Part shown: piece by piece, positions 1 through 64,000 of the stretch
How positions within the stretch are numbered: the stretch's first letter is position 1
How the letters are laid out: each line of letters begins with the position of its first letter
DNA from: Flintibacter sp. KGMB00164
GTDB taxonomy: Bacteria; Bacillota; Clostridia; Oscillospirales; Oscillospiraceae
DNA length: 64,000 nt
Assembly: GCF_008727735.1 (NCBI RefSeq)
Contig: NZ_CP044227.1
Span: forward strand, 1,488,001-1,552,000
Direction: 5' to 3'
Notes under the pieces: generated by a model
What the model saw: only the letters and a program-made list of their open reading frames with translations
Told to the model about the DNA's origin: nothing
Databases searched by the model: none
Translations under genes and position numbers: made by a program

Positions 1-367
1 TGGCCAGGAAGCGCTCGTCAGTGACGATGAAGCGCTGGTGCGTGCCGTGGCCGATCATGCCCTTTTCGTCATAGGCGGCGACCTTCAGCTCAATGCGCTT
101 GCCGTCCACCTCGGTGACCTCGCTCTCAGCCCACACCTTGATGCCGATGGGGGAGGCGGAGTCGTGGCTCACGTCCAGCTTGGTGCCTACGGTGCTCTCG
201 CCGGGGGCCAGGTAAGGGGCGATGGAGGTCCAGGCGGCCTTCTCCATCAGGGCGGTCATAAAGGGGGTGCCGAATACAGGCAGAGCGCCGGAGCAGGCGG
301 CCTGGGCGGTGTTCTTCTCGCTGACCACGTCTTCGGCGCGGCCCTTGATTCCAACTTCCACGGACAT
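1..367 (-). CDS. FlK-like acyl-CoA thioesterase, partial (C-terminus off the window)
   Basis: Reads from an ATG at 367 leftward and runs off the window edge after about 122 residues, so only the C-terminal tail is missing. A strong ribosome binding site (AGGAGA) lies upstream. The protein matches the hot-dog thioesterase family of fluoroacetyl-CoA thioesterase FlK. Residues T34, E42 and H68 have exactly the spacing of the FlK catalytic triad (T42, E50, H76). Family members hydrolyse short acyl-CoA esters in the cytoplasm; the substrate here is unknown and fluoroacetate is unlikely to be the physiological one. It lies 72 bases downstream of the spore-type glycosidase on the same strand, with its own ribosome binding site, so cotranscription is possible but unproven. 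Confidence 0.85.
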   Translation of the reverse strand, partial: MSVEVGIKGRAEDVVSEKNTAQAACSGALPVFGTPFMTALMEKAAWTSIAPYLAPGESTVGTKLDVSHDSASPIGIKVWAESEVTEVDGKRIELKVAAYDEKGMIGHGTHQRFIVTDERFLA

Positions 368-439
368 AATTCTCAGTTCTCCTTTGTGGGGAAATTTTTA
401 CTCCGTCATTTTACTCCATGTTCAGGGAAAAATCCAGCC

Positions 440-1714
440 CTAGTCTTCGATTTCGTAGAGGGTGGTCAGCACCGTCCAGTTCTGGGGGAAGGGGCGCATC
501 AGGTTCCAGTAGCTCACCCCGTAGAGCCCCCGGCTGTGGACCAGTTCCAGCTTGGCACGTACGCTCCGGGCATCCTCAAACCAAACCTCGTGTTCCTGAC
601 CGTCTCCGTCCACATACCGGAACCAGGGGGACTGAGCGGCGGCATCGAAGCGGATGGCAGCGTAGTACTTTTGGGCCAGAGCAATGGCCTGCTGGTTGGA
701 GATGGAACGGGCCATGGTGTCCTTTTGATAGGGCACCTTCCAGTCGTAGCCGTAATTGGGCATGCCCATCCAGATTTTTTCCTTCGGGATTTCAGTGAGG
801 GCGTAATCCACCACCCGGGTGACCTGGTCCAGAGGGGCCACCGCCATGGGAGGGCCGTAGCTATAGCCCCACTCATAGGTCATAAGGAACACATAGTCTG
901 CCGCCGCGCCCAGCAGGCGGTAGTTATGGCCCTGATAGAAGTCGCCCTTCTGGTCTGCGCTGGTCTTGGGCACCAGTGCTACCATGACCGGGATCCCCAG
1001 GGGAGCGAAACTCTCCCGCAGATTGGCGATAAACTCCGGGTAGCGGTTGGCGTCCTCGGGGAGGACAAACTCAAAGTCCACATCCACCCCCTGATAGCCT
1101 TTGCGCCGCACGGTCTCCTCCAGATTGGCAATCAGCCGGTTCTGGGCTTGGAGGTCGGTAAAGACCGCGTGGGAGAGCTGGTTTGAGAAGGTACCGGAGG
1201 CGGTGAGGGTGGACAGATGGAGCCAGGGGCGCACCCCCACGGACTTGGCAGCGGAGAGCAGAGCGGTGTCGTTTAAGGCGGTCAGCTCGCCCTGGGGGGT
1301 AAAGCCATAGGTAAAGGGAGCCAGGTCGGAGATGCAGGGCAGGGTGGAGCGGAGTAGCCCCGGGTCGATGTCAGGCTGGGCGTAACCACCGGCCGCCAGC
1401 TTGCCCAGAGGAGTCTGACGGTAGGAGAGGACCAGCTCCTGGCCGAGGTAGATGGTGCTGCCGCCGCCCAGGCCGGGGTTTCGCTGCCACAGCTGACGGA
1501 CAGTCAGGTCATGGACGCGGGCAATGGAGGACAGAGTATCTCCGGAACGGACCCGGTACACCTGCCTGGGGTAGCGTACCACCAGGGTCTGACCCACGGA
1601 TAAACGCGCCGGGTCGGGCGGATCGTTGTCCTCCAGCAGCCGGGCCATGGAAACACCATACTGCTGCGCAATGGAGTAGAGGGTATCCCCAGGACGGACC
1701 ACATGGATATCCAT
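440..1714 (-). CDS. LysM-GH18 spore-cortex-type glycosidase (SleL/YaaH-like)
   Basis: A 424-residue protein with two N-terminal LysM peptidoglycan-binding repeats (about residues 2-47 and 51-96), then a GH18 TIM-barrel (about 105-424). The GH18 active-site signature is intact: D211, D213 and the catalytic acid E215 in a GVDVDFEF strand. This architecture is that of SleL/YaaH N-acetylglucosaminidases, which cleave cortex muramic-lactam peptidoglycan during germination. No signal peptide is visible, as usual for coat-associated SleL. The start at 1714 follows an AAGGAGG site by a normal distance and lies 12 bases after the upstream amidase gene, so the two form a cell-wall hydrolase operon. Confidence 0.9.
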   Translation of the reverse strand: MDIHVVRPGDTLYSIAQQYGVSMARLLEDNDPPDPARLSVGQTLVVRYPRQVYRVRSGDTLSSIARVHDLTVRQLWQRNPGLGGGSTIYLGQELVLSYRQTPLGKLAAGGYAQPDIDPGLLRSTLPCISDLAPFTYGFTPQGELTALNDTALLSAAKSVGVRPWLHLSTLTASGTFSNQLSHAVFTDLQAQNRLIANLEETVRRKGYQGVDVDFEFVLPEDANRYPEFIANLRESFAPLGIPVMVALVPKTSADQKGDFYQGHNYRLLGAAADYVFLMTYEWGYSYGPPMAVAPLDQVTRVVDYALTEIPKEKIWMGMPNYGYDWKVPYQKDTMARSISNQQAIALAQKYYAAIRFDAAAQSPWFRYVDGDGQEHEVWFEDARSVRAKLELVHSRGLYGVSYWNLMRPFPQNWTVLTTLYEIED

Positions 1715-1726
1715 CGGCGCGCCTCC

Positions 1727-2467
1727 TTAATTCAGGGTGACAAAGTCGTCTTTGGCGTAGCCGATGGTCCCCGCATAGTTTATCAGATACCAGCCTCCGG
1801 ACTGGTTGAGGATGGTAAGAGGGGAGCCATCGGGAGCCTGGGCCAGGATGGGAGCCTCCAGGTCGGGGCGGGCGCGGATGTTCAGTACCCCCCAGTCCAC
1901 ATCCACCCGGCCCGAGCGGCTGGTGGAGGGATCCAGGAAGGGGATGTCGAAGAAGTCGCACAGGGACATGACCAGATTTTTAGCTACCGCGTCCAGATTC
2001 TGCTTAATCCAGGCCGCATCCTCTTGGTTATCGTGGTAGCCCAGCTCCAGAAAGACTGCCGGGGCCCGCACCCGGCGCACCTCGCCGATGGAGGTGGTGG
2101 CCTCGGCGCGGACCAGGTTGGGCAGGGGGTAGATGCTCTTTAAGTTGTTGGCGATGATGGTGGCCGCCCGCTGCCCCTCCTGGCTGCCGGGGTAGTAGAA
2201 AACAATGATGCCCCGGGCGCTGCCGTACTTTCCCTCGGGGGCGGCATTGGAGTGGAGGGCCAGGTGCAGGTCGTAGTTGCCTGCGTTGGAGGCGGCGATG
2301 GAGGACACCGCGGTCATCTCCGGGGTATTGCGGGAGTAGCGGATACCTGAGGCGTTGAGATAGGGCACCATTTTGTCGGCCAGCAGATTCATGTACTGTT
2401 CTTCGGTGCCGCCGTTGACATAGTAGTTTTTCTCCTGGGTGGAGGGAGAGAGATAGATAATAGGCAT
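1727..2467 (-). CDS. N-acetylmuramoyl-L-alanine amidase (Amidase_3) with C-terminal SH3 domain
   Basis: A 246-residue protein: an Amidase_3-type catalytic domain (about 1-175) and a bacterial SH3 domain (about 188-246, with the NIRARP motif). Likely metal and catalytic residues are visible in LHLALHSNA and FLELGYHDN. The first canonical zinc histidine (GHGG) is absent; the protein starts IYLSPSTQ instead, a variant I associate with some clostridial and phage amidases. No signal peptide is seen. It is the first gene of a two-gene operon with the LysM-GH18 enzyme, which suggests a role in spore or peptidoglycan remodelling. The start is supported by AGGAGG just upstream. Confidence 0.85.
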   Translation of the reverse strand: MPIIYLSPSTQEKNYYVNGGTEEQYMNLLADKMVPYLNASGIRYSRNTPEMTAVSSIAASNAGNYDLHLALHSNAAPEGKYGSARGIIVFYYPGSQEGQRAATIIANNLKSIYPLPNLVRAEATTSIGEVRRVRAPAVFLELGYHDNQEDAAWIKQNLDAVAKNLVMSLCDFFDIPFLDPSTSRSGRVDVDWGVLNIRARPDLEAPILAQAPDGSPLTILNQSGGWYLINYAGTIGYAKDDFVTLN

Positions 2468-2491
2468 AAGGGATTACCTCCTGTTTTTCTC

Positions 2492-2520
2492 ATGCTATGT
2501 GAGCAAAAGGGGAGAGGTTC
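2492..2520 (-). promoter_or_regulatory. Possible SigK-like sporulation promoter of the amidase/SleL operon
   Basis: On the minus strand an AC dinucleotide (2518-2517), 17 bases, then CATAGCAT (2499-2492) fits the sigma-K pattern AC-N15-17-CATANNNT. No sigma-A hexamers are obvious here. The motif is short and could occur by chance; the cortex-hydrolase context is the main support. Confidence 0.3.
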
Positions 2521-2611
2521 CCTGAAAATTTTTCTTCTTAACCCCGAACCTCCCGCCGGAAAATCCGTCTAGAAGGTTAGAGAGGCCCAACAAGTATGGG
2601 AGGGATTTTAC

Positions 2612-3562
2612 ATGAAACGAATGCTTGCTTTGCTTATGACCCTGATGCTCCTTACCGGATTGTGTGCCTGCGGCGCCGGAAGCAGCGGAGCCAGCGGAGA
2701 CACTGCCGCCTCGTCCAGCGGCGGGGCCACCAATGAGATGACCGGGACAGACTCCGGTTGGAGCAACGGGAGTACCCAGGACGCACCGCAGGAGTCGGAG
2801 GGCCAGAGCAGCGCCTCAGTCTACCAGGACGCCAAGCTCATCCGCCGGGCCTATCTTCAGGTCCAGACCGAGACCTTTGATCAGGCAGTCCAGACCCTGG
2901 AGAAGATGGTGGCCGAGTGCGGCGGCTACTTCCAGAGTGCCAGTGTGGAGGGCGGAAGTCTGCGCAACCAGAACGCCACACGGTGGGGCAACTACACCAT
3001 CCGTCTGCCCCAGGAGCAGTTTGATACCTTCCTGGGCCGCACCGGGGAGCTGGGCTACGTGACCAGCCAGAGCGAGAACAGCGAAAACGTAAGCCAGCAG
3101 TACTACGACACGGAGGCTCGCCTGAAGGCTCAGCGCACCAAGCAGGAGCGGCTGCTCTCCCTGCTGGAGAAGGCGGACAGTATGGAGACCATCGTGGCTC
3201 TGGAGGATGCCCTGAGCGAGGTAGAGTACGAGATTGAGAGCCTCACCACCTCTCTTAATGAATACGACAGTCTCATTAGCTACTCCACCATTGAGCTCAC
3301 TCTGGATGAGGTCAAGACCATCACCACCACCCCCGGGGAGCGGGACAGTCTGGGCGCGCGTATGGCGGCCGGTGTTCAGTCCAGCTTCCGGGGCCTCATC
3401 AATGGCAGTAAGGAACTGCTGGTGATGCTGTCCTACAACCTGGTGCTGGTCCTGGTGGTCATTGTGATTGCTGTGGCTGCCGTGGTGATCCTCCGGAAAA
3501 AGGGAATGATCTCCTGGAAAAGAAAGGGGCCGGGCGACGGTCCTGGAACTCCAACGGTATAA
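2612..3562 (+). CDS. DUF4349 membrane-anchored lipoprotein
   Basis: A 316-residue protein with a lipoprotein signal peptide ending in a lipobox (LLTGLCAC, Cys about 19), then a low-complexity Ser/Gly linker to about residue 70. The DUF4349 domain (about 75-260) carries a long helical, probably coiled-coil segment (residues 165-215). A C-terminal membrane helix (about 268-292) is followed by a basic tail. The protein is therefore tethered at both ends to the outer face of the membrane. The biochemical function of DUF4349 is unknown to me. It has its own ribosome binding site (GGGAGGG) and a terminator after it, so it is probably monocistronic. Confidence 0.8.
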   Translation: MKRMLALLMTLMLLTGLCACGAGSSGASGDTAASSSGGATNEMTGTDSGWSNGSTQDAPQESEGQSSASVYQDAKLIRRAYLQVQTETFDQAVQTLEKMVAECGGYFQSASVEGGSLRNQNATRWGNYTIRLPQEQFDTFLGRTGELGYVTSQSENSENVSQQYYDTEARLKAQRTKQERLLSLLEKADSMETIVALEDALSEVEYEIESLTTSLNEYDSLISYSTIELTLDEVKTITTTPGERDSLGARMAAGVQSSFRGLINGSKELLVMLSYNLVLVLVVIVIAVAAVVILRKKGMISWKRKGPGDGPGTPTV

Positions 3563-3575
3563 ACCACATTATTTT

Positions 3576-3606
3576 GGCCCGCCGGAACCATCCGGCGGGC
3601 CATTTT
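3576..3606 (+). terminator. Rho-independent terminator after the DUF4349 gene
   Basis: GGCCCGCCGG and CCGGCGGGCC arms enclose a short loop and are followed by ATTTTCCC. Confidence 0.8.
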
Positions 3607-3630
3607 CCCTCTAAAAATGGGAAATAGGGG

Positions 3631-3682
3631 TTGACAAAGCGAGGGTACAGCTGTAACCTGTAGATAGGTTACAGCTGTACCC
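3631..3682 (+). promoter_or_regulatory. blaI promoter with overlapping BlaI-type operator
   Basis: A sigma-A promoter TTGACA (3631-3636), 17 bases, TAACCT (3654-3659) is overlaid by a perfect inverted repeat. The 17-base arms are 3643-3659 and 3666-3682 with a 6-base spacer. Each arm contains TACAGCTGTA, itself a palindrome matching the TACA/TGTA core of BlaI/MecI operators. Bound BlaI dimers would cover the -10 element, which predicts tight autorepression. Confidence 0.85.
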
Positions 3683-3705
3683 TGTTTGTTAGGAGGTCAT
3701 ATTGG

Positions 3706-4089
3706 ATGAAAGAATTGGCGGCAAAGATCTCGTCTTCCGAGCTGGAGGTGCTGGAGGTATTGTGGCGCTCGGAGGAACCCATGCCCATCGCGGCCATCCG
3801 CGCCGCTCTGGAGGAGACCCACAGCTGGGACTCCTCCACAGTAAAGACGCTGCTGCGCCGGCTGCGGGAGAAGGGGGCGGTGGACTGCGAAAAGCGGGAC
3901 GTGTTCTACTATTGGCCGCTGCTGGGCCGTAAGGATTACCAACGCTGGTCCACCCAGTCCTTTTTGCAGAGGGTCTATCAGGGCAGCGCCCGGGATCTGG
4001 TGGCAGGACTGGTGGAGTGCTGTCCCCTAAGTTCCGAGGATCTGAGTGAGCTGCGGGGCATTTTGTACCCCGACGAAGGCCATGGATAA
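3706..4089 (+). CDS. blaI: BlaI/MecI-family transcriptional repressor
   Basis: A 127-residue BlaI/MecI winged-helix repressor: the N-terminal half (about 5-72) carries the typical ELEVLEVLW and STVKTLLRRLREKG helices, and the C-terminal half dimerises. BlaI proteins bind TACA-N-TGTA dyads and are inactivated when a partner M56 metalloprotease is activated. The neighbouring gene encodes such a protease and starts 8 bases before the end of blaI, so they are translationally coupled. The promoter is overlaid by a perfect operator. No beta-lactamase or penicillin-binding protein gene adjoins, so the regulon is probably cell-wall stress in general or lies elsewhere. Confidence 0.9.
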   Translation: MKELAAKISSSELEVLEVLWRSEEPMPIAAIRAALEETHSWDSSTVKTLLRRLREKGAVDCEKRDVFYYWPLLGRKDYQRWSTQSFLQRVYQGSARDLVAGLVECCPLSSEDLSELRGILYPDEGHG

Positions 4090-5497
4090 GCTGTTGGTGC
4101 TGGGCAGCGTGTCCCTGTCCGGGACGCTGCTGGCGGGTGTGACCGCTCTCATCTGCCGGGGTTTAAAAGGAAAAATCTCCGCCCGGGCGGGCTATGTCCT
4201 GTGGATCTTGGTGCTGCTGCGCTTTTTGTGTCCCTGGACCACCTCCCATAGCCTGCTCAACCAGGCGGTGGAGACACCTCAGGAGTCGTGGACACTGGCA
4301 GTGCCCGAACAGACCAACGGCCAAAGTCAAGTGTCAGTCCAACCGGAGAAGCACCTCGTTCCCATCGCCCCGGAGATCTTGTTGTGGGCGGTGTGGCTGA
4401 CCGGAGCCGGTGTGGCACTGGCAGTGCGGTGCGTAAGCTATGCCCGGTTTTCCCGGAGCGTCCTGCGCCGTGCCCGTCCCGCCCCAAAGGAGACCCAAGC
4501 AGTTTACGCCGCCCTTACCGGCTCATTCCGCCGTCCGCCCAGGATGGTTTGCAGCCCGGATGCCGTCACCCCCATGCTGATGGGATTGCTGCGTCCCGTT
4601 GTGGTGCTGCCCTGCCTGTCCTTGGAGAGAGAGGCCCTGGAGGCCCTGCTCTCCCACGAGCTGACTCACTGGAGGCGGCGTGACCTCTGGGTCAAGCGGA
4701 TAGCTGTGGCGGTCTCGGTGCTCCACTGGTTCAACCCGGTGGCCTGGTGGCTGGTGGAGCGGCTGGACCGGGCCTGTGAACTCGCCTGCGACGAGACCGT
4801 GTGCCGGGGCTGGGACCAGGCGCGGCGGGCCCGATACGGCCAGTTGCTGCTGGAGCTGTGCGCCGTTCCCGCACCTCATTTTGCCGCCTGCCTTTCCAAG
4901 AAGCAGTGTTTGAAAGAAAGGTTGATACACATTATGGATCACAAGCGCAAACCCTTTGCCGGGGTGCTGGCGGCTGGGGCCTGTGTGGCTGTGCTGTTCA
5001 CCTCGGTGGCCCTGGGAGCCTATGCCGCACCCACGGAAGAGAAACCAGCAGGCAGCTCCGTTCAGCTGGAGCAGCAGGAGGTCACTCTCCAGTGGCCCAT
5101 GGAAACTCAGGGCAGCGTCACCTTGTCCGTGCCCTTCGGCAGCCGGGTCCATCCTATCACCGGACAGACCACAAGCCACAACGGAATTGACATCGTGCTG
5201 GACGCAGGCACGCCGGTACTGGCCTCGGCGGCCGGAACCGTGGCCGAGACCGATTATAATGCTGACGATGGCCGGTACATTGTACTGGACCACGGCGGAC
5301 TGACCACCAAGTACTGCCACCTGTCCGAAATCCAGGTGACGGCAGGGGAGACCGTGACCGCCGGTGAGGAGATCGGCGCAGTGGGCAAGACAGGCAAGAG
5401 CACTGGGCCTCACCTCCATTTTGAGGCGGCTCAGAACGACAGCCTGGTGGACCCCCTGTCCCTGCTGCCCCAGACTACCATGGAGTCCCAGCGATAA
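4082..5497 (+). CDS. M56 (BlaR1-type) membrane metalloprotease fused to an extracellular M23 (LytM) domain
   Basis: A 471-residue protein. Membrane helices lie at about 5-25, 35-52 and 100-120, and a further one at about 295-318 leads outside. The M56 gluzincin motif HELTH is at 192-196 with the downstream ACELACDE segment supplying the third ligand. After the last helix, residues about 345-465 form an M23 peptidase domain with the H366-NGID motif and the GPHLHFE motif (H444, H446), so the zinc site is intact. In BlaR1 the outer domain is a penicillin sensor; here it is a peptidoglycan-peptidase-like domain. I infer a receptor that cleaves BlaI in response to a wall signal. I chose the ATG at 4082, which overlaps blaI. 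Confidence 0.88.
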   Translation: MDKLLVLGSVSLSGTLLAGVTALICRGLKGKISARAGYVLWILVLLRFLCPWTTSHSLLNQAVETPQESWTLAVPEQTNGQSQVSVQPEKHLVPIAPEILLWAVWLTGAGVALAVRCVSYARFSRSVLRRARPAPKETQAVYAALTGSFRRPPRMVCSPDAVTPMLMGLLRPVVVLPCLSLEREALEALLSHELTHWRRRDLWVKRIAVAVSVLHWFNPVAWWLVERLDRACELACDETVCRGWDQARRARYGQLLLELCAVPAPHFAACLSKKQCLKERLIHIMDHKRKPFAGVLAAGACVAVLFTSVALGAYAAPTEEKPAGSSVQLEQQEVTLQWPMETQGSVTLSVPFGSRVHPITGQTTSHNGIDIVLDAGTPVLASAAGTVAETDYNADDGRYIVLDHGGLTTKYCHLSEIQVTAGETVTAGEEIGAVGKTGKSTGPHLHFEAAQNDSLVDPLSLLPQTTMESQR

Positions 5498-5508
5498 GTG
5501 ATATCAAG

Positions 5509-5540
5509 ACCCGGAGAACCCCTTGGTTCTCCGGGTTTTT
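5509..5540 (+). terminator. Terminator after the M56-M23 gene
   Basis: Perfect 12-base arms (5509-5520 and 5525-5536) around CCTT, followed by TTTT. Confidence 0.9.
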
Positions 5541-5562
5541 GTGTCTGTCCGTGGGAAATTCT

Positions 5563-5591
5563 TTGACAAGGAGAGCCCGGCAGGGTACAAT
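5563..5591 (+). promoter_or_regulatory. Promoter of the first B12/iron-type ABC importer
   Basis: TTGACA (5563-5568), 17 bases, TACAAT (5586-5591). It lies upstream of the TTG start at 5632 and excludes an in-frame ATG at 5539 as the true start. Confidence 0.85.
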
Positions 5592-5631
5592 ATGCCAGGA
5601 TAACCCAGAGTTTGTAAAGGAGGAGACAAAC

Positions 5632-6693
5632 TTGAAACGATCTTTTGCCAAGCGTTTGACCGCCCTGGCTCTGGCCGCCCTGCTGGCAGTGTCGGCCACC
5701 GGATGCAGCGGCGGAAACGGAGCCGATTCCGGCACCGGAAGTCAGAACAGCTCCCAAAGCCAGCAGAGCTCGGCCATCGTACTCACTGACCAGGCCGGAC
5801 GGGAAGTTACCCTGGAGGGTCCCGCCCAGACCCTGGTGAGCTGCTACTACATTACCACCTACGCCACCATCGCCCTGGGAGTGGATGACCGGGTGGTGGG
5901 CCTGGAGAACAAGCCGGAGAGCCGTCCCATCTACCAGATGGCCGCACCCGAGCTGCTGGAGCAGGCCTCGGTGGGCAGCCTGAAGGAGTTCAACGTGGAG
6001 GCCTGTGCCGCCCTGGACCCTGACCTGGTCATCATGCCCCTGAAGCTCCAGGACTACGTGAGCGCGTTGGAGGAGCTGGGCATCCCTGTGCTGGTGGTGA
6101 ACCCGGAGAGTCACGACCTGCTGGTGGAGATGCTTACCCTGATTGGCCAGGCCTGCGGCGTAGAGGACCGGGCCAAGGAGCTTACCGACTACTATGAGGA
6201 GCAGATCGCCCGCATGGAGGAGCTGACCCAAGGGTGTGAGGAGCCGGTGGTCTATATGGGCGCCAACTCCACCTACCTGAACACCGCACCCAAGGACATG
6301 TACCAGAGCACCCTCATCGACATCGCCGGAGGCGTGAACGCCGCCGGGGAGATGGAGGGGGATTACTGGACCCAGGTCTCCTATGAGACTTTGCTGGCCA
6401 TGGCTCCCGACGTGTTCATCATCCCCACCGCAGCCGAGTACACCGTGGAGGATGTAATGAACGATCCCCAGCTGTCTCAGCTGCCCGCTGTGGTGAATGG
6501 CGCGGTGTATGCCATGCCCAAGGGCATTGAGGAGTGGGATTCTCCCATTCCCTCCGGAATCCTGGGCACCATGTGGCTGACCAGCGTACTTCACCCTGAC
6601 GTCTATTCTTTTGAGACCTTTATCTCCGACGCCCAGGACTTTTATAAAACCTTTTACGGCTTCGACATCGACACCAGCCTTATCACTAAGTAA
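5632..6693 (+). CDS. BtuF/FepB-type ABC transporter substrate-binding lipoprotein
   Basis: A 353-residue lipoprotein: basic N-terminus, hydrophobic core and lipobox (SATGC), a Ser/Gln linker, then a periplasmic-binding-protein fold of the helical-backbone (BtuF/FhuD) class starting at IVLTDQAGREVTLEGPAQ. Such proteins capture cobamides, siderophores or haem at the cell surface. The start is TTG at 5632 with AAAGGAGGAG upstream; a longer in-frame start would lie before the promoter. It heads a three-gene importer operon with a permease and an ATPase, with a terminator-like hairpin after it that may lower expression of the membrane parts. No riboswitch precedes this copy, unlike the importer at 30 kb. 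Confidence 0.85.
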   Translation: MKRSFAKRLTALALAALLAVSATGCSGGNGADSGTGSQNSSQSQQSSAIVLTDQAGREVTLEGPAQTLVSCYYITTYATIALGVDDRVVGLENKPESRPIYQMAAPELLEQASVGSLKEFNVEACAALDPDLVIMPLKLQDYVSALEELGIPVLVVNPESHDLLVEMLTLIGQACGVEDRAKELTDYYEEQIARMEELTQGCEEPVVYMGANSTYLNTAPKDMYQSTLIDIAGGVNAAGEMEGDYWTQVSYETLLAMAPDVFIIPTAAEYTVEDVMNDPQLSQLPAVVNGAVYAMPKGIEEWDSPIPSGILGTMWLTSVLHPDVYSFETFISDAQDFYKTFYGFDIDTSLITK

Positions 6694-6703
6694 GAATCCA
6701 AGC

Positions 6704-6737
6704 AGGGGGGAGGAAAACTCCTCCCCCCACTTTTTTT
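6704..6737 (+). terminator. Hairpin between binding-protein and permease genes
   Basis: GGGGGGAGG and CCTCCCCCC arms around AAAACT-type loop, followed by ACTTTTTTT. In an operon this would act as a partial terminator, giving excess binding protein over permease. Confidence 0.75.
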
Positions 6738-6827
6738 CTGTCCCTTTGGTATGCCCATCTTCCAGGAGGCGGGCGTACCAAAGAAACAGGATTTCTTTGA
6801 ATTTAATTGAAAAGGAGGAACACCGCC

Positions 6828-7841
6828 ATGAAACCACATACCCGGGAATTTACCGCCGTACTGGCCGCGGCTCTTGTGCTGGCCGCCTTGGCGGTGGTCT
6901 CCCTCTTTATAGGCAGCTATCCCCTTTCGGTGGGGGAGATTTTTGATATTCTGGCCGGAAAACTGGGGGACACCATGCCCGTTCGGGTATTCTGGCAACT
7001 GCGCCTGCCCCGGATGTGCATGGGCCTGATCTCCGGCTTGTCTCTGGGGGTGGCTGGCGGTGTGTACCAGATCATCTTTCGCAATCCGCTGGCTTCTCCC
7101 GACCTCACGGGTGTAGCGTCTGGGTCCTCGCTGGGAGCCGCCTGTGTCATCGTACTGGGGGCAGGGGGCAGCGGCGAGATCATGGCCGGAGCCTTCACCA
7201 TGGGCCTGCTTGCCCTGGGGCTGGTACTGTTTCTGGTGCGGGCCGCCCGGCTGGAGCGCACCGGCAGCTACATTCTGGCCGGTGTGGTGGTCTCTGCCCT
7301 GGCAGAGGCGGGGCTGATGGCGCTGAAGATCATGGCCGACCCGGAGCGGGAACTGGCCGCCCTGGAGGTGTGGACCATGGGAAGTCTGGCCTCTATCACG
7401 GCGGGTAAAGTGGTTTTGCCTGCCATTACAGTGCTGGCCTGTCTGGGCCTTTTGCTCCTCTTCCGCCGGGAAGTGCTGATGCTGTCCCTGGGGGAGGAGA
7501 GCGCCCGGAGCATGGGCCTGGATCCCACTTTATGGCGTGCCCTGCTGCTGGGGATCACCACCCTGATGGTGGCGGCGGTGGTGTCAGTGACGGGAGTGAT
7601 CTCCTTTGTGGGCCTCATTGCCCCCCACATCGCCTTTTTGCTCCTGGGTCGCCGCGGCGGACCCTACCTGCCCCTGTGTGGGCTGGTTGGAGGGGTGGTT
7701 TTGCTGTGCGCCGACCTGTTGGCCCGGTCTCTGTCGTCGGGAGCGGAGCTGCCGCTGAGTATTTTTACCGTGCTGTTTGCCGCCCCGGTTCTGGTGGCGC
7801 TGCTGTGCCGGAGGGGGGATGGATATGGCAGCGATGCTTGA
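6828..7841 (+). CDS. FecCD/BtuC-type ABC transporter permease
   Basis: A 337-residue integral membrane protein with about 8-10 hydrophobic helices, matching the FecCD/BtuC permease family. Recognisable stretches are the RLPRMCMGLISGLSLGVAG motif near residue 60 and the coupling-loop region LGEESARSMGLD near 222, followed by the conserved GVISFVGLIAPHI segment near 255. It forms the homodimeric channel of a cobamide or ferric-siderophore importer. The ATG at 6828 follows AAGGAGG by 10 bases; an earlier in-frame codon lies on top of that site. It overlaps the ATPase gene that follows. Confidence 0.88.
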   Translation: MKPHTREFTAVLAAALVLAALAVVSLFIGSYPLSVGEIFDILAGKLGDTMPVRVFWQLRLPRMCMGLISGLSLGVAGGVYQIIFRNPLASPDLTGVASGSSLGAACVIVLGAGGSGEIMAGAFTMGLLALGLVLFLVRAARLERTGSYILAGVVVSALAEAGLMALKIMADPERELAALEVWTMGSLASITAGKVVLPAITVLACLGLLLLFRREVLMLSLGEESARSMGLDPTLWRALLLGITTLMVAAVVSVTGVISFVGLIAPHIAFLLLGRRGGPYLPLCGLVGGVVLLCADLLARSLSSGAELPLSIFTVLFAAPVLVALLCRRGDGYGSDA

Positions 7842-8631
7842 GGTACAAAATTTGTGTGCCGGTTACGGCTCACCGGTTGTCAAGGATATTTCCTTTTCCG
7901 TTCGGGAAGGGGAGCTGGTGGGGCTGCTGGGCCGCAATGGCAGCGGGAAAACCACGCTTCTGCGTGCCCTGACCGGCTCGGCCAAGGTAACGGGAGGCCG
8001 GGTTCTGCTGGACGGAGAGGACTGGGAACAGCTCAGTCACCGTCAACGGGCCTGCCGCCTGGCTCTCATGCCCCAGCGCCCCCAGCTGCTGCCCGGCCTG
8101 CGGGCGCGGGAGGTGCTGGAGATGGGCCGCTATCCCTGGACAGGGCCTCTGCGCCCGGCGGGGGAGGATGGACGGCGGCGGGTGGCTCAGGCCGCCCGGC
8201 AGTTTGGCCTGGAGGAGCTGCTGGACACCGACTGCGCCGCCCTCAGCGAGGGCCAGCGGCAGATGGTCCATCTGGGCCGTGCGGTGGTCCAGGACGCTCC
8301 GGTTCTCCTGCTGGACGAGCCCAACAGTGCCTTGGACTTTTATAACACCCAGCTCCTGTTCCAAACGGTGGGGGAACTCATCCGCACCCAGCACAAGGCG
8401 GGGCTTGTGGTGCTCCATGACCCGGCTCTGGCCCTTACCTGGTGCCGCCGCCTATTGCTGCTGCGCCGGGGAGAGCTGGTTGGGGAAATCTGCCCCAGAG
8501 AGGCCGCGGAAGGGGAGATCCAGGCCATTTTACGCCGTATCTACCCGGATATTTGCGTCAAACGGGACAAAGACAGCGGCGCTTATTGGTGCGGTCTTGC
8601 GGAAAATGGAGAAAAACAGGAAAATTTATGA
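7825..8631 (+). CDS. BtuD/FepC-type ABC transporter ATPase
   Basis: A 268-residue ABC ATPase with Walker A (GRNGSGKTT), Q-loop region (MPQRPQ), signature LSEGQRQ and Walker B (VLLLDEP), in the FepC/BtuD subfamily. Two in-frame ATGs (7819 and 7825) follow GGAGGGGGG; 7825 gives the better spacing, and the choice changes only two residues. The gene overlaps the end of the permease gene, as expected for a coupled importer operon. The signature motif has E for the more usual G (LSEGQ is a common variant). The last 25 residues are a divergent tail. Confidence 0.88.
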   Translation: MAAMLEVQNLCAGYGSPVVKDISFSVREGELVGLLGRNGSGKTTLLRALTGSAKVTGGRVLLDGEDWEQLSHRQRACRLALMPQRPQLLPGLRAREVLEMGRYPWTGPLRPAGEDGRRRVAQAARQFGLEELLDTDCAALSEGQRQMVHLGRAVVQDAPVLLLDEPNSALDFYNTQLLFQTVGELIRTQHKAGLVVLHDPALALTWCRRLLLLRRGELVGEICPREAAEGEIQAILRRIYPDICVKRDKDSGAYWCGLAENGEKQENL

Positions 8632-8659
8632 ATACACTGTGAACATCCGAGAAATCTGA

Positions 8660-8665
8660 TATAAT
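8660..8665 (+). promoter_or_regulatory. -10 element of the purine permease gene
   Basis: A consensus TATAAT at 8660-8665; the matching -35 region (CTGTGA, 8637-8642) is weak. The transcribed leader before the ATG at 8704 is only about 35 bases, too short for a purine riboswitch. Confidence 0.55.
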
Positions 8666-8703
8666 ATAGGTCTCACACTAGAAAAATATCAGGGAGGAAG
8701 ATC

Positions 8704-10101
8704 ATGGAGCGTTCCGGACAATTTGTGACGCCCTTCGATTTTGTTGGGCGTCTTCCCCTGCGTCAGGCCATTCCCCTGGGGCTTCAGCATGTGCTGGCCA
8801 TGTTTGTGGGTAACCTGACCCCCATCCTTATCATCACCAATCTGTGCGCCGCCACCAGCGGGGCAGAGGACTTTGCCGCCATCCAGGTAGTGCTGCTGCA
8901 AAATGCCATGCTGGTGGCCGGTCTGGTCACCCTGGTGCAGCTGTTTGCCATCGGCCCGGTGGGCGGCAAGGTACCCATCATCATGGGCACCAGCTCCGGC
9001 TTTATCGGCGTGTTCCAGAGCGTGGTCAACGTGATGGGCGGCGGCATCGTGGCCTATGGGGCCATTATGGGCGCTTCCATTTTAGGCGGTCTGTTTGAGA
9101 CGGTGCTGGGCGCATTCTTAAAGCCTCTGCGCCGCTTTTTCCCCGCCGTGGTCACCGGTACCGTAGTGCTGTCCATTGGCCTTTCCCTCATCAGCGTGGG
9201 CGTGGGCTCTTTCGGCGGCGGCACCAGCGCCAAGGACTACGGCTCTGTGGAGAACCTGCTCATCGCCCTGGCGGTGATGATCATCGTCCTGGCTCTCAAG
9301 CACGGAGCCAAGGGGCTGGCCAGCTCCTCCTGTATTCTCATCGGCATCGTCTGCGGCTACATCATCTGTGCCATTCTGCCCCTGTTCCTGTCCACCACCG
9401 GCGTCACCGCCGACGGGGTGGAGTACACCAAGGCGTGGGTTCTCAACTGGGACAAGGTAGCTCAGGCCAGCTGGGTTTCCATTCCTGCTCTGATGCCTGT
9501 CAAGCCGGTATTTGATCTGCGTGCCATCCTGCCTGTGATGATCATGTTCATCGTCACCGCCGTGGAGACGGTGGGCGACATCTCCGGCGTGATGGAGGGT
9601 GGCATGGGCCGGGAGGCCACCGATCAGGAGCTGGCTGGCGGAGTCATGTGCGACGGCCTGGGTTCCTCCTTCGCTGCTGTGTTTGGAGTGCTGCCCAACA
9701 CCTCCTTCAGCCAGAACGTGGGCCTGGTAACCATGACCAAGATCGTCAACCGTACCGCTCTGGCCTGCGGTGCCGTGTTCCTGGTGCTGTGCGGCCTGCT
9801 GCCCAAGCTGGCGGCCATTGTGTCCATCATGCCTCAGAGCGTGCTGGGCGGCGCGGCGGTCATCATGTTCTCCTCCATCGTGATGAGCGGTATCCAGCTC
9901 ATTACCAAGGAGCCCCTCACCGCCCGGAACATGTCCATCGTCTCAGTGGCTCTGGGTCTGGGCTACGGCCTGGGCGCCAACAGCGCGGTGCTCTCCGGCC
10001 TGCCCCAGTGGATCCAGCTGGTCTTCGGCGGCTCCGGCATCGTGCCCGCCGCCTTCGTGGCCATTATCATGAACATCCTGCTGCCCAAGGAAAAGGCGTA
10101 A
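8704..10101 (+). CDS. NCS2-family nucleobase (xanthine/uric acid-type) permease
   Basis: A 465-residue, highly hydrophobic protein of the nucleobase:cation symporter-2 family, with about 14 membrane segments. Hallmarks are the N-terminal GLQHVLAMF motif and the later VTAVETVGDISG segment (around residue 285), whose acidic residue binds the base in UraA/XanQ. The NT-x-F-SQN stretch (LPNTSFSQNVG, about 339-349) matches the purine-specific NCS2 signature. It lies directly upstream of a xanthine-dehydrogenase-type operon on the same strand, so I infer uptake of xanthine, hypoxanthine or urate. A terminator follows, so it is transcribed separately from the hydroxylase genes. Confidence 0.88.
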   Translation: MERSGQFVTPFDFVGRLPLRQAIPLGLQHVLAMFVGNLTPILIITNLCAATSGAEDFAAIQVVLLQNAMLVAGLVTLVQLFAIGPVGGKVPIIMGTSSGFIGVFQSVVNVMGGGIVAYGAIMGASILGGLFETVLGAFLKPLRRFFPAVVTGTVVLSIGLSLISVGVGSFGGGTSAKDYGSVENLLIALAVMIIVLALKHGAKGLASSSCILIGIVCGYIICAILPLFLSTTGVTADGVEYTKAWVLNWDKVAQASWVSIPALMPVKPVFDLRAILPVMIMFIVTAVETVGDISGVMEGGMGREATDQELAGGVMCDGLGSSFAAVFGVLPNTSFSQNVGLVTMTKIVNRTALACGAVFLVLCGLLPKLAAIVSIMPQSVLGGAAVIMFSSIVMSGIQLITKEPLTARNMSIVSVALGLGYGLGANSAVLSGLPQWIQLVFGGSGIVPAAFVAIIMNILLPKEKA

Positions 10102-10127
10102 ATTTCAACTTGATACGGTCAATTTTT

Positions 10128-10167
10128 CCGGGCGGACCCGATTTTTGTCGGGTCCGCCCGGATTTTG
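10128..10167 (+). terminator. Terminator after the purine permease gene
   Basis: CCGGGCGGACCCGA and its complement around a TTTTTG loop, followed by GATTTTGGTTT. Confidence 0.88.
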
Positions 10168-10169
10168 GT

Positions 10170-10198
10170 TTGTCAGAGTGGAAATAATATGGTATAAT
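10170..10198 (+). promoter_or_regulatory. Promoter of the xanthine dehydrogenase operon
   Basis: TTGTCA (10170-10175), 17 bases, TATAAT (10193-10198), 52 bases before the GTG start. Confidence 0.85.
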
Positions 10199-10250
10199 GA
10201 TATGCTTTATAAAACGAATACACAGCATGCCGCAACGGGGAGGAAATACT

Positions 10251-11045
10251 GTGCTGAAAATCAAAAACTATGTACGGGTCCAGAGCCTGGAAGAGGCCTA
10301 CGACCTGTGCCAAAAGAAAAACAACGTGGTGCTGGGCGGAATGCTTTGGCTGAAGATGCAGCGGCGTTCCATCGGCACCGCCATCGACCTGAGCGATCTG
10401 GGGCTGGACCAGATCGAGGAGGATGGAGAGTTTTACCGCCTGGGGGCCATGGTGTCTCTGCGCACGATGGAGCGCCACCACGGTCTCAATGAGCTGACCC
10501 AGGGGGCCATGGAGGAGAGCCTGCGCCACATCGTGGGCGTGCAGTTCCGCAATCTGGCTACTGTGGGCGGCAGCCTGTGGGGCCGCTTCGGCTTCTCCGA
10601 CGTGCTCACTCTGCTGCTAGCTCTGGATGCCCAGGTGGAGCTGCACCACGCCGGTCGGATGTCTCTGGAGGCGTTCACCCAGCTGCCCCGGCAGCAGCAT
10701 GACATTCTGACCCACGTGCTCATCCCCAAGGGGGCGAGCCAGGTGGTCTACCAGTCCCAGCGGAACATCTCCACCGACTTTCCCACCCTTACCTGCGCCC
10801 TGTCCAAGAAGGACGGGGAGTATACCTGCGTTATCGGTGCCCGGCCTCAGATGGCCCAGGTGTACCGGGACGAGAAGAGCCTGCTCTCCGGCGGCGTGAC
10901 CGAGGAGACCGCCCGGGCCTTTGGCGAGGACGTGGCCCAGCGGGCCAAGTTTGGCAGCAGCCTGCGGGCGGGGGAGGACTACCGCCGGGAGATTTGCGCC
11001 GTACTGGTGCGCCGTGGCCTGCTGGCCATGGAGAAGGAGGGCTAA
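10251..11045 (+). CDS. Xanthine dehydrogenase-type hydroxylase, FAD-binding subunit
   Basis: A 264-residue FAD_binding_5/CO_deh_flav_C subunit of the molybdenum hydroxylase family. The NNVVLGGML segment near residue 22 is the first FAD-contact loop, and RNLATVGGSLWGR near 100 is the second, conserved one (usual form T-I-GG-N). It transfers electrons from the iron-sulfur subunit to NAD(+) or another acceptor. I chose GTG at 10251 because GGGGAGG lies 7 bases upstream and the promoter -10 element overlaps the longer in-frame start. The stop is followed one base later by the ATG of the 2Fe-2S subunit. Confidence 0.88.
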   Translation: MLKIKNYVRVQSLEEAYDLCQKKNNVVLGGMLWLKMQRRSIGTAIDLSDLGLDQIEEDGEFYRLGAMVSLRTMERHHGLNELTQGAMEESLRHIVGVQFRNLATVGGSLWGRFGFSDVLTLLLALDAQVELHHAGRMSLEAFTQLPRQQHDILTHVLIPKGASQVVYQSQRNISTDFPTLTCALSKKDGEYTCVIGARPQMAQVYRDEKSLLSGGVTEETARAFGEDVAQRAKFGSSLRAGEDYRREICAVLVRRGLLAMEKEG

Positions 11046-11046
11046 C

Positions 11047-11508
11047 ATGGAACTGAAACTGACCTTGAACGGCCGGGCCGTGTCCGCATCGGTGGAAGCG
11101 GACACCCTGCTCATCGATTTTCTCCGCGCCCAGGGCTGCCTGAGCGTGAAGCGGGGATGCGAGACCGCCAACTGCGGCCTTTGTACCGTTTTGATGGACG
11201 GCACTCCCGTGCTGTCCTGCTCTGTGCTGGCTCTGCGGGCGGCGGGCCATCACGTCCAGACTCTGGAGGGCCTTCAGGAGGAAGCCGCCGACTTTGCCGC
11301 CTTTATCGCCGACCAGGGTGCGGAGCAGTGCGGCTTCTGTAACCCCGGCTTTGTGATGAACACCGTGGCCCTGCTGCGGGAGAACCCCGACCCCACCGAC
11401 GACGAGATCCGCGCCTATCTGGCCGGCAATCTGTGCCGCTGCTCGGGGTACGAGGGACAGCTGCGTGGCATACGTGCCTATCTGGACTATAAGAAGGGGA
11501 GGGGCTGA
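11047..11508 (+). CDS. Xanthine dehydrogenase-type hydroxylase, 2Fe-2S subunit
   Basis: A 153-residue small subunit with both expected clusters: an N-terminal plant-ferredoxin type cluster (RGCETANCGLCTVLMDG followed by a later Cys in LSC) and a C-terminal four-helix cluster (CGFCNPGF and CRCSGY). It wires the molybdenum site to the flavin subunit. AAGGAGGG ends the preceding gene and provides the ribosome binding site for the ATG at 11047. Length is normal for the family (150-165 residues). Confidence 0.92.
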   Translation: MELKLTLNGRAVSASVEADTLLIDFLRAQGCLSVKRGCETANCGLCTVLMDGTPVLSCSVLALRAAGHHVQTLEGLQEEAADFAAFIADQGAEQCGFCNPGFVMNTVALLRENPDPTDDEIRAYLAGNLCRCSGYEGQLRGIRAYLDYKKGRG

Positions 11509-11509
11509 G

Positions 11510-13801
11510 ATGGAAAACTTAAAGACCGTAGGCCAGCCGGTACGGAAAAAGGACGCCATGTCCCTGCTGCTGGGCAAGCCCGCTTATGTGGACGATGTGA
11601 CTCCCCAGAACTGCCTGGTGGTGAAGGTACTGCGCAGCCCCCACGCCCACGCCCTCATTGAGGAGATCAACACCGACGTGGCCCAGAAGGTGCCCGGCGT
11701 AGTTGCCGTATATACCTACAAGGATGTGCCCCAGAAGCGCTTTACCATGGCGGGGCAGACCTACCCCGAACCCTCTCCCTATGACCGTCTGATTCTGGAT
11801 CAGCGCGTCCGCTTTGTGGGCGATGCCGTGGCCATCGTGGCCGCCGAGGATGAGGCGGCCGCAGACAAAGCGCTGAAGCTTATCAAGGTGAAGTACCAGG
11901 TGCTGGAGGCGGTACTGGACCCCCACGAGGCCCTGGACGGACCCATTCTGGTGCACCCTGAGGACAACTGGCGCTCTCTGTGCCCGGTTGGCGCAGACAA
12001 CAAGCGCAACCTGTGCGCCAGCGAGGTGTGCTCGGACGGAGACGTGGATGACGTCCTGTCCCACTGTGACTATGTCATTGACCATGTCTACCATACCCCC
12101 GCCTGCAACCAGGCCATGATGGAGACCTTCCGCACCTATACCGAGATGGACCCCTACGGGCGGCTCCATGTTATTTCCTCTACCCAGATCGTTTTCCACG
12201 TCCGGCGTATTCTGGCCAACGCCCTGGACATTCCCAAGTCTAAGATCCACGTGGAGAAGCCCCGCATCGGCGGCGGTTTCGGCGCCAAGCAGACGGTGGT
12301 GGCGGAAATTTATCCCGCCTTTGTCACCTGGAAGACCGGCCGGGCGGCCAAGATGATCTACACCCGGGAGGAGAGCCTTATCGCCAGCTCCCCCCGCCAC
12401 GATATGGAGGTTCACGTCCGTCTGGGAGCCAGCAAGGACGGCACCATCCGTGCCATTGACGTGTACACCCTGTCCAACACGGGAGCCTATGGCGAGCACG
12501 GCCCCACCACCGTGGGCCTGTCGGGCCACAAGTCCATCCCCCTGTACACGGGCAACCTGGAGGCGTTCCGCTTTGCCTATGACGTGGTGTACACCAACCG
12601 CCAGTCCGCCGGAGCCTACCGCGGCTATGGCGCCACCCAGGGCATCTTCGCCGTGGAGTCGGCGGTGAACGAGCTGGCCGACATTCTGGGTATGGACCCG
12701 GTGACCATCCGGGAGAAGAACATGGTCCGAGAGGGCCAGGTCATGCCCGCCTATTACAATGAAAAGACCAACGCCTGCGCCCTGGACCGTTGCATGAGCC
12801 GGTGCGCCCAGCTCTTTGGCTGGGAGGAGAAGTTCCCCGTTCGGGATATGGGCAACGGCAAGGTGCGCTCCGCCGGCGTGGCTATGGCCATGCAGGGCTC
12901 CGGCATCTCCGGGGTGGACGTAGGTTCGGCCACCATCAAGCTCAGCGACGAGGGATTCTATAACCTGTCCATCGGCGCGGCGGACATGGGTACCGGGTGC
13001 GACACCATCCTGGCCCAGATGGCCGCCGAGTGCCTGGACTGCCCCGTGGACAACATTGCGGTCTTCGGCGCTGACTCTGACGCCTCCCCCTACGACTCGG
13101 GCTCCTACGCCTCCTCCACCACCTACGTCACCGGCAAGGCAGTAGAACGGGCCTGCGAGCAGCTGAAAGAAAATCTCTGCGCCATTGCCGCCCAGATGCT
13201 GGACTGTAAACCAGAGGACGTGGAGTTTACCGGAAAGGGCGTGCGCCGTCTGGACGGCAAGGGAGAGGTTTCCCTCATGGACATTGCCACCAAGTCCATG
13301 TGCGGCAACGCCATTCCCGTCCAGGTGACCTACACCCACACCTCTCCCGTCTCGCCGCCTCCCTTCATGGTGGGTATGGCCGAGATCGAAGTGGACAAGG
13401 AGACCGGCGGGGTAGAGGTTCTCGACTACGTGGCCGTGGTGGACTGCGGCACCCCCATCAACCCCAACCTGGCCCGGGTACAGACTGAGGGCGGCATTGT
13501 CCAGGGCATCGGCATGGCTCTCTTTGAGGGCATCACCTACGATGAGAAGGGCAACCTGCTGGAGAACTCCTTCATGCAGTACAAGATCCCCACCCGTCTG
13601 GACATGGGCCACCTGCGGGTGGAGTTTGAGTCCAGCTACGAGCCCACCGGCCCCTTCGGCGCCAAGTCCATCGGCGAGATCGTCATCAACACCCCGTCTC
13701 CCGCCATTGCTCACGCCATCTTCCGGGCCACCGGCGTATGGCACCGGGAGCTGCCCATCACTCCGGAGAAGGTGCTCATGGCCATGAAGGCCAAGGGATG
13801 A
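11510..13801 (+). CDS. Xanthine dehydrogenase-type hydroxylase, molybdopterin-binding subunit
   Basis: A 763-residue catalytic subunit of the xanthine oxidase family. The N-terminal aldehyde-oxidase hammerhead domain (about 15-125) is followed by the molybdopterin-binding domains. GGGFGAKQ (about residue 254) and AYRGYGATQG (about 367) are the cofactor-contact glycine-rich loops, and PFGAKSIGE near 716 carries the catalytic glutamate. The enzyme hydroxylates a purine or other N-heterocycle; the upstream NCS2 permease supports xanthine or hypoxanthine. Its ATG lies one base after the 2Fe-2S gene stop, and its stop overlaps the next ATG (ATGA). Confidence 0.9.
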   Translation: MENLKTVGQPVRKKDAMSLLLGKPAYVDDVTPQNCLVVKVLRSPHAHALIEEINTDVAQKVPGVVAVYTYKDVPQKRFTMAGQTYPEPSPYDRLILDQRVRFVGDAVAIVAAEDEAAADKALKLIKVKYQVLEAVLDPHEALDGPILVHPEDNWRSLCPVGADNKRNLCASEVCSDGDVDDVLSHCDYVIDHVYHTPACNQAMMETFRTYTEMDPYGRLHVISSTQIVFHVRRILANALDIPKSKIHVEKPRIGGGFGAKQTVVAEIYPAFVTWKTGRAAKMIYTREESLIASSPRHDMEVHVRLGASKDGTIRAIDVYTLSNTGAYGEHGPTTVGLSGHKSIPLYTGNLEAFRFAYDVVYTNRQSAGAYRGYGATQGIFAVESAVNELADILGMDPVTIREKNMVREGQVMPAYYNEKTNACALDRCMSRCAQLFGWEEKFPVRDMGNGKVRSAGVAMAMQGSGISGVDVGSATIKLSDEGFYNLSIGAADMGTGCDTILAQMAAECLDCPVDNIAVFGADSDASPYDSGSYASSTTYVTGKAVERACEQLKENLCAIAAQMLDCKPEDVEFTGKGVRRLDGKGEVSLMDIATKSMCGNAIPVQVTYTHTSPVSPPPFMVGMAEIEVDKETGGVEVLDYVAVVDCGTPINPNLARVQTEGGIVQGIGMALFEGITYDEKGNLLENSFMQYKIPTRLDMGHLRVEFESSYEPTGPFGAKSIGEIVINTPSPAIAHAIFRATGVWHRELPITPEKVLMAMKAKG

Positions 13802-14373
13802 ACCACATGATCCTGCTGGCGGCGGGCTCGTCCCGCCGCTTCGGCGGCAACAAGCTGCTGGCTCCCTTAAATGGAAAGCCCCTGTATACCTGGGGGCTGA
13901 GCGCTCTGAATGACGTGTGCCAAAAGCGTGGAGACTGCACCCTCACCGTGGTCTCCCGCTACCCTGAAATTCGGAAAGCTGCACAGGCTGTCGGCGCTCA
14001 GGCGGTGGACAGCCCGGACAGCGAAAAGGGCCAGGCCTACTCCATCCGCTCGGGTCTCCAGGCCCTGGGCAGGGTAGAGGAGAGGGACTTCATTCTCTTT
14101 CTCCCCGCCGACCAGCCCTGGATCACACCCCAAACCATTTCCCGCCTGCTGGAGGCCGCCGGTCCGGATACCTGGACAGCCACCGCCGCTTTTGGAGAGC
14201 GTGTGGGGACGCCAACCTTGTTTTCCGCCCGGCTTCTCCCGGACCTGATGGCCCTGGAGGGGGATCGCGGCGGGCGAAAGCTGATGGGCCGCCCGGGACA
14301 GCTCTGCCTGGTGGTTCCGACCGGGTCAGAGCGGGAGCTGGACGACGTGGACTACCCGGAACAATTAAAATAA
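13798..14373 (+). CDS. MocA-type molybdopterin cofactor nucleotidyltransferase
   Basis: A 191-residue MobA/MocA-like protein with the N-terminal NTP-binding motif LLAAGSSRRFGGNK (residues 5-18), and a LPADQPWI segment (about 100) that holds the metal-binding aspartate. MocA links CTP to molybdopterin to make the dinucleotide cofactor used by xanthine-dehydrogenase-type enzymes; the coupling here (4-base ATGA overlap with the Mo subunit gene) supports that role rather than a protein glycosylation role. It could also include selenium-specific maturation factors, which I cannot distinguish by eye. Confidence 0.82.
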   Translation: MNHMILLAAGSSRRFGGNKLLAPLNGKPLYTWGLSALNDVCQKRGDCTLTVVSRYPEIRKAAQAVGAQAVDSPDSEKGQAYSIRSGLQALGRVEERDFILFLPADQPWITPQTISRLLEAAGPDTWTATAAFGERVGTPTLFSARLLPDLMALEGDRGGRKLMGRPGQLCLVVPTGSERELDDVDYPEQLK

Positions 14374-14379
14374 GCAGAA

Positions 14380-14414
14380 AAAATCTCCGGTTCTTTGGAA
14401 CCGGAGATTTTTTT
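14380..14414. terminator. Bidirectional terminator between the convergent Xdh and AMP-ligase operons
   Basis: AAATCTCCGGTTC and GAACCGGAGATTT arms around TTTG, with A-run on the left and T-run on the right, so it can end transcription from both sides. Confidence 0.9.
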
Positions 14415-14416
14415 GC

Positions 14417-15922
14417 TTAAAAGCGCTTGATTTTCTTGGAGGGAGTTTTCTCGAACTCGGTCTCCCGGACGATCAGGCTGTAAATCTTCTTGTGGGGAGG
14501 CGCTTGGAGATTGTACTGGTCGATGATCTCCTGAAGGGCGGCGCGTACGTCCTTGATGTGCTTCTTCTTGGCGTACTCGTAGTCGGGGAAGATCTCGGCC
14601 TCGATGACGCTCTTGTTCTCCCGCACCAGCACCTCCTGGATAAGACGCTCCACACCCAGCTTGTTTTCCAGCTCCTCGGGGGAGACGTTCTCACCGTTTT
14701 TGGTGATGATGAGGTTTTTCTTGCGGCCGGTGAGGTAGACAAAGCCCTCCTCGTCCACATAGCCCAGGTCGCCGGTCTTCAGCCAACCGTCCTCCAGGGT
14801 GGCGGCGGTCTCCTCGGGCATTTTGTAGTAGCCCTGCATCACGCTGCTGCCCCGGACCCACAGCTCGCCATCCACCGTCTTGGCCTCGCAGTTATCGATG
14901 AGCTGGCCCACGGCGTTTTTGTTGATGTTCCAGGGACGGGTGGTGCTGATGACGGGGGAGCACTCGGTCATACCGTAGCCCTGGAGGATGGTGATGCCGT
15001 ACTTTTCAAACAGGTCGATGTAGGAGGGATCCAGGTATGCGCCGCCGCTGGAGATCTTGGTTAGCTGCTTGCCAAACACCGCGTTCTTCACCAGCTTGGG
15101 AGGCAGCAGGGTGTTGTCCTCCAGCTTCTTGGCGATGGTCTCGATCATCAGGGGGACCATCAGGATCATCTCAGGCTTGAAGAGCTGGATGTTCTTCATC
15201 ACCCGCAGCAGGGAGTCGTTGATGCAGATAATGGAGCCCAGAGAGATGGCCTTGAGCACGTCGAGACACAGGCAGTAGGCATGGTGGATGGGCAGCACAG
15301 AGAGCAGCACCATCCGCTCAGGCAGGTCCATGTTGATGCTGCCGGCGTTCTCGGCCAGGTTGCGGTGGGTGAGCATGACGCCCTTGCTCTTGCCGGTGGT
15401 GCCGGAGGTAAACATGATGGTACACAGCTGGTCAGGCTGGGGTTCAAAGTCAAAGGCAGTCTGGTGCTCTGCCAGCAGCTGGGGGAAGGAGAGAACGGCG
15501 TCGCTGTGCTCCTCCTGCTGCATGAGCACCACGTGCTTCAACTTGGGGCAGTGCTCCTTGGCTCCCTCGGCCACGTCCTTGCGGGCGGCGTCGGCCACCA
15601 GGGTGGTCACGTCAGCCCGGTCCAGCAGCTCCCACACGTCGGCGGCGGGGAGGGAGGCGTCCAGAGGGACAGCCACGCTGCCGCTGTTGACGATGCCCAG
15701 ATAGGTCACCATCCAGCGGTAGGAGGTGGGGCCGATGACGGCGATGTGGCTGCCCTGCTCGCCCAGAGCGGCCAGGGAGCTGGAAAAGCTCTCGCTGTCT
15801 TGGCGGAGCTGGTTGTAGGTCTTGTCCTCAATCTGGTTCTTGCCCACCTTATAACGCACGGCCACCTCGGGGCCAAAGCGCTGCTGGGCCTCCACCAGGA
15901 TCTCGCGGATGGTACTGGTCAT
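14417..15922 (-). CDS. AMP-forming acyl ligase (stand-alone adenylation enzyme)
   Basis: A 501-residue ANL-superfamily adenylating enzyme. The P-loop-like motif IMFTSGTTGKSKGVML (about 168-183), the GYGMTECSP motif (about 321) and the TGD motif (about 386) are intact. The C-terminal catalytic lysine sits in TPSKKIKRF at the very end. It resembles long-chain fatty-acyl ligases more than amino-acid-activating NRPS domains. It is the last gene of a five-gene minus-strand operon and follows a carrier-protein gene by 17 bases, so I infer that it loads an acyl group on that carrier (or on CoA). The natural substrate cannot be read from the sequence. Confidence 0.85.
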   Translation of the reverse strand: MTSTIREILVEAQQRFGPEVAVRYKVGKNQIEDKTYNQLRQDSESFSSSLAALGEQGSHIAVIGPTSYRWMVTYLGIVNSGSVAVPLDASLPAADVWELLDRADVTTLVADAARKDVAEGAKEHCPKLKHVVLMQQEEHSDAVLSFPQLLAEHQTAFDFEPQPDQLCTIMFTSGTTGKSKGVMLTHRNLAENAGSINMDLPERMVLLSVLPIHHAYCLCLDVLKAISLGSIICINDSLLRVMKNIQLFKPEMILMVPLMIETIAKKLEDNTLLPPKLVKNAVFGKQLTKISSGGAYLDPSYIDLFEKYGITILQGYGMTECSPVISTTRPWNINKNAVGQLIDNCEAKTVDGELWVRGSSVMQGYYKMPEETAATLEDGWLKTGDLGYVDEEGFVYLTGRKKNLIITKNGENVSPEELENKLGVERLIQEVLVRENKSVIEAEIFPDYEYAKKKHIKDVRAALQEIIDQYNLQAPPHKKIYSLIVRETEFEKTPSKKIKRF

Positions 15923-15939
15923 AGTTCTTACTCCTGTTC

Positions 15940-16167
15940 TCAGTCAGCCAGGCTCTGGATGTAGTCCACGGCCTCGCCCACGGTGCGAATCTTAACCACC
16001 TCGGTCTCGTCCACCTCGATGTCGAAGGTGTCCTCGATCTCGCCCAGCATACTCATAAAGTCAAAGGAGGTAAAGCCCAGGTCCTCCATAAAGCGGGAGT
16101 CGGAGGTGATCTTCTCGGGCTCCACTTCTACGTAGTTGCAGATGATCTCAACCAATTTCTCAAACAT
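15940..16167 (-). CDS. Acyl/peptidyl carrier protein
   Basis: A 75-residue carrier protein with the acidic four-helix pattern. The phosphopantetheine attachment serine is S34 in DLGFTSFDF; the usual sequence is (D/G)xDS(L/I), so the site is slightly unusual but plausible. It is much more divergent than a housekeeping fatty-acid AcpP, and it lies between an adenylating enzyme and a condensation-domain protein, which points to a dedicated carrier for that pathway. A ribosome binding site (AGAGGA) precedes the ATG. Confidence 0.88.
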   Translation of the reverse strand: MFEKLVEIICNYVEVEPEKITSDSRFMEDLGFTSFDFMSMLGEIEDTFDIEVDETEVVKIRTVGEAVDYIQSLAD

Positions 16168-16182
16168 AATCCGATTCCTCTT

Positions 16183-17589
16183 TTACACTAATTTGATGAT
16201 CTCACCGATGGTGAGGTCGGGATTCTCAACGCCCTTGAACATGATCTTGCACAGATAGTAATAGAAGTACTCCAGCTCCTCCCGGGAGAAGGCCTTTACC
16301 TGGTGCTCGAAGTTGAAGTCCAGGCCGTTGTCCTCGGGGCGGTGCATGACGGTCAGGTACACGGCCTGGGGGGTCATGCCGTTGGGATACCACTTGGTGG
16401 TGTAGCGGATATCGCCCAGCTGATCCAGTCCCTTCTCCTTCAGGGTGAGGGGCTGGTAGGTCAGGGAGATGGGCTCATAGGTCAGACCGGCGTGGGGCTG
16501 GGGATAGGTCTTGGCACGGTAGGCAAAGTAGGCGGTGGGATCGTAGTTGGCGTGGCGGAAGTACTCGTTCTGCTTGTCCCGGATGGCGTAGATGGCATCA
16601 ATGAACTTCATGTCCTGGCTAAAGCAGGTGCGGAAGGGGAAGGAGTGGATGCGGGTGCCGCCTGACTTCTTCTCCTTCAGGGTGGCGCGGCGGGCGATGG
16701 CGTTGTTGATGGACACATCGTCGTGGCCGTTCACCTTCTGGAAGTAGGTGCGCATGCCCATGAGCAGCAGGCACACCAGGGAGACATGGTACTCCTCGCA
16801 GAAGTTCATCAGCCGCTGGGTGGGCTCACCCTCCAGGTGGAAGATATCCAGGGCAGAGGTGGTGTCGCCGGAGGCGTTGAAGGCGGTGCGAAGGTTGGGG
16901 TTCTGGAACATCTGACGGGCGGCCTCCAGCTTGTCGGTGCCCTTCATGCCGTTGTAGATGGGCTCGGAGGACTCGATCTCCTTCTGGAAGAACTCCATGT
17001 CCCGCAGCTGGGCCTTGCTGCCCGCCTCGTAAGCCAGATCCTTCTGGATCTGCTCGATGTAGGAGGCCATCTCCTTGGGAGCAGGGACACCCTCATACTT
17101 CTGGCTGCAGTAGAGCTCAATGATGTCCTTGAGGAAGCCGATGAGGGACTGGGCGTCCACGATCATGTGGTGGCCCAGGAAGTACACGCCGTTAAAGCCG
17201 TCGGGCAGGCTGATCATCACAATCCGGGTGAGGGGGGAGTCTTCCATCTTAAAGGGGACGGTGGTCCACTGCTGCATCACCTTGTCGGCCTCTTCCAGGG
17301 TGCCCTGGGAGAAGTCCACAAACTCGATGTCCCGCTCTTCCTTGTCCACCACGTACTGGTAGTAGGTGCCGTCCTTGTCCTTGGCAAAGCGGACCCGCAT
17401 GCCCTCGCAGCGGTCGTAGGCCTGATAGATGGACTGCTTGAGCAGGTCCCAGTCGATCTCGGACTGGATGGTCAGACGGGTGCCGATGTTCATGACCGCC
17501 GCGCTGGGGCAGTAGGGGAGATAAAACAGGTGAAATTTCTGCGCTACGGTCAAGGGATAAACCGGATAACCTTTATGTTTGCGCATCAT
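16183..17589 (-). CDS. Stand-alone condensation-domain protein
   Basis: A 468-residue protein of the NRPS condensation / acyltransferase superfamily. The active-site HHxxxD motif is present as H140-H141-MIV-D145, with Ala in place of the usual Gly after the Asp. The second half (about 230-468) gives the other chloramphenicol-acetyltransferase-like lobe. Stand-alone C domains condense a carrier-bound acyl group with a free or carrier-bound amine or alcohol. The ATG overlaps the stop of the hydrolase gene (ATGA), and the carrier-protein gene follows by 15 bases, so these three proteins are very probably partners. Substrate unknown. Confidence 0.82.
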   Translation of the reverse strand: MMRKHKGYPVYPLTVAQKFHLFYLPYCPSAAVMNIGTRLTIQSEIDWDLLKQSIYQAYDRCEGMRVRFAKDKDGTYYQYVVDKEERDIEFVDFSQGTLEEADKVMQQWTTVPFKMEDSPLTRIVMISLPDGFNGVYFLGHHMIVDAQSLIGFLKDIIELYCSQKYEGVPAPKEMASYIEQIQKDLAYEAGSKAQLRDMEFFQKEIESSEPIYNGMKGTDKLEAARQMFQNPNLRTAFNASGDTTSALDIFHLEGEPTQRLMNFCEEYHVSLVCLLLMGMRTYFQKVNGHDDVSINNAIARRATLKEKKSGGTRIHSFPFRTCFSQDMKFIDAIYAIRDKQNEYFRHANYDPTAYFAYRAKTYPQPHAGLTYEPISLTYQPLTLKEKGLDQLGDIRYTTKWYPNGMTPQAVYLTVMHRPEDNGLDFNFEHQVKAFSREELEYFYYYLCKIMFKGVENPDLTIGEIIKLV

Positions 17590-18524
17590 TTGATAATTCC
17601 TCCAATAAATTTGTCCAGGGCCTCTTCGTACTCCTGGGTATTCTTATAGTAGCTCTCCACATGGCCTGCGCCCTCCACAATAAGCTTGGTCTTGGGCGCG
17701 GCGCAGTTTTCATACAGCTCGTCGCACATATAGGGGGGAACAAAGGTGTCCTTGCTGCCGTGGATGAACAGCATGGGGACCCTGGCCTTTCGTACCTCCC
17801 GGGCGGCGTTGCAGTCGTCCAGACCGTAGCCTGCCAGGCGCTTGTTGACCTTGTCGGCCAGGGGGATCATGGGGGTGGCAGGCAGGTGGTACATGCTGTG
17901 CAGCACGTGGGTGAAGACATACTTGGGGGAGGTGAAGGCGGAGTCGGAGATAATGCCCTTCACCTGGGGAGGCAGGTCCAGGCCGCTGACCATGCACACA
18001 GTGGCGCCGCCCATGGAGCCGCCGTGAAGGATGATCTGGGCATCCTGACCAACCTTGTCCACCGTCCAGCGGATCCACTCCAGGGCGTCCAGCCGGTCCA
18101 TGCAGCCAAAGCCGATGTACTTGCCCTCGCTCTCTCCGTGGGAGCGCTGGTCGATGATCAAAGCGCCAAAGCCCCGACTCATAAAGCACCGGGCCAGGCT
18201 GGGGTACTCACCCATACCGTAGCTGGTGTAGCCGTGGAAACAGATGACCACTTTGTTGCTTGGACCGGGGAAATAGGTGCCGTGGAGCTTCAGGCCGTCA
18301 TGAGAGAGGATACCAACCTCCTCATGGGGCTGCTGGAGCAGCCAGTCCCGGTTCTCGTGCATCCGGGGATAGTACTGGCTCCAGTCGATGCCCGACATCT
18401 TGGCGCTGCGCTCGGGCTTGGCGTTGGTGCGGATCATGGTGCGGCGGTAGAAGTAGGCGGTGCCCAGACCCTCTGCCGCAGCCGCCAGACCTGCCAGAAC
18501 GGCGGCTTTTTTCAGCAATCCCAT
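17586..18524 (-). CDS. Membrane-anchored alpha/beta hydrolase
   Basis: A 312-residue alpha/beta hydrolase. The first 25 residues are a hydrophobic N-terminal anchor. The oxyanion segment CFHGYTSYG (about 100) is followed by the nucleophile in HGGSMGGA (about 175-182), the acid in HGSKD (about 260) and the histidine in GAGHVESY (about 290). The family includes thioesterases and lipases (BAAT-like and YqkD-like proteins). In this operon it could release product from the carrier protein or hydrolyse a lipid precursor. Its stop overlaps the condensation gene start, giving translational coupling. Confidence 0.82.
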   Translation of the reverse strand: MGLLKKAAVLAGLAAAAEGLGTAYFYRRTMIRTNAKPERSAKMSGIDWSQYYPRMHENRDWLLQQPHEEVGILSHDGLKLHGTYFPGPSNKVVICFHGYTSYGMGEYPSLARCFMSRGFGALIIDQRSHGESEGKYIGFGCMDRLDALEWIRWTVDKVGQDAQIILHGGSMGGATVCMVSGLDLPPQVKGIISDSAFTSPKYVFTHVLHSMYHLPATPMIPLADKVNKRLAGYGLDDCNAAREVRKARVPMLFIHGSKDTFVPPYMCDELYENCAAPKTKLIVEGAGHVESYYKNTQEYEEALDKFIGGIIK

Positions 18525-18528
18525 AACA

Positions 18529-18864
18529 TCAGCCCTTTCTCTTCCGGGCCAGCAGGTCGCCCAGCTTCAGGGCCTTGTCGATGTTGCCCTCCACCTTCAG
18601 CTTGCCGGTGGTAAAGGCCAGCACAGGGTCGGTCTTGCCCTTGGCCAGCTTAAACAGGGTGTCCGCGGTGCAGATGAACATCACGTCCCGGTCAAAGTAC
18701 TCGTAGGGCTCGATGTACAGCTTGCCCTCCTTGACCTCGGCGTAGAAGATGCCCTCGGCCTCCCCGATGATGTTGAATTGGTAGGCCAGATGCTCCTGGA
18801 TATCACTGACATCTGCTCCCGCCAGCATACCTTTTACTTCGGAAAACATGTCTGCGTATGTCAT
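18529..18864 (-). CDS. SCP2-like sterol/lipid-binding protein
   Basis: A 111-residue SCP-2 fold protein (about 20-110; the LAFTTGKLKVEGNIDKALKL stretch is typical). SCP2 domains bind fatty acyl chains, acyl-CoA or sterol-like molecules in a hydrophobic tunnel. The ATG at 18864 follows GGAGGATCCC; a longer in-frame reading would run through the promoter and operator. It is the first gene of the operon, 4 bases before the hydrolase gene. A small lipid carrier next to an acyl ligase, a carrier protein and a condensation enzyme suggests a lipid-handling product. Confidence 0.85.
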   Translation of the reverse strand: MTYADMFSEVKGMLAGADVSDIQEHLAYQFNIIGEAEGIFYAEVKEGKLYIEPYEYFDRDVMFICTADTLFKLAKGKTDPVLAFTTGKLKVEGNIDKALKLGDLLARKRKG

Positions 18865-18879
18865 TGGGATCCTCCTTTT

Positions 18880-18941
18880 TTCGACCGACGGTCGAAACAA
18901 TTCTAAGGGTAGCCTAGCACGTTTTCGACCGCCGGTCAATA
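18880..18941 (-). promoter_or_regulatory. Promoter and two TetR operators of the SCP2-condensation operon
   Basis: Operator 1 is a perfect palindrome, TTCGACCG-A-CGGTCGAA (18880-18896). Operator 2 (18923-18941) is the near-palindrome TTTCGACCG-C-CGGTCAATA. On the minus strand operator 2 contains a -35 hexamer TTGACC (18939-18934), and 17 bases on is TAGGCT as -10. Thus one operator covers -35 and the other lies just after the start of transcription, the standard arrangement for repression by the divergent TetR protein. Confidence 0.8.
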
Positions 18942-19069
18942 CATTTTCCTTCCAATTAACAAGCAAAATGAAAGATTTGGTAATTATTTCATTTGTGCTG
19001 GGAAAAAACTGTGCTATACTGTAAAAAATGAAGGTGCTGGTAAAATTTAAGCGAGAAGGATGGAACACC

Positions 19070-19687
19070 ATGGCCAAGGACCAGAAAAAATATGATTTGA
19101 TTTTAGACGCGCTCCAGCAGCTGCTGCGGGAGCGCAGCGTACAGACCATCTCCGTCAGCGACATTGCCCAGGCTGCGGGGATCGGGAAGGGGAGCATCTA
19201 TTATTATTTCCCCTCTAAGGACGCCATTGTGGAGGCTCTGGTCCAGCGCAATTACGAAGCGCCCCTGAAAACGGCCCAGAGCCTGTCCGCCCGGCAGGAC
19301 ATTCCGCCCTTTACCCGCATGGCTATGATTTTCCAGGCCTGCCGCTCCTCGTCCACGGAGTACTCCAAGTCGGAGGCCAGTACCGGGGATGGGGCCGGTG
19401 CCCAGGAGAAGGCCTTTCTCCATCAGACCTACATGAACCACCTGATCACCGAGCTCAAGCCGGTGCTGGCCGAGATCATCCGTCAGGGAATCCAGGCCGG
19501 AGAGATCCACTTTGACCACCCCGACGAGCTGGCCGAGATGGTGCTCATCATTCTCACAGTAAAGATGGACAACACCATCGTTCCCTCTACGAAAGAGGAG
19601 ATCGAGGGGACCATTACCGCCCTGGTGTCCCTGCTGGAGAAGGGGACAGAGAATCCGCCGGGGTCGCTGGACTTCCTTATTAAATAA
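19070..19687 (+). CDS. TetR/AcrR-family repressor, divergent from the condensation operon
   Basis: A 205-residue TetR protein. The N-terminal helix-turn-helix (about 10-56) has the usual SVSDIAQAAGIGKGSIYYYF form; the C-terminal ligand domain is not assignable. The ATG at 19070 has AGAAGGA at 10 bases upstream. It is transcribed away from the SCP2 gene, and the 205-base intergenic region holds two operator-like palindromes, so I infer control of the neighbouring operon and perhaps itself. In similar gene pairs the effector is often an acyl-CoA or a fatty acid, which would fit, but this is not shown here. A possible promoter is TTTGTG (18992-18997) with TATACT (19015-19020). Confidence 0.88.
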   Translation: MAKDQKKYDLILDALQQLLRERSVQTISVSDIAQAAGIGKGSIYYYFPSKDAIVEALVQRNYEAPLKTAQSLSARQDIPPFTRMAMIFQACRSSSTEYSKSEASTGDGAGAQEKAFLHQTYMNHLITELKPVLAEIIRQGIQAGEIHFDHPDELAEMVLIILTVKMDNTIVPSTKEEIEGTITALVSLLEKGTENPPGSLDFLIK

Positions 19688-19691
19688 TGAA

Positions 19692-19740
19692 AGAGAAACG
19701 AGGAGCTTGAGCGCACTGCTCAGGCTCCTCGTTTCTATTT
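19692..19740. terminator. Bidirectional terminator after tetR
   Basis: An 18-base stem, GAAACGAGGAGC... with one G-U pair, around GCAC, flanked by A-rich and T-rich sides; it serves the convergent TetR and DUF3169 genes. Confidence 0.85.
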
Positions 19741-19743
19741 CTT

Positions 19744-20544
19744 TCAGGCCTTACGTTTCTTTTTTCCATGGTCCAGGATGTATGCCATGCACTGATAGCT
19801 CATCAGCTGCACCATCCACAGCCCGCCCACCAGCAAAATCCAGCCCGACGGGGCCAGGCCGTTGTCGGCCAAGATAAACAACACCAGCATCACGATGGGG
19901 AAGAGGGTGCTCATCACCCGGAAGGAGAAATAGCTGCACTGGCCGATCTGCTGCTGCTCGGCCTCGTCGCAGCTGCGGAACCAGTCCTTCTGGAACTTGC
20001 TGTCAAATACGTTGCCCTTCTTCTCCGGGTGGATGACCTTGGTGGCCTTCACCGTCAGGGCCTGGAGGGCCACCACCCAGACCAGCTGAACGACCAGATT
20101 GACAATGAACAGCACGCCTTCCATCAGGCCGCCGATACGCAGAATATGATCTCCCAGCCACATGGCCTGGTTGTTGGCCCAATCAGTCTGTCCATTGATG
20201 CCCAGGGCGATAAACAGCCACACTACGGCCGCTCCGGAGAGGATCAGGGACAGGCACAGCCGACGGTCAGACTCCTGAAAGGCGTCGTCATCTGCCTCTG
20301 CCTGGGGCAGCAGGGCCTTGCCCCGGAGATAATAGATGGTGCTCACCACCAGCAGCACATACCCGGGGATAAACCACAGCTGGCCCAGAGACGCCAGTGC
20401 CATGTTCAGACTGTCTGCGGAATCAAGTAAATTTTTTCCTGCCATGGCGGCACAGAAGCCCGCCACGCCGCCCAAAGCGGCACACACCAGAATCGTAATT
20501 GCAAACCGGGCATAGATTGCTTTATTGCTACGTTCCTTTTTCAT
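19744..20544 (-). CDS. DUF3169-like integral membrane protein
   Basis: A 266-residue membrane protein with about six hydrophobic segments (about 13-35, 48-68, 95-118, 138-165, 210-232, 236-258). The arrangement with a small XRE regulator overlapping its start by 4 bases is characteristic of DUF3169 proteins in clostridia and bacilli. No enzymatic motif is visible and the function is unknown. It may be a membrane target of the stress response controlled by its partner regulator. Confidence 0.65.
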   Translation of the reverse strand: MKKERSNKAIYARFAITILVCAALGGVAGFCAAMAGKNLLDSADSLNMALASLGQLWFIPGYVLLVVSTIYYLRGKALLPQAEADDDAFQESDRRLCLSLILSGAAVVWLFIALGINGQTDWANNQAMWLGDHILRIGGLMEGVLFIVNLVVQLVWVVALQALTVKATKVIHPEKKGNVFDSKFQKDWFRSCDEAEQQQIGQCSYFSFRVMSTLFPIVMLVLFILADNGLAPSGWILLVGGLWMVQLMSYQCMAYILDHGKKKRKA

Positions 20545-20756
20545 TGTTCCTCATCCTCCTCGGTGAGATAAAATACCTCGTCTACTGTCGTTCCAAATAC
20601 CTTTGCGATGCGCAGGGCCAAAGTGATAGAGGGGTTGTAGTCCCCCCGCTCAATGAGGCTGATGGTCTGGCGGGACGCTCCCACCAGCGATCCCAGCCCC
20701 TGCTGGTTAAGCCCCTTCGCCGCCCGCAGCTCTTTCAGTCGGTTCCCAAGCGGCAT
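20541..20756 (-). CDS. Small XRE/Cro-type regulator (DUF3169 partner)
   Basis: A 71-residue helix-turn-helix protein (KLRAAKGLNQQGLGSLVGAS, then RQTISLIERGDYNPSI), close to the YvaO/YozG single-domain class. It overlaps the DUF3169 gene (ATGA). Its promoter on the minus strand reads TTGACA (20846-20841), 17 bases, TATCCT (20823-20818), and a 12-base inverted repeat with arms 20794-20805 and 20835-20846 brackets the promoter, so autoregulation is likely. Confidence 0.85.
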   Translation of the reverse strand: MPLGNRLKELRAAKGLNQQGLGSLVGASRQTISLIERGDYNPSITLALRIAKVFGTTVDEVFYLTEEDEEQ

Positions 20757-20793
20757 ATTGCAGTCTCCTTTCGTGACAAGAATCTATGTCGTT

Positions 20794-20846
20794 TTGACAA
20801 CTATCTTTGTCATCAATAGGATAGCATTGACAAGGATAGTTGTCAA
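20794..20846 (-). promoter_or_regulatory. Promoter and inverted-repeat operator of the XRE/DUF3169 pair
   Basis: Perfect 12-base arms TTGACAACTATC (20794-20805) and GATAGTTGTCAA (20835-20846) separated by 29 bases. The distal arm contains the -35 hexamer of the minus-strand promoter, so a looped or doubly bound regulator would block RNA polymerase. Confidence 0.7.
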
Positions 20847-20869
20847 TAGGAGGAGGGAAACTTTTCTCT

Positions 20870-20911
20870 AAAATAAAAAAGCCCGCACCTCCCACAAGGG
20901 GAGATACGGGC
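20870..20911 (-). terminator. Terminator of the Crp/Fnr gene
   Basis: On the minus strand GCCCGTATCTCCCC / GGGAGGTGCGGGC arms around TTGT, then TTTTTTATTTT. Confidence 0.85.
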
Positions 20912-20929
20912 AAAAGGGCAGGGGAGAGG

Positions 20930-21568
20930 TCACTCACACAGTGCCTCCAGACCGGGACGGTCCAGGATGAGCACCGAGCGGTAGCTCAGGGAGATGAGCC
21001 CCTCCCGGGCAAGTTGATTGAGGATGCGGCTGACGGTCACCCGGCTCACCGAGATGGTGGCGGCGATCTCCTCCTGGGGGCAGGATACCCGGCCGTTTCC
21101 GTCGGCGTTGACGGTGAGAAACCGGGCCACCCGCCACCGGGCGGGCCGGAAGGCCATCTGGTCCACTTGGTCGGAGAGGAGCCGCACGGTGCGGGCCAGA
21201 TACTTCATCATGGCCAGAGCCAGCTCCGGATGGGCGGCAAACTCCCGGCTCAACAGCTCCCGGTCGATGGGCACCAGCTCGCAGGGGGTCATGGCCACGG
21301 CGGAGGACACCCGGGGCAGCTCGTCAAAGAAGGAGGCCTCCCCGAACAGGCTACCCTCCTGGTACAGGTTCAGCACCCGCTCGCCCCCGTCAGGGGACTG
21401 GATGAAGCTTTTCACCTGGCCGGATTTTAAGTAGTAGAAGCAGGTGGCCGCCGTGTTCTGTAAATAAATGAGGTAGCCCGCCGGGCACCGGATGGCCCAC
21501 CGCTGCTGGGCAAAGGGCCGCCAGATGTCCGGCGGCAGGTTCAATTCCATGTGGTGGAGCTGGTCCAT
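20930..21568 (-). CDS. Crp/Fnr-family regulator divergent from leuCDB
   Basis: A 212-residue protein with a cyclic-nucleotide-binding-type beta-roll (about 20-130; GERVLNLYQEGSLFGEASFFDELPRVSSA) and a C-terminal winged helix (about 150-212; EEIAATISVSRVTVSRILNQL). No Fnr iron-sulfur cysteines are arranged N-terminally, so the effector is unknown. The ATG at 21568 has GGAGG at the right spacing. A TGTAA-N6-TTACA palindrome lies between its own -35 and -10 and at -41.5 of the leuC promoter, so I infer self-repression and activation of leuCDB. This is unusual, since clostridial leu genes are often governed by T-boxes or CodY. Confidence 0.85.
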   Translation of the reverse strand: MDQLHHMELNLPPDIWRPFAQQRWAIRCPAGYLIYLQNTAATCFYYLKSGQVKSFIQSPDGGERVLNLYQEGSLFGEASFFDELPRVSSAVAMTPCELVPIDRELLSREFAAHPELALAMMKYLARTVRLLSDQVDQMAFRPARWRVARFLTVNADGNGRVSCPQEEIAATISVSRVTVSRILNQLAREGLISLSYRSVLILDRPGLEALCE

Positions 21569-21597
21569 CGGGGAGATCCCTCCAAAACATTTTTTAA

Positions 21598-21642
21598 ATT
21601 GTAACATGGTTTACATTCTTTTGGCAAGGGGTCTGCTAGGAT
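21598..21642. promoter_or_regulatory. Divergent crp/leuC promoters sharing one Crp/Fnr-type site
   Basis: The palindrome TGTAA-CATGGT-TTACA spans 21600-21615. Minus-strand promoter: TTGCCA (21627-21622), 18 bases, TACAAT (21603-21598); the palindrome sits between these hexamers. Plus-strand: TAGGAT (21637-21642) with no good -35; the palindrome centre is 29.5 bases upstream of it, the class II activator position. Confidence 0.7.
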
Positions 21643-21679
21643 AACAGGGAAAGAACATTCCTGAAGGAGGAAGTTACAT

Positions 21680-22942
21680 ATGGGTATGACAATGACACAG
21701 AAAATCCTGGCCAAGCATGCCGGGCTGGACCACGTGGAGGTTGGCCAGCTCATTGAGGCCAAGGTGGACATGGTCCTGGGCAACGACATCACCACCCCCG
21801 TGGCCATCACCGAGTTTGAGAAGGCCGGCTTCAGCCAGGTCTTTGATAAGGACAAGATCTCCATCGTCCTGGACCACTACACCCCCTGCAAGGACATCAA
21901 GTCCGCCGAGCTGTGCCTGAAGGCCCGCAACTTTGCCCACAAGCACAGCATCACCAATTTCTTTGATGTAGGCCAGATGGGCGTGGAGCACGCCCTGCTC
22001 CCCGAAAAGGGCCTGTGCGCTCCCGGCGAGATCATCGTGGGCGCCGACTCCCACACCTGCACCTACGGCGCTCTGGGCGCCTTCTCCACCGGCATCGGAT
22101 CCACCGACATGGCCGCCGCCATGGCCACCGGCCTGCTGTGGTTCAAGGTGCCCGCCGCCATTAAGGTCACCTTGAAGGGCAAGCTCCAGCCCATGGTATC
22201 CGGCAAGGACGTGATTCTCCACCTGATCGGCGAGATCGGCGTGGACGGCGCCCTCTACCAGTCCCTGGAGTTTGCCGGGGAGGGCGTTTCCTCTCTCACC
22301 ATGGACGACCGCTTCACCATCTCCAACATGGCCATCGAGGCCGGCGGCAAGAACGGCATCTTCCCCGTGGACGAGAAGACCATGGAGTACATCAGCGGCC
22401 GGGTGAACCGTCCCTGCGAGGCCTTCGAGGCCGACGCCGACGCCGAGTATGTCCGCGAGGTGGTCATCGATCTGGACAAGCTGGAGCCTACCGTGGCTAT
22501 GCCTCACCTGCCTGAGAACACCAAGGTGGTTTCTGAGGTGGCTGGTCTGCCCATCAACCAGGTGGTTATCGGCTCCTGCACCAACGGCCGCATCAGCGAT
22601 CTGCGCGCCGCCGCTGCGGTGATGAAGGGCAAGAAGGTGGCCGACAACGTGCGCTGCATCGTGATCCCTGCCACCCAGGAGATCGTGCTCCAGGCCATGA
22701 AGGAGGGACTCATCGAGACCTTCATCGAGGCTGGCGCCGCTGTTTCCACCCCCACCTGCGGTCCCTGCCTGGGCGGACACATGGGCGTGATGGCCGAAGG
22801 GGAGCGCACCGTCTCCACCACCAACCGCAACTTCGTAGGCCGTATGGGTCATGTCACCAGTGAGGTCATTCTGGCCTCTCCCGCCGTGGCCGCCGCCTCC
22901 GCCATTGCCGGCTGTGTCGCCGACCCCCGCACGCTTTCTTGA
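21680..22942 (+). CDS. leuC: 3-isopropylmalate dehydratase, large subunit
   Basis: A 420-residue aconitase-family protein of the LeuC/HacA type, which isomerises 2- to 3-isopropylmalate in leucine synthesis. The 4Fe-4S ligand cysteines are visible in GSCTNGR (about 297) and [11 protein letters not shown] (about 356), and the active-site [12 protein letters not shown] segment lies near 117. The 420-residue length is that of the archaeal/clostridial type of LeuC, with a separate small subunit. GGAGGAAG precedes the ATG. The small-subunit gene follows after an unusual 312-base structured gap. Confidence 0.93.
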
Positions 22943-23254
22943 AAGCTGAGAAGTACAACCTATCGTTAGACCCTCCTACCATAGGATTCGGAGGGAAAGA
23001 TAATGTGAAAGAAAACCGTCAGGGTTGTCTTTCACGTGCAATAAACCCACTTTTTCAAACTTTAAAAGTTTGAAAAAGTGCTGCAGCTTGGCGAAAAGAA
23101 TTTTTCGCCAAGCTGGCAAAGAACTTTGTGCGAAACTTCGTTTCGCTTCTGGGGTTTTCGGAAGGAGAGAGGAGGACAGAGACGCCCTTCGTTTTTCGGT
23201 CCATATTCCCTCCCGGCCCCAAAATCTAGATTGATTAGAAAGGATTGAGACCTG
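22943..23254 (+). other. Structured gap between leuC and leuD with four hairpins
   Basis: No gene is visible. Four hairpins follow one another: 23005-23035, a perfect 16-base-arm repeat 23048-23080, a perfect 14-base-arm repeat 23084-23115 and a 7-base-arm hairpin 23130-23146. The last lies within a 27-base core (23118-23144) that recurs at 26330-26356. The insert breaks an otherwise tight leuCDB operon and may be a mobile or REP-like repeat, or an mRNA-processing site. Confidence 0.7.
23118..23144 (+). repeat. Dispersed repeat core, copy 1
   Basis: A 27-base core (AAAGAACTTTGT, two variable bases, GAAACTTCGTTTC) that matches 26330-26356 at 25 of 27 positions. It includes a GAAAC-TTC-GTTTC hairpin. 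Confidence 0.75.
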
Positions 23255-23736
23255 ATGAAGGTTTATAAATACGGCGCCAACGTGGATACCGACGTCATCA
23301 TCCCCGCCCGCCACTTGAACGATCCCTCTCCTGCCGCCTTGGCCTCCCACTGCATGGAGGACATCGACGCAGATTTCGCCTCCACCGTCCAGCCCGGCGA
23401 CATCATCGTGGCCGGTCCCAACTTTGGCTGCGGCTCCTCCCGTGAGCACGCACCTCTGGCCATCAAGTCCTGCGGCGTGAAGTGCGTCATCGCCCCCTCT
23501 TTTGCCCGCATCTTCTACCGCAACGCCATCAACATCGGCTTCCCCATCGTGGAGTGCGCCCAGGCTGCCGAGGAGATCCAGCCCGGCGACCAGGTGGATG
23601 TAGATTTTTCTACTGGTATCATCACCGACACTACCCAGGGTAAGACCTGGCAGGCTGCGCCCTTCCCCGAGTTCATCAAGGGCATCATTGAAAGCGGCGG
23701 CCTGCTCAACTCTCTGAAGGCCCGGGGGGTGGCGAA

Positions 23737-23740
<4 letters not shown>
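23255..23740 (+). CDS. leuD: 3-isopropylmalate dehydratase, small subunit
   Basis: A 161-residue small (swivel) subunit. [13 protein letters not shown] (residues 11-23) and the substrate-binding loop [11 protein letters not shown] (about 59-69) are typical of the LeuD/HacB type that pairs with the short LeuC. The stop overlaps the leuB ATG by 4 bases, so leuD and leuB are translated as a unit. Confidence 0.93.
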
Positions 23741-24813
<1,073 letters not shown>

Positions 24814-24828
24814 TATTGCCTTTATTTC

Positions 24829-24863
24829 AAGCGGGCTCCGGCTTTCACCGGAGCTCGCTTTTT
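24829..24863 (+). terminator. Terminator of the leuCDB operon
   Basis: AGCGGGCTCCGG and CACCGGAGCTCGCT arms with one mispair, then TTTTT. Confidence 0.85.
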
Positions 24864-24917
24864 GCATATTGTCCAAAGGAGAGATGCAAAACTTTTGAAA
24901 TTTTACGAGAATGGGCT

Positions 24918-24945
24918 TGCATTTTCGAAAGCAGAAGCATATAAT
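24918..24945 (+). promoter_or_regulatory. Promoter of the aminotransferase gene
   Basis: TTGCAT (24918-24923), 16 bases, TATAAT (24940-24945). It gives a leader of about 150 bases in which I see no recognisable riboswitch or terminator. Confidence 0.7.
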
Positions 24946-25101
24946 GTTTTCTGCTGTGACAAAGTAAAGAAGTGCAAGGTTTTAGAACAGCGCCCAAATA
25001 TTGCAAGCCTCTCCGTTTTGCAGTTTTCCATGCAGCGGAACAGGTAAATTGCATTATTATGAAGGAATCCTTGCAAATATAACGATACGGAGGCGTTTCC
25101 T

Positions 25102-26301
25102 ATGAAAGAGTTGTCCCGGATTGCACTGGCCATCGAGCCTTCTGCCACCATGGCCATTGACTCCATGTTCAAGCAGATGAAGGCTGACGGTTTGGATGTC
25201 ATCGGCTTTGGTGCCGGTGAGCCTGATTTCCCCACTCCCGATTACATTAAGGAGGTTGGTATCCAGGCCATCCAGAATAACGACACCAAGTATACGCCTT
25301 CTGTGGGCACCGTGGCCCTGCGCAAGGCCATCTGCCAGCGTCTGAAGGAGGACTGCGGCGTGGAGTACACCCCCGCTGAGGTGGCTGTCTCCAACGGTGC
25401 TAAGCCCTGCGTCTATGTGGCTCTGCGCGCTCTGGTGAACCCCGGCGACGAGGTCATCCTGCCTGCTCCTTACTGGGTCAGCTACATTGAGCTCATCCGC
25501 ATGGTGGGCGGCGTGCCCGTGGTGGTGGAGGCTACCGAGGCCGAGCACTTCAAGATCACTCCTGAGAAGCTCTCCGCTGCCATCACCCCCAAGACCAAGT
25601 GCATGATCCTCAACAACCCCTCCAACCCCACCGGCATGATGTACAGCCGCAAGGAGCTGGAGGAGATCGCCAAGGTCTGTGTGGAGAAGGACATCTATGT
25701 TATCTCCGACGAGATCTACTACCGCTTGGCCTATGACAACGAGGAGTTTGTCAGCTTCGCCGCTCTGGGCGAGGATGTGAAGGCCCGCACCCTGCTGGTC
25801 AACGGCGTGTCCAAGTCCTATGCCATGACTGGCTGGCGTATCGGCTACGTGGCCGCTCCCGCCGCCATCTCCAAGGTCATCGGCAACTATCTGGGCCACT
25901 GCACTGGTTCTCCCAGCTCCATCTCTCAGGCCGCTGCCGCCGAGGCTCTCTCCGCCTCTCAGGAGACCGTGGAGAAGATGCGTGAGGCCTTTGAGGAGCG
26001 CCGCAACTACATGGTGGAGCGCATGAACCAGATCGAGGGCGTCTCCTGCATCAAGCCCGAGGGTGCTTTCTATGTCATGATGAACATCAGCAAGATCTTC
26101 GGCAAGGAGCTCTTCGGCCACGTCATCAAGGACGCCGACGACTTCGGCAACATGTTCCTGAAGTACGGCAAGGTGGCCGTGGTGCCCGGCACCAGCTTTG
26201 GCGCCCCTGAGTTCATCCGCTGGTCCTACGCCACCTCCATGGAGAACATCAAGGCTGGCCTGGACCGCCTGGAGTGCTTCCTCTCCGGCAAGGAGGTCTG
26301 A
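25102..26301 (+). CDS. Class I/II pyridoxal-phosphate aminotransferase (aspartate-type)
   Basis: A 399-residue fold-type I aminotransferase close to AspC/PatA of Gram-positive bacteria. The cofactor lysine is K238 in SKSYAMTGWRIGY; the NPSNPTG motif (about 173-179) and the final arginine in RWSYATS (about 373) that binds the substrate carboxylate are present. Probable substrates are aspartate or aromatic amino acids with 2-oxoglutarate. It is monocistronic, with a terminator after it. Codon use is extremely regular and GC-rich, as in highly expressed genes. Confidence 0.9.
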   Translation: MKELSRIALAIEPSATMAIDSMFKQMKADGLDVIGFGAGEPDFPTPDYIKEVGIQAIQNNDTKYTPSVGTVALRKAICQRLKEDCGVEYTPAEVAVSNGAKPCVYVALRALVNPGDEVILPAPYWVSYIELIRMVGGVPVVVEATEAEHFKITPEKLSAAITPKTKCMILNNPSNPTGMMYSRKELEEIAKVCVEKDIYVISDEIYYRLAYDNEEFVSFAALGEDVKARTLLVNGVSKSYAMTGWRIGYVAAPAAISKVIGNYLGHCTGSPSSISQAAAAEALSASQETVEKMREAFEERRNYMVERMNQIEGVSCIKPEGAFYVMMNISKIFGKELFGHVIKDADDFGNMFLKYGKVAVVPGTSFGAPEFIRWSYATSMENIKAGLDRLECFLSGKEV

Positions 26302-26302
26302 T

Positions 26303-26362
26303 CTACTTTTCTTGAAAGAAAAGTAGACAAAAGAACTTTGTAGGAAACTTCGTTTCCCCTCT
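26303..26362 (+). repeat. Dispersed repeat core, copy 2, with an extra hairpin
   Basis: The core at 26330-26356 matches 23118-23144 at 25 of 27 positions. It is preceded by a CTACTTTTCT-TGAA-AGAAAAGTAG hairpin (26303-26326), so both copies have hairpins upstream and the same small hairpin within the core. Confidence 0.7.
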
Positions 26363-26392
26363 AAGCTCGTTTAAGCCCGTTATAAAAGCATC

Positions 26393-26430
26393 ACGTGGGA
26401 GTGACATTCTTCGTCGCTCCCACGTTTTTT
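26393..26430 (+). terminator. Terminator after the aminotransferase gene
   Basis: ACGTGGGAGTGAC and GTCGCTCCCACGT arms (one mispair), then TTTTTTATT. Confidence 0.88.
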
Positions 26431-26482
26431 ATTGTCACGGAATGGGCGGGCCGCATAGGATAGGCGGAAAGGGGAGAGGACC

Positions 26483-26980
26483 ATGCCGCTCATACCATAC
26501 GACCGGGACGCGGCGGTGCGCTATGCCCACCGCTGGGCCTTCAGCCGAAATCCGCGATTTTATAATTTTGATGAATTGGGGGGCGACTGCACCAACTTCG
26601 CCTCCCAGTGTCTCTACGCCGGGACGGGGATCATGAATTACACCCCAGATTTGGGCTGGTACTACATTGGCCCAAACAACAAAGCTCCCGCCTGGACGGG
26701 AGTACCCTATTTTTATAATTTTCTCACCCGCAAGCAGGAAAACCGGGGACCGGTGGGGGTGTCCGCCTCCATAGAGGACCTTCTGCCCGGGGATTTCGTC
26801 CAGCTCCGCTTTGCCGGGGATGAGTTTGGACACACCCCTGTTGTGGTAGAGGTAGGTTTCCCCGCCACGTTGGAGAATGTGTTAGTGGCCGCCCACAGCC
26901 AGGATTCCGACTTCCGCCCCCTCAACACCTATAACGTCCAGGACATGCGATTCATCCATATTTTAGGCAGCAGAAAATAA
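26483..26980 (+). CDS. Amidase_6-type putative peptidoglycan-associated protein
   Basis: A 165-residue single-domain protein of the putative amidase (Amidase_6) family, an NlpC/P60-like cysteine-protease fold. GGDCTNFASQC (about 33-43) carries the candidate nucleophile Cys, and the GHTPVVVEV (about 114) supplies the histidine. It has no signal peptide, which suggests action in the mother cell or forespore, as for other clostridial members, or a non-classical export. The start at 26483 follows GGGGAGAGG. No operon partners. Confidence 0.78.
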   Translation: MPLIPYDRDAAVRYAHRWAFSRNPRFYNFDELGGDCTNFASQCLYAGTGIMNYTPDLGWYYIGPNNKAPAWTGVPYFYNFLTRKQENRGPVGVSASIEDLLPGDFVQLRFAGDEFGHTPVVVEVGFPATLENVLVAAHSQDSDFRPLNTYNVQDMRFIHILGSRK

Positions 26981-27004
26981 TTCTCATTATTGATTAAAAA
27001 AGCA

Positions 27005-27033
27005 TTGGCGGAAGGAGCAAAATAGGATACAAT
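27005..27033 (+). promoter_or_regulatory. Promoter of the flavodiiron fusion gene
   Basis: TTGGCG (27005-27010), 17 bases, TACAAT (27028-27033), 44 bases before the ATG. Confidence 0.75.
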
Positions 27034-27076
27034 ACAGGTAAGCCCCCAAACAAACTAACACAAAGGAGAATTGCAC

Positions 27077-29851
27077 ATGGGTATTCTGGAACTCAAGCCC
27101 GGTTTTTATTTTACCGGCGCCCTGGATCACGACCTGCGGGTGTTTGACATCATCATGTACACCGAGTACGGCACCACCTACAATTCCTACGTGCTGAAAA
27201 CTGCCAACCATACCGTTTTATTTGAGACGGCTAAGGCCAAATGCCTGGACAGCTGGCTGGAGAAGGTGGGCTCCATCACCCCCATCGACCAAGTGGACTA
27301 TCTAGTGGTCAGCCACACCGAACCCGACCACAGCGGCAGCGTGGAGCGCCTGCTGGAGCTCAATCCCCGGCTGAAGATCGTGGCCACCGGCTGCGCCATC
27401 AACTTTTTGAAAGAGATCGTCAATCGGGATTTCTACTCCATCGCCATCAAGGACGGTCAGACCCTGGAGTTGGACGATAAGACGCTGGAGTTCATGGTGG
27501 TTCCCAACCTCCACTGGCCCGATACGATGTACACCTATATCCGGGAGGACAAGGTGCTGGTCACCTGTGACTCCTTTGGTTCCCACTACGCCTGCGACGG
27601 TATCCTGGCCAGCGCCGTTACCGACCAGGAGGGCTACTGGAAGGCCACCAAGTATTACTACGACTGCATCATCGGCCCCTTCAAGAGCTTCATGCTGGAC
27701 GCCTTGAAGCGGGTGCGCCCTCTGGAGCTGGAGATGATCTGCCCCGGCCACGGCCCGGTGCTGGACACCGGCATTCCCCACATGCTGGACACCTACGAGC
27801 AGTGGTCCACCGTCATCAATCCCAACCCCCGGCCCACCGTCATCATTCCCTACGTCAGCGCCTACGGCTACACTGGACAGCTGGCTCAGGCCATCGCCCA
27901 GGGTATCACGGACAAGGGCGGCATCGATGTGCGCCTTTATGACATGGTGGAGGCAGATGCCGCCCAGGTGGCCGAAGAACTACTCTACGCCGACGGCTTC
28001 CTGCTGGGCACCCCCACCATCGTGGGCGAGGCCCTCAAGCCCATCTGGGACCTGACCACCGGCATGTTCGCCGGCACCCACGGGGGCAAGGTGGCCTCTG
28101 CCTTCGGCAGCTACGGCTGGAGCGGCGAGGGCGTGCCCCACATCATGGAGCGCCTCAAGCAGCTCAAGCTCAAGACCCTGGAGGGCTTCCGGGTGCGCTT
28201 CAAGCCCAGCGAAGACCAGCTCAAACAGGCCCGGGAATATGGCATGGAGTTTGCCCAGGCTGTGCTGGACAACCTCCATCCCATCCAGCGCGCTCCCAAG
28301 GGGAAGGTGCGCTGCGACGTGTGCGGCGCGGTGTTTGACGCCGATGCGGAGGCCTGTCCCGTCTGTAAGGTTGGCCCCGAGCACTTTGTCCCCCTCACTG
28401 GGGAGGAGAAGGCCCCCAAGGAGGAGCTGGTGCGGTGCAAGGTGTGCGGCGCGGTGTTCGAGTCGGACAAGGAGCGCTGCCCTGTGTGCGGCGTCGGCCC
28501 CGAGTATTACGTGCCCGTGAAGAAGGAGGAGAAGAAGGGCTCCGGCACCCGCAAGCTGGTCAAGTGCCTGGTGTGCGGCGAAATTTTCGACTCCTCTCTG
28601 GACACCTGTCCGGTGTGCGGCGTGGGCCGGGACAAGTTTGTGGAGGTAGAGGTGGAAGAGACCGCCTTCCGCAACGACACTCAGAACACCTACGTCATCC
28701 TGGGCAACGGCTGCGCCGGCGTCAGCGCCGCTCAAGCCATCCGGGAGCGGGACAAGACGGGCCGCATCCTGCTCATCTCCAACGAAGGCCCGGCCTACCA
28801 GCGGCCCATGCTGACCAAGGCCATGCTCTCTGGCCTCACTGCCGACCAGATGGCCCTGCACCCCGCTGGGTGGTATGAGGCACAGAACATCGTCCAGATC
28901 CTGGAGCGCCAGGTGGTGGCAGTGGACACCCAGAATAAGCAGGTGGAGCTGGACGGCGGCTTCAAGCTGCCCTACACCAAGCTCATCTTCGCCCTGGGCA
29001 GCGAGTGCTTCATCCCGCCCATCCCCGGCCACGACAAGCAGGGCGTGGTAGCCATCCGCCGTCTCAGCGACGTGGAGAAGATCCAGGCCATGGGCAATGC
29101 CCTCAAGCAGGCTGTGGTCATCGGCGGCGGCGTGCTGGGACTGGAGGCCGCCTGGGAGCTGCGTAAGGCAGGCATTGAGGTGACCGTCCTGGAGTTGGCC
29201 CCCAAGCTGATGGGCCGTCAGCTGGACGACCAGGCCGCGGCGCTGCTGCTGGACGCCTGCGGAAAGTCTCAGGTCCGGGTGGAGACCGGCGTGCAGATTC
29301 AGTCCATCCAGGGCGGCGAGACCGTCACCGGCGTGGAGCTGGGCAGCGGCGAGATCATCCCCGCCCAGCTGGTGGTGGTGTCTGCCGGCGTGCGTGCCAA
29401 CACCGCCATCGCCCAGAGCGCGGGCATCGAGATCGACCGGGCCATTGTGGTCAACGAGCGCATGGAGACCAACCTGCCCGGCGTGTACGCCTGCGGCGAC
29501 TGCGCCCAGTATCAGGGGGTCAACTACGCCCTGTGGCCCGAGGCCCAGGAGCAGGGCAAGACAGCGGGGGCCTGCGCCGCCGGAGAGCTGGCGGCCTACC
29601 AGCCCATCGCCCCGGTGCTGGCCTTCCACGGCATGGGCACCGAGCTGTTCTCCCTGGGCGACCCCGGCAAGCAGCCCGGCGTGGAATACAAGACGGTGGA
29701 GGTCCGGGATGAGGCCCGGAATATTCTGGAGCGGTACTACTTCACCGCCGGCAAGCTGTGCGGCGTAATTCTGGCGGGTGACCTCTCCAAGATGGCAGAC
29801 ATGATGGCCGCCATCGACGAGAAGCGCTCTTTTGCCGAGTTCTTCGCCTAA
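27077..29851 (+). CDS. Flavodiiron protein / triple short-rubredoxin / NADH-rubredoxin reductase fusion
   Basis: A 924-residue single-chain oxygen or nitric-oxide reductase. Residues 1-245 are the metallo-beta-lactamase-like core with all diiron ligands in view (HTEPDH, HWPD, CDSFG, GHGP). Residues about 250-395 are a flavodoxin domain. Three short-spaced rubredoxin-like modules start at Cys 413, 454 and 497; each has CxxCG, 10 residues, CPVC. From about 535 an FAD/NAD(H) oxidoreductase follows (ILGNGCAGVSAAQ; second dinucleotide fold VVIGGGVLGLEAA; CGDCAQY). Electrons would flow from NADH through FAD and the rubredoxins to FMN and the diiron site. Class F flavodiiron proteins with one such module are known in clostridia; three in tandem are unusual. 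I chose ATG at 27077. Confidence 0.93.
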   Translation: MGILELKPGFYFTGALDHDLRVFDIIMYTEYGTTYNSYVLKTANHTVLFETAKAKCLDSWLEKVGSITPIDQVDYLVVSHTEPDHSGSVERLLELNPRLKIVATGCAINFLKEIVNRDFYSIAIKDGQTLELDDKTLEFMVVPNLHWPDTMYTYIREDKVLVTCDSFGSHYACDGILASAVTDQEGYWKATKYYYDCIIGPFKSFMLDALKRVRPLELEMICPGHGPVLDTGIPHMLDTYEQWSTVINPNPRPTVIIPYVSAYGYTGQLAQAIAQGITDKGGIDVRLYDMVEADAAQVAEELLYADGFLLGTPTIVGEALKPIWDLTTGMFAGTHGGKVASAFGSYGWSGEGVPHIMERLKQLKLKTLEGFRVRFKPSEDQLKQAREYGMEFAQAVLDNLHPIQRAPKGKVRCDVCGAVFDADAEACPVCKVGPEHFVPLTGEEKAPKEELVRCKVCGAVFESDKERCPVCGVGPEYYVPVKKEEKKGSGTRKLVKCLVCGEIFDSSLDTCPVCGVGRDKFVEVEVEETAFRNDTQNTYVILGNGCAGVSAAQAIRERDKTGRILLISNEGPAYQRPMLTKAMLSGLTADQMALHPAGWYEAQNIVQILERQVVAVDTQNKQVELDGGFKLPYTKLIFALGSECFIPPIPGHDKQGVVAIRRLSDVEKIQAMGNALKQAVVIGGGVLGLEAAWELRKAGIEVTVLELAPKLMGRQLDDQAAALLLDACGKSQVRVETGVQIQSIQGGETVTGVELGSGEIIPAQLVVVSAGVRANTAIAQSAGIEIDRAIVVNERMETNLPGVYACGDCAQYQGVNYALWPEAQEQGKTAGACAAGELAAYQPIAPVLAFHGMGTELFSLGDPGKQPGVEYKTVEVRDEARNILERYYFTAGKLCGVILAGDLSKMADMMAAIDEKRSFAEFFA

Positions 29852-29864
29852 ATCATCACCTCTT

Positions 29865-29898
29865 TCCCGGCTGAGCATCCGCTCAGCCGGGAATTTTT
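29865..29898 (+). terminator. Terminator after the flavodiiron gene
   Basis: TCCCGGCTGAGC and GCTCAGCCGGGA perfect arms around ATCC, then ATTTTTTC. Confidence 0.92.
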
Positions 29899-29908
29899 TC
29901 TTCTTCCA

Positions 29909-29938
29909 TTGACATAGACTCGGATGGGCTGATAAGAT
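29909..29938 (+). promoter_or_regulatory. Promoter of the cobalamin-riboswitch operon
   Basis: TTGACA (29909-29914), 18 bases, TAAGAT (29933-29938). Confidence 0.8.
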
Positions 29939-29954
29939 AGAGCGTACACAAAAA

Positions 29955-30201
29955 TCAGCCCCTTCAGTGCCCAGCCTCGCCGCTGGGGTAAAAGGAAATC
30001 GGGTGCAAGTCCCGAGCGATCCGGTCACTGTAAGCGAGGAGTCCGCCGCAGGATGCCATTGCCTGGCCACCAAGGCCGGGTGAGAAGGCGCGGCGGGCGC
30101 CGATCCGCAAGCCAGGAAGCCTGCTGAGGGAGCCATGGTGGGTATCTTCCGCAGAAAGTAGCCCCATCTGGATTTTTGGGCGGTTTGCTGCGCCCATTTT
30201 T
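29955..30201 (+). ncRNA. Cobalamin (B12) riboswitch with terminator-type expression platform
   Basis: The conserved AdoCbl-aptamer landmarks appear in order: AAAGGAAATCGGGTGCAAGT (about 29990), the TCACTGTAAGCG segment (about 30025) and the B12 box AAGCCAGGAAGCCTGC (about 30109-30124). Downstream, TGGGCG and CGCCCA arms (about 30176-30196) followed by TTTTT form a terminator, and a further hairpin TGCCTGCTT/GAAGCAGGCA lies at about 30205-30230. Binding of B12 should stop transcription of the following importer operon. Confidence 0.92.
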
Positions 30202-30292
30202 CCGATGCCTGCTTTCTCCGGGAAGCAGGCATTTCTGCTTACCGAGAGGCAGGACATCTCGATGCGCAAGATACAAAAAGAAAGGAGATCGT

Positions 30293-31330
30293 ATGAATAC
30301 CTGGAAACGCCCCCTGTCCGCGCTGCTGGCCCTGTCGCTGGCTCTCACTCTGTCCGCATGCAGCGGACAACCTGTGTCGGATACTTCCGGCTCCCAAAGC
30401 ACATCCTCTGTTGTCTCGGACAACTCCGATGGCTACTATCCTGTCACTATCACCAATTACAACTACGCCGGGGAAGAGGTAAGCTACACCTACAACGAAG
30501 CACCCCAGCGGGTGCTGGCTGTCTATCAAGGCTGCATCGAGACCATGATCGCCCTGGGACTGGAGGACCACGTCATTGCCAGCTACGGCCTGGACAACGA
30601 GGTAAAGCCGGAGTGGCAGGATGGATTCTCCAAAATGCACTACGATGACTCCGTTTTTGCCCCGGATAAAGAGACTGTCACTCTGATGGAACCCGATTTT
30701 ATCTTCTCCTGGGGCTCCTACTTTGGAGACAAAAAGCTGGGAGACGTGGATGCCTGGAATGAGAAGGGTGTGGGGACCTATATGAACTCCAACACGGTCC
30801 CCGGCGGCACCCGCACCCTGGAAAACGAGTACACCGACATTCTGAACATCGGAAAGATCTTCCACGTGGAGGACAAGGCCCAGGCTCTGGGGGACGAGAT
30901 GAAGGCTCAGGTAGCTGACACTCTGTCCGCAGTACAGGGACAGAGCCCGGTGAAAGTGGCGGTGGTGGAGCCCATCAGCGGCAGCATCACCAACTATGGA
31001 GCCAAGTCCCTGGCGGGGGACATGGTGACCGCCCTGGGCGGGGAGCTGGCCATGCCCCAGGCCGACTCCATCAGCAAGGAGGACCTGGTGGCCGCCGACC
31101 CGGAGGTTATCTTTGTGGTGTACATGGCCTACTCCGGCGACGATCCGGAAAGCGTGAAGCGTGAGCAGATGTCCCTCATTCAGGATGACCCCGCCCTTCA
31201 GAGCCTGCAGGCGGTCAAGAACGGTAACGTCCATCTCATCATGTTGGGCGACATGTACGCCAGCGGTCCCCGGACTCTGGACGGCCTGAAGACCCTGGCC
31301 CAAGGCATGTACCCGGAGCTGAGCCTGTGA
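30293..31330 (+). CDS. Cobamide ABC transporter substrate-binding lipoprotein (BtuF-like)
   Basis: A 345-residue lipoprotein with lipobox LTLSAC (Cys about 23), then a helical-backbone binding-protein fold that begins at VTITNYNYAGEEVSYTYNEAPQRV. The B12 riboswitch in its leader makes cobamide or a B12 precursor the probable ligand; corrinoid-regulated siderophore-like binding proteins of this type also occur. The ATG at 30293 follows AAAGGAGA by 6 bases. It is the first gene of a three-gene importer operon and its stop overlaps the permease GTG start. Confidence 0.88.
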   Translation: MNTWKRPLSALLALSLALTLSACSGQPVSDTSGSQSTSSVVSDNSDGYYPVTITNYNYAGEEVSYTYNEAPQRVLAVYQGCIETMIALGLEDHVIASYGLDNEVKPEWQDGFSKMHYDDSVFAPDKETVTLMEPDFIFSWGSYFGDKKLGDVDAWNEKGVGTYMNSNTVPGGTRTLENEYTDILNIGKIFHVEDKAQALGDEMKAQVADTLSAVQGQSPVKVAVVEPISGSITNYGAKSLAGDMVTALGGELAMPQADSISKEDLVAADPEVIFVVYMAYSGDDPESVKREQMSLIQDDPALQSLQAVKNGNVHLIMLGDMYASGPRTLDGLKTLAQGMYPELSL

Positions 31331-32376
31331 GTCGGAACGGAAAAGCACGCCTGGCCCTGGTGATCCTAGCCGCCGCCCTCATCTTATCCCTGGGACTGGC
31401 GGTGAGCGTGGGTTCCATGGCCATCCCCATGGGGGACGTATACCAGGTGATGGCCTACGAGCTCTTTGGCCTGGGAGACGGCAGTCAATGGGGCAGCGGA
31501 GGGGTCCACGACGTGGTGTGGCTCATCCGCCTGCCCCGGCTGGTGCTGGCGGCGGCCACGGGCGCTGGCCTGGGTCTGTGCGGCGCGGTGATGCAGGCCA
31601 TGGTCCAGAACACCATGGCCGACCCCTACATCCTGGGCGTGTCCTCTGGAGCCTATCTGGGAGCCGCCCTGGCATTGACCGCTGGGGCGGGCACCGCTCT
31701 GGGCGGCAATGCCATGGGGTTATTTGGCGCAGTGGGGGCCTTTCTGGCCGCTGCGGCGGTACTCCTACTGTCCCGGCTGGGAGGACGCTCCACGCCAATA
31801 AAACTGCTGCTGTCCGGCGTAGCTCTCAGCGCGGTGTGCTCCGCCCTGGGTAACTTCTGTATTGTACTGGAAAACGACGACCACGCCGCTGCCGCCCTGG
31901 TGCAGTGGACCATGGGGGGCATGGGGGCAGCCAACTGGCCGGGCAACGCCATCGCCTGTGGCGTGGTGGTATCGGGCGGGCTGTTCTTCTGGAGCCAGTA
32001 CCGCACCCTGAACCTGATGCTGCTGGGCGATGACTGCGCCGGTACCCTGGGGGTAGAGTTGGCCGGCCGGCGGCTCATGTACCTGCTGGTGGTGGCCGCT
32101 ATGGTGGGAGTACTGGTATACCAGGCGGGGATGGTGGGCTTTGTGGGCCTTATCATTCCCCACGGGGTGCGGCTGCTCTTCGGCAGCGACCACCGCACCC
32201 TGCTGCCTCTGGCAGGACTGACTGGGGCTGTCTTTCTGGTGTGGATGGATGTGCTGTGCCGGGTGGTGCTGCCGGGCAACGAAATTCCCATCGGTATCCT
32301 CACCGCCCTGGTGGGTGCGCCGGTATTTCTGGCACTGCTGGCCCGGCGGCGGTACGGATTTGGAGGTGAGGTGTGA
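31327..32376 (+). CDS. Cobamide ABC transporter permease (BtuC/FecCD)
   Basis: A 349-residue FecCD/BtuC permease with about ten membrane helices. LIRLPRLVLAAATGAGLGLCG (near 60), the LGDDCAGTLGVELAG coupling region (near 235) and MVGFVGLIIPHGVRLLFG (near 270) are typical. It starts with GTG at 31327 that overlaps the binding-protein stop. It is only moderately similar by eye to the permease at 6.8 kb, so the two operons are not recent copies. Confidence 0.88.
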   Translation: MSRNGKARLALVILAAALILSLGLAVSVGSMAIPMGDVYQVMAYELFGLGDGSQWGSGGVHDVVWLIRLPRLVLAAATGAGLGLCGAVMQAMVQNTMADPYILGVSSGAYLGAALALTAGAGTALGGNAMGLFGAVGAFLAAAAVLLLSRLGGRSTPIKLLLSGVALSAVCSALGNFCIVLENDDHAAAALVQWTMGGMGAANWPGNAIACGVVVSGGLFFWSQYRTLNLMLLGDDCAGTLGVELAGRRLMYLLVVAAMVGVLVYQAGMVGFVGLIIPHGVRLLFGSDHRTLLPLAGLTGAVFLVWMDVLCRVVLPGNEIPIGILTALVGAPVFLALLARRRYGFGGEV

Positions 32377-33137
32377 TGGACCTGCTGGCCCAAGACCTGC
32401 AAGTTACCCTGGAGGAAAACCACATTCTGAATGGAGTAATCCTGGAGGCCGGGGCAGGGGAGCTGGTGGGAGTCATCGGCCCCAACGGCAGCGGCAAAAG
32501 CACCCTCCTCAAATGCCTCTACCGTCAACTGGTCCCTCAGGGGGGCGCGGTGTATCTCAATGGTCGGGATTTAACCAGGGAGAGCCGCCGGGAGAGCGCC
32601 AAGAAAATTGGAGTCGTAGCCCAGCACAACGATAAGGGATTTGACTTTACCGTTCTTGACATGGTACTTCTGGGCCGTTCTCCCCATAAAAAAGCCCTGG
32701 AACGGGACAACCTTGCAGACTACGCCATCGCCCATCAGGCACTGCGGGAGGTGGGGATGGAGGAGCTGGCAAACCGCTCCATGGCCACCCTCTCCGGCGG
32801 AGAGCGCCAGCGGGTCATTTTGGCCCGTGCCTTGGCCCAGCAGACCCCTGTCCTCATTCTGGACGAGCCCACCAACCACCTGGATGTGCAGTACCAGCTC
32901 CAGCTCATGGAGCTTGTAAAGGGAGTAAGCTGTACCGTTGTTGCCGCCCTCCACGACCTGAATTTAGCCGCTATGTACTGCCAGCGGCTCTATCTGCTGG
33001 ACGAGGGTAGAGTAGTGGCCCAAGGTACCCCGGAGCAGGTACTTACCCCGGAGCGTATAAGCGCGGTGTACGGCGTGCGAGCGGAGGTAGTGTCCGCTTC
33101 TGACGGACATCTAAGGGTGTTATTTTACCCTCGGTGA
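32376..33137 (+). CDS. Cobamide ABC transporter ATPase (BtuD-type)
   Basis: A 253-residue ABC ATPase: Walker A GPNGSGKST (about 37), signature LSGGERQR (about 142) and Walker B VLILDEP (about 164), followed by NHLDVQYQ. The C-terminal part is a divergent 40-residue tail. The ATG at 32376 is 7 bases after GGAGGTG and overlaps the permease stop; the GTG one codon earlier has worse spacing. It completes the riboswitch-controlled BtuFCD-like operon. Confidence 0.9.
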   Translation: MDLLAQDLQVTLEENHILNGVILEAGAGELVGVIGPNGSGKSTLLKCLYRQLVPQGGAVYLNGRDLTRESRRESAKKIGVVAQHNDKGFDFTVLDMVLLGRSPHKKALERDNLADYAIAHQALREVGMEELANRSMATLSGGERQRVILARALAQQTPVLILDEPTNHLDVQYQLQLMELVKGVSCTVVAALHDLNLAAMYCQRLYLLDEGRVVAQGTPEQVLTPERISAVYGVRAEVVSASDGHLRVLFYPR

Positions 33138-33152
33138 AGGAAAATTTCTCCT

Positions 33153-33181
33153 TGCCAGAACCGCCCTGTTGGGGTATGGTT
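33153..33181 (+). promoter_or_regulatory. Possible promoter of the rmlB gene
   Basis: TTGCCA (33153-33158), 17 bases, TATGGT (33176-33181), 29 bases before the ATG. No terminator separates the ATPase gene, so read-through from the B12 operon is also possible. Confidence 0.55.
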
Positions 33182-33210
33182 AGGACAGAAAACCACGGGG
33201 AGGGACACAC

Positions 33211-34194
33211 ATGACGCTGCTGGTTACCGGCGGAGCCGGATTCATCGGGAGCAACTTCATCTTCTATTGGCTCAAACACCACCCGGAGGACCAGGTAGTC
33301 TGTCTGGATAAGCTGACCTATGCGGGAAACCTGGCTACCCTGGTCCCGGTGATGGACCATCCCAGCTTTCGCTTTGTGCGGGGAGATATCTGCGACCGGG
33401 CAGCGGTGAAACGACTCTTTGAGGAGGAGCAGCCCCAGGCAGTGATCAACTTTGCCGCCGAGAGCCATGTGGACCGCTCCATCCAGGCCCCGGAGGTCTT
33501 TTTGCAGACCAACGTGCTGGGCACCCAGGTGCTGCTGGACGCCTGCTGCGCCCACGGCGGGGTGCGCTTTCATCAGGTGTCCACCGACGAGGTCTACGGC
33601 GACCTGCCCCTGGACCGCCCCGACCTGCTCTTTACCGAGGAGAGCCCCTTGCGGCCCAGCAGCCCGTACAGTGCCTCCAAGGCTGGGGCCGACCTGCTGG
33701 CCCTGGCCTATTTCCGTACCTACGGTCTGCCCGTGACGGTGAGCCGCTGCTCCAACAACTACGGTCCCTACCAGTTCCCGGAAAAGCTCATTCCACGGAT
33801 GATCGTCCGAGCGCTGGCCGGAAAAACCTTGCCGGTGTACGGCAGGGGAGAGAACGTGCGGGACTGGCTCCACGTGGACGACCACTGTGCCGCCCTGGAT
33901 GCGATCCTCCAACGCGGTGTGGCTGGGGAGGTCTACAACATCGGAGGCCGCAGCGAGCGCACCAACCTGGAGATCGTAGGCCTCATCTGCCACAGGCTGG
34001 ATGTACCCCCGGAGCAGGTGGTCCATGTGGCCGACCGGAAGGGCCACGACAAGCGCTACGCCATCGACAGCGGAAAGCTGTCCTCCCAGCTGGGCTGGCA
34101 GCCTCAGGTGTCCTTTGACCAGGGGATGGATGAGACCATCAACTGGTATCTGGACCACCGCTACTGGTGGGAGCCCCTGGCGGAGGATGTATGA
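33211..34194 (+). CDS. rfbB: dTDP-glucose 4,6-dehydratase
   Basis: A 327-residue extended short-chain dehydrogenase of the RmlB family. The NAD-binding TGGAGFIGSNFIFYW motif is at residues 6-20, the DKLTYAGN motif near 33, the catalytic TDE triad segment (STDEVYGDL) near 127 and YSASKAGAD near 154. RmlB converts dTDP-glucose to the 4-keto-6-deoxy sugar, the precursor of rhamnose. No rmlA, rmlC or rmlD gene adjoins, so the partner enzymes are encoded elsewhere. A GGGAGGG site precedes the ATG. Confidence 0.9.
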   Translation: MTLLVTGGAGFIGSNFIFYWLKHHPEDQVVCLDKLTYAGNLATLVPVMDHPSFRFVRGDICDRAAVKRLFEEEQPQAVINFAAESHVDRSIQAPEVFLQTNVLGTQVLLDACCAHGGVRFHQVSTDEVYGDLPLDRPDLLFTEESPLRPSSPYSASKAGADLLALAYFRTYGLPVTVSRCSNNYGPYQFPEKLIPRMIVRALAGKTLPVYGRGENVRDWLHVDDHCAALDAILQRGVAGEVYNIGGRSERTNLEIVGLICHRLDVPPEQVVHVADRKGHDKRYAIDSGKLSSQLGWQPQVSFDQGMDETINWYLDHRYWWEPLAEDV

Positions 34195-34226
34195 AAAAAG
34201 ACATTCCGATAAAAAATTTCTCGCTG

Positions 34227-34255
34227 TTGACAAACAAATCTTTTTGTGCTAAGAT
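34227..34255 (+). promoter_or_regulatory. Promoter of the trp operon
   Basis: TTGACA (34227-34232), 17 bases, TAAGAT (34250-34255), directly before the T-box leader. Confidence 0.88.
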
Positions 34256-34269
34256 GCAGAAAATTTAAT

Positions 34270-34558
34270 TTACTAAACCGTTGAAGCGGAGATAACGGCA
34301 GGATATGCCTTTCCAGAGAGTCCGGGGTGCTGAGAGCCGGGCAAGAAACAGCCTGTCAAATGGACCGCTGAGGGTGCAGGGAAATGTGAGGAACCTCACA
34401 GAGTATTCTGCAACGCGTGGGCATGCGTCAGTTGCCGGGGATATGTTGGTATCCCGCCAAGGGCATAGGGTCATTCCTATGAAGCAAGGTGGCACCGCGG
34501 ATAAGCTTTTTTATTCGTCCTTGACAGAAGAGATCATTCTGTCAAGGGCGATTTTTTA
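34270..34558 (+). ncRNA. T-box leader, probably tryptophan-specific
   Basis: The T-box sequence AAGGTGGCACCGCGG is at 34486-34500. The leader ends in a terminator with arms CCTTGACAGA (34519-34528) and TCTGTCAAGG (34538-34547) and a T-run at 34552-34557. In Stem I the TCAAATGGACC loop offers a TGG specifier (34361-34363), which matches tRNA-Trp and the operon that follows. Uncharged tRNA-Trp would stabilise the antiterminator and turn on the genes. Confidence 0.93.
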
Positions 34559-34599
34559 TTCTCCTTTGGCAGACACGGACCGAAGAAAGGAGAAGCACC

Positions 34600-35631
34600 A
34601 TGATCAAAGAAGCCATTGTCAAAATCGTCAGCAAAGGGGACCTCACCTATGACGAGGCCTACACCGTGATGAACGAAATTATGAGCGGCCAGACCACCCC
34701 CACCCAGAACGCCGCCTTTTTGGCGGCCCTCTCCACCAAGAGCGCCCGGGCGGAGACCACCGACGAGATTGCCGGCTGCGCCGCCGCCATGCGCGCCCAC
34801 GCCACCAAGGTAGAAACCGGGATGGAACTCTTCGAGATCGTAGGTACCGGGGGCGACAACGCCCACAGCTTCAATATCTCCACCACCTCCGCCTTAGTGG
34901 CGGCGGCAGGAGGGGTGAAGGTGGCCAAGCACGGCAACCGGGCCGCCTCCTCCCAGTGCGGCACCGCCGACTGCCTGGAGGCTCTGGGGGTAAACATCCA
35001 GCAGAGCCCGGAGAAGTGCGTGGAGCTGCTGCAGGAGGTGGGCATGTGCTTCTTCTTCGCCCAGAAGTACCACACCTCCATGAAGTACGTGGGAGCCATC
35101 CGTAAGGAGCTGGGCTTCCGCACTGTATTCAACATCCTGGGCCCCCTCACAAACCCCGGCACCCCGTCCATGCAGCTGCTGGGGGTATATGACGAATATC
35201 TGGTGCAGCCCCTGGCCCAGGTGCTCATCAGCCTGGGTGTGCGCCGGGGCATGGTGGTCTACGGACAGGATAAACTAGACGAAATTTCCCTCAGCGCCCC
35301 CACCACCGTCTGCGAAATCAAGGACGGGTGGTTTAAGAGCCGGGTCATCACCCCGGAGGAGTTTGGCTTTGCCCGCTGCACCCGGGAGGATCTGAAAGGC
35401 GGCACCCCGGCGGAGAACGCCGCCATCACCCGAGCCATCCTGAATGGAGCGCAGGGCCACAAGCGAAACGCTGTTCTCCTCAACGCCGGAGCGGCCCTGT
35501 ACATCGCCGGAAAGGCGGACACCATGGCAGATGGCGTGGCTCTGGCCGGGGAACTGATCGACTCGGGCGCGGCCACCCGCACCCTGGAGAAGCTCATCGC
35601 CGTGAGCAACCGGGAGGTGGGGGCAGAATGA
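34600..35631 (+). CDS. trpD: Anthranilate phosphoribosyltransferase
   Basis: A 343-residue TrpD. The PRPP-binding [15 protein letters not shown] segment is at about 82-96, [12 protein letters not shown] at about 108-119, and the later [19 protein letters not shown] stretch near 180. It transfers the phosphoribosyl group of PRPP to anthranilate. It is the first gene after the T-box; AAGGAGAAG precedes the ATG and its stop overlaps trpC. The trpE and trpG genes that normally come first are not present. Confidence 0.95.
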
Positions 35632-36431
35632 CCATCCTGGAACAGCTGGCCGACCATGCCCGGGTGCGGGTGGCGGCGGCCAAGGAGAAGGCGGGACTGG
35701 ACACCCTCCAAGCCCAGTGCCGGTCGCTGGAGCGGACCCTGGGCCGGGGACAGGGGAGAGAGCGCTTCCAGAAAGCCCTGAGTAAGCCGGGGCTGTCCTT
35801 CCTGTGCGAGCTGAAAAAGGCGTCCCCCTCCAAAGGGCTGATCGACCCGGAGTTTCCCTATCTGGACATTGCCAAAGATTATGAGGCTGCCGGGGCGGAC
35901 GCCATCTCTTGTCTCACGGAGCCCAAGTGGTTTCTGGGCTCTGACGATATTTTCCGCCGGGTGCGGCAGTCTGTATCCCTGCCCATGCTGCGTAAGGACT
36001 TTACCGTGGACCCCTACCAGATCTATGAGGCGCGCCTCATGGGCGCCGACTGCGTGCTGCTGATCTGCGCCCTGTTGGACACCCAGACCTTGAAGGAGTA
36101 CCTGAAGCTGTGCCAGGCGCTGGGGCTGGCCGCTCTGGTGGAGACCCACGACGAGGACGAGGTCCGCTCCGCCCTGGCGGCGGGAGCCACCATTTTGGGG
36201 GTGAACAACCGCAACCTCAAGGACTTCTCTGTAGACTTCCAGAACGCCAAGCGGCTGCGGGACCTCATCCCGCCGGACGTACTCTACGTGGCCGAGTCAG
36301 GAGTAACCGGCCCCCAGGATGTGGCCGAGCTGAAGGAAGTGGGGGCCGACGCGGTGCTCATCGGGGAGACCCTGATGCGCGCTCCCAATAAGCGCTCCAT
36401 GCTGGAGCAGCTGCGGGAGGCAGCTCAATGA
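35628..36431 (+). CDS. trpC: Indole-3-glycerol phosphate synthase
   Basis: A 267-residue (beta/alpha)8 enzyme. [13 protein letters not shown] (about 61-73) holds the catalytic lysine, [21 protein letters not shown] (about 121-141) and [11 protein letters not shown] (about 187) are characteristic, and [10 protein letters not shown] (about 224) binds the phosphate. It forms indole-glycerol phosphate. 4-base overlaps with both neighbours indicate translational coupling. Confidence 0.95.
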
Positions 36432-37036
36432 CGAAAATCAAGCTGTGCGGCCTGACAAGGCCGGAGGACATCGCCGCCGCCAACACCCTGGAGCCGGACT
36501 TTGTGGGCTTTGTCTTTGCCCCCAAAAGCCGGCGATATGTCACCGGGGAGCAAGCCCGGACGCTTCGCAAACAGCTCTCGCCCACAATTCAGGCGGTGGG
36601 GGTATTTGTGGACGAGGAACCAGAGCGGGTGGCCGCCCTGCTGGAGGCAGGGATCATCGACCTGGCCCAGCTCCACGGCAGGGAGGACGAGGGTTATCTG
36701 GAACGGCTGCGGGCTTTGACTAAAAAATCCATCATCCAGGCGTTTCAAATCAAAAACCAAAAGGATCTGGAGCGGGCGCAGGCAAGCTCGGCGGACTATA
36801 TTCTGCTGGACTCGGGAGCCGGAACAGGAACCACCTTTGACTGGGGGTTATTAACCAGCGTCCGCCGCCCCTACCTTTTAGCCGGAGGGCTGGGACCGGA
36901 CAACGTGGCTCAGGCCATTGGATTTCTCCATCCCTGGGGGGTGGATGTGAGCTCCGGCATTGAAACCGGGGGCGTGAAAGATTTTCATAAGATGGCAGCC
37001 TTTGTGGCGGCCGTACGAAAGGAAGAGAAGGTATGA
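36428..37036 (+). CDS. trpF: Phosphoribosylanthranilate isomerase
   Basis: A 202-residue TrpF. The catalytic Cys lies in [10 protein letters not shown] (residue 7 region) and the acid Asp in [14 protein letters not shown] (about 126-139); [11 protein letters not shown] and [15 protein letters not shown] are the phosphate and C-terminal motifs. It performs the Amadori rearrangement before the TrpC step. It overlaps trpC and trpB by 4 bases. Confidence 0.94.
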
Positions 37037-38223
37037 CAAATCCCAAGGGCCGCTTCGGGATCCACGGTGGTCAGTACATCCCTGAGACCCTGATGAATGC
37101 GGTGATCGAACTGGAAGAGGCCTACGAGCACTATAAAAACGACCCGGAGTTTAACCGGGAACTGACGGAGCTGCTCAACGAGTATGCCGGGCGGCCCTCC
37201 CGGCTGTACTATGCGAAAAAAATGACCCGGGACCTGGGCGGCGCGAAAATCTACCTCAAGCGGGAGGACCTCAATCACACCGGAGCCCATAAGATCAACA
37301 ACGTCCTGGGTCAGGCCCTTCTGGCCAAGAAGATGGGCAAGACCCGTCTCATTGCCGAGACCGGCGCAGGACAGCACGGGGTGGCCACCGCCACCGCCGC
37401 CGCCCTGATGGGCATGGAGTGCGTGGTGTTCATGGGGGAGGAGGACACCGTCCGACAGGCCCTAAACGTATATCGCATGCGCCTGCTGGGGGCCACGGTG
37501 GTGCCCGTCACCACCGGCACCGCCACCTTGAAGGACGCGGTGTCGGAGGCCATGCGGGAGTGGACCTCCCGCATCGACGACACCCACTACTGTTTGGGCT
37601 CCGTGATGGGTCCTCACCCGTTCCCCACCATCGTGCGGGACTTCCAGGCCGTCATTTCCAAGGAAATCAAAGAGCAGATGCTGGCCAAGGAGGGCCGCCT
37701 GCCTGATGCCGTGGTGGCCTGTGTGGGGGGCGGCTCCAACGCCATCGGCAGTTTTTATCACTTTATTGACGACAAGCAGGTGCGGCTTATTGGCTGTGAG
37801 GCAGCCGGACGGGGCATCGACACCTTTGAGACGGCGGCTACCGTCAACACCGGCCGCTTAGGGATCTTCCACGGCATGAAGTCCTACTTCTGCCAGGATG
37901 AGTACGGCCAGATCGCCCCCGTCTACTCCATCTCCGCCGGGCTGGACTACCCCGGTGTGGGACCGGAACATGCCTGGCTTCACGACATCGGCCGGGCGGA
38001 GTACGTCCCCGTCACCGACGACGAGGCGGTGGATGCCTTCGAGTATCTGGCCCGAACCGAGGGGATCATCCCGGCCATTGAGTCTGCCCACGCGGTGGCC
38101 TACGCCAGGAAGATGGCCCCCACCATGTCCAAAGACCAAACTCTCGTTATCACGATCTCGGGCCGGGGGGACAAGGACTGCGCCGCCATTGCCCGTTACA
38201 GAGGGGAGGACATCCATGAGTAA
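37033..38223 (+). CDS. trpB: Tryptophan synthase beta subunit
   Basis: A 396-residue TrpB of the standard (TrpB1) type. The cofactor lysine lies in [15 protein letters not shown] (about 80-94), the glutamate in [13 protein letters not shown] (about 107) and the phosphate loop in [12 protein letters not shown] (about 231-242). It joins indole and serine. Its start overlaps trpF, and trpA begins 8 bases before its end. Confidence 0.95.
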
Positions 38224-38983
38224 GATCAAAACTGCCTTTGACCACGGCAAGGCGTTTATTGCCTTTCTCACCTGCGGCGACCCAGACCTGGAGACCACCG
38301 CCGCTGCCGTTCGCGCTGCTGCCGCCAACGGAGCCGACCTCATCGAGCTGGGCATACCCTTCTCCGACCCCACCGCCGAGGGTCCCGTTATTCAGGGAGC
38401 CAACCTGCGCGCCCTGAAGGGGGGCGTCACCACGGACAAGATTTTCGCCCTGGTGGAGAAGCTGCGAAAGGACGTGACCATCCCTCTGGTGTTCATGACC
38501 TACGCCAACGTGGTCTTCTCCTACGGCACCGACCGCTTCCTGGCCCGGGCGGCGGAAGTTGGGGTGGACGGCATCATCCTGCCCGACGTCCCCTACGAGG
38601 AGAAGGAGGAGTTTGCCGCACCCTGCCGCGCCCACGGCCTGGACTTTATTTCTCTCATCGCCCCCACGTCGGAGCACCGCATCGCCGCCATTGCCAGGGA
38701 GGCGGAGGGCTTTCTCTATCTGGTGTCCAGCCTGGGGGTCACCGGCACCCGCAGCGAGATCACCACGGACCTGGGCTCCATCGTGAACGCAGTGCGGGAG
38801 AACACCCAGGTCCCCTGCGCCATCGGCTTTGGCATCTCCACTCCGGAGCAGGCCGGACAGATGGCCCAGCTGGCCGACGGAGTGATTGTGGGCTCGGCCA
38901 TTGTCAAACTATTGGAGCAATACGGTACCCAGGCTCCTCAGCACATCGCCGCCTATGTAAAATCCATGAAAGAGGCCATGTAA
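38216..38983 (+). CDS. trpA: Tryptophan synthase alpha subunit
   Basis: A 255-residue TrpA. The catalytic glutamate is in [20 protein letters not shown] (about 41-60), the aspartate in [14 protein letters not shown] (about 115-128), and the phosphate-binding loop in GFGISTPEQ (about 204). The ATG at 38216, preceded by GAGGGGAGGA, was chosen by this site and by protein length; it overlaps trpB by 8 bases. It cleaves indole-glycerol phosphate to indole. Confidence 0.95.
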
Positions 38984-39000
38984 AGAATCGGGCTATCCCG

Positions 39001-39029
39001 TTGCGCCCTAACATATTGGATGGTAAAAT
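39001..39029 (+). promoter_or_regulatory. Promoter of the SDR gene
   Basis: TTGCGC (39001-39006), 17 bases, TAAAAT (39024-39029). Confidence 0.6.
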
Positions 39030-39088
39030 AAAGAAGACAGATGGGTTTATTGTTCCGTCTGATCTATCACGGAAAGAAGGTTGATTGT

Positions 39089-39853
39089 ATGGACCGTTTG
39101 AAGGATAAGGTAGTCATTTTGTCGGGCGGCAACTCCGGCATCGGCGCCTGCGCGGCCAAGCTGTTTGCCGCTGAAGGGGCCAAGGTAGTGATCTCCGCCC
39201 GGCGTGTGGAGGCGCTGGACGCAGTGGCGGAGGAGATCCGCCAGGCCGGGGGAGAGGTTCTGGCTATTCCCTGCGACATTTCCAAGCCGGAGCAGTGCGC
39301 CGCCGTGGTGGCCAAGACGGTGGAGACCTTCGGCACAGTAGACGTGCTGGTGAACAACGCTGGGGTGCTGGACAGCGGTCTGGACGCCATCGAGAAGATC
39401 AGCGATGACACCATCGACCGCCTGGTGGACACCAACACCAAGGGTACCCTTTACCTCACCCGGGAGGCTGCCAAGGTACTCATGGCTAAAAAGAGCGGTT
39501 CCATTGTCAATGTGGCCAGCGTGGCAGGCTACTGCGGCAACGGCGGCGCGGCCTATGTGGCCAGTAAGGCAGCCATCATCGGCTTGACCAAGAATATCGC
39601 CATGCGGGGCGCTTCCGTCAATGTGCGCTGCAATGCGGTGTGCCCCGGCACAGTAGCCACTCCCATGACCGCCGGTCTCAACCCCGCCAACCTGGACCCG
39701 GATATGATGGGCGCCATGGCTAAGCACGCCGACCTTACCCTGCCCGTGTGCCAGCCTCAGGATGTGGCCAATCTGCTGCTGTTTTTGGCCAGCGACGAGT
39801 CCAAAGCAGTGACCGGACAGGTGCTGGTCATTGATTACGGCGCCAACCTGTAA
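39089..39853 (+). CDS. Short-chain dehydrogenase/reductase (classical SDR)
   Basis: A 254-residue classical SDR. The cofactor motif is SGGNSGIGACAAKLF (residues 12-26), the structural NNAG motif is at about 87-90, and the catalytic residues appear as Ser in NVASVAGY (about 140) and Y-x-x-x-K in YVASK (about 155-159). Arg in SARRVE (about 38) suggests NADP preference. Substrate not assignable. The ATG at 39089 follows AGAAGG by 8 bases; the in-frame start 16 codons earlier has no such site. It is separated from trpA by a promoter, so it is its own unit. Confidence 0.85.
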   Translation: MDRLKDKVVILSGGNSGIGACAAKLFAAEGAKVVISARRVEALDAVAEEIRQAGGEVLAIPCDISKPEQCAAVVAKTVETFGTVDVLVNNAGVLDSGLDAIEKISDDTIDRLVDTNTKGTLYLTREAAKVLMAKKSGSIVNVASVAGYCGNGGAAYVASKAAIIGLTKNIAMRGASVNVRCNAVCPGTVATPMTAGLNPANLDPDMMGAMAKHADLTLPVCQPQDVANLLLFLASDESKAVTGQVLVIDYGANL

Positions 39854-39889
39854 TTTCTTTCTTCCGCGGATCTGCCTGATGTTCCAGGC

Positions 39890-40063
39890 TTGCCGGAATT
39901 TCAAACAAATGGTATGATACCTATACCGGCTTTGCCGGAATATCAAGTTCAGGAGACATGCTGTTTGAAACGAAACAACACCTTGGAGATTGTGCCCTGA
40001 CCGGGAGGCCGGAGCACGATCCGCAGGCCTCCCAATATTGAATCCACAATATTCAGGAGGAAA
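39890..40063 (+). promoter_or_regulatory. GNAT leader: promoter, possible short ORF and two hairpins
   Basis: TTGCCG (39890-39895), 17 bases, TATGAT (39913-39918). The leader has an ATG at 39958 with AGGAGA upstream that opens a 27-codon reading frame ending at about 40041. Within its end are GGGAGGCC/GGCCTCCC arms (about 40001-40033) and then AATATTG-AATCCA-CAATATT (about 40034-40053), directly before the AGGAGG of the GNAT gene. This might be an attenuation device. Confidence 0.45.
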
Positions 40064-40068
40064 CAATC

Positions 40069-40695
40069 ATGAAGCAACATAACATCATCATCCGCCAAGA
40101 GACTCCCGCAGACTATGCCGCCGTGGAGCACCTGACCCGGGAGGCATTTTGGAATGTGTACCGTCCCGGCTGTCTGGAGCACTATGTGGTCCATGTGCTG
40201 CGCAATGACCCCGCCTTTGTGCCCGAGCTGGACCTAGTCATGGAGCAGGATGGAGCGCTCATCGGCCATGTTCTGTATATGCGCGCCATCATCAAGGCTG
40301 ACGACGGTCGGGAGATCCCTATGATGACCTTTGGGCCCATCAGTATCCGCCCCGACCTTCAGCGCCGGGGATTGGGCAAGTATCTGTTGGACTATTCCAT
40401 GGAAAAAGCCAAGGAACTGGGAGCAGGTGTTCTGTGCATCGAGGGAAACCTGGATTTCTATGGCAAATCCGGCTTTGTTTTGGCCGGGACCCAGGGAATC
40501 CGCTACCACGGGGAACCGGAGCAGGAACTGGTGCCATATTTTCTGCTGAAAGAGCTCCGTCTGGGCTTTCTGGACGGCGTGACCGGTGTCTATCATACGC
40601 CCCAAGGTTACTATGTGGATGAGGCTGCGGCCGAGGTCTTTGACCGGAGCTTTCCGCCTAAAGAAAAATTGAAGCTGCCCGGGCAGCTGTTTTGA
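40069..40695 (+). CDS. GNAT-family N-acetyltransferase
   Basis: A 208-residue GNAT protein. The acetyl-CoA pyrophosphate loop RPDLQRRGLGKYLL (about 99-112) is intact and the FYGKSGFVLAG segment (about 130-140) is motif B. The N-terminal part (1-90) binds the acceptor, and a C-terminal extension (about 160-208) is present in this subfamily. The acceptor is unknown: it could be a small amine, an antibiotic or a protein. It has its own promoter and terminator. Confidence 0.85.
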   Translation: MKQHNIIIRQETPADYAAVEHLTREAFWNVYRPGCLEHYVVHVLRNDPAFVPELDLVMEQDGALIGHVLYMRAIIKADDGREIPMMTFGPISIRPDLQRRGLGKYLLDYSMEKAKELGAGVLCIEGNLDFYGKSGFVLAGTQGIRYHGEPEQELVPYFLLKELRLGFLDGVTGVYHTPQGYYVDEAAAEVFDRSFPPKEKLKLPGQLF

Positions 40696-40701
40696 AGCAG
40701 A

Positions 40702-40740
40702 GAAGAGGGACTGCGGCATATGCCGCAGTCCCTCTCTTTT
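40702..40740. terminator. Bidirectional terminator after the GNAT gene
   Basis: GAAGAGGGACTGCGGCAT and ATGCCGCAGTCCCTCTC arms form a long near-perfect hairpin followed by TTTTCTTTTT. Confidence 0.9.
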
Positions 40741-40755
40741 CTTTTTGGGAAAGTT

Positions 40756-41802
40756 TCAGCCCTCTTCCCGGAGCAGCGGACGAAGCTGTTCATACTCCGG
40801 ACTTCCCCGGAAAAAGGCAAATTCTTCGCTGTGCTCCAGGTCGTCCGTAATCCGGTCATAGAGAGATTGGGCCAGAGCAGCCAGATCCCCGTCTCCCATG
40901 TGGCGGTAAAGAGGACACGTCTGGGGAGTCCAGGGTTCTTTCAGTACAGGAAGAATGTGGCGGAGGGCAGACAGACAGGCAGCCCTGTCCTGCCGGAGAG
41001 AGGCCAGCTGGAATTTGGCGGTGTAGGGGATCCACTGGGTTACATGGAGCAGGCTGGAGACCTGCTGATAAGTATCCGCACAGAACTGGGCATCCTGTGG
41101 GCGGCCCTCTTTTTCCGCAATTTCCATCAGATGAATCAACGCCGTTTGCAGCTCTGTGGCACTCTGAAGGATCCGGCGCTCCCAAAGCCGCTGGGCATCC
41201 TCCCATTTTTCCTGCTGGGTGTAGAGGGTGGCCAACTGCTCCTCTTTATCGATGCGGGTGGATGGGATGGTATTGATAAGCTCTTCCGCCCGGGTGAAAT
41301 CCTTCCGGTTGCGGTGATAGGCGATGCACATGGTCAAGGCCGCATCCCGGATTTCCGGTGTCTGACTGTGGGACATACTCTCATAAAAGGGGATCAACCG
41401 GTCGGTATAGGCGTCCGGGTTTGGAACGCCGTGGAGGAACCTAGCGCCGTCCAGATAGAAAATTGCCGTGTAAATCAGCTTTTCACAGATGGGGTACTGA
41501 TGGATCTGGTCCATGGCCCGCTGGAACGCGGCGTCATAGCTCTCCTGAGAGATCATGCGGTCCAGTTCTTCCAGAAAACGGGCAATCTCCTCGTCGCTCA
41601 GCTCCTCCTGAAAGGACAGCAGGGTGTTGAGGTCGGTCCTCAGCACCCGGGCCAGGGCGGGCAGGGTGGTAATGTCTGGGTAGGTGGTCCCTTTTTCCCA
41701 CTTATGGACCGCCGGAGCCGACACGCCCAGATAGTCGGCCAACTGTTCCTGGGTTAGGGAGAGGGTCTTTCGCTTCTCCCGGATGATCTCGCCAAGCTTC
41801 AT
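40756..41802 (-). CDS. XRE-type regulator with TPR-like C-terminal sensor domain
   Basis: A 348-residue protein. Residues 1-62 are an XRE helix-turn-helix (TQEQLADYLGVSAPAVHKWEKG). The remaining part (about 85-340) is all-helical with repeats of TPR character (e.g. LATLYTQQEKWEDAQRLW, about 190-207). This layout recalls peptide- or metabolite-sensing regulators of the RRNPPA kind, although no partner peptide gene is visible. A minus-strand promoter is TTGTTC (41860-41855), 17 bases, TATGAT (41837-41832). It lies next to, but separate from, the PAS-AAA regulator gene. Confidence 0.8.
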   Translation of the reverse strand: MKLGEIIREKRKTLSLTQEQLADYLGVSAPAVHKWEKGTTYPDITTLPALARVLRTDLNTLLSFQEELSDEEIARFLEELDRMISQESYDAAFQRAMDQIHQYPICEKLIYTAIFYLDGARFLHGVPNPDAYTDRLIPFYESMSHSQTPEIRDAALTMCIAYHRNRKDFTRAEELINTIPSTRIDKEEQLATLYTQQEKWEDAQRLWERRILQSATELQTALIHLMEIAEKEGRPQDAQFCADTYQQVSSLLHVTQWIPYTAKFQLASLRQDRAACLSALRHILPVLKEPWTPQTCPLYRHMGDGDLAALAQSLYDRITDDLEHSEEFAFFRGSPEYEQLRPLLREEG

Positions 41803-41831
41803 CGTTCTACCTCCCTTTCTCTTGTATCTCC

Positions 41832-41860
41832 ATCATAACAGAGGCAGGAGAGAGGAACAA
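41832..41860 (-). promoter_or_regulatory. Promoter of the XRE-TPR regulator
   Basis: Minus strand TTGTTC, 17 bases, TATGAT, about 25 bases from the ATG at 41802. Confidence 0.6.
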
Positions 41861-41944
41861 TAGCGCGGTAGTTATATGAATCGGTCAAAAAAGTAACTGT
41901 GGGTTAAATTCACTGTTTCTCTTTTAGAATTGAGTGATTCCTGC

Positions 41945-43819
41945 TCAAGAAGACGATCCGGAAGACAATTTCCGCCAAAGGGTGGTCCGGCTCAAGCCCA
42001 GCTTTTCTGCCAAGGCAGCATTGCCATAGCCCAGAATTTCTTTGGCTGCGGCCACGCCGGCTTGAAATTGACCGGGATCCTCCGCCGCTCCGGGAGAGAG
42101 TGCGGGATATTGCAGCAGCAGGGACTGAAACAGTGCCTGCTCTCCAATGGCGTTGGTCAGCAGGCGGCAGCGGGTATTCACCGTGCTGCCTGGCTCCATA
42201 CTGAGGGCATACAGGTAGCGCTGACAAACAGCGGACAGTTCCTCCAGGTTGCCCGGCCAGTGGTAGAAGGACAGCAGCTGTTCCATGCGGCTGGAAAGGC
42301 GGGGAACTTGTTCAGCCCGCTCGGTATATTGTCTCAGATACCGCATGAACAGGGCGGGAATATCTGCGGGGTGCTCCCGAAGAGGCGGCAAGGTCAAGGT
42401 CAGGATCCCACACAGTTCTCGCAGGGCAGGGGAGAAGTACTGAGCTTCCTCCGGGGTGGCCAGGGTGATAAACCGGACACGGAGCGGGATCGCCATCTGT
42501 CCACCCAGGTGTTTGATCCTCTGATGGCGCATCACATCCATCAGGCAGGAAAGCGCCTGGGGCTGGGCCTGATCCAGGTGCTCCAGTACGACGGTACCCT
42601 GTTGAGCAAATTCCAGCATGCTCTCCACGGTACGGCCATCCTGTTCCATCCCAAGCAGCAGCCGGCCTGCATCCTGGCTGGAAAAGGCAGCAAAATTGAT
42701 GCGCACATAGGGGCTGTTTTCCCCGAAGGCCGCATTATGAATACACTGAGCCAGCCACTCCCGGCCACTTCCTTCCTCACCCAAAATGGTCAAGCTCAGG
42801 GGAACGTGGGCATACTGCAGTGCCTGACGGGTACAGCCATCCAATCCGGCACAGCAGGCCATCCAATCCGCAAAAGTAGCCTGGGCCTTGGACTCCGGCA
42901 GACTGACGGGCAAATTTCGCTTCCGGCTGCGGGTATCCATGTAAAAGGTGGTCAAAACCCCAAGGGACTCCTCCCGCAGCTGTATTTTGGTCTGCACACA
43001 GCGGAACATCGTATCCTGAATAAGATGGTATCCGTCCTGCTGCTCTTGTGTACCCGCCAGAAAGCGGGAGGTTTTCAGGGTCGGGAAGATCTGATCGATG
43101 TGCCGCCCCCGAACGTCCCGGCCGGAAAACCCGGTGAGCTGCTGGGCTGCCCGGTTAAAAAGAATTACCTCTCCCATGGCATTACAAACCATCACGCCAA
43201 AGGTGGAGTTATTGACAATGGAGCGGAGAATGGTCTGATTCTTCTGCTCCTGATGCAGTTGACGGGCCAGTCGGCGGGCGTCTTCCAGCGCCTGGGCAAT
43301 GCTCGGTTTCCCGGGATAGAGAAGAATGCCCGCTTTTCCAAGTTTTTCGGCTGTCTCTACGGCGTGGGAGGCTCCAATAATCATATCACAGTCGGTTTGC
43401 GCGATCTTTTCCTCCAGCTCCTGGGTATCCTCGTAGGTCAAAAGGGTCACAGGATCTCCTAACAGCCGCTCATAGGCAGCCATATCCGGAAGATGGACGC
43501 GATAATACAAAACAATGGCTGGGCGGCGCCCCCGCTCCAGCGCGGAGTGCAGTGCGGTCAGGTAATCCAGATCTCCCACAGGGATCTCCACCAGGTGGCC
43601 CTGTCCCTGCCGGACAAATTCAGCGGCGTTGGCTGCGCCGCCTACAAATACCTCACACCCATTTCGGCGTCCCTGCTCCACACAGGCCTGCAGGGTATCA
43701 GCTGTGCAATTCATTACCTGGATCTCCGTATCCGGCCAGGAGAGCTCCGACAGGACCTCTCGGGCCAATTGGGTAAGCTGACCATAGCCCAGAAAGCCAA
43801 TTCGGTATCGATAGGCCAC
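41945..43819 (-). CDS. PrpR-like PAS / AAA+ / Fis-HTH regulator without GAFTGA
   Basis: A 624-residue protein with the domain order of sigma-54 activators of the PrpR class: a PrpR_N-like sensor (about 5-175), a PAS domain (about 200-300), an AAA+ domain (about 330-560) and a Fis-type helix-turn-helix (about 592-620, NAALAEKLGLSRTTLWRKL). The AAA+ part is degenerate: Walker A is GEEGSGREWLA (Arg for the essential Lys), Walker B is VVLEHLDQ, and the sigma-54-binding GAFTGA loop is absent. I infer a sigma-70-type regulator without ATP hydrolysis, like TyrR-type drift. It starts with GTG after GAGGAGGG and is divergent from the CoA-transferase operon, the likely target. Confidence 0.85.
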   Translation of the reverse strand: MAYRYRIGFLGYGQLTQLAREVLSELSWPDTEIQVMNCTADTLQACVEQGRRNGCEVFVGGAANAAEFVRQGQGHLVEIPVGDLDYLTALHSALERGRRPAIVLYYRVHLPDMAAYERLLGDPVTLLTYEDTQELEEKIAQTDCDMIIGASHAVETAEKLGKAGILLYPGKPSIAQALEDARRLARQLHQEQKNQTILRSIVNNSTFGVMVCNAMGEVILFNRAAQQLTGFSGRDVRGRHIDQIFPTLKTSRFLAGTQEQQDGYHLIQDTMFRCVQTKIQLREESLGVLTTFYMDTRSRKRNLPVSLPESKAQATFADWMACCAGLDGCTRQALQYAHVPLSLTILGEEGSGREWLAQCIHNAAFGENSPYVRINFAAFSSQDAGRLLLGMEQDGRTVESMLEFAQQGTVVLEHLDQAQPQALSCLMDVMRHQRIKHLGGQMAIPLRVRFITLATPEEAQYFSPALRELCGILTLTLPPLREHPADIPALFMRYLRQYTERAEQVPRLSSRMEQLLSFYHWPGNLEELSAVCQRYLYALSMEPGSTVNTRCRLLTNAIGEQALFQSLLLQYPALSPGAAEDPGQFQAGVAAAKEILGYGNAALAEKLGLSRTTLWRKLSSGSSS

Positions 43820-44131
43820 AGGTTTCCCTCCTCTATCCCTGAAAGTGGATTGATTTTATCATTATAATATGAAAATTATTTGGAAACAAGGGGATGCACT
43901 CTATGATGCGCCCCCTTGTTTTGTTTAATTTTCATAAGAAACACAGCAGAATCTGTCGGTGTTATCGTCCAAAAACGACGACCTGTCCATTGTATTTTGT
44001 TTCATGCCGCTTCTATTCTTGATTTTTGAAACGTCACTTTCCAAATTCCTTTAAGAAAGTTTAACAAATTGCTGGTTTTCCTCCTATGTAGTACTTTTAA
44101 CTCACAAAAGCTGAAAGCGGAGGTGCCAAAT
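43820..44131. promoter_or_regulatory. Divergent control region between the PAS-AAA regulator and the CoA-transferase operon
   Basis: AT-rich gap with no gene. Minus-strand promoter: TTGTTT (43889-43884), 17 bases, TATAAT (43866-43861). An inverted repeat with 10-base arms AAACAAGGGG (43884-43893) and CCCCTTGTTT (43912-43921) overlaps this -35. Plus-strand promoter candidate: TTGCTG (44069-44074), 17 bases, TACTTT (44092-44097). No sigma-54 promoter (TGGCAC-N5-TTGC) is visible. Confidence 0.6.
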
Positions 44132-45319
44132 ATGGCTGGAATTTTAAGTGGAGTAAAAGTGCTGGATCTTACCCGAGTGCTGGCAGGTCCCTACTGCGGC
44201 ATGATGCTGGCAGACATGGGAGCCGACGTCATCAAGATCGAACTGCCCGGACGGGGAGATGATTCCCGTGGCAACGCCCCCATCGTCAACGGCGAGAGCG
44301 CCTACTTCATGAACCTGAACCGGAACAAGTACGGCATGACCCTGAACCTGAAGAGCGAGGAAGGCAAGAAGATCTTCCTGGAGCTGGTGAAGCAGAGCGA
44401 CATCGTGCTGGAGAATTACCGTCCCGGCGTCATGGACAAGCTGGGCCTGGGCTATGAAGAACTGCGCAAGGTGAACCCCGCCATCGTCTACGGCTGCGTG
44501 TCCGGCTTCGGTCACTACGGCCCCTACTCCAAGCGGGCGGGCTACGACATCATTGGCCAGGCCATGAGCGGTCTGATGAGCACCACCGGCTGGCCCGATA
44601 CCCCGCCCACCCGCACCGGCACCGCTATTTCCGACGTCGTGGGCGGCCTGAGCTGCTGCATCGGCGTGCTGGCGGCCTACTGCAACCGCCTGAAGACCGG
44701 CGTGGGAGATAAGGTAGACATCTCCCTGGTGGACGGCATGGTTTCCTCCCTGGAGATCATCAACATGATCTACCTGTGCACCGGCCGCGTGCCCTCTCCC
44801 ATCGGCAACCGCTACGAGGCCATCTACCCCTACGACTCCTTCCAGGCCGCCGACGGCTATGTCATCATCGCCTGCGGCAACGACAAGCTCTACAACCTGC
44901 TCAAGGGCGTGCTCCAGATCCCCGAGCTGGAGGATGAGAAGTTTGACAAGAACATCAAGCGCGTAGAGAACCACGCGGCCCTGAAGCCCATCATTGAGAG
45001 CTGGACCCGGGAACGGAAGATCGACGACATTGTGGAATTGCTTCTGGCCGCTGGTATCCCCGCCGGTCCTATCAACACCATCGACCGCGTGGTGGCAGAT
45101 CCCCACATTGCCGGCGCCCGTGAGATGTTTGTGGAGTGCGACCACCCTGTGGCCGGCAAGGTGAAGATCACCAACAGCCACCTGAAGTTTACCAACAACA
45201 AGACCTCCATCCGCATGCGCTCTCCGCTGCTGGGTGAGCACAACGACCAGATCCTGAAGGAACGTCTTGGCATGAGCGAGGAAGAGATCGCCAGGCTCAA
45301 GGAAGAGAATGTATTTTAA
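44132..45319 (+). CDS. Class III (CaiB/BaiF) CoA-transferase
   Basis: A 395-residue family III CoA-transferase. LDLTRVLAGPYCGMMLADMGADVIKIE (about 10-36) is the family hallmark, and the catalytic aspartate is at the expected place in DISLVDGMVSSLE (about 195). It moves CoA from a donor such as succinyl-CoA or acetyl-CoA to an organic acid. The ATG at 44132 has GCGGAGG at 7 bases. It heads a catabolic operon with an HMG-CoA-lyase-type enzyme 17 bases downstream, so I infer activation of a 3-hydroxy-3-methyl dicarboxylic acid, with formyl-CoA and carnitine transferases as alternatives. Confidence 0.88.
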   Translation: MAGILSGVKVLDLTRVLAGPYCGMMLADMGADVIKIELPGRGDDSRGNAPIVNGESAYFMNLNRNKYGMTLNLKSEEGKKIFLELVKQSDIVLENYRPGVMDKLGLGYEELRKVNPAIVYGCVSGFGHYGPYSKRAGYDIIGQAMSGLMSTTGWPDTPPTRTGTAISDVVGGLSCCIGVLAAYCNRLKTGVGDKVDISLVDGMVSSLEIINMIYLCTGRVPSPIGNRYEAIYPYDSFQAADGYVIIACGNDKLYNLLKGVLQIPELEDEKFDKNIKRVENHAALKPIIESWTRERKIDDIVELLLAAGIPAGPINTIDRVVADPHIAGAREMFVECDHPVAGKVKITNSHLKFTNNKTSIRMRSPLLGEHNDQILKERLGMSEEEIARLKEENVF

Positions 45320-45336
45320 CAAAGGGAGGTGAACGT

Positions 45337-46239
45337 ATGAACAAGCATGTTACCGTAGCTGAGATCGGTCCCCGGGACGGATTTCAGAGCATCAGCTGCA
45401 TGATGATCCCCACCGAAACTAAGCTGGAGATCATTGAGGCTATCCTGGACTCCGGGGTAAAGAAGCTCCAGTGCACCAGCTTTGTCAGCCCCAAGGCCAT
45501 CCCCCAAATGCAGGATGCCACCCAGATCGCCCAGACCCTGCTGGAGAAGCACCCGGAGGTGGACCTGTTCGCCCTGGTCCCCAACTTCCGGGGCGCCCAG
45601 TCCGCCGTGGAAGCTGGGCTGAAGACAGTCTCACCGGTTATCTCCCTGAGCGTCAGCCACAACCAGAACAACGTGCGCCGGACCCACGAGCAGTCCTTTG
45701 ACGAACTTAAGCGCATCATGGATACCTTCCCTGAGCTGAACATCGACCTGGATGTGGCCACCGCCTTCGGCTGCCCCTTTGAGGGCCGGATGACGGTTCC
45801 CGCTCTGGTGGACTTTGTAGGCAAATTGTATGATTTGGGTATCCGCAGCTTCAATATCTGTGATACCATTGGAGTAGCCTACCCCACTCAGATTCGGGAG
45901 ACCTTCCAGGCTCTGATGGCCGCCTATCCCGACGTGCACTTCTCGGTACATATCCACGACACCCGCAATATGGGCATTCTCAACAGCCTGGAGGCGGTGC
46001 GCTGCGGGGTAGACACGGTGCAGACCACTCTGGGCGGCCTGGGCGGCTGCCCCTTTGCCCCCGGCGCCACCGGCAACACCGCCACGGAAGACTTTGTCTA
46101 TCTGCTGGACCGGGAGGGCTATGAGACCGGCATCGACCAGAAGAAGCTGCTGGCCGCCGCTAAGCTGGAGGTGGAGAAGATCCCCGGCAATTACAGCGGC
46201 CACCATATCCACATCAATGTGGAGCAGAAGGGATTTTAA
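45337..46239 (+). CDS. Hydroxymethylglutaryl-CoA lyase-type enzyme
   Basis: A 300-residue TIM-barrel of the HMGL-like family. The AEIGPRDGFQS motif (about 7-17), the metal ligands HIHDTRNMG (about 206-214) and the active-site cysteine loop GGLGGCPFAPGATGN (about 231-245) all match HMG-CoA lyase. It would cleave HMG-CoA to acetyl-CoA and acetoacetate, or a related 3-hydroxy-3-methyl acyl-CoA. Next to a family III CoA-transferase it gives a two-step pathway from the free acid. GGGAGG precedes the ATG. Confidence 0.88.
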   Translation: MNKHVTVAEIGPRDGFQSISCMMIPTETKLEIIEAILDSGVKKLQCTSFVSPKAIPQMQDATQIAQTLLEKHPEVDLFALVPNFRGAQSAVEAGLKTVSPVISLSVSHNQNNVRRTHEQSFDELKRIMDTFPELNIDLDVATAFGCPFEGRMTVPALVDFVGKLYDLGIRSFNICDTIGVAYPTQIRETFQALMAAYPDVHFSVHIHDTRNMGILNSLEAVRCGVDTVQTTLGGLGGCPFAPGATGNTATEDFVYLLDREGYETGIDQKKLLAAAKLEVEKIPGNYSGHHIHINVEQKGF

Positions 46240-46276
46240 TATCCTGCGTAAGCCTGCCAACAAAGGAGTTTAATTT

Positions 46277-46654
46277 ATGAAAATCAACCATCTAGACCAT
46301 CTTGTTATTACAACCCAAGACCTTGAAAAATGCTTGCATTTCTATGTGGATATTTTGGATATGGAGCTGGATGACCGGAATGGTCGCTATGCGGTGAAAT
46401 TTGGACAGCAGAAATTTAATATTCATCGCAAAAAAGCCGAATTTTTACCCGCGGCTCAAAACGTGACCTATGGTAGTCAGGATGTGTGTCTCATTGCGGA
46501 GGGAGACATTGAGAAAATTAAAAGTGAGATTGAGGCCAAAGGCTGGCCTATTGAACTAGGCGTTGTTAAGCGCACGGGAGCCTGTGGCCCGATTGACAGC
46601 GTTTATCTCAGAGATCCAGATGGAAACTTAGTAGAAATTAGTGTGTACTGTTAA
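46277..46654 (+). CDS. VOC (glyoxalase/dioxygenase) superfamily protein
   Basis: A 125-residue vicinal-oxygen-chelate protein with the paired beta-alpha-beta-beta-beta modules: LDHLVITTQDLEKCLHFYVDILDM (residues 6-29) and DSVYLRDPDGNLVEISVYC (about 107-125). Metal ligands H8, E69-region and E121 are plausible. Members are glyoxalases, epimerases or resistance proteins; an epimerase or lyase role in the CoA-acid pathway is possible. The DNA from here to about 47.96 kb is clearly more AT-rich than its neighbours, with codons such as TTA and AAA, so this pair may be of separate origin. Confidence 0.8.
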   Translation: MKINHLDHLVITTQDLEKCLHFYVDILDMELDDRNGRYAVKFGQQKFNIHRKKAEFLPAAQNVTYGSQDVCLIAEGDIEKIKSEIEAKGWPIELGVVKRTGACGPIDSVYLRDPDGNLVEISVYC

Positions 46655-46696
46655 GCGATTATCCAAAAATATACTTAATGAGTGGGTGGGAGTAAT

Positions 46697-47956
46697 ATGT
46701 TAGGGATTATTTCTCTTATTGTTCTTTTTGTCATAGTCGCGCTTGGATTTATTCGCAAGGCAAATGTGGGTCTGTTGGCCATCGCAGCAGCAGCCATTTT
46801 GGCATATGCATCTGGGGAGTACACGTCAAAGGAAGTAACTGCTGGCTTTAGTGCGTCACTTTTAATGACTTTGCTGGGTGTGACGTTGTTTTTTGGCATT
46901 GTGCAGTCCAATGGATGTTTGGAACTGCTGATGAAAAAGATTGTCGTAAAATTCGATCGTCAGGTTTGGTTTGTTCCTATTCTGATATATGCCGTTGGAT
47001 GGACCATGTCTGCGGTTGGTCCTGGTTGTGTACCGACATTGGCTTTCGTAGCTACGCTGTCCATTCCTCTAGCACATCAGACCGGATATAATCCCATTAT
47101 GTTGATGATGATTGGAGATTTGGCTACATACTCTGGACGGTATACCAGTATTACTCCAGAGGGCATTCTGGTTTCTAAGCTCATGAGTGAGCAGGGAATT
47201 GAAAATGTTCTTACCCCTATGATAATCAACACCTTTATTGGCAGTGTGATTCTGTCCGTTATTGTTTTCATTTTCTACAAAGGATACAAAGTTAAAAAGC
47301 CCGAGGCTATGACGGGTATGAGTGATAATGAGGTTTTTACCGGGAAACAGATCATTGCCTTAGTGAGCATTTTGATTATGCTGTGCGGAGTAATCTTCCT
47401 TAGCATGGATGTGGGATTGGCGTCCTTTATTCTCAGCGCAGTGCTTATTTTGGTGGGAATTGGTGATCAAAAAGCAGCCCTAAAAAATGTGCCATGGAAT
47501 ACGATTCTGTTAGTATGCGGCGTTGGCGTGCTCATGAATTTGGTCATTGGGTCTGGAGGCATTGATCTGCTGGCCTCATTGATGTCTTCTATTATGTCTG
47601 CAAACACGGCAGCTCCTATTGCTGGAATTGCTGCGGGTTGTATGTCTTGGTTTTCTTCTACTATGGGTGTGGTTCTGCCTACTCTGCTTCCCACTGTGGG
47701 AGGAATTGTTGAAAGCGTGCCTGGTGCGTCTGCAGTTGAAATTATCAGTACCATCGGTATTGTTTCTGCTTGTGCCGGATTCAGCCCTGCCTCTACTGTA
47801 GGCGCTATTATCATGGGTGCAATCGATGGAGATGAAATATTCTCTAAGCAAAAAGACTCCAACAAGCTGTTTGTTGAGTTGTTTGCCTGGTCAGTGTTTT
47901 GTGTACTGTTCCTTGCTTTGCTGGCGTTTCTGGGTATATTCGGCATCGTAAAATAA
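46697..47956 (+). CDS. SLC13/MatC-like dicarboxylate permease
   Basis: A 419-residue membrane protein with about 11-12 helices, of the ion-transporter superfamily that includes MatC and C4-dicarboxylate permeases. SAVGPGCVPTLAFVATLSIPLA (about 101-122) and the second-half FSSTMGVVLPTLLPTVGG (about 321-338) are the paired substrate loops of an inverted-repeat fold. Probably it imports the di- or tricarboxylic acid degraded by the flanking enzymes. I chose ATG at 46697 after GGTGGGAG; the GTG five codons earlier is weaker. AT-rich like the VOC gene. Confidence 0.78.
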   Translation: MLGIISLIVLFVIVALGFIRKANVGLLAIAAAAILAYASGEYTSKEVTAGFSASLLMTLLGVTLFFGIVQSNGCLELLMKKIVVKFDRQVWFVPILIYAVGWTMSAVGPGCVPTLAFVATLSIPLAHQTGYNPIMLMMIGDLATYSGRYTSITPEGILVSKLMSEQGIENVLTPMIINTFIGSVILSVIVFIFYKGYKVKKPEAMTGMSDNEVFTGKQIIALVSILIMLCGVIFLSMDVGLASFILSAVLILVGIGDQKAALKNVPWNTILLVCGVGVLMNLVIGSGGIDLLASLMSSIMSANTAAPIAGIAAGCMSWFSSTMGVVLPTLLPTVGGIVESVPGASAVEIISTIGIVSACAGFSPASTVGAIIMGAIDGDEIFSKQKDSNKLFVELFAWSVFCVLFLALLAFLGIFGIVK

Positions 47957-48004
47957 TTATGGAGCCAAGTAAATAAAACAGTTTTTGCTCCAGTAATTGT
48001 GAAC

Positions 48005-48040
48005 TTGGCGCCTGGCCGTTACAACGCGGTCGGGCGCCAA
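48005..48040 (+). other. Hairpin between permease and transketolase genes
   Basis: TTGGCGCCTGGCCG and CGGTCGGGCGCCAA form a 14-pair stem (two G-U pairs) with loop TTACAACG. Only AAACAAATTT follows, so it is a weak terminator or an mRNA-processing/stability element. Confidence 0.5.
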
Positions 48041-48074
48041 AACAAATTTATATACTAAAGAAATGGAGGTCGAC

Positions 48075-48902
48075 ATGGATTATCAAAGCTTATCATCCCT
48101 CTGCACCCAGGTGCGGGGTGACATTTTGAACATGACCCACAAGGCCGGCTCCGGCCATCCCGGCGGCTCTCTCTCGGCCGTGGAGCTGCTGGTGGGGCTC
48201 TACTTCAGCGGTGAGATGGCGGTGGACGCCAGCCATCCCGATTGGGAGGAGCGGGACCGCTTTATCCTCTCTAAGGGCCATGTGGCGCCGGTACTGTACA
48301 GCGTGCTGGCCCGCAAGGGCTTCTTCCCGGTGGAGGAGCTGTGGACCCTGCGCAAGCTGGACAGCATCCTCCAGGGTCACCCCCACATGGGCCACACCCC
48401 CGGGCTGGACTGCTCCAGCGGCTCTCTGGGCCAGGGGCTGTCCATTGCCAACGGCCTGGCCCTGGCTTTCCGGATGCAGGGGAGAGACAACCGGGTGTAC
48501 TGCCTGCTGGGAGACGGCGAACTCCAGGAGGGCCAGGTGTGGGAGGCGGTCATGACGGCCGCCCAGCATAAGCTGGACAACCTGTGCGCTATGGTGGACT
48601 ACAACCGGGTGCAGCTGGACGGAACTTTGGCCGAGATCAAGGATCTGGGCGACTTGGCTGCCAAGTGGCGGGACTTTGGATGGAATGTGATCGAGCTGGA
48701 CGGCCACGACATCCAAGCGGTGGTAGAGGCCTACCGGCAGGTCAAGGCCTGCAAGGGGAAACCCACGGTGCTCATGGCCAACACCATCAAGGGCAAGGGT
48801 GTCTCCTTTATGGAGAACGACTGCAACTGGCACGGAAACGCCCCCAACGCGGAGCAGCTCCGGCAGGCACTTTCGGAACTGGGATTGGAGGGAGAGCAAT
48901 GA
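48075..48902 (+). CDS. Transketolase, N-terminal (thiamine diphosphate) subunit
   Basis: A 275-residue split transketolase N-half. SGHPGGSLSAVELLVGLYF (about 22-40), the catalytic His in LSKGHVAPVLY (about 61-71), and the TPP-magnesium motif GDGELQEGQVWEA...N (about 147-180, with VDYNRVQ) are intact. The split arrangement with a C-terminal subunit is common in clostridia. The start at 48075 is 5 bases after GGAGG; the gene overlaps its partner by 4 bases. It may supply C2-unit transfer for the pentose phosphate pathway or a dedicated sugar route such as apulose or xylulose phosphates. Confidence 0.9.
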   Translation: MDYQSLSSLCTQVRGDILNMTHKAGSGHPGGSLSAVELLVGLYFSGEMAVDASHPDWEERDRFILSKGHVAPVLYSVLARKGFFPVEELWTLRKLDSILQGHPHMGHTPGLDCSSGSLGQGLSIANGLALAFRMQGRDNRVYCLLGDGELQEGQVWEAVMTAAQHKLDNLCAMVDYNRVQLDGTLAEIKDLGDLAAKWRDFGWNVIELDGHDIQAVVEAYRQVKACKGKPTVLMANTIKGKGVSFMENDCNWHGNAPNAEQLRQALSELGLEGEQ

Positions 48903-49831
48903 ACAAGATTCCCATGCGTGACGGATACGGCAAGGCCCTCTTAAAGCTCATTGGAGACGGAAAACCGGTGGTGGCGCTGGATGCCGATGTGGCCAAATCC
49001 ACCCGCACGGTCTGGGTGCGGGATCAGTACCCGGAGCACTTCTTGGACATGGGCATTGCCGAGCAGGACATGGTAGGCACCGCCTCCGGTCTGGCTCTGG
49101 GCGGTATCATTCCCTTCGCCTCCACCTACGGCGTGTTTTTGGCCGGACGGGCCTGGGATCAGATCCGCACGACGGTGTGCTATAATAACCTCAACGTCAA
49201 GCTGGCCGGAGCTCACGCGGGTATCTCAGTGGGACCGGACGGGGCTACCCACCAGGCCCTAGAGGATGTTGCCCTCATGCGGGTGCTGCCCAATATGACG
49301 GTGGTAGTTCCCTGTGACGCGGTGGAGACGGAGAAAGCCACCCTGGCTTTGGCAGAGCGGGAGGGACCCTGCTACATCCGCTTCGGCCGGGAGGCGGTGC
49401 CCGTTATTACCGACGAGGACAGTCCTTTTGAAATTGGCAAGGCCAACGTACTTCGGGACGGTAAAGATGCAGTGCTCTTTGCCAATGGGGCCATGGTCTA
49501 TGAGGGATTGGAGGCCGCCAAGCAGTTGGCAGGGGAGGGGATCGACCTGATGGTGGTCAATCTCCACACCGTCAAGCCGCTGGATCAGGAAGCCGTTGTG
49601 GCCGCAGCCCGAAAAACCGGTCGGGTCATCACCGCAGAAGAGCACCAGGCGGCAGGCGGCATGGGCAGCGCGGTGGCGGAATGCCTGGCCCAGCACTATC
49701 CGGTCCCCATGCGTATCCTGGGCATGCAGGACGGCTTTGGTGAGTCTGGCGCGCCCGATGAATTGATGAAGCGGTACGGATTCAGTTCTGACGCTATTTA
49801 TCAGGCGGTAAAGGATTTCGTGGCACCATAA
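48899..49831 (+). CDS. Transketolase, C-terminal subunit
   Basis: A 310-residue pyrimidine-binding plus C-terminal half. LDADVAKSTRT (about 24), the catalytic glutamate in DMGIAEQDMVGTASGLAL (about 52-69), FASTYGVFLAGRAWDQ (about 77-92) and the C-terminal NLHTVKPLD (about 219) are typical. It overlaps the N-subunit gene by 4 bases. The preceding gap from the permease holds a weak hairpin, so the pair could be cotranscribed with the CoA-transferase operon. Confidence 0.9.
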   Translation: MNKIPMRDGYGKALLKLIGDGKPVVALDADVAKSTRTVWVRDQYPEHFLDMGIAEQDMVGTASGLALGGIIPFASTYGVFLAGRAWDQIRTTVCYNNLNVKLAGAHAGISVGPDGATHQALEDVALMRVLPNMTVVVPCDAVETEKATLALAEREGPCYIRFGREAVPVITDEDSPFEIGKANVLRDGKDAVLFANGAMVYEGLEAAKQLAGEGIDLMVVNLHTVKPLDQEAVVAAARKTGRVITAEEHQAAGGMGSAVAECLAQHYPVPMRILGMQDGFGESGAPDELMKRYGFSSDAIYQAVKDFVAP

Positions 49832-49852
49832 AAGGTTAAAAGCAGAGTAAAA

Positions 49853-49898
49853 CCAGGGCGCGGACTTGGGATCAAGTCCGCGCCCTGGTTGCTATTTT
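49853..49898. terminator. Terminator after the transketolase genes
   Basis: Perfect 16-base arms (49853-49868 and 49873-49888) around GGAT, followed by TTGCTATTTT; it also faces the convergent glycosidase gene. Confidence 0.9.
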
Positions 49899-49912
49899 AA
49901 ACTAATATACGG

Positions 49913-51448
49913 TTATAAAATAAGGAAGGTACAGCTGCCCGGAGCAAGCAAAGCGTTACCCTGAGGCTGCCGCTGCGCAGCAAGCTCAGGAATCCTGCAA
50001 ACGCCTGAAATCGTCAATTCTTTTCCGTTGAGCAAAACCGTAGGAGAACGCATCGTCTGGGCATGCAGCGTGTAACGCATGGCCTCTTTGGGAAGCGTCA
50101 CGGTAAGGGCATCGGTCAACGAATTGTTCACGATCAAATATGCCGCTCCTGGTTTTCCATCCTTGCGAGAACGGCAATAGACATGGGCGCTGTCTCTGTT
50201 CATCGCCTCACAATCATATACTGCAGTTCCCATCAATCGGTTCCAGAGCAAAACGGCATAATAGTTGGGCCGGGGCAAAAAACTGCCGGGTTCCAGAAAG
50301 CCGTAGTCGGAGGAGGCCAGAGTATTGTGGAAAATAACGCCGTTGGTAATCGTACCGTAGCTGCCTAATTCATTCAGGGTGCGCAGAACATCCAGATAGG
50401 TGGAGGCCCAGGTATTTCCGCCTCCGCCGGCGTCCCCTGATTCCGTAACCCACATTGGTCCCCCGGGGACAAATTTGTCCCGCAGTGCCGTATGGGCTTT
50501 GGCACAGGCCGGTGCGACCGCCAAATATGCATCGGTGTGGGCCATCTGTCCGGGCCAGTGGGCAGACGGTATAACTCCGGCGATCCGCTCTGAGACCCCG
50601 TTGTAGCAGTGATAGCTGAACACATCCAGAGGGATTTGTGTTTCCTCCAACAGTTCCTGCGTAGTACAGGTCTTGGTCAGAGCGGCAATTCCTGCTCCAA
50701 AGTCCTTGCTTTTCACACTTTTTACAGAGGGGTCTCCGGTAGTGCATGGACCAACCAGAAGGCATTTGGGGTAATTAGCCCGGACCCACGCATACAGGAT
50801 ATCCTGGTCACGGGCGTAGTCGGCAGCGGTATAGCCTTTTGGCGCACCAGATAGTTCCAGCATATTGGGTTCGTTCATAAACTCTACGGCGCTGATATCC
50901 ACTCCGTGGTGGTGGCTGAAGTCAAAAATCTTTTTTGCCTGGGTCAGATCCAGCGCTCCGCCGTTTGGGTGGTCACCGGCACAGTTACTTACCGAGATCA
51001 GGAGCTTTGCTCCCACATAGGACACAAAGTCCAAAACACCAATCCACTGCTCGCCAGTCAAAACATTGGCATAACCTTCCGGGGGTTTCCCTCCGGTCAC
51101 CCCATCCAGGTCGTAATATGTCTTCGTCGCCCAGGTGCCCGATACTCGGACCCACGCAGGACCCAGCTGTCTGGCCAGCTCCCGCAGACGCTTATTGGTC
51201 AGATCAATGGGGGGATAGCACTGCATCAGTTCCGGCATTGCGGTCACATCTGTCAATGCTGTAACGGTCAGAAACTCCTGCGTCCCGGCGATCTGCTCCG
51301 CGGTATACGACTTCCAGAACGTACCGCCGGTCACCTCTGTCATTTCAATGTTGTAGGACATCAGCCGCTCATCCACGTGGCGGATGAGGTGAGCCGGCTG
51401 GGCCTGCAAAGAAATGCTCTCCCTTGGAGCTTGACTTACGTTTTTCAT
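49913..51448 (-). CDS. GH79-like (heparanase/glucuronidase-type) glycosidase, cytoplasmic
   Basis: A 511-residue TIM-barrel plus beta-sandwich protein resembling family GH79. The putative acid/base is in VEFMNEPNM (about 192-200) and the nucleophile in MWVTESGDAGGG (about 337-348), with HCYNG between (about 279). GH79 members cleave glucuronides, including heparan and flavonoid glucuronides. No signal peptide is seen, so it acts inside the cell on imported sugars. I chose the ATG at 51448, after AGAGGTG, over one 26 codons upstream without such a site. No sugar transporter adjoins. Confidence 0.7.
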   Translation of the reverse strand: MKNVSQAPRESISLQAQPAHLIRHVDERLMSYNIEMTEVTGGTFWKSYTAEQIAGTQEFLTVTALTDVTAMPELMQCYPPIDLTNKRLRELARQLGPAWVRVSGTWATKTYYDLDGVTGGKPPEGYANVLTGEQWIGVLDFVSYVGAKLLISVSNCAGDHPNGGALDLTQAKKIFDFSHHHGVDISAVEFMNEPNMLELSGAPKGYTAADYARDQDILYAWVRANYPKCLLVGPCTTGDPSVKSVKSKDFGAGIAALTKTCTTQELLEETQIPLDVFSYHCYNGVSERIAGVIPSAHWPGQMAHTDAYLAVAPACAKAHTALRDKFVPGGPMWVTESGDAGGGGNTWASTYLDVLRTLNELGSYGTITNGVIFHNTLASSDYGFLEPGSFLPRPNYYAVLLWNRLMGTAVYDCEAMNRDSAHVYCRSRKDGKPGAAYLIVNNSLTDALTVTLPKEAMRYTLHAQTMRSPTVLLNGKELTISGVCRIPELAAQRQPQGNALLAPGSCTFLIL

Positions 51449-51756
51449 ATACAGTGACACCTCTTCATTTGAAATCGATACGGTCTTCTTACCGAAACTT
51501 ACAGCCCGAAAGGCCAGCACTGGCATTCAGCGCCCATTGTGCAGTATGTGAGGAATATTGTAATCATGAAGCCCGTTGATTTCATTGGGCAAAGCACTGT
51601 GTACGTTACACTTTTTCTCAGTTTCAGGATCAATGTTACATTTTGGGACAAAACACGCGTTTTGTCCCATGCCTTTGAAGGAACCATTCGTTCTGATACA
51701 GGCTATAAATTTGGACACACCAATTGATTTGTCCAAAGATAACCTGTCCCATCGTG
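51449..51756. other. Gap between the GH79-like and TetR leaders with a 24-base palindrome
   Basis: No gene. A perfect hairpin GGGACAAAAC-ACGC-GTTTTGTCCC is at 51645-51668; no T-run follows on either strand, so an operator or a processing site is more likely than a terminator. AT-rich compared with the neighbourhood. Confidence 0.55.
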
Positions 51757-51785
51757 TTGAGAATGATCCGGCAATATGATATACT
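51757..51785 (+). promoter_or_regulatory. Promoter of the riboswitch-tetR transcript
   Basis: TTGAGA (51757-51762), 17 bases, TATACT (51780-51785). Confidence 0.75.
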
Positions 51786-51791
51786 AATTTT

Positions 51792-51904
51792 ATATAAGGG
51801 AGTAGTCAGCACTTTGGTGTGGTGATACCAACATACTGGAGCTTTCCTGGTATTATCTTAAATGACGAGACTTATCTGTTTGGGCAGGTAAGTCTCTTTT
51901 TTTA
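51792..51904 (+). ncRNA. Probable yybP-ykoY (manganese) riboswitch with terminator
   Basis: Three landmark segments of the yybP-ykoY class occur in order: GGGAGTAG (51808-51815), CAACATACT (51829-51858 region) and GACGAGAC (51864-51871). ATAAG (51803-51807 region) can pair with CTTAT (51871-51875) as the closing P1 helix, and ATACC/GGTAT close the inner loop. The 3' P1 strand also lies in a terminator, GAGACTTA (51867-51874) with TAAGTCTC (51889-51896), followed by seven T's. This predicts Mn2+-dependent antitermination. An Infernal search with RF00080 would settle it. Confidence 0.7.
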
Positions 51905-51929
51905 CAGCCGCAAAGGGAGGGGATCGGGT

Positions 51930-52514
51930 ATGGCAGATTCCAATATCACAAAACGGGCTCTGGCGACTTCTTTGAAGGAGCTGATGCTGGAACAGCCCTT
52001 TGACAAGATCAATGTGGCGCAAATCTGCGCGCGCTGCAATATGAATCGAAAGAGCTTTTACTATCACTTCAAGGACAAATATGATCTTGTAAACTGGATC
52101 TTCGATACGGAGTTTATTGCCTTGATGAAGGATGAGAATCTGGACGCCAATTATCCAAACTATAAGGAACGCTGGGGGTTTATCGAGAAAATTTGCGGGT
52201 ATTTTTATGAAAACCACGCATTTTACCGCAAAGCGCTGCAGATCAAAGGGCAAAACTCCTTCAGTGACCATTTCCGTGAGTATATTCGGCCGCTTTTGGC
52301 CGATCGCATTTCTCATCTGCTTGGGCAGGAGCAGCCGGATGAGTTCATCATGGAGTTTTTTACTGACGCGGTGCTCTGTGCCATGGAACGCTGGCTGCTG
52401 AACAAGGAGTGCATGCCGCCGGAACAATTTCTGGCAAAGATCAAAGTGATTATGGAGGACGGCGCTCAATCCATCTGTCGGGAGATGGCTCAGACAGAGC
52501 AGGCATCTTCCTGA
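51930..52514 (+). CDS. TetR-family regulator (DhaS-like C-terminal type)
   Basis: A 194-residue TetR protein. The helix-turn-helix (about 8-52) reads FDKINVAQICARCNMNRKSFYYHFKDKYDLVNWIF, a form seen in DhaS-type and clostridial TetR proteins that regulate neighbouring genes. The ATG at 51930 follows GGGAGGGG and comes 30 bases after the riboswitch terminator. A convergent terminator separates it from the radical-SAM-like gene. Its target is not certain; the palindrome between the two radical SAM genes at 53.67-53.71 kb is a candidate. Confidence 0.85.
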   Translation: MADSNITKRALATSLKELMLEQPFDKINVAQICARCNMNRKSFYYHFKDKYDLVNWIFDTEFIALMKDENLDANYPNYKERWGFIEKICGYFYENHAFYRKALQIKGQNSFSDHFREYIRPLLADRISHLLGQEQPDEFIMEFFTDAVLCAMERWLLNKECMPPEQFLAKIKVIMEDGAQSICREMAQTEQASS

Positions 52515-52548
52515 CAGCATCAGGCCGCAGATGATATAAAACAGAACC

Positions 52549-52590
52549 GAGGGCGTATCGCATAAAACTGCGATACGCCCTCATATTTTG
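52549..52590. terminator. Bidirectional terminator between tetR and the radical-SAM-like gene
   Basis: GAGGGCGTATCGCA and TGCGATACGCCCTC arms (14 bases, perfect) around TAAAAC, then ATATTTTGG. Confidence 0.88.
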
Positions 52591-52591
52591 G

Positions 52592-53623
52592 TTACCGGGA
52601 TACAATCGGCACAGACTTTGGATAGGCCTGCCGGATCAGTGGGGTTATCCCATCTTCAAACAAGCTGCCTAAGGGCATACAGTCGGAATGATCCAGAGCT
52701 ATCAGCTGTCCATGTCCGTCAAAGAGTACACAGCAGGCGTCATCCGAGATGATTTCATCCAAATTCCGGATATCGTGATACAGTTCCCAAGGTATTGTCT
52801 GATAGGATTGTCCATTGCGCGCTTTCACTACCGCCTGATAAACCAGATCCTGTACCTTTGTCGGGCAGTCCGGCTTGGCTGTCAGAATGGTGAACAGGGG
52901 ATACAGCTGCTGTGTGTCCGCAAAAAGTTCGCCGCTGGTAATGGATTGCAGATCATTCTGATCATAGGGTACATAAACCGAGTAGGGCAGCTGGGCATCT
53001 CTCAGCATGGCGCAGACCTCGTCGGTCCCATCCTCCCAGCGCACCACCAGCATCAGATGCCTGATGGGAATAATCTCATCCAGAAGGGCAGAGGTCACAT
53101 CCTCCGGTCGGCAGAACAAGAAAAAGGCACTGTCAGGATGGTGCTCGATCAGGGGAAGCAGCGCCATCGGATCGGTGCGGGAGAGAAGTCCCCAGGTATA
53201 GATGCCCAACTGTTCACCCTCCGTAATGGCACTGTCGTACTCAAACAGATGGTCCAGGCACTGGAGATCATCCATTTGAAAAAGCACCGTCCAGGGAATG
53301 TTGAAACCAAGGCGCTGTTCATTCCGCCGGATCCGCTGAGCGCCCCAGGTACAGCTGTTATACCCAAGATTCATACCGAATTTCACCAGGTGCTCTGTTT
53401 CGATGTGGCTGGTGGAATGCTCCACCAGAGAATAGTACGCACTGTCCTCATGCTCCAGCATCGTGCGGGCCGTCTGGAAAAAGTGGCTTTGAAAACGGCC
53501 TTCGGAAAAATGCAGCGCCATGTCCACCAAATTCCGGATGCTCCGCTTGGGGTTTTCTTTCAGCCCCTTCAAAGTTTGCCGGACAGTGGTCTCTATTAAG
53601 ATACGGGACATACTGTTTTCCAT
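52592..53623 (-). CDS. Radical-SAM homologue that lacks the iron-sulfur motif
   Basis: A 343-residue protein with no intact enzyme motif. It aligns by eye over its whole length with the active radical SAM protein encoded divergently: residues about 8-40 with its N-terminal helix pair, FNIPWTVLF (about 107-115) with CNVPWAILL, EQLGIYTWGLL (about 138-148) with KELGTYMYIYT, HHPDSAFFLF (about 162) with MHPDCEFLAF, and DGHGQLIAL with NAKGDVEPC. The CxxxCxxC segment that binds the 4Fe-4S cluster is deleted and GGEP is replaced by RTDP. I infer a catalytically dead partner or regulator. The ATG at 53623 follows GAAGGAGA by 11 bases. Confidence 0.7.
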   Translation of the reverse strand: MENSMSRILIETTVRQTLKGLKENPKRSIRNLVDMALHFSEGRFQSHFFQTARTMLEHEDSAYYSLVEHSTSHIETEHLVKFGMNLGYNSCTWGAQRIRRNEQRLGFNIPWTVLFQMDDLQCLDHLFEYDSAITEGEQLGIYTWGLLSRTDPMALLPLIEHHPDSAFFLFCRPEDVTSALLDEIIPIRHLMLVVRWEDGTDEVCAMLRDAQLPYSVYVPYDQNDLQSITSGELFADTQQLYPLFTILTAKPDCPTKVQDLVYQAVVKARNGQSYQTIPWELYHDIRNLDEIISDDACCVLFDGHGQLIALDHSDCMPLGSLFEDGITPLIRQAYPKSVPIVSR

Positions 53624-53673
53624 GAAATGAATCTCCTTCCCGGACTGTTGCAGTTATATCACAGAAAAGCTTA

Positions 53674-53708
53674 GTTCCCTGTCCATATGCAGGCAATGGA
53701 CAGGGAAC
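53674..53708. promoter_or_regulatory. 13-base-arm inverted repeat between the two radical SAM genes
   Basis: Perfect arms GTTCCCTGTCCAT (53674-53686) and ATGGACAGGGAAC (53696-53708) separated by nine bases. It lies in the leader of the minus-strand gene and 140 bases before the plus-strand gene, with no T-run on either side. Operator or RNA hairpin; not a terminator. Confidence 0.6.
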
Positions 53709-53800
53709 CTTCTGTGTCCCAAAAGGTAACGGAGCAGGGAGGATGTCCAAATTTTTGACGTATCCCAACTTATGTCCCGTGACTTTTCGCGCTTGTTCCC

Positions 53801-53806
53801 TATAAT
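53801..53806 (+). promoter_or_regulatory. -10 element of the radical SAM gene
   Basis: TATAAT at 53801-53806; the -35 region (53778-53783, CGTGAC) is weak, which suggests an activator. Confidence 0.55.
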
Positions 53807-53850
53807 GTGCCTTAATCAGCCGGAATCGGGCATGGAAAGGATGAAACATC

Positions 53851-55215
53851 ATGCGTAATAATGTAAAAGATAATATGCAGAACTTTGCCATCAATCAGGC
53901 ACTGAAGTATATCGAGGGAAATCCGGAAGAAAACATTCCCAAGCTCATGTCCCTGGTGGACCGCTTCACCCCGGAGGGCTGGTATCAGAGCCAGCGGGAT
54001 GCCATTCGGCAAGTCATCGAAGAGAAGAACAACTGGTACCAGCTGATCCTGCGGGTCTATGAACTGGACCCCGGGGTGCGCCGGGCCTTTTTCCAGAACT
54101 TTCTGTTTAACGCCAGCCTGAAGGGTAGCGCTACCCAGGAAGAGATCAAAGCCCGGGAAAATTGCAACGTACCCTGGGCGATCCTGTTGGACCCCACCTC
54201 TGCCTGCAATATGCACTGTACCGGCTGCTGGGCAGCTGAGTACGGCAATCAGCTCAACCTCAGTCTGGAGACCATCGACTCCATCATCCGTCAGGGCAAG
54301 GAACTGGGCACCTATATGTACATCTACACCGGCGGTGAGCCTATGGTACGGAAAGCCGACCTCATCCGGCTGTGTGAGATGCATCCGGACTGTGAATTTC
54401 TGGCCTTTACCAACGGCACCCTCATTGACGAGGACTTCTGCCAGGAGATGCTGCGGGTAAAGAACTTTGTCCCCGCCATCTCCCTGGAAGGGTTTGAAGG
54501 GGCCAACGACTCCCGCCGGGGCAAAGGCGTGTATCAGAAGGTCAACCGGGCCATGGCGCTGTTGAAGGAGCATCACCTGCCCTTCGGCATCTCCACCTGC
54601 TACACCAGCCAGAACTACAAAGACATCACCAGTGAAGCATTCTTTGACCATATCATCGACAGCGGCGCCCTGTTTGTCTGGTTCTTCCATTACATGCCTG
54701 TGGGCAATGACGCAGCCACCCAGCTGCTGCCCACCCCGGAGCAGCGGAAAGAGGTATACCACCGGATTCGGGAATTCCGTAAGAGCAAAGCCATCTTCTC
54801 CATGGATTTCCAGAACGATGCAGAATATGTAGGCGGATGCATCGCCGGCGGACGAAACTATCTGCACATCAACGCCAAGGGCGATGTGGAACCCTGCGTA
54901 TTCATCCACTACTCCAACTGCAACATCCACGACACCAGCTTGCTGGACGCCCTCAAGAGTCCCATCTTCATGGCGTACCACGACAACCAGCCTTTCAATG
55001 AAAACATGCTGCGGCCCTGCCCCATGCTGGAAAATCCCGAGGCGCTGCGGGCCATGGTGAAAAAGACAGGCGCGGTGAGTACCGACTACCAGAGCCCGGA
55101 GAGTGTGGACCATCTGTGTGATAAGACGACACCCTATGCGGAAAACTGGAAGGGCACTGCGGAGGAGCTTTGGAAGGGATGCGGCGGCTGCACTGCCTGC
55201 GGGAAAAAGGAGTAA
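53851..55215 (+). CDS. Radical SAM/SPASM-like protein
   Basis: A 454-residue radical SAM enzyme. Residues 1-95 form a helical N-terminal domain shared with the degenerate homologue. The 4Fe-4S motif is C-N-M-H-C-T-G-C in TSACNMHCTGCW (about 119-127), the GGEP motif is at about 164-167. The C-terminal part has SPASM-like cysteines (VGGCIAGGRNYLHIN, VEPC, SNCNI and a terminal CGGCTACG) that would hold auxiliary clusters. Such proteins modify peptides or small molecules; no precursor-peptide gene is obvious here. The ATG at 53851 has AAAGGAT upstream. A clean terminator follows. Confidence 0.85.
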   Translation: MRNNVKDNMQNFAINQALKYIEGNPEENIPKLMSLVDRFTPEGWYQSQRDAIRQVIEEKNNWYQLILRVYELDPGVRRAFFQNFLFNASLKGSATQEEIKARENCNVPWAILLDPTSACNMHCTGCWAAEYGNQLNLSLETIDSIIRQGKELGTYMYIYTGGEPMVRKADLIRLCEMHPDCEFLAFTNGTLIDEDFCQEMLRVKNFVPAISLEGFEGANDSRRGKGVYQKVNRAMALLKEHHLPFGISTCYTSQNYKDITSEAFFDHIIDSGALFVWFFHYMPVGNDAATQLLPTPEQRKEVYHRIREFRKSKAIFSMDFQNDAEYVGGCIAGGRNYLHINAKGDVEPCVFIHYSNCNIHDTSLLDALKSPIFMAYHDNQPFNENMLRPCPMLENPEALRAMVKKTGAVSTDYQSPESVDHLCDKTTPYAENWKGTAEELWKGCGGCTACGKKE

Positions 55216-55532
55216 CTATCCCAACCATATCCCGACCATATAATGTAAGGACAATAAGTAAGCGGGTACTCTTTGAGCAAAGAGTACCCGCTCGTTTTTT
55301 ATGATCAGCCCACACGACTGGAATGGCATGGACAAGTTTCTCCAAAGTAGGAGGGAAGCAGTCGGATAGGAGGTAAAATTAAGAAAAGTTAAGAGAACAT
55401 TTATATGCCTTCTCCCTTATCTCTGCTATAATCCCAGAACTGAATCATTTCGAGCAGCGACTGTTATATAGACCGCAACCAATAATCACAGGGGCAAGGA
55501 TACAGTCAGGAAAAACAAAAAGGGAGGATCGC
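55216..55532 (+). other. Gap after the radical SAM gene: terminator and a downstream promoter
   Basis: A terminator (AGCGGGTACTCTTTG and CAAAGAGTACCCGCT, 55261-55292, then CGTTTTTT) ends the upstream unit. Later TATAAT (55427-55432) is a probable -10 for the next gene, without a clear -35. No ORF with a ribosome binding site is seen. Confidence 0.75.
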
Positions 55533-55976
55533 ATGATACTTTTACGGGGAATTTCAGGATTTTGGGATGCAAAAACACAGCCGCCGCCTTTAGAGGATGA
55601 GAAGGCATTCCGACAGATGTGTCACTTGCTGGCCCGAAGCAACGGAGGAACTGTGGCAGAAGTGGATACAGACACCACCGCAAGGAGTTTCTATTTTGCC
55701 CAGATCTGCAAATATGAAAGCTCCATTTTTGTCTTGCAGAGTGCCCATTATCCCTACGCAGCTTTTGCCCAAAGAGACCCCTTCGGTGGATTCACACTGA
55801 CCCAGCAGCCAAAGTGGCTCCAACTGCCGGAAAGCCCGGTGCATGTGTTGAGCCTCGACGAGTTAAATCAGGACTGGCACAGCCTCTGCAAGGAACTAAG
55901 CCAGGAAGAACTGGAGCAGATCAGCTTCTGGCGGCCGCAAACAGTGGGAGAAATCATATTCAATACCTGGGACTGA
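55533..55976 (+). CDS. Uncharacterised 147-residue protein
   Basis: A soluble protein with no recognised family. It contains about 12% aromatic residues and an even mix of charged residues, with a QICKYESSIFVLQSAHYPYAAFAQRDPFGGFTL core (about 58-90) that looks like a central beta-sheet. The pattern resembles small immunity-type proteins, but I have no motif to claim this. AGGGAGG precedes the ATG. It is flanked by a convergent gene 93 bases downstream, so it is monocistronic. Confidence 0.7.
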   Translation: MILLRGISGFWDAKTQPPPLEDEKAFRQMCHLLARSNGGTVAEVDTDTTARSFYFAQICKYESSIFVLQSAHYPYAAFAQRDPFGGFTLTQQPKWLQLPESPVHVLSLDELNQDWHSLCKELSQEELEQISFWRPQTVGEIIFNTWD

Positions 55977-56068
55977 GATGGATGGAGTCGCCAGGGAAAA
56001 ACGGCAGGGCCGTTGGTTGGCAAAGGAAACATCCATTCCTACGGAAGGTACTTAACAGAAGAGCCTCT

Positions 56069-56695
56069 TCACGTTCCAGTTGTATAATAAATAATATCTC
56101 CTTGTGCCTGGGCAAACAGTTCCGCCACATAGGCATCCCGCGCATCTATCATTTCCTTAGGTGGATTGACTTTTGTAAAGTTCAATCCATGATCTTCACA
56201 ATACTCTTTTCCCACCGCATCCAGCAGCTTCTGACGCGCAATTGTTCTGGGCGCTTGCTCTTCCAAATACTTGAAATACTCGTCAATCGTAAGATTGACT
56301 TCCTCACAATACTGATCCATCATTTCCTTGCCTTCCGGCGTGGCGTAAGCCTGTTTGCTGTTTTCAACCAGGGCGTCCACTTCAGACTGCGTGGCAGCAT
56401 ATCCAAGCCGGATGGCCTCCTCATATAAAACCATGTTTTGCAGGATTTCTGTCAGGCTTTCTTCCGCTGTCTGTTGATTCGATTGTCCTGCCGCAGCAAG
56501 ATTGTACATGTGGCGTTCTACATCCTTTACATATACCGGCTGCCCATGAAATTCGGCCAGAGGGCGCGACGCATCAACTTCTGAAAGCTGCAAAGAACCA
56601 GGTTCTTGCCGTGTATTCCAATACGCACCTGCCAGAACGGCAGCAAGTATGCACACAACGCCTGCAATGATAAGGATACGACGGTTCTTTTTCAT
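56069..56695 (-). CDS. Membrane-anchored SurA-N-like protein without a PPIase domain
   Basis: A 208-residue protein with an N-terminal membrane helix (about 7-27), a short linker and an all-helical SurA_N/PrsA-like chaperone domain (about 45-185; LTEILQNMVLYEEAIRLGYAATQSEVDALVE). The parvulin domain normally found in such proteins is missing. It would face outside the membrane and may chaperone an exported protein. AGGAGG precedes the ATG; a minus-strand promoter TTGCTT (56888-56883), 17 bases, TATAAT (56865-56860) gives a leader of about 160 bases. Confidence 0.72.
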   Translation of the reverse strand: MKKNRRILIIAGVVCILAAVLAGAYWNTRQEPGSLQLSEVDASRPLAEFHGQPVYVKDVERHMYNLAAAGQSNQQTAEESLTEILQNMVLYEEAIRLGYAATQSEVDALVENSKQAYATPEGKEMMDQYCEEVNLTIDEYFKYLEEQAPRTIARQKLLDAVGKEYCEDHGLNFTKVNPPKEMIDARDAYVAELFAQAQGDIIYYTTGT

Positions 56696-57147
56696 ACGGA
56701 AAACCTCCTCTTTTAAAACGGAACATTACTGTCAGGAGCGATTACAAAAGTCGTCTGAATGGACGATTCCAGTCCGTTTCTGTGCGCGCAGGTTAAATTC
56801 GTATTTTCGAGAAATTTCTTGAAGCAAATTTGCAGGCAGAACGACGTATTATTATGTGAATTATAACAAAAATTGCAGTAAAAAGCAATGATTTAGATCA
56901 ATTTCTATCCAATCAGAGCCAATTTCCAACAAAAAAGCAGCAACCACCAATGAGCAAGAAATTTCTGCACTGCTCATGGCTCAAACAAAAATAAAGAATT
57001 TGAGAAAATCATCATAAATTTATATAGGTAAAACCATCGCAGGCCAGCCACAAATCGCAGACTAAGATATGACATAGGTCATTTCTGTGCTTCCTTAAAA
57101 AAGGTACACTCCAGTCAGCAACAAAAAACTGGAGAGGAGCATGTCAT
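56696..57147. promoter_or_regulatory. Divergent control region with promoters of the SurA-like and udp genes
   Basis: AT-rich gap with no ORF. Minus-strand promoter at 56860-56888. For udp, the palindrome ATGAC-ATAG-GTCAT (57069-57082) is centred 29.5 bases upstream of the -10 hexamer TACACT (57105-57110); the -35 region is poor. An ATGAGCA/TGCTCAT hairpin (about 56948-56975) has no T-run. Confidence 0.7.
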
Positions 57148-57927
57148 ATGTCGCTGGTATATTCCCAGGGGAAGGAGTTCCACATCGATCTGGCCAAGGG
57201 GGAGGTAGGGCGCTATGCCGTTCTGCCGGGAGACCCCGGCCGTTGCGAAAAGATCGCACAGTATTTGGAGAATCCCCGGAAGATTGCCCAGAACCGGGAG
57301 TACGTCACTTACGTGGGCGAACTGATGGGGGAGAGGGTGGCCGTTACCTCCACCGGCATCGGCGGGCCTTCGGCATCCATTGCCATGGAGGAGCTGATCC
57401 ACTGCGGAGTGGATACCTTTATCCGGGTGGGTACCTCCGGGGGCATGCAGCCCGAGGTGTGCGGGGGAGACCTGGTCATTGCCACTGGTGCAGTGCGCGC
57501 CGAGGGTACCACCCGAGAGTACGCACCCATCGAGTACCCCGCTGTGGCCCACTACGAGGTAGTGAAAGCTCTGGAACGGGCAGCTCAGGAGATGCAGGCC
57601 AAGTACCACGTGGGCGTAGTTCAGTGTAAGGACAACTTCTACGGCCAGCACAGCCCGGAGACCATGCCATGTCATACTTGGCTCACTGACCGCTGGGAGG
57701 CTTGGAAAGCCTGTGGGGCTTTGGCCTCGGAGATGGAGTCAGCGGCTCTGTTTATTACCGCCGCCGTGCGCCGGGTACGCATGGGCACCGTGCTGCTGGT
57801 GCTGGCCAACCAGACCCGCCGGGAGATGGGTCTGCCCGACGTGGCGGTGTACGACACAGACCTGGCGGTGAAGACCGCTGTGGCCGGCATTGGCCAGCTC
57901 ATCCAGGCGGATAAAAACAAAAAATAA
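57148..57927 (+). CDS. udp: Uridine phosphorylase-type nucleoside phosphorylase
   Basis: A 259-residue phosphorylase of the NP-I family. LPGDPGRCEKIAQYL (about 26-40) is the phosphate-binding start; GIGGPSASIAMEELI (about 70-84) and the uridine-type RVGTSGGMQ (about 93-101) follow, and ASEMESAALFITAAV (about 192-206) holds the ribose-binding Glu. It cleaves uridine with phosphate to uracil and ribose-1-phosphate. The ATG at 57148 has GAGAGGAG upstream. It shares an upstream activator motif with the GPH transporter gene, so it belongs to the nucleoside regulon. Confidence 0.9.
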   Translation: MSLVYSQGKEFHIDLAKGEVGRYAVLPGDPGRCEKIAQYLENPRKIAQNREYVTYVGELMGERVAVTSTGIGGPSASIAMEELIHCGVDTFIRVGTSGGMQPEVCGGDLVIATGAVRAEGTTREYAPIEYPAVAHYEVVKALERAAQEMQAKYHVGVVQCKDNFYGQHSPETMPCHTWLTDRWEAWKACGALASEMESAALFITAAVRRVRMGTVLLVLANQTRREMGLPDVAVYDTDLAVKTAVAGIGQLIQADKNKK

Positions 57928-57928
57928 A

Positions 57929-57968
57929 AATATGGGCGGCAGAAGCGTTTGCTTTTGCCGCCCATATT
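57929..57968. terminator. Bidirectional terminator between udp and the Crp/Fnr gene
   Basis: AATATGGGCGGCA and TGCCGCCCATATT arms around a 13-base loop, with A-run and T-run on opposite sides. Confidence 0.88.
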
Positions 57969-57969
57969 T

Positions 57970-58647
57970 TTATTCATAGATCAGGAGTTCACCGGAGGAC
58001 ACCCGCTCCAGGGCGTCCCGGTCCTGGATGTAGTAACAATTGTGCTCCTTGGAGAGAATGTTCAGGGCGCACAACTGCTTCATGATCCGCAGCAGGTGAC
58101 GATAGCTGGTGTTCAGAGCATCGGCGCAGTCGGTGAGCTGAAGGGTGAAGAGGTGGTTGGTGGTGTTGAGCAGAATAAACTGGGCCAGGCGCACCTCCAG
58201 AGGGTCCAGCAGGGTGGTAGAGTAGCGGCCCTCGTTGTTGATCTTACTGGCCAGCAGCTCACAGATATTCCGCACGAAGGTGAGGTCGTTGAGCAGAGCC
58301 GTGCGGTAGCGTGGGAGATTGATGGCAATACAAACCGTATCGGACAAGGCCTTCACGTTGAAGGTTGGAGGCTTTCCAAACAGGGAGGATGCCTCGCCCA
58401 CCAGGGTCTGGTGCTGAGTAAAGGAGACACAGTTGTTCTTTTCGTTGGTGGTGTAGGAAAAGCAGATGGTCTTTCCGCTCATGACAAAGTAGAGGTAGTC
58501 CGACGGAACGCCCGCCGTGACCAGGTACTCATTGCGGGCAAAGCAGACCAAATCGGAGATCTCATGGATGTCCAGGGTCATATAGTCCGCCAGCTTGTGG
58601 GTTTGGATCAATCTTTCTTTTTGGACGGGGTCGTGCAAAATCTTCAA
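57970..58647 (-). CDS. Crp/Fnr-family regulator of nucleoside genes (YeiL-like)
   Basis: A 225-residue Crp/Fnr protein. The cyclic-nucleotide-type beta-roll spans about 25-140 (with VPSDYLYFVMSGKTICFSY), and the C-terminal winged helix about 150-215 (LQLTDCADALNTSYRHLLRIMKQL). The layout resembles YeiL, which lies in nucleoside clusters in enterobacteria. The start is TTG at 58647 after AAGGGG; the longer frame would begin inside the operator region. Its promoter is TTGTTT (58721-58716), 17 bases, TATATT (58698-58693). It lies between two genes carrying the same motif at the class II activator position, so I infer it activates both. Confidence 0.82.
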   Translation of the reverse strand: MKILHDPVQKERLIQTHKLADYMTLDIHEISDLVCFARNEYLVTAGVPSDYLYFVMSGKTICFSYTTNEKNNCVSFTQHQTLVGEASSLFGKPPTFNVKALSDTVCIAINLPRYRTALLNDLTFVRNICELLASKINNEGRYSTTLLDPLEVRLAQFILLNTTNHLFTLQLTDCADALNTSYRHLLRIMKQLCALNILSKEHNCYYIQDRDALERVSSGELLIYE

Positions 58648-58740
58648 AATATCCCCTTCTCTCTTCCCGGTGTTGCCCTCTTCCTGTGTTTGAATATAGC
58701 ACAATGCCCATTGGAAAACAATATGTCCACTTCCTTTTGT

Positions 58741-58787
58741 GATATGTGACACAGGTCATTTGTGACAGGTACACAAAATGGTACAGT
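58741..58787 (+). promoter_or_regulatory. GPH transporter promoter with Crp/Fnr-type activator site
   Basis: The TGAC-ACAG-GTCA core (58747-58758) within GTGACACAGGTCATTTGTG is centred 29.5 bases before the -10 hexamer TACAGT (58782-58787), the same distance as at udp. A GTCAGCAA sequence follows each promoter at a like position. Confidence 0.75.
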
Positions 58788-58831
58788 GATGTCAGCAAGG
58801 CACCAAACACAAGAAAGGAGCACAGAGAACA

Positions 58832-60217
58832 ATGAGAGAGAAAAAACGAAACGGACTAAGCAGGGCACTGCGGATCTTCTACGGAGTAGGGGACTGCGGC
58901 TACACCCTGACCACCAATGTGGAATCGTATTTCTTCAGCTTTTTCCTCACCAACATGGCCCAGTATTCCATGGCAACCATCTCCGTCATCACCACCGTGA
59001 CCAGCGTAGTCTGCGCCATCCTGGTGGGCGTGGCCGGCGGCATCATCAACAGCAGCAAACCTATGCGGTGGGGACGCTACCGGTCCTGGCTGGTGGTGAT
59101 CCCCTGGCTGATCCCTCTGATTTACCCCTTCCAGTTTGTCAAGATCGGTGACGGCGTAGTCTCCGGCCTCATTATCATGGCGGCGGCCATCATCAGCCAT
59201 ACCCTGTGGCAGTTCCCCTATGTAGCCAGCATCTCCATGATCAGCGTGGCCGGTAAGACTCAGGAGGAGCGGGCTCAGCTGTCCTCCACCCGGGCTATGT
59301 GGAACAGCTTCTCCAAGGTGATCTTCTCCCTGGTAGGCGTGCCTCTGGCCGGTGTGTTCGCCAGCATTCTGGGTACCAAGAATCAGTACGCCGGCGTGGC
59401 CTTCTGTTTGGGCCTGGCCATGGTGATCGGCTACTACATCCACTTCCGCATGTTTGAAGGCTATGAGGAGAAAGAGGACACCCTCCAGAATCAGAAGGCT
59501 CCCGCCAAGGAGAAGACCAGCCTGAAGGATCTGGCCGTCTCCCTGGTGCAGAACCCCTCCCTGGTGGCTCTGCTCATCGCCTGCATTGCCCCTTATGTGT
59601 ACGTGTTTGTCACCTCCGGCATCGCCATCTATTACTTCGACTACGTGGTGGAGCACAGCGAGATGCTCTCTCCCTACATCATGGTCTCCAGCTTTGTCAG
59701 CATTCTGGGCTCTTACCTGTGTAAGAAGCTGGTAAAAGCCATCACCGCCCGGCGCACCTTCCTGCTGGCCTTGGTGTTCATGGCGGCCTGCTCCGGCATC
59801 GCCTTCCTGCGGTATGAGCACATGTACGAGGTCATCGTGTTCATGAGTCTGGTACAGCTGGGCTTTGGCGTAGTCATTGCCAGCCAGCCCATGCTCTACT
59901 CCGACGTCATCATCTACAACCAGTGGAAGACGGGCAAGAACGCCGCGGGCTGGATCACCGGTCTGCAGATGGTGCCTCTGAACGTGGGTATCGTATCCCG
60001 GGGTCTCATCATCTCCGCCTGCCTGGCGGTGGCCTCCTTTGACCCCAACATGGTCATGGATGTGATTCCCACTGAGCTGAAAACCGGCATCTGCGTGGCC
60101 TTCATGGTTATCCCCGGCGCGGTTCTTCTGGTGGGTGCCCTGATCTTTGCCTTTGGCTTCCGTCTGAAGAAGGAGATGGTGGAACAGTACCAGGCCGAGA
60201 TCAACGCCAGACAGTGA
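58832..60217 (+). CDS. GPH-family sugar/nucleoside:cation symporter (MFS)
   Basis: A 461-residue protein with 12 predicted membrane helices of the glycoside-pentoside-hexuronide:cation family. YGVGDCGYTLTTNVESYFFSFFLT (about 17-40) is the typical start and RWGRYRSWLVV (about 78) the conserved loop after helix 2. The regulatory motif and gene neighbourhood (udp, phosphopentomutase, cytidine deaminase) make a nucleoside or ribose derivative the likely substrate. AAGGAG precedes the ATG. It heads an operon of at least six genes. Confidence 0.85.
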   Translation: MREKKRNGLSRALRIFYGVGDCGYTLTTNVESYFFSFFLTNMAQYSMATISVITTVTSVVCAILVGVAGGIINSSKPMRWGRYRSWLVVIPWLIPLIYPFQFVKIGDGVVSGLIIMAAAIISHTLWQFPYVASISMISVAGKTQEERAQLSSTRAMWNSFSKVIFSLVGVPLAGVFASILGTKNQYAGVAFCLGLAMVIGYYIHFRMFEGYEEKEDTLQNQKAPAKEKTSLKDLAVSLVQNPSLVALLIACIAPYVYVFVTSGIAIYYFDYVVEHSEMLSPYIMVSSFVSILGSYLCKKLVKAITARRTFLLALVFMAACSGIAFLRYEHMYEVIVFMSLVQLGFGVVIASQPMLYSDVIIYNQWKTGKNAAGWITGLQMVPLNVGIVSRGLIISACLAVASFDPNMVMDVIPTELKTGICVAFMVIPGAVLLVGALIFAFGFRLKKEMVEQYQAEINARQ

Positions 60218-60233
60218 AAGGATGGGAGAGCAC

Positions 60234-61034
60234 ATGAAGATCCTTCATATTTCCGACATTCATTACCGCCAGAGCTATGAATCCTGCGAGAAGGGGTACA
60301 AGGCGGTGCTCTACCGGATGCAGTCCCCTCTGGAGCCCTTGGGCCGCTGCCTGGCCCAGGCCCGGGAGGCCTATCCCGACCTGGACTGCCTGCTCATCTC
60401 CGGCGACCTCACCGAGGACGGGACCGCCCAGGACTACGCCCAGCTGCGGCAGTTTATTGAGGACCAGGTGGGCGGTCTGCCGGTGGTGGTAACTCTGGGC
60501 AACCACGACAATAAGGCGTCCTTCTATCAGGGTTGGCTGGGGCAGGAGCCCTCCTCCGAACCATACAACTGCGTGGCCCACTTTGGGGACACGGCCATTA
60601 TCTCCTGGGATACCTCGGTCCAGGGCAATCCAGATGGGATCATTACCCCTCAGCAGATGCAGTGGCTCAAGGATGCCTTTGCCCAGATTCAGGACCGGCA
60701 CATTATCCTGATGACCCACCACCACTTTATGGAGCACCAGGCCTCGGTGCCCGCCATCCCCGATCAGAAGGAGTTCCCTGAGCTGCTGCGGGACCGTCAA
60801 ATCGACTGCCTGCTGTGCGGCCACACCCACCACAAGTTCGCCTACTTCTATGGGGACGTGCCCTACTACACGGTGGACGGTATGTCCTTCTACGCCGACC
60901 TGCTGATGAATGGTGCGGTGCGTTTCCGGGAGACCTACGGATACAACTACTACAAAATTGACGACGGTATGGTGTCGGAGCACCGCACCGCCACCTTCAA
61001 CACCGGAAAAGTACTGGACACCATGTTCTGGTAA
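60234..61034 (+). CDS. Calcineurin-like metallophosphoesterase
   Basis: A 266-residue metallophosphatase. Metal ligands appear in the usual order: DIHY (about 7), SGDLTEDG (about 57-64), GNHDN (about 88-92), MTHHH (about 160) and CGHTHHKF (about 195-202). The family includes the cyclic-nucleotide phosphodiesterase CpdA. Within a nucleoside operon it could act on 2',3'-cyclic or other nucleotides to yield nucleosides, though this is inference. The ATG at 60234 has GGGAG at good spacing; it is 16 bases after the transporter gene. Confidence 0.85.
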   Translation: MKILHISDIHYRQSYESCEKGYKAVLYRMQSPLEPLGRCLAQAREAYPDLDCLLISGDLTEDGTAQDYAQLRQFIEDQVGGLPVVVTLGNHDNKASFYQGWLGQEPSSEPYNCVAHFGDTAIISWDTSVQGNPDGIITPQQMQWLKDAFAQIQDRHIILMTHHHFMEHQASVPAIPDQKEFPELLRDRQIDCLLCGHTHHKFAYFYGDVPYYTVDGMSFYADLLMNGAVRFRETYGYNYYKIDDGMVSEHRTATFNTGKVLDTMFW

Positions 61035-61053
61035 CCAGGCTTTTCTGAACAAC

Positions 61054-61086
61054 GTGCAGGGAGAGGAGCGGGTCCTCTCCCTGCAC
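61054..61086 (+). other. Intercistronic hairpin
   Basis: Perfect 14-base arms GTGCAGGGAGAGGA and TCCTCTCCCTGCAC around GCGGG, between the metallophosphoesterase and PHP genes. No T-run follows, so RNA stability or processing is more likely than termination. Confidence 0.6.
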
Positions 61087-61135
61087 GGGCGTTTCTCGGA
61101 TAGACCGGGATGAATCGAATAAAAAGGAGATTTTT

Positions 61136-61873
61136 ATGATGGAACTGATCTTAGACACCCATTCCCATACCATTGCCAGCGCCCACGCCTATTCTACGGT
61201 AACCGAGCTGGCCCAGGCCGCTTCGGACAAGGGTCTTAAGCTGCTGGCCGTGACCGACCATGCCCCCGCGCTGTCCGACTCCAGTCCGCTGCTGCACTTC
61301 ATGAACTACCACGTGCTGCCCAAGACGCTCAAAGGGGTAGAGATGCTCTACGGGGTGGAGCTGAACATCCTGGATTTTGAGGGGCACATCGACATGCCCG
61401 AAGACATCCTCCAACGCCAGGACATCTGCATCGCCAGCTTTCATACCGAGTGTACCAAGCCGGGTACCCTGGAGGAGAATACACAGGCCTTTCTGGGGGC
61501 CATGGACAATCCCTATGTGAACATCATCGGCCACCCGGACGACGGGTATATCCCCGTAGACTACGAGGCCCTGGTGAAAAAGGCCAAGGAGGAGGACATT
61601 CTGCTGGAGGTGAACAACGCCTCCTTGCAGACTGCCTACTTCCGGCTCAACACCAAGGACAACGCCAAAACCATGCTGAAGCTGTGCAAGGAGCTGGGTG
61701 TACCTGTTTCGGTGGGCAGCGATGCCCACTACGCCGACACAGTGGGCCGCTTTGACGGGGCCCGGCAAATTTTGAATGAGGTGGGTTTCCCCGAGGAGTT
61801 GGTGGCCAATACCTCGGTGGAGAAGTTCAAAGCGCTTCTGGCCAAGCGGCTGGAGCACGGGAAGCGGAGCTGA
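61136..61873 (+). CDS. PHP-domain phosphatase (YcdX-like)
   Basis: A 245-residue PHP (polymerase and histidinol phosphatase) protein, exactly the length of YcdX. The trinuclear metal motifs are present: DTHSHTIASAHAYS (6-19), VTDHAP (about 37), GVELNI (about 74), SFHTEC (about 100), GHPDDG (about 133) and GSDAHYADTVG (about 192-202). YcdX-type enzymes remove phosphate from nucleotides or sugars. It is the third gene of the transporter operon. The start ATG at 61136 is preceded by AAGGAGA; an ATG follows one codon later. Confidence 0.88.
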   Translation: MMELILDTHSHTIASAHAYSTVTELAQAASDKGLKLLAVTDHAPALSDSSPLLHFMNYHVLPKTLKGVEMLYGVELNILDFEGHIDMPEDILQRQDICIASFHTECTKPGTLEENTQAFLGAMDNPYVNIIGHPDDGYIPVDYEALVKKAKEEDILLEVNNASLQTAYFRLNTKDNAKTMLKLCKELGVPVSVGSDAHYADTVGRFDGARQILNEVGFPEELVANTSVEKFKALLAKRLEHGKRS

Positions 61874-61888
61874 CCCGTGGAGGCGCTG

Positions 61889-62581
61889 ATGAGTGTTTAT
61901 GGGCTTCTCCAGGAGCTTAACCCGGTTTCCATGGTGGTGCGCATCCTGCTGGCTGCCTGCTGCGGCGGCATTCTGGGCATTGAGAGGGCCAAGAGCAACC
62001 AGGCCGCCGGGATGCGCACCTATATGCTGGTGTGCCTGGGCTCCACGGTGGTCATGCTCACCAGCCAGTATATGGCCCAGTACTTTAACACCGGGGACCC
62101 AGCCCGGCTGGGCGCCCAGGTCATCAGCGGCATCGGTTTTCTGGGGGCGGGAAGCATCATGACCGGGGGAAAGCTGGAAGTGCGGGGGCTTACTACCGCG
62201 GCGGGACTGTGGACGGCGGCCTGCATCGGCCTGGCTGTGGGCATTGGCTTTTACGCCGGCGGTATTTTAGGCACTGCGGCGGTCTATCTCACTGTCTCCT
62301 GCCTCAAGCCGGTGGCCTACCGTTTTTCCCGGGACCACAACCGCTTTGGGCTGTACATTGAGGTCAAACGAATGGAGTATCTCCCCGTGGTCTATAAGCT
62401 CATCGAGGAGTTCGACGGCTATCTCAGTGACAAAGAGGTGTCCGAGTGCCGGGAGGATGGCAGCTGCGGAGCGGTTCTGTCCATCAAGCTGCCCCGGGAA
62501 AAGATGCCCGAGGAGATCATGGAAATGCTGTCACTGGAGCCTTTTGTGAAGGACGTCAAATTTATCAACTATAACATTTGA
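61889..62581 (+). CDS. MgtC/SapB-family membrane protein
   Basis: A 230-residue protein. An MgtC/SapB domain with four membrane segments (about 15-145) has the family motifs LLAACCGGILGIERAKSNQAAGMRTYMLVCLGS (about 19-50) and GIGFLGAG (about 80-87). A C-terminal ACT-like cytoplasmic domain (about 155-230) follows. Members influence magnesium or phosphate homeostasis and membrane potential. I chose ATG at 61889 after GTGGAGG; GTG at 61877 would add four residues. Its place in a nucleoside operon is unusual. Confidence 0.83.
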   Translation: MSVYGLLQELNPVSMVVRILLAACCGGILGIERAKSNQAAGMRTYMLVCLGSTVVMLTSQYMAQYFNTGDPARLGAQVISGIGFLGAGSIMTGGKLEVRGLTTAAGLWTAACIGLAVGIGFYAGGILGTAAVYLTVSCLKPVAYRFSRDHNRFGLYIEVKRMEYLPVVYKLIEEFDGYLSDKEVSECREDGSCGAVLSIKLPREKMPEEIMEMLSLEPFVKDVKFINYNI

Positions 62582-62614
62582 GCCCCGGCGGGCTCAGCCA
62601 GAAAGGGATCGGAT

Positions 62615-64000
<1,386 letters not shown>

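What the first reader, a model, noticed from the sequence alone, without database searches (positions are those of the whole stretch)
14417..19687. Candidate undescribed biosynthetic operon: SCP2 lipid carrier, hydrolase, stand-alone condensation domain, carrier protein and acyl ligase
Five tightly spaced minus-strand genes (gaps of 4, -4, 15 and 17 bases) assemble the parts of a minimal non-ribosomal acyl-condensing system without any multidomain synthetase: an AMP ligase, a divergent carrier protein (S34), a C domain with HHMIVD, a membrane-anchored hydrolase and an SCP2 lipid binder. A divergent TetR gene controls it. Seen: motifs, order and coupling. Inferred: a fatty acyl group is loaded and condensed with an amine or alcohol, giving a lipid-type small molecule. 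I know of no described pathway with precisely this set.
Basis: partly seen in the sequence, partly recalled or inferred. Interest (0 to 1): 0.85.

Follow-up and report, generated by a model that had tools for sequence, protein, structure and literature searches.

The report
Lipid-amide operon with added lipid carrier
A gut bacterium carries a repressor-controlled set of five genes that probably joins fatty acids to small amines, a known kind of pathway, here with two extra lipid-handling genes that are kept together in many related gut bacteria.

Summary
In detail: SCP2, membrane-tethered alpha/beta hydrolase, stand-alone condensation (C) protein, carrier protein and acyl ligase, plus a divergent TetR gene. 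The core is not undescribed. The C protein's best PDB match is OaaC, 12KH (E 6e-112, next 4e-12; 40% identity), the fatty-acid-amide condensation enzyme of Coprococcus eutactus, and C-T-A is the order of the published acyl-amine cassette. A tree separates both from 10 modular NRPS C domains (support 100), but in different branches.

What I found in no paper passage seen is the extended form. In 348 genomes of one family (Lachnospiraceae by named members), 33 of 47 C loci belong to the window's group: hydrolase in 33, SCP2 in 31, TetR in 26; SCP2 is in 0 of the other 14. Two TetR-type operators 43-45 bp apart occur in 71 of 75 divergent regions examined, around a conserved promoter. The SCP2 is probably orthologous to a cholesterol-induced SCP2 of Blautia hominis, reported without mention of acyl amides.

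Verdict: new variant of a known kind. Product, acceptor and hydrolase role are inferred.

The parts
14417..15922 (-). Acyl ligase (A), 501 aa: AMP-binding enzyme expected to activate a fatty acid and load the carrier protein
   Evidence: PF00501 219 bits, PF23562 C-terminal domain 29 bits; TSGTTG, YGMTE, TGD and C-terminal Lys positions conserved at 98% or more in 112 rows, duplicates included
15940..16167 (-). Acyl carrier protein (T), 75 aa, DLGFTSFD with Ser34 for phosphopantetheine
   Evidence: PF00550 51 bits; NCBIfam: one acyl-carrier model above its cut-off (NF002150, 68 against 66 bits), TIGR00517 just under; Ser34 conserved at 98% or more in 119 rows
16183..17589 (-). Stand-alone condensation protein (C), 467-468 aa, motif HHMIVDA; FAA-type
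   Evidence: PF00668 136 bits; best PDB match 12kh_A = OaaC, E 6e-112, full length, 40% identity; tree
17586..18524 (-). Membrane-tethered alpha/beta hydrolase, 312 aa, Ser170-Asp259-His288
18529..18864 (-). SCP2 lipid-binding protein, 111 aa
18881..18895 (.). Downstream TetR-type operator TCGACCGACGGTCGA, just before the SCP2 ribosome-binding site
   Evidence: conserved pair
18911..18939 (-). Operon promoter: -35 TTGACC (18939-18934), 17-base spacer, -10 TAGGCT (18916-18911)
   Evidence: TTGAC-N17/18-TAnnnT in 71 of 71 paired-operator regions; that it is the promoter is inferred
18925..18939 (.). Upstream TetR-type operator TCGACCGCCGGTCAA, overlapping the -35 box
19070..19687 (+). Divergent TetR-family regulator, 205 aa (mechanical ORF from 19028)
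   Evidence: PF00440 53 bits, PF21303 36 bits; divergent neighbour over 100 bits in 26 of 33 sampled loci

Best explanation
It is a TetR-repressed operon that makes N-acyl amides: an extended form (SCP2-hydrolase-C-T-A) of the fatty-acid-amide CTA cassette. Proposed working: free fatty acid or another membrane-active lipid releases TetR from two operators that bracket the promoter (site and promoter layout shown by conservation; binding and ligand inferred). SCP2 picks up fatty acid and hands it over at the membrane; the membrane-tethered hydrolase, catalytic side in the cytosol, frees fatty acid from acyl esters or clears mis-loaded acyl groups (inferred). The ligase adenylates the fatty acid and loads the carrier; the C protein transfers the acyl group to a freely diffusing amine (by homology to OaaC). 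Likely benefit: turning toxic free fatty acids into harmless amides, as proposed for Blautia wexlerae. The host, an Oscillospiraceae bacterium, probably acquired the operon from Lachnospiraceae.
For: C protein matches OaaC (12KH) over its whole length at E 6e-112, next PDB match 4e-12, with no gap over the stretch of OaaC's insertion helix. Tree: 77 stand-alone rows incl. OaaC apart from 10 modular NRPS C domains, support 100 (five short or partial rows left out). Motif HHxxxDA lies within the published FAA range (second His >99%, Asp conserved, next residue Ser 42%, Ala 36%, Gly 17%); 119 of 119 rows with C above 500 bits have Ala there. Order C-T-A as in the CTA operon. Gene set: hydrolase 33 of 33, SCP2 31 of 33, TetR 26 of 33 group loci of the family sample. 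Operator pair: 71 of 75 regions against 1 of 1500 shuffled; 103 of 118 loci with C >500 bits against 0 of 34 with C 200-500 bits. SCP2 fold, with a fatty-acid-bound relative. TetR's best NCBIfam model is a FadR-type fatty-acid regulator, but far below its cut-off (40.5 against 200 bits). CTA+ Blautia and Coprococcus made more acyl amines than CTA-, and amines rescued growth in fatty acids.
Against: No product, acceptor or ligand was tested for any SCP2-type cassette that I could identify. The window C is only 40% identical to OaaC and lies in another branch; the first motif residue varies (D 62, H 26, N 20, Q 10, S 1 of 119 rows). The apparent B. hominis orthologue of SCP2 was reported to bind cholesterol and be induced by it, which a pure fatty-acid model does not predict. 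The hydrolase's substrate is unknown; fold neighbours include esterases, thioesterases and monoglyceride lipases alike. The FadR-like TetR match is weak.
Confidence: 0.66

Rival explanations
1. Same machinery, different acceptor: the C protein of the SCP2 branch makes an ester with a hydroxyl lipid (sterol, bile acid, glycerol type), and SCP2 delivers that acceptor rather than the fatty acid.
For: SCP2 is a lipid/sterol binder; the apparent B. hominis orthologue binds cholesterol and is induced by it; SCP2 is absent from 14 of 14 loci outside the window's group in the family sample; motif ends DA in 119 of 119 rows, against DS in OaaC and most OaaC-type rows.
Against: The nearest characterised enzyme makes amides and is strict for small amines; no sterol or bile-acid ester is mentioned in the B. 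hominis passages seen; SCP2 domains also bind fatty acids (1pz4).
Confidence: 0.14
2. FAA synthesis, but hydrolase and SCP2 form a recycling or immunity arm: the hydrolase cleaves the amide (or acyl-carrier thioester) and SCP2 removes the product from the membrane.
For: Hydrolase is the most faithful extra partner (33 of 33), overlaps the C gene by 4 bases, and its nearest folds include the thioesterase DcsB and the hydrolase GrgF.
Confidence: 0.12
3. The operon is a sterol-modifying pathway, as the B. hominis authors suggest, with SCP2 as an NAD-dependent cholesterol-oxidising protein and the condensation protein as its partner.
For: Induction by cholesterol, cholesterol binding and NAD-dependent activity reported for RS03310.
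Against: SCP2 here is 111 aa with a plain SCP2 fold over its whole length; an acyl ligase, carrier and C protein have no evident place in sterol oxidation; the core is the FAA cassette.
Confidence: 0.06
4. Degenerate remnant of a modular NRPS or a housekeeping fatty-acid gene group.
For: Same Pfam families as modular NRPS.
Against: Tree separates it from modular C domains at support 100; catalytic residues and regulatory layout conserved across many genera.
Confidence: 0.02

Closest known systems
CTA / fatty-acid-amide cassettes of gut Clostridia (Chang et al. 2021, recalled, not held; described in PMC13142362 and PMC13060934)
   Same: Free-standing condensation protein, carrier protein and acyl ligase in the order C-T-A; gut Bacillota; no acceptor carrier domain
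   Different: Described there as three free-standing proteins or a three-gene operon; the window form adds SCP2, a membrane hydrolase and a TetR with a two-operator promoter
OaaC / OaaACP / OaaA of Coprococcus eutactus (PDB 12KH; oleoyl aminovaleric acid)
   Same: C protein homologous over full length, same side of the tree against NRPS
   Different: Other branch, 40% identity; motif DHRLMDS against HHMIVDA; none of the 16 rows grouped with it has an SCP2 neighbour; its own flanks were not seen
Blautia wexlerae CTA operon (PMC13060934)
   Same: Acyl amine synthesis and relief of fatty-acid toxicity give a function for such cassettes in live cells
   Different: I could not identify this species among the loci, so whether it is of the SCP2 form is not known
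Blautia hominis HA2291 RS03310 SCP2 with condensation protein RS03300 (PMC13029680)
   Same: SCP2 two locus-tag steps from a condensation protein; window SCP2 has the named residues I22, Y28, F30 and L101 at the same numbers, and I10 and G21 occur there in other rows; three large genomes of the Blautia genus carry SCP2-hydrolase-C-T-A
   Different: Authors read it as a sterol pathway. Named tail residues N103, F104, Q107, A108, N109 are not those of the window (D, L, R, K, R), and their stated 63% identity to rabbit SCP2 is far above the 26% of the window SCP2 with 1c44. Sequence not seen, so orthology is inferred

Membership tests
Fatty-acid-amide (CTA) cassette | Free-standing C protein of the FAA clade, distinct from modular NRPS C domains | tested here: met
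   12KH best match; support 100 for 77 stand-alone rows incl. OaaC against 10 NRPS rows. Only 10 Clostridia NRPS domains served as outgroup; C-starter domains, the published nearest clade, were not included
Fatty-acid-amide (CTA) cassette | Adjacent separate carrier protein and acyl ligase, order C-T-A | tested here: met
   published order
Fatty-acid-amide (CTA) cassette | Motif (D/H)HxxxD followed mostly by S, A or G | tested here: met
   HHMIVDA; published frequencies
Fatty-acid-amide (CTA) cassette | Transfers acyl from carrier to a free amine, giving an amide | not testable with these tools
   Needs in vitro reconstitution
Fatty-acid-amide (CTA) cassette | Homodimer that gives way to a C-carrier complex with holo/acyl-carrier | not testable with these tools
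   Reported for OaaC
SCP2 lipid-binding family | PF02036 match and SCP2 fold | tested here: met
Alpha/beta serine hydrolases | GxSxG nucleophile, Asp and His in order | tested here: met
   S170, D259, H288 in 129 of 129 rows, duplicates included
Modular NRPS | C, A and carrier domains in one multidomain protein | tested here: not met
   Separate genes
FadR-type fatty-acid TetR regulators | NCBIfam FadR model above its cut-off | tested here: not met
   40.5 bits against 200

The most novel reading that the evidence does not exclude
The SCP2 branch is a separate chemistry, not just a dressed CTA cassette: a lipid-inducible system in which SCP2 presents a host sterol, bile acid or other lipid alcohol to the condensation protein, so that many gut Lachnospiraceae acylate host lipids with it.
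Probability: 0.12. Interest if true: 0.82.

Novelty: new variant of a known kind. Interest (0 to 1): 0.52.

Why it matters
FAA cassettes make host-active signalling lipids and may protect commensals from fatty acids. In the family sampled, the form with SCP2 and hydrolase was commoner than the rest (33 against 14 loci), so accessory proteins and regulation that the papers seen leave out may be the rule. It gives a sharp operator-promoter layout to test for the inducing lipid, and it probably links a cholesterol-responsive SCP2 of Blautia with acyl-amide synthesis, two subjects reported apart.

Tried and rejected
Rejected: remnant of a modular NRPS (tree); housekeeping carrier/ligase pair; 'conserved across Oscillospiraceae' (in 300 genomes of the host's family only G000, G181 and G038 had a stand-alone C at E <= 1e-40). 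A wider TetR regulon in the host could not be judged: at up to 1 mismatch the pattern hit three places, the two operon sites and one imperfect site at 907769, while the reversed control pattern hit 9 per strand. No conserved seventh gene: best flanking family 18 of 119 loci. No empty site could be shown: the closest congener G1036 has the same operon in a collinear region at 87-90% DNA identity, and in the fetched contigs of G1056 and G1064 only window 19754-20860 matched, without a C gene.

Weak points: the operator consensus was chosen after seeing the sites, shuffles keep base composition only, and related loci are not independent. The 112-, 118-, 119- and 129-row counts hold at least 9 genomes twice, judged by equal contig lengths (for example L084 and L175, L104 and L181). 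The group of 33 was set by C score (over 500 bits, plus the truncated L208). Of the 4 regions without a pair, some were cut short; upstream of C, 15 of 118 loci lack the pair, and 11 of these lack a TetR neighbour over 100 bits in the data held. In the sample two group loci lack SCP2: L056 with ample flank, and L207 with 1,855 bases upstream. Among the other 14, four have a distant hydrolase homologue on the same strand nearby and a fifth (L214) one on the other strand, so the hydrolase is not exclusive to the group. SCP2 also occurs in L072, downstream of the ligase, and in L073, which lies outside the 43-row branch; the tree needs 4 changes of the SCP2 label, 3 by well-supported branches alone. 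The tree was the quick method with several long branches; L068, L070, L083, L208 and L218 were left out of it.

Literature: of PMC13142362 I saw the abstract, introduction, results on solution state, crystal structure and phylogeny with the start of the mass-photometry part, discussion, bioinformatics methods, data statement, legends and a term search; of PMC13060934 two results sections and passages; of PMC13029680 passages. Chang et al. 2021 is recalled; it is not held, so whether its figures show SCP2 or hydrolase neighbours is unknown. 'Not in print' rests on searches in an open-licence library only.

Full report
WHAT IS THERE. The window holds, on the minus strand in order of transcription, SCP2 (18529-18864), an alpha/beta hydrolase (17586-18524), a stand-alone condensation protein (16183-17589), a carrier protein (15940-16167) and an acyl ligase (14417-15922), with a divergent TetR gene (19070-19687). 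Every assignment passes its Pfam cut-off.

WHAT THE CORE IS. The condensation protein's best match among solved structures is 12kh_A, E 6e-112 over residues 9-467; the next is 4e-12; identity is 40% over 459 columns. The paper's data statement names 12KH as OaaC of Coprococcus eutactus, an enzyme that joins carrier-bound fatty acid to a free amine. FAA-type C proteins are reported as their own clade, with motif (D/H)HxxxD then mostly Ser (42%) or Ala (36%); the window has HHMIVDA. A second paper calls the three-gene C-T-A operon an acyl-amine cassette, found homologues in 36 species, all Lachnospiraceae, in a search of 7,781 isolate genomes, and reports that CTA+ Blautia and Coprococcus made more acyl amines and that amines rescued growth in free fatty acids. 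So the core is of a known kind.

WHERE IT SITS IN THE FAMILY. I compared C proteins from 300 genomes of the host's family, 394 of its order, 391 of its class and 348 of the family of G846, overlapping in part, plus 80 named loci. In a tree of 87 rows the 77 stand-alone C proteins, OaaC among them, are apart from 10 modular NRPS C domains (support 100). OaaC lies in a set of 17 rows (support 99), none of the others with an SCP2 neighbour; the window lies in a 43-row branch (support 90) of which 40 have SCP2, nested among Lachnospiraceae, with its two Oscillospiraceae relatives L084 and L085 as a group of three (support 100). That points to transfer into Oscillospiraceae. G846's family is taken as Lachnospiraceae because its member G1105 gives a C identical to that of Blautia sp. 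An81, on a contig of the same length.

THE EXTENDED UNIT. In the 348-genome sample 46 genomes hold 47 C loci at E <= 1e-60. The window's group (33 loci) has hydrolase in 33, SCP2 in 31, TetR over 100 bits in 26; 25 have all six genes. The other 14 have SCP2 in 0 and a same-strand hydrolase homologue in 4. Of the 80 named loci 72 have all six genes, 5 lack only TetR, 1 lacks only the ligase (311 bases downstream of C held); the remaining two (L136, L159) have 1,114 and 278 bases upstream of C. The commonest flanking family is in 18 of 119 loci.

REGULATION. Between TetR and SCP2 lie two palindromes, TCGACCGACGGTCGA and TCGACCGCCGGTCAA. With at most 2 mismatches to YGACCRNYGGTCR, 75 of 75 divergent regions (73 named loci, L057 and the window) have at least one site and 71 a pair 43-45 bp apart; of 1500 shuffled regions 163 have a site and 1 a pair. 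In all 71 the upstream site carries TTGAC, followed after 17 (66) or 18 (5) bases by TAnnnT. The upstream operator thus overlaps a -35 box and the downstream one precedes the ribosome-binding site, a layout for repression. Within 2.5 kb upstream of C the pair is in 103 of 118 loci with C above 500 bits and 0 of 34 with C at 200-500 bits. TetR binding itself is inferred.

A PROBABLE LINK BETWEEN TWO LITERATURES. In Blautia hominis HA2291 the SCP2 gene RS03310 is induced by cholesterol, its protein binds cholesterol, and its predicted partner is RS03300, a condensation-domain protein; the authors suggest a sterol pathway. RS03305 is not mentioned. Of the residues they name, I22, Y28, F30 and L101 stand at the same numbers in the window SCP2, and I10 and G21 in other rows of the family (window V10, D21); N103, F104, Q107, A108 and N109 do not fit the window's tail, and their stated 63% identity to rabbit SCP2 does not fit the 26% found here with 1c44. 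Three 5-6 Mb genomes of the Blautia genus carry TetR, SCP2, hydrolase, C, T, A in this order. I infer that RS03310 is probably the SCP2 of this operon; its sequence was not seen.

HOW IT MOST LIKELY WORKS. Shown: gene set, conserved order, catalytic residues, conserved promoter-operator layout, homology of C to an amide-forming enzyme. Inferred: acyl loading and amide formation; fatty acid or a related lipid as TetR ligand; SCP2 as carrier of that lipid; hydrolase as source of fatty acid or as editor. The main doubt is the acceptor; the SCP2 pattern and the cholesterol data leave room for a lipid-alcohol acceptor.

NOVELTY. A new variant of a known kind. I found no description of the six-gene form in the passages and searches listed, but the founding paper was not available.

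Noticed in passing
window 8704-14373 (+): Purine-type permease, three xanthine-dehydrogenase-like subunits and a MobA/MocA-like transferase in a row (the first four named by eye, the last): looks like a purine or xanthine use operon, convergent with the acyl operon.
   Followed up: no
window 19744-20756 (-): DUF3169 protein followed by a small HTH regulator (by eye); this stretch matches two congeners (G1056, G1064) at 73% DNA identity where no C gene was found on the fetched contigs.
   Followed up: partly
window 5539-8631 (+): By eye, binding protein, permease and ATPase of a metal/haem-type ABC importer.
   Followed up: no
window 21680-24813 (+): By eye, large and small isopropylmalate-dehydratase-like subunits and an isopropylmalate-dehydrogenase-like gene.
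   Followed up: no
L075, L078, L079, L219, L220: FAA-type stand-alone C proteins with no ligase or carrier found by homology in the stretch held; L219 and L220 form their own pair in the tree.
   Followed up: no
L061-L063, L080-L082: One family (f42) with a hydrolase-C-T-A form lacking SCP2, TetR match and the operator pair, motif DHMIMDS or DHMAWDS: a possible intermediate form.
   Followed up: partly
L088/L178 and L160: Loci with the operator pair but no TetR match over 100 bits nearby, although several kb upstream are held.
   Followed up: no
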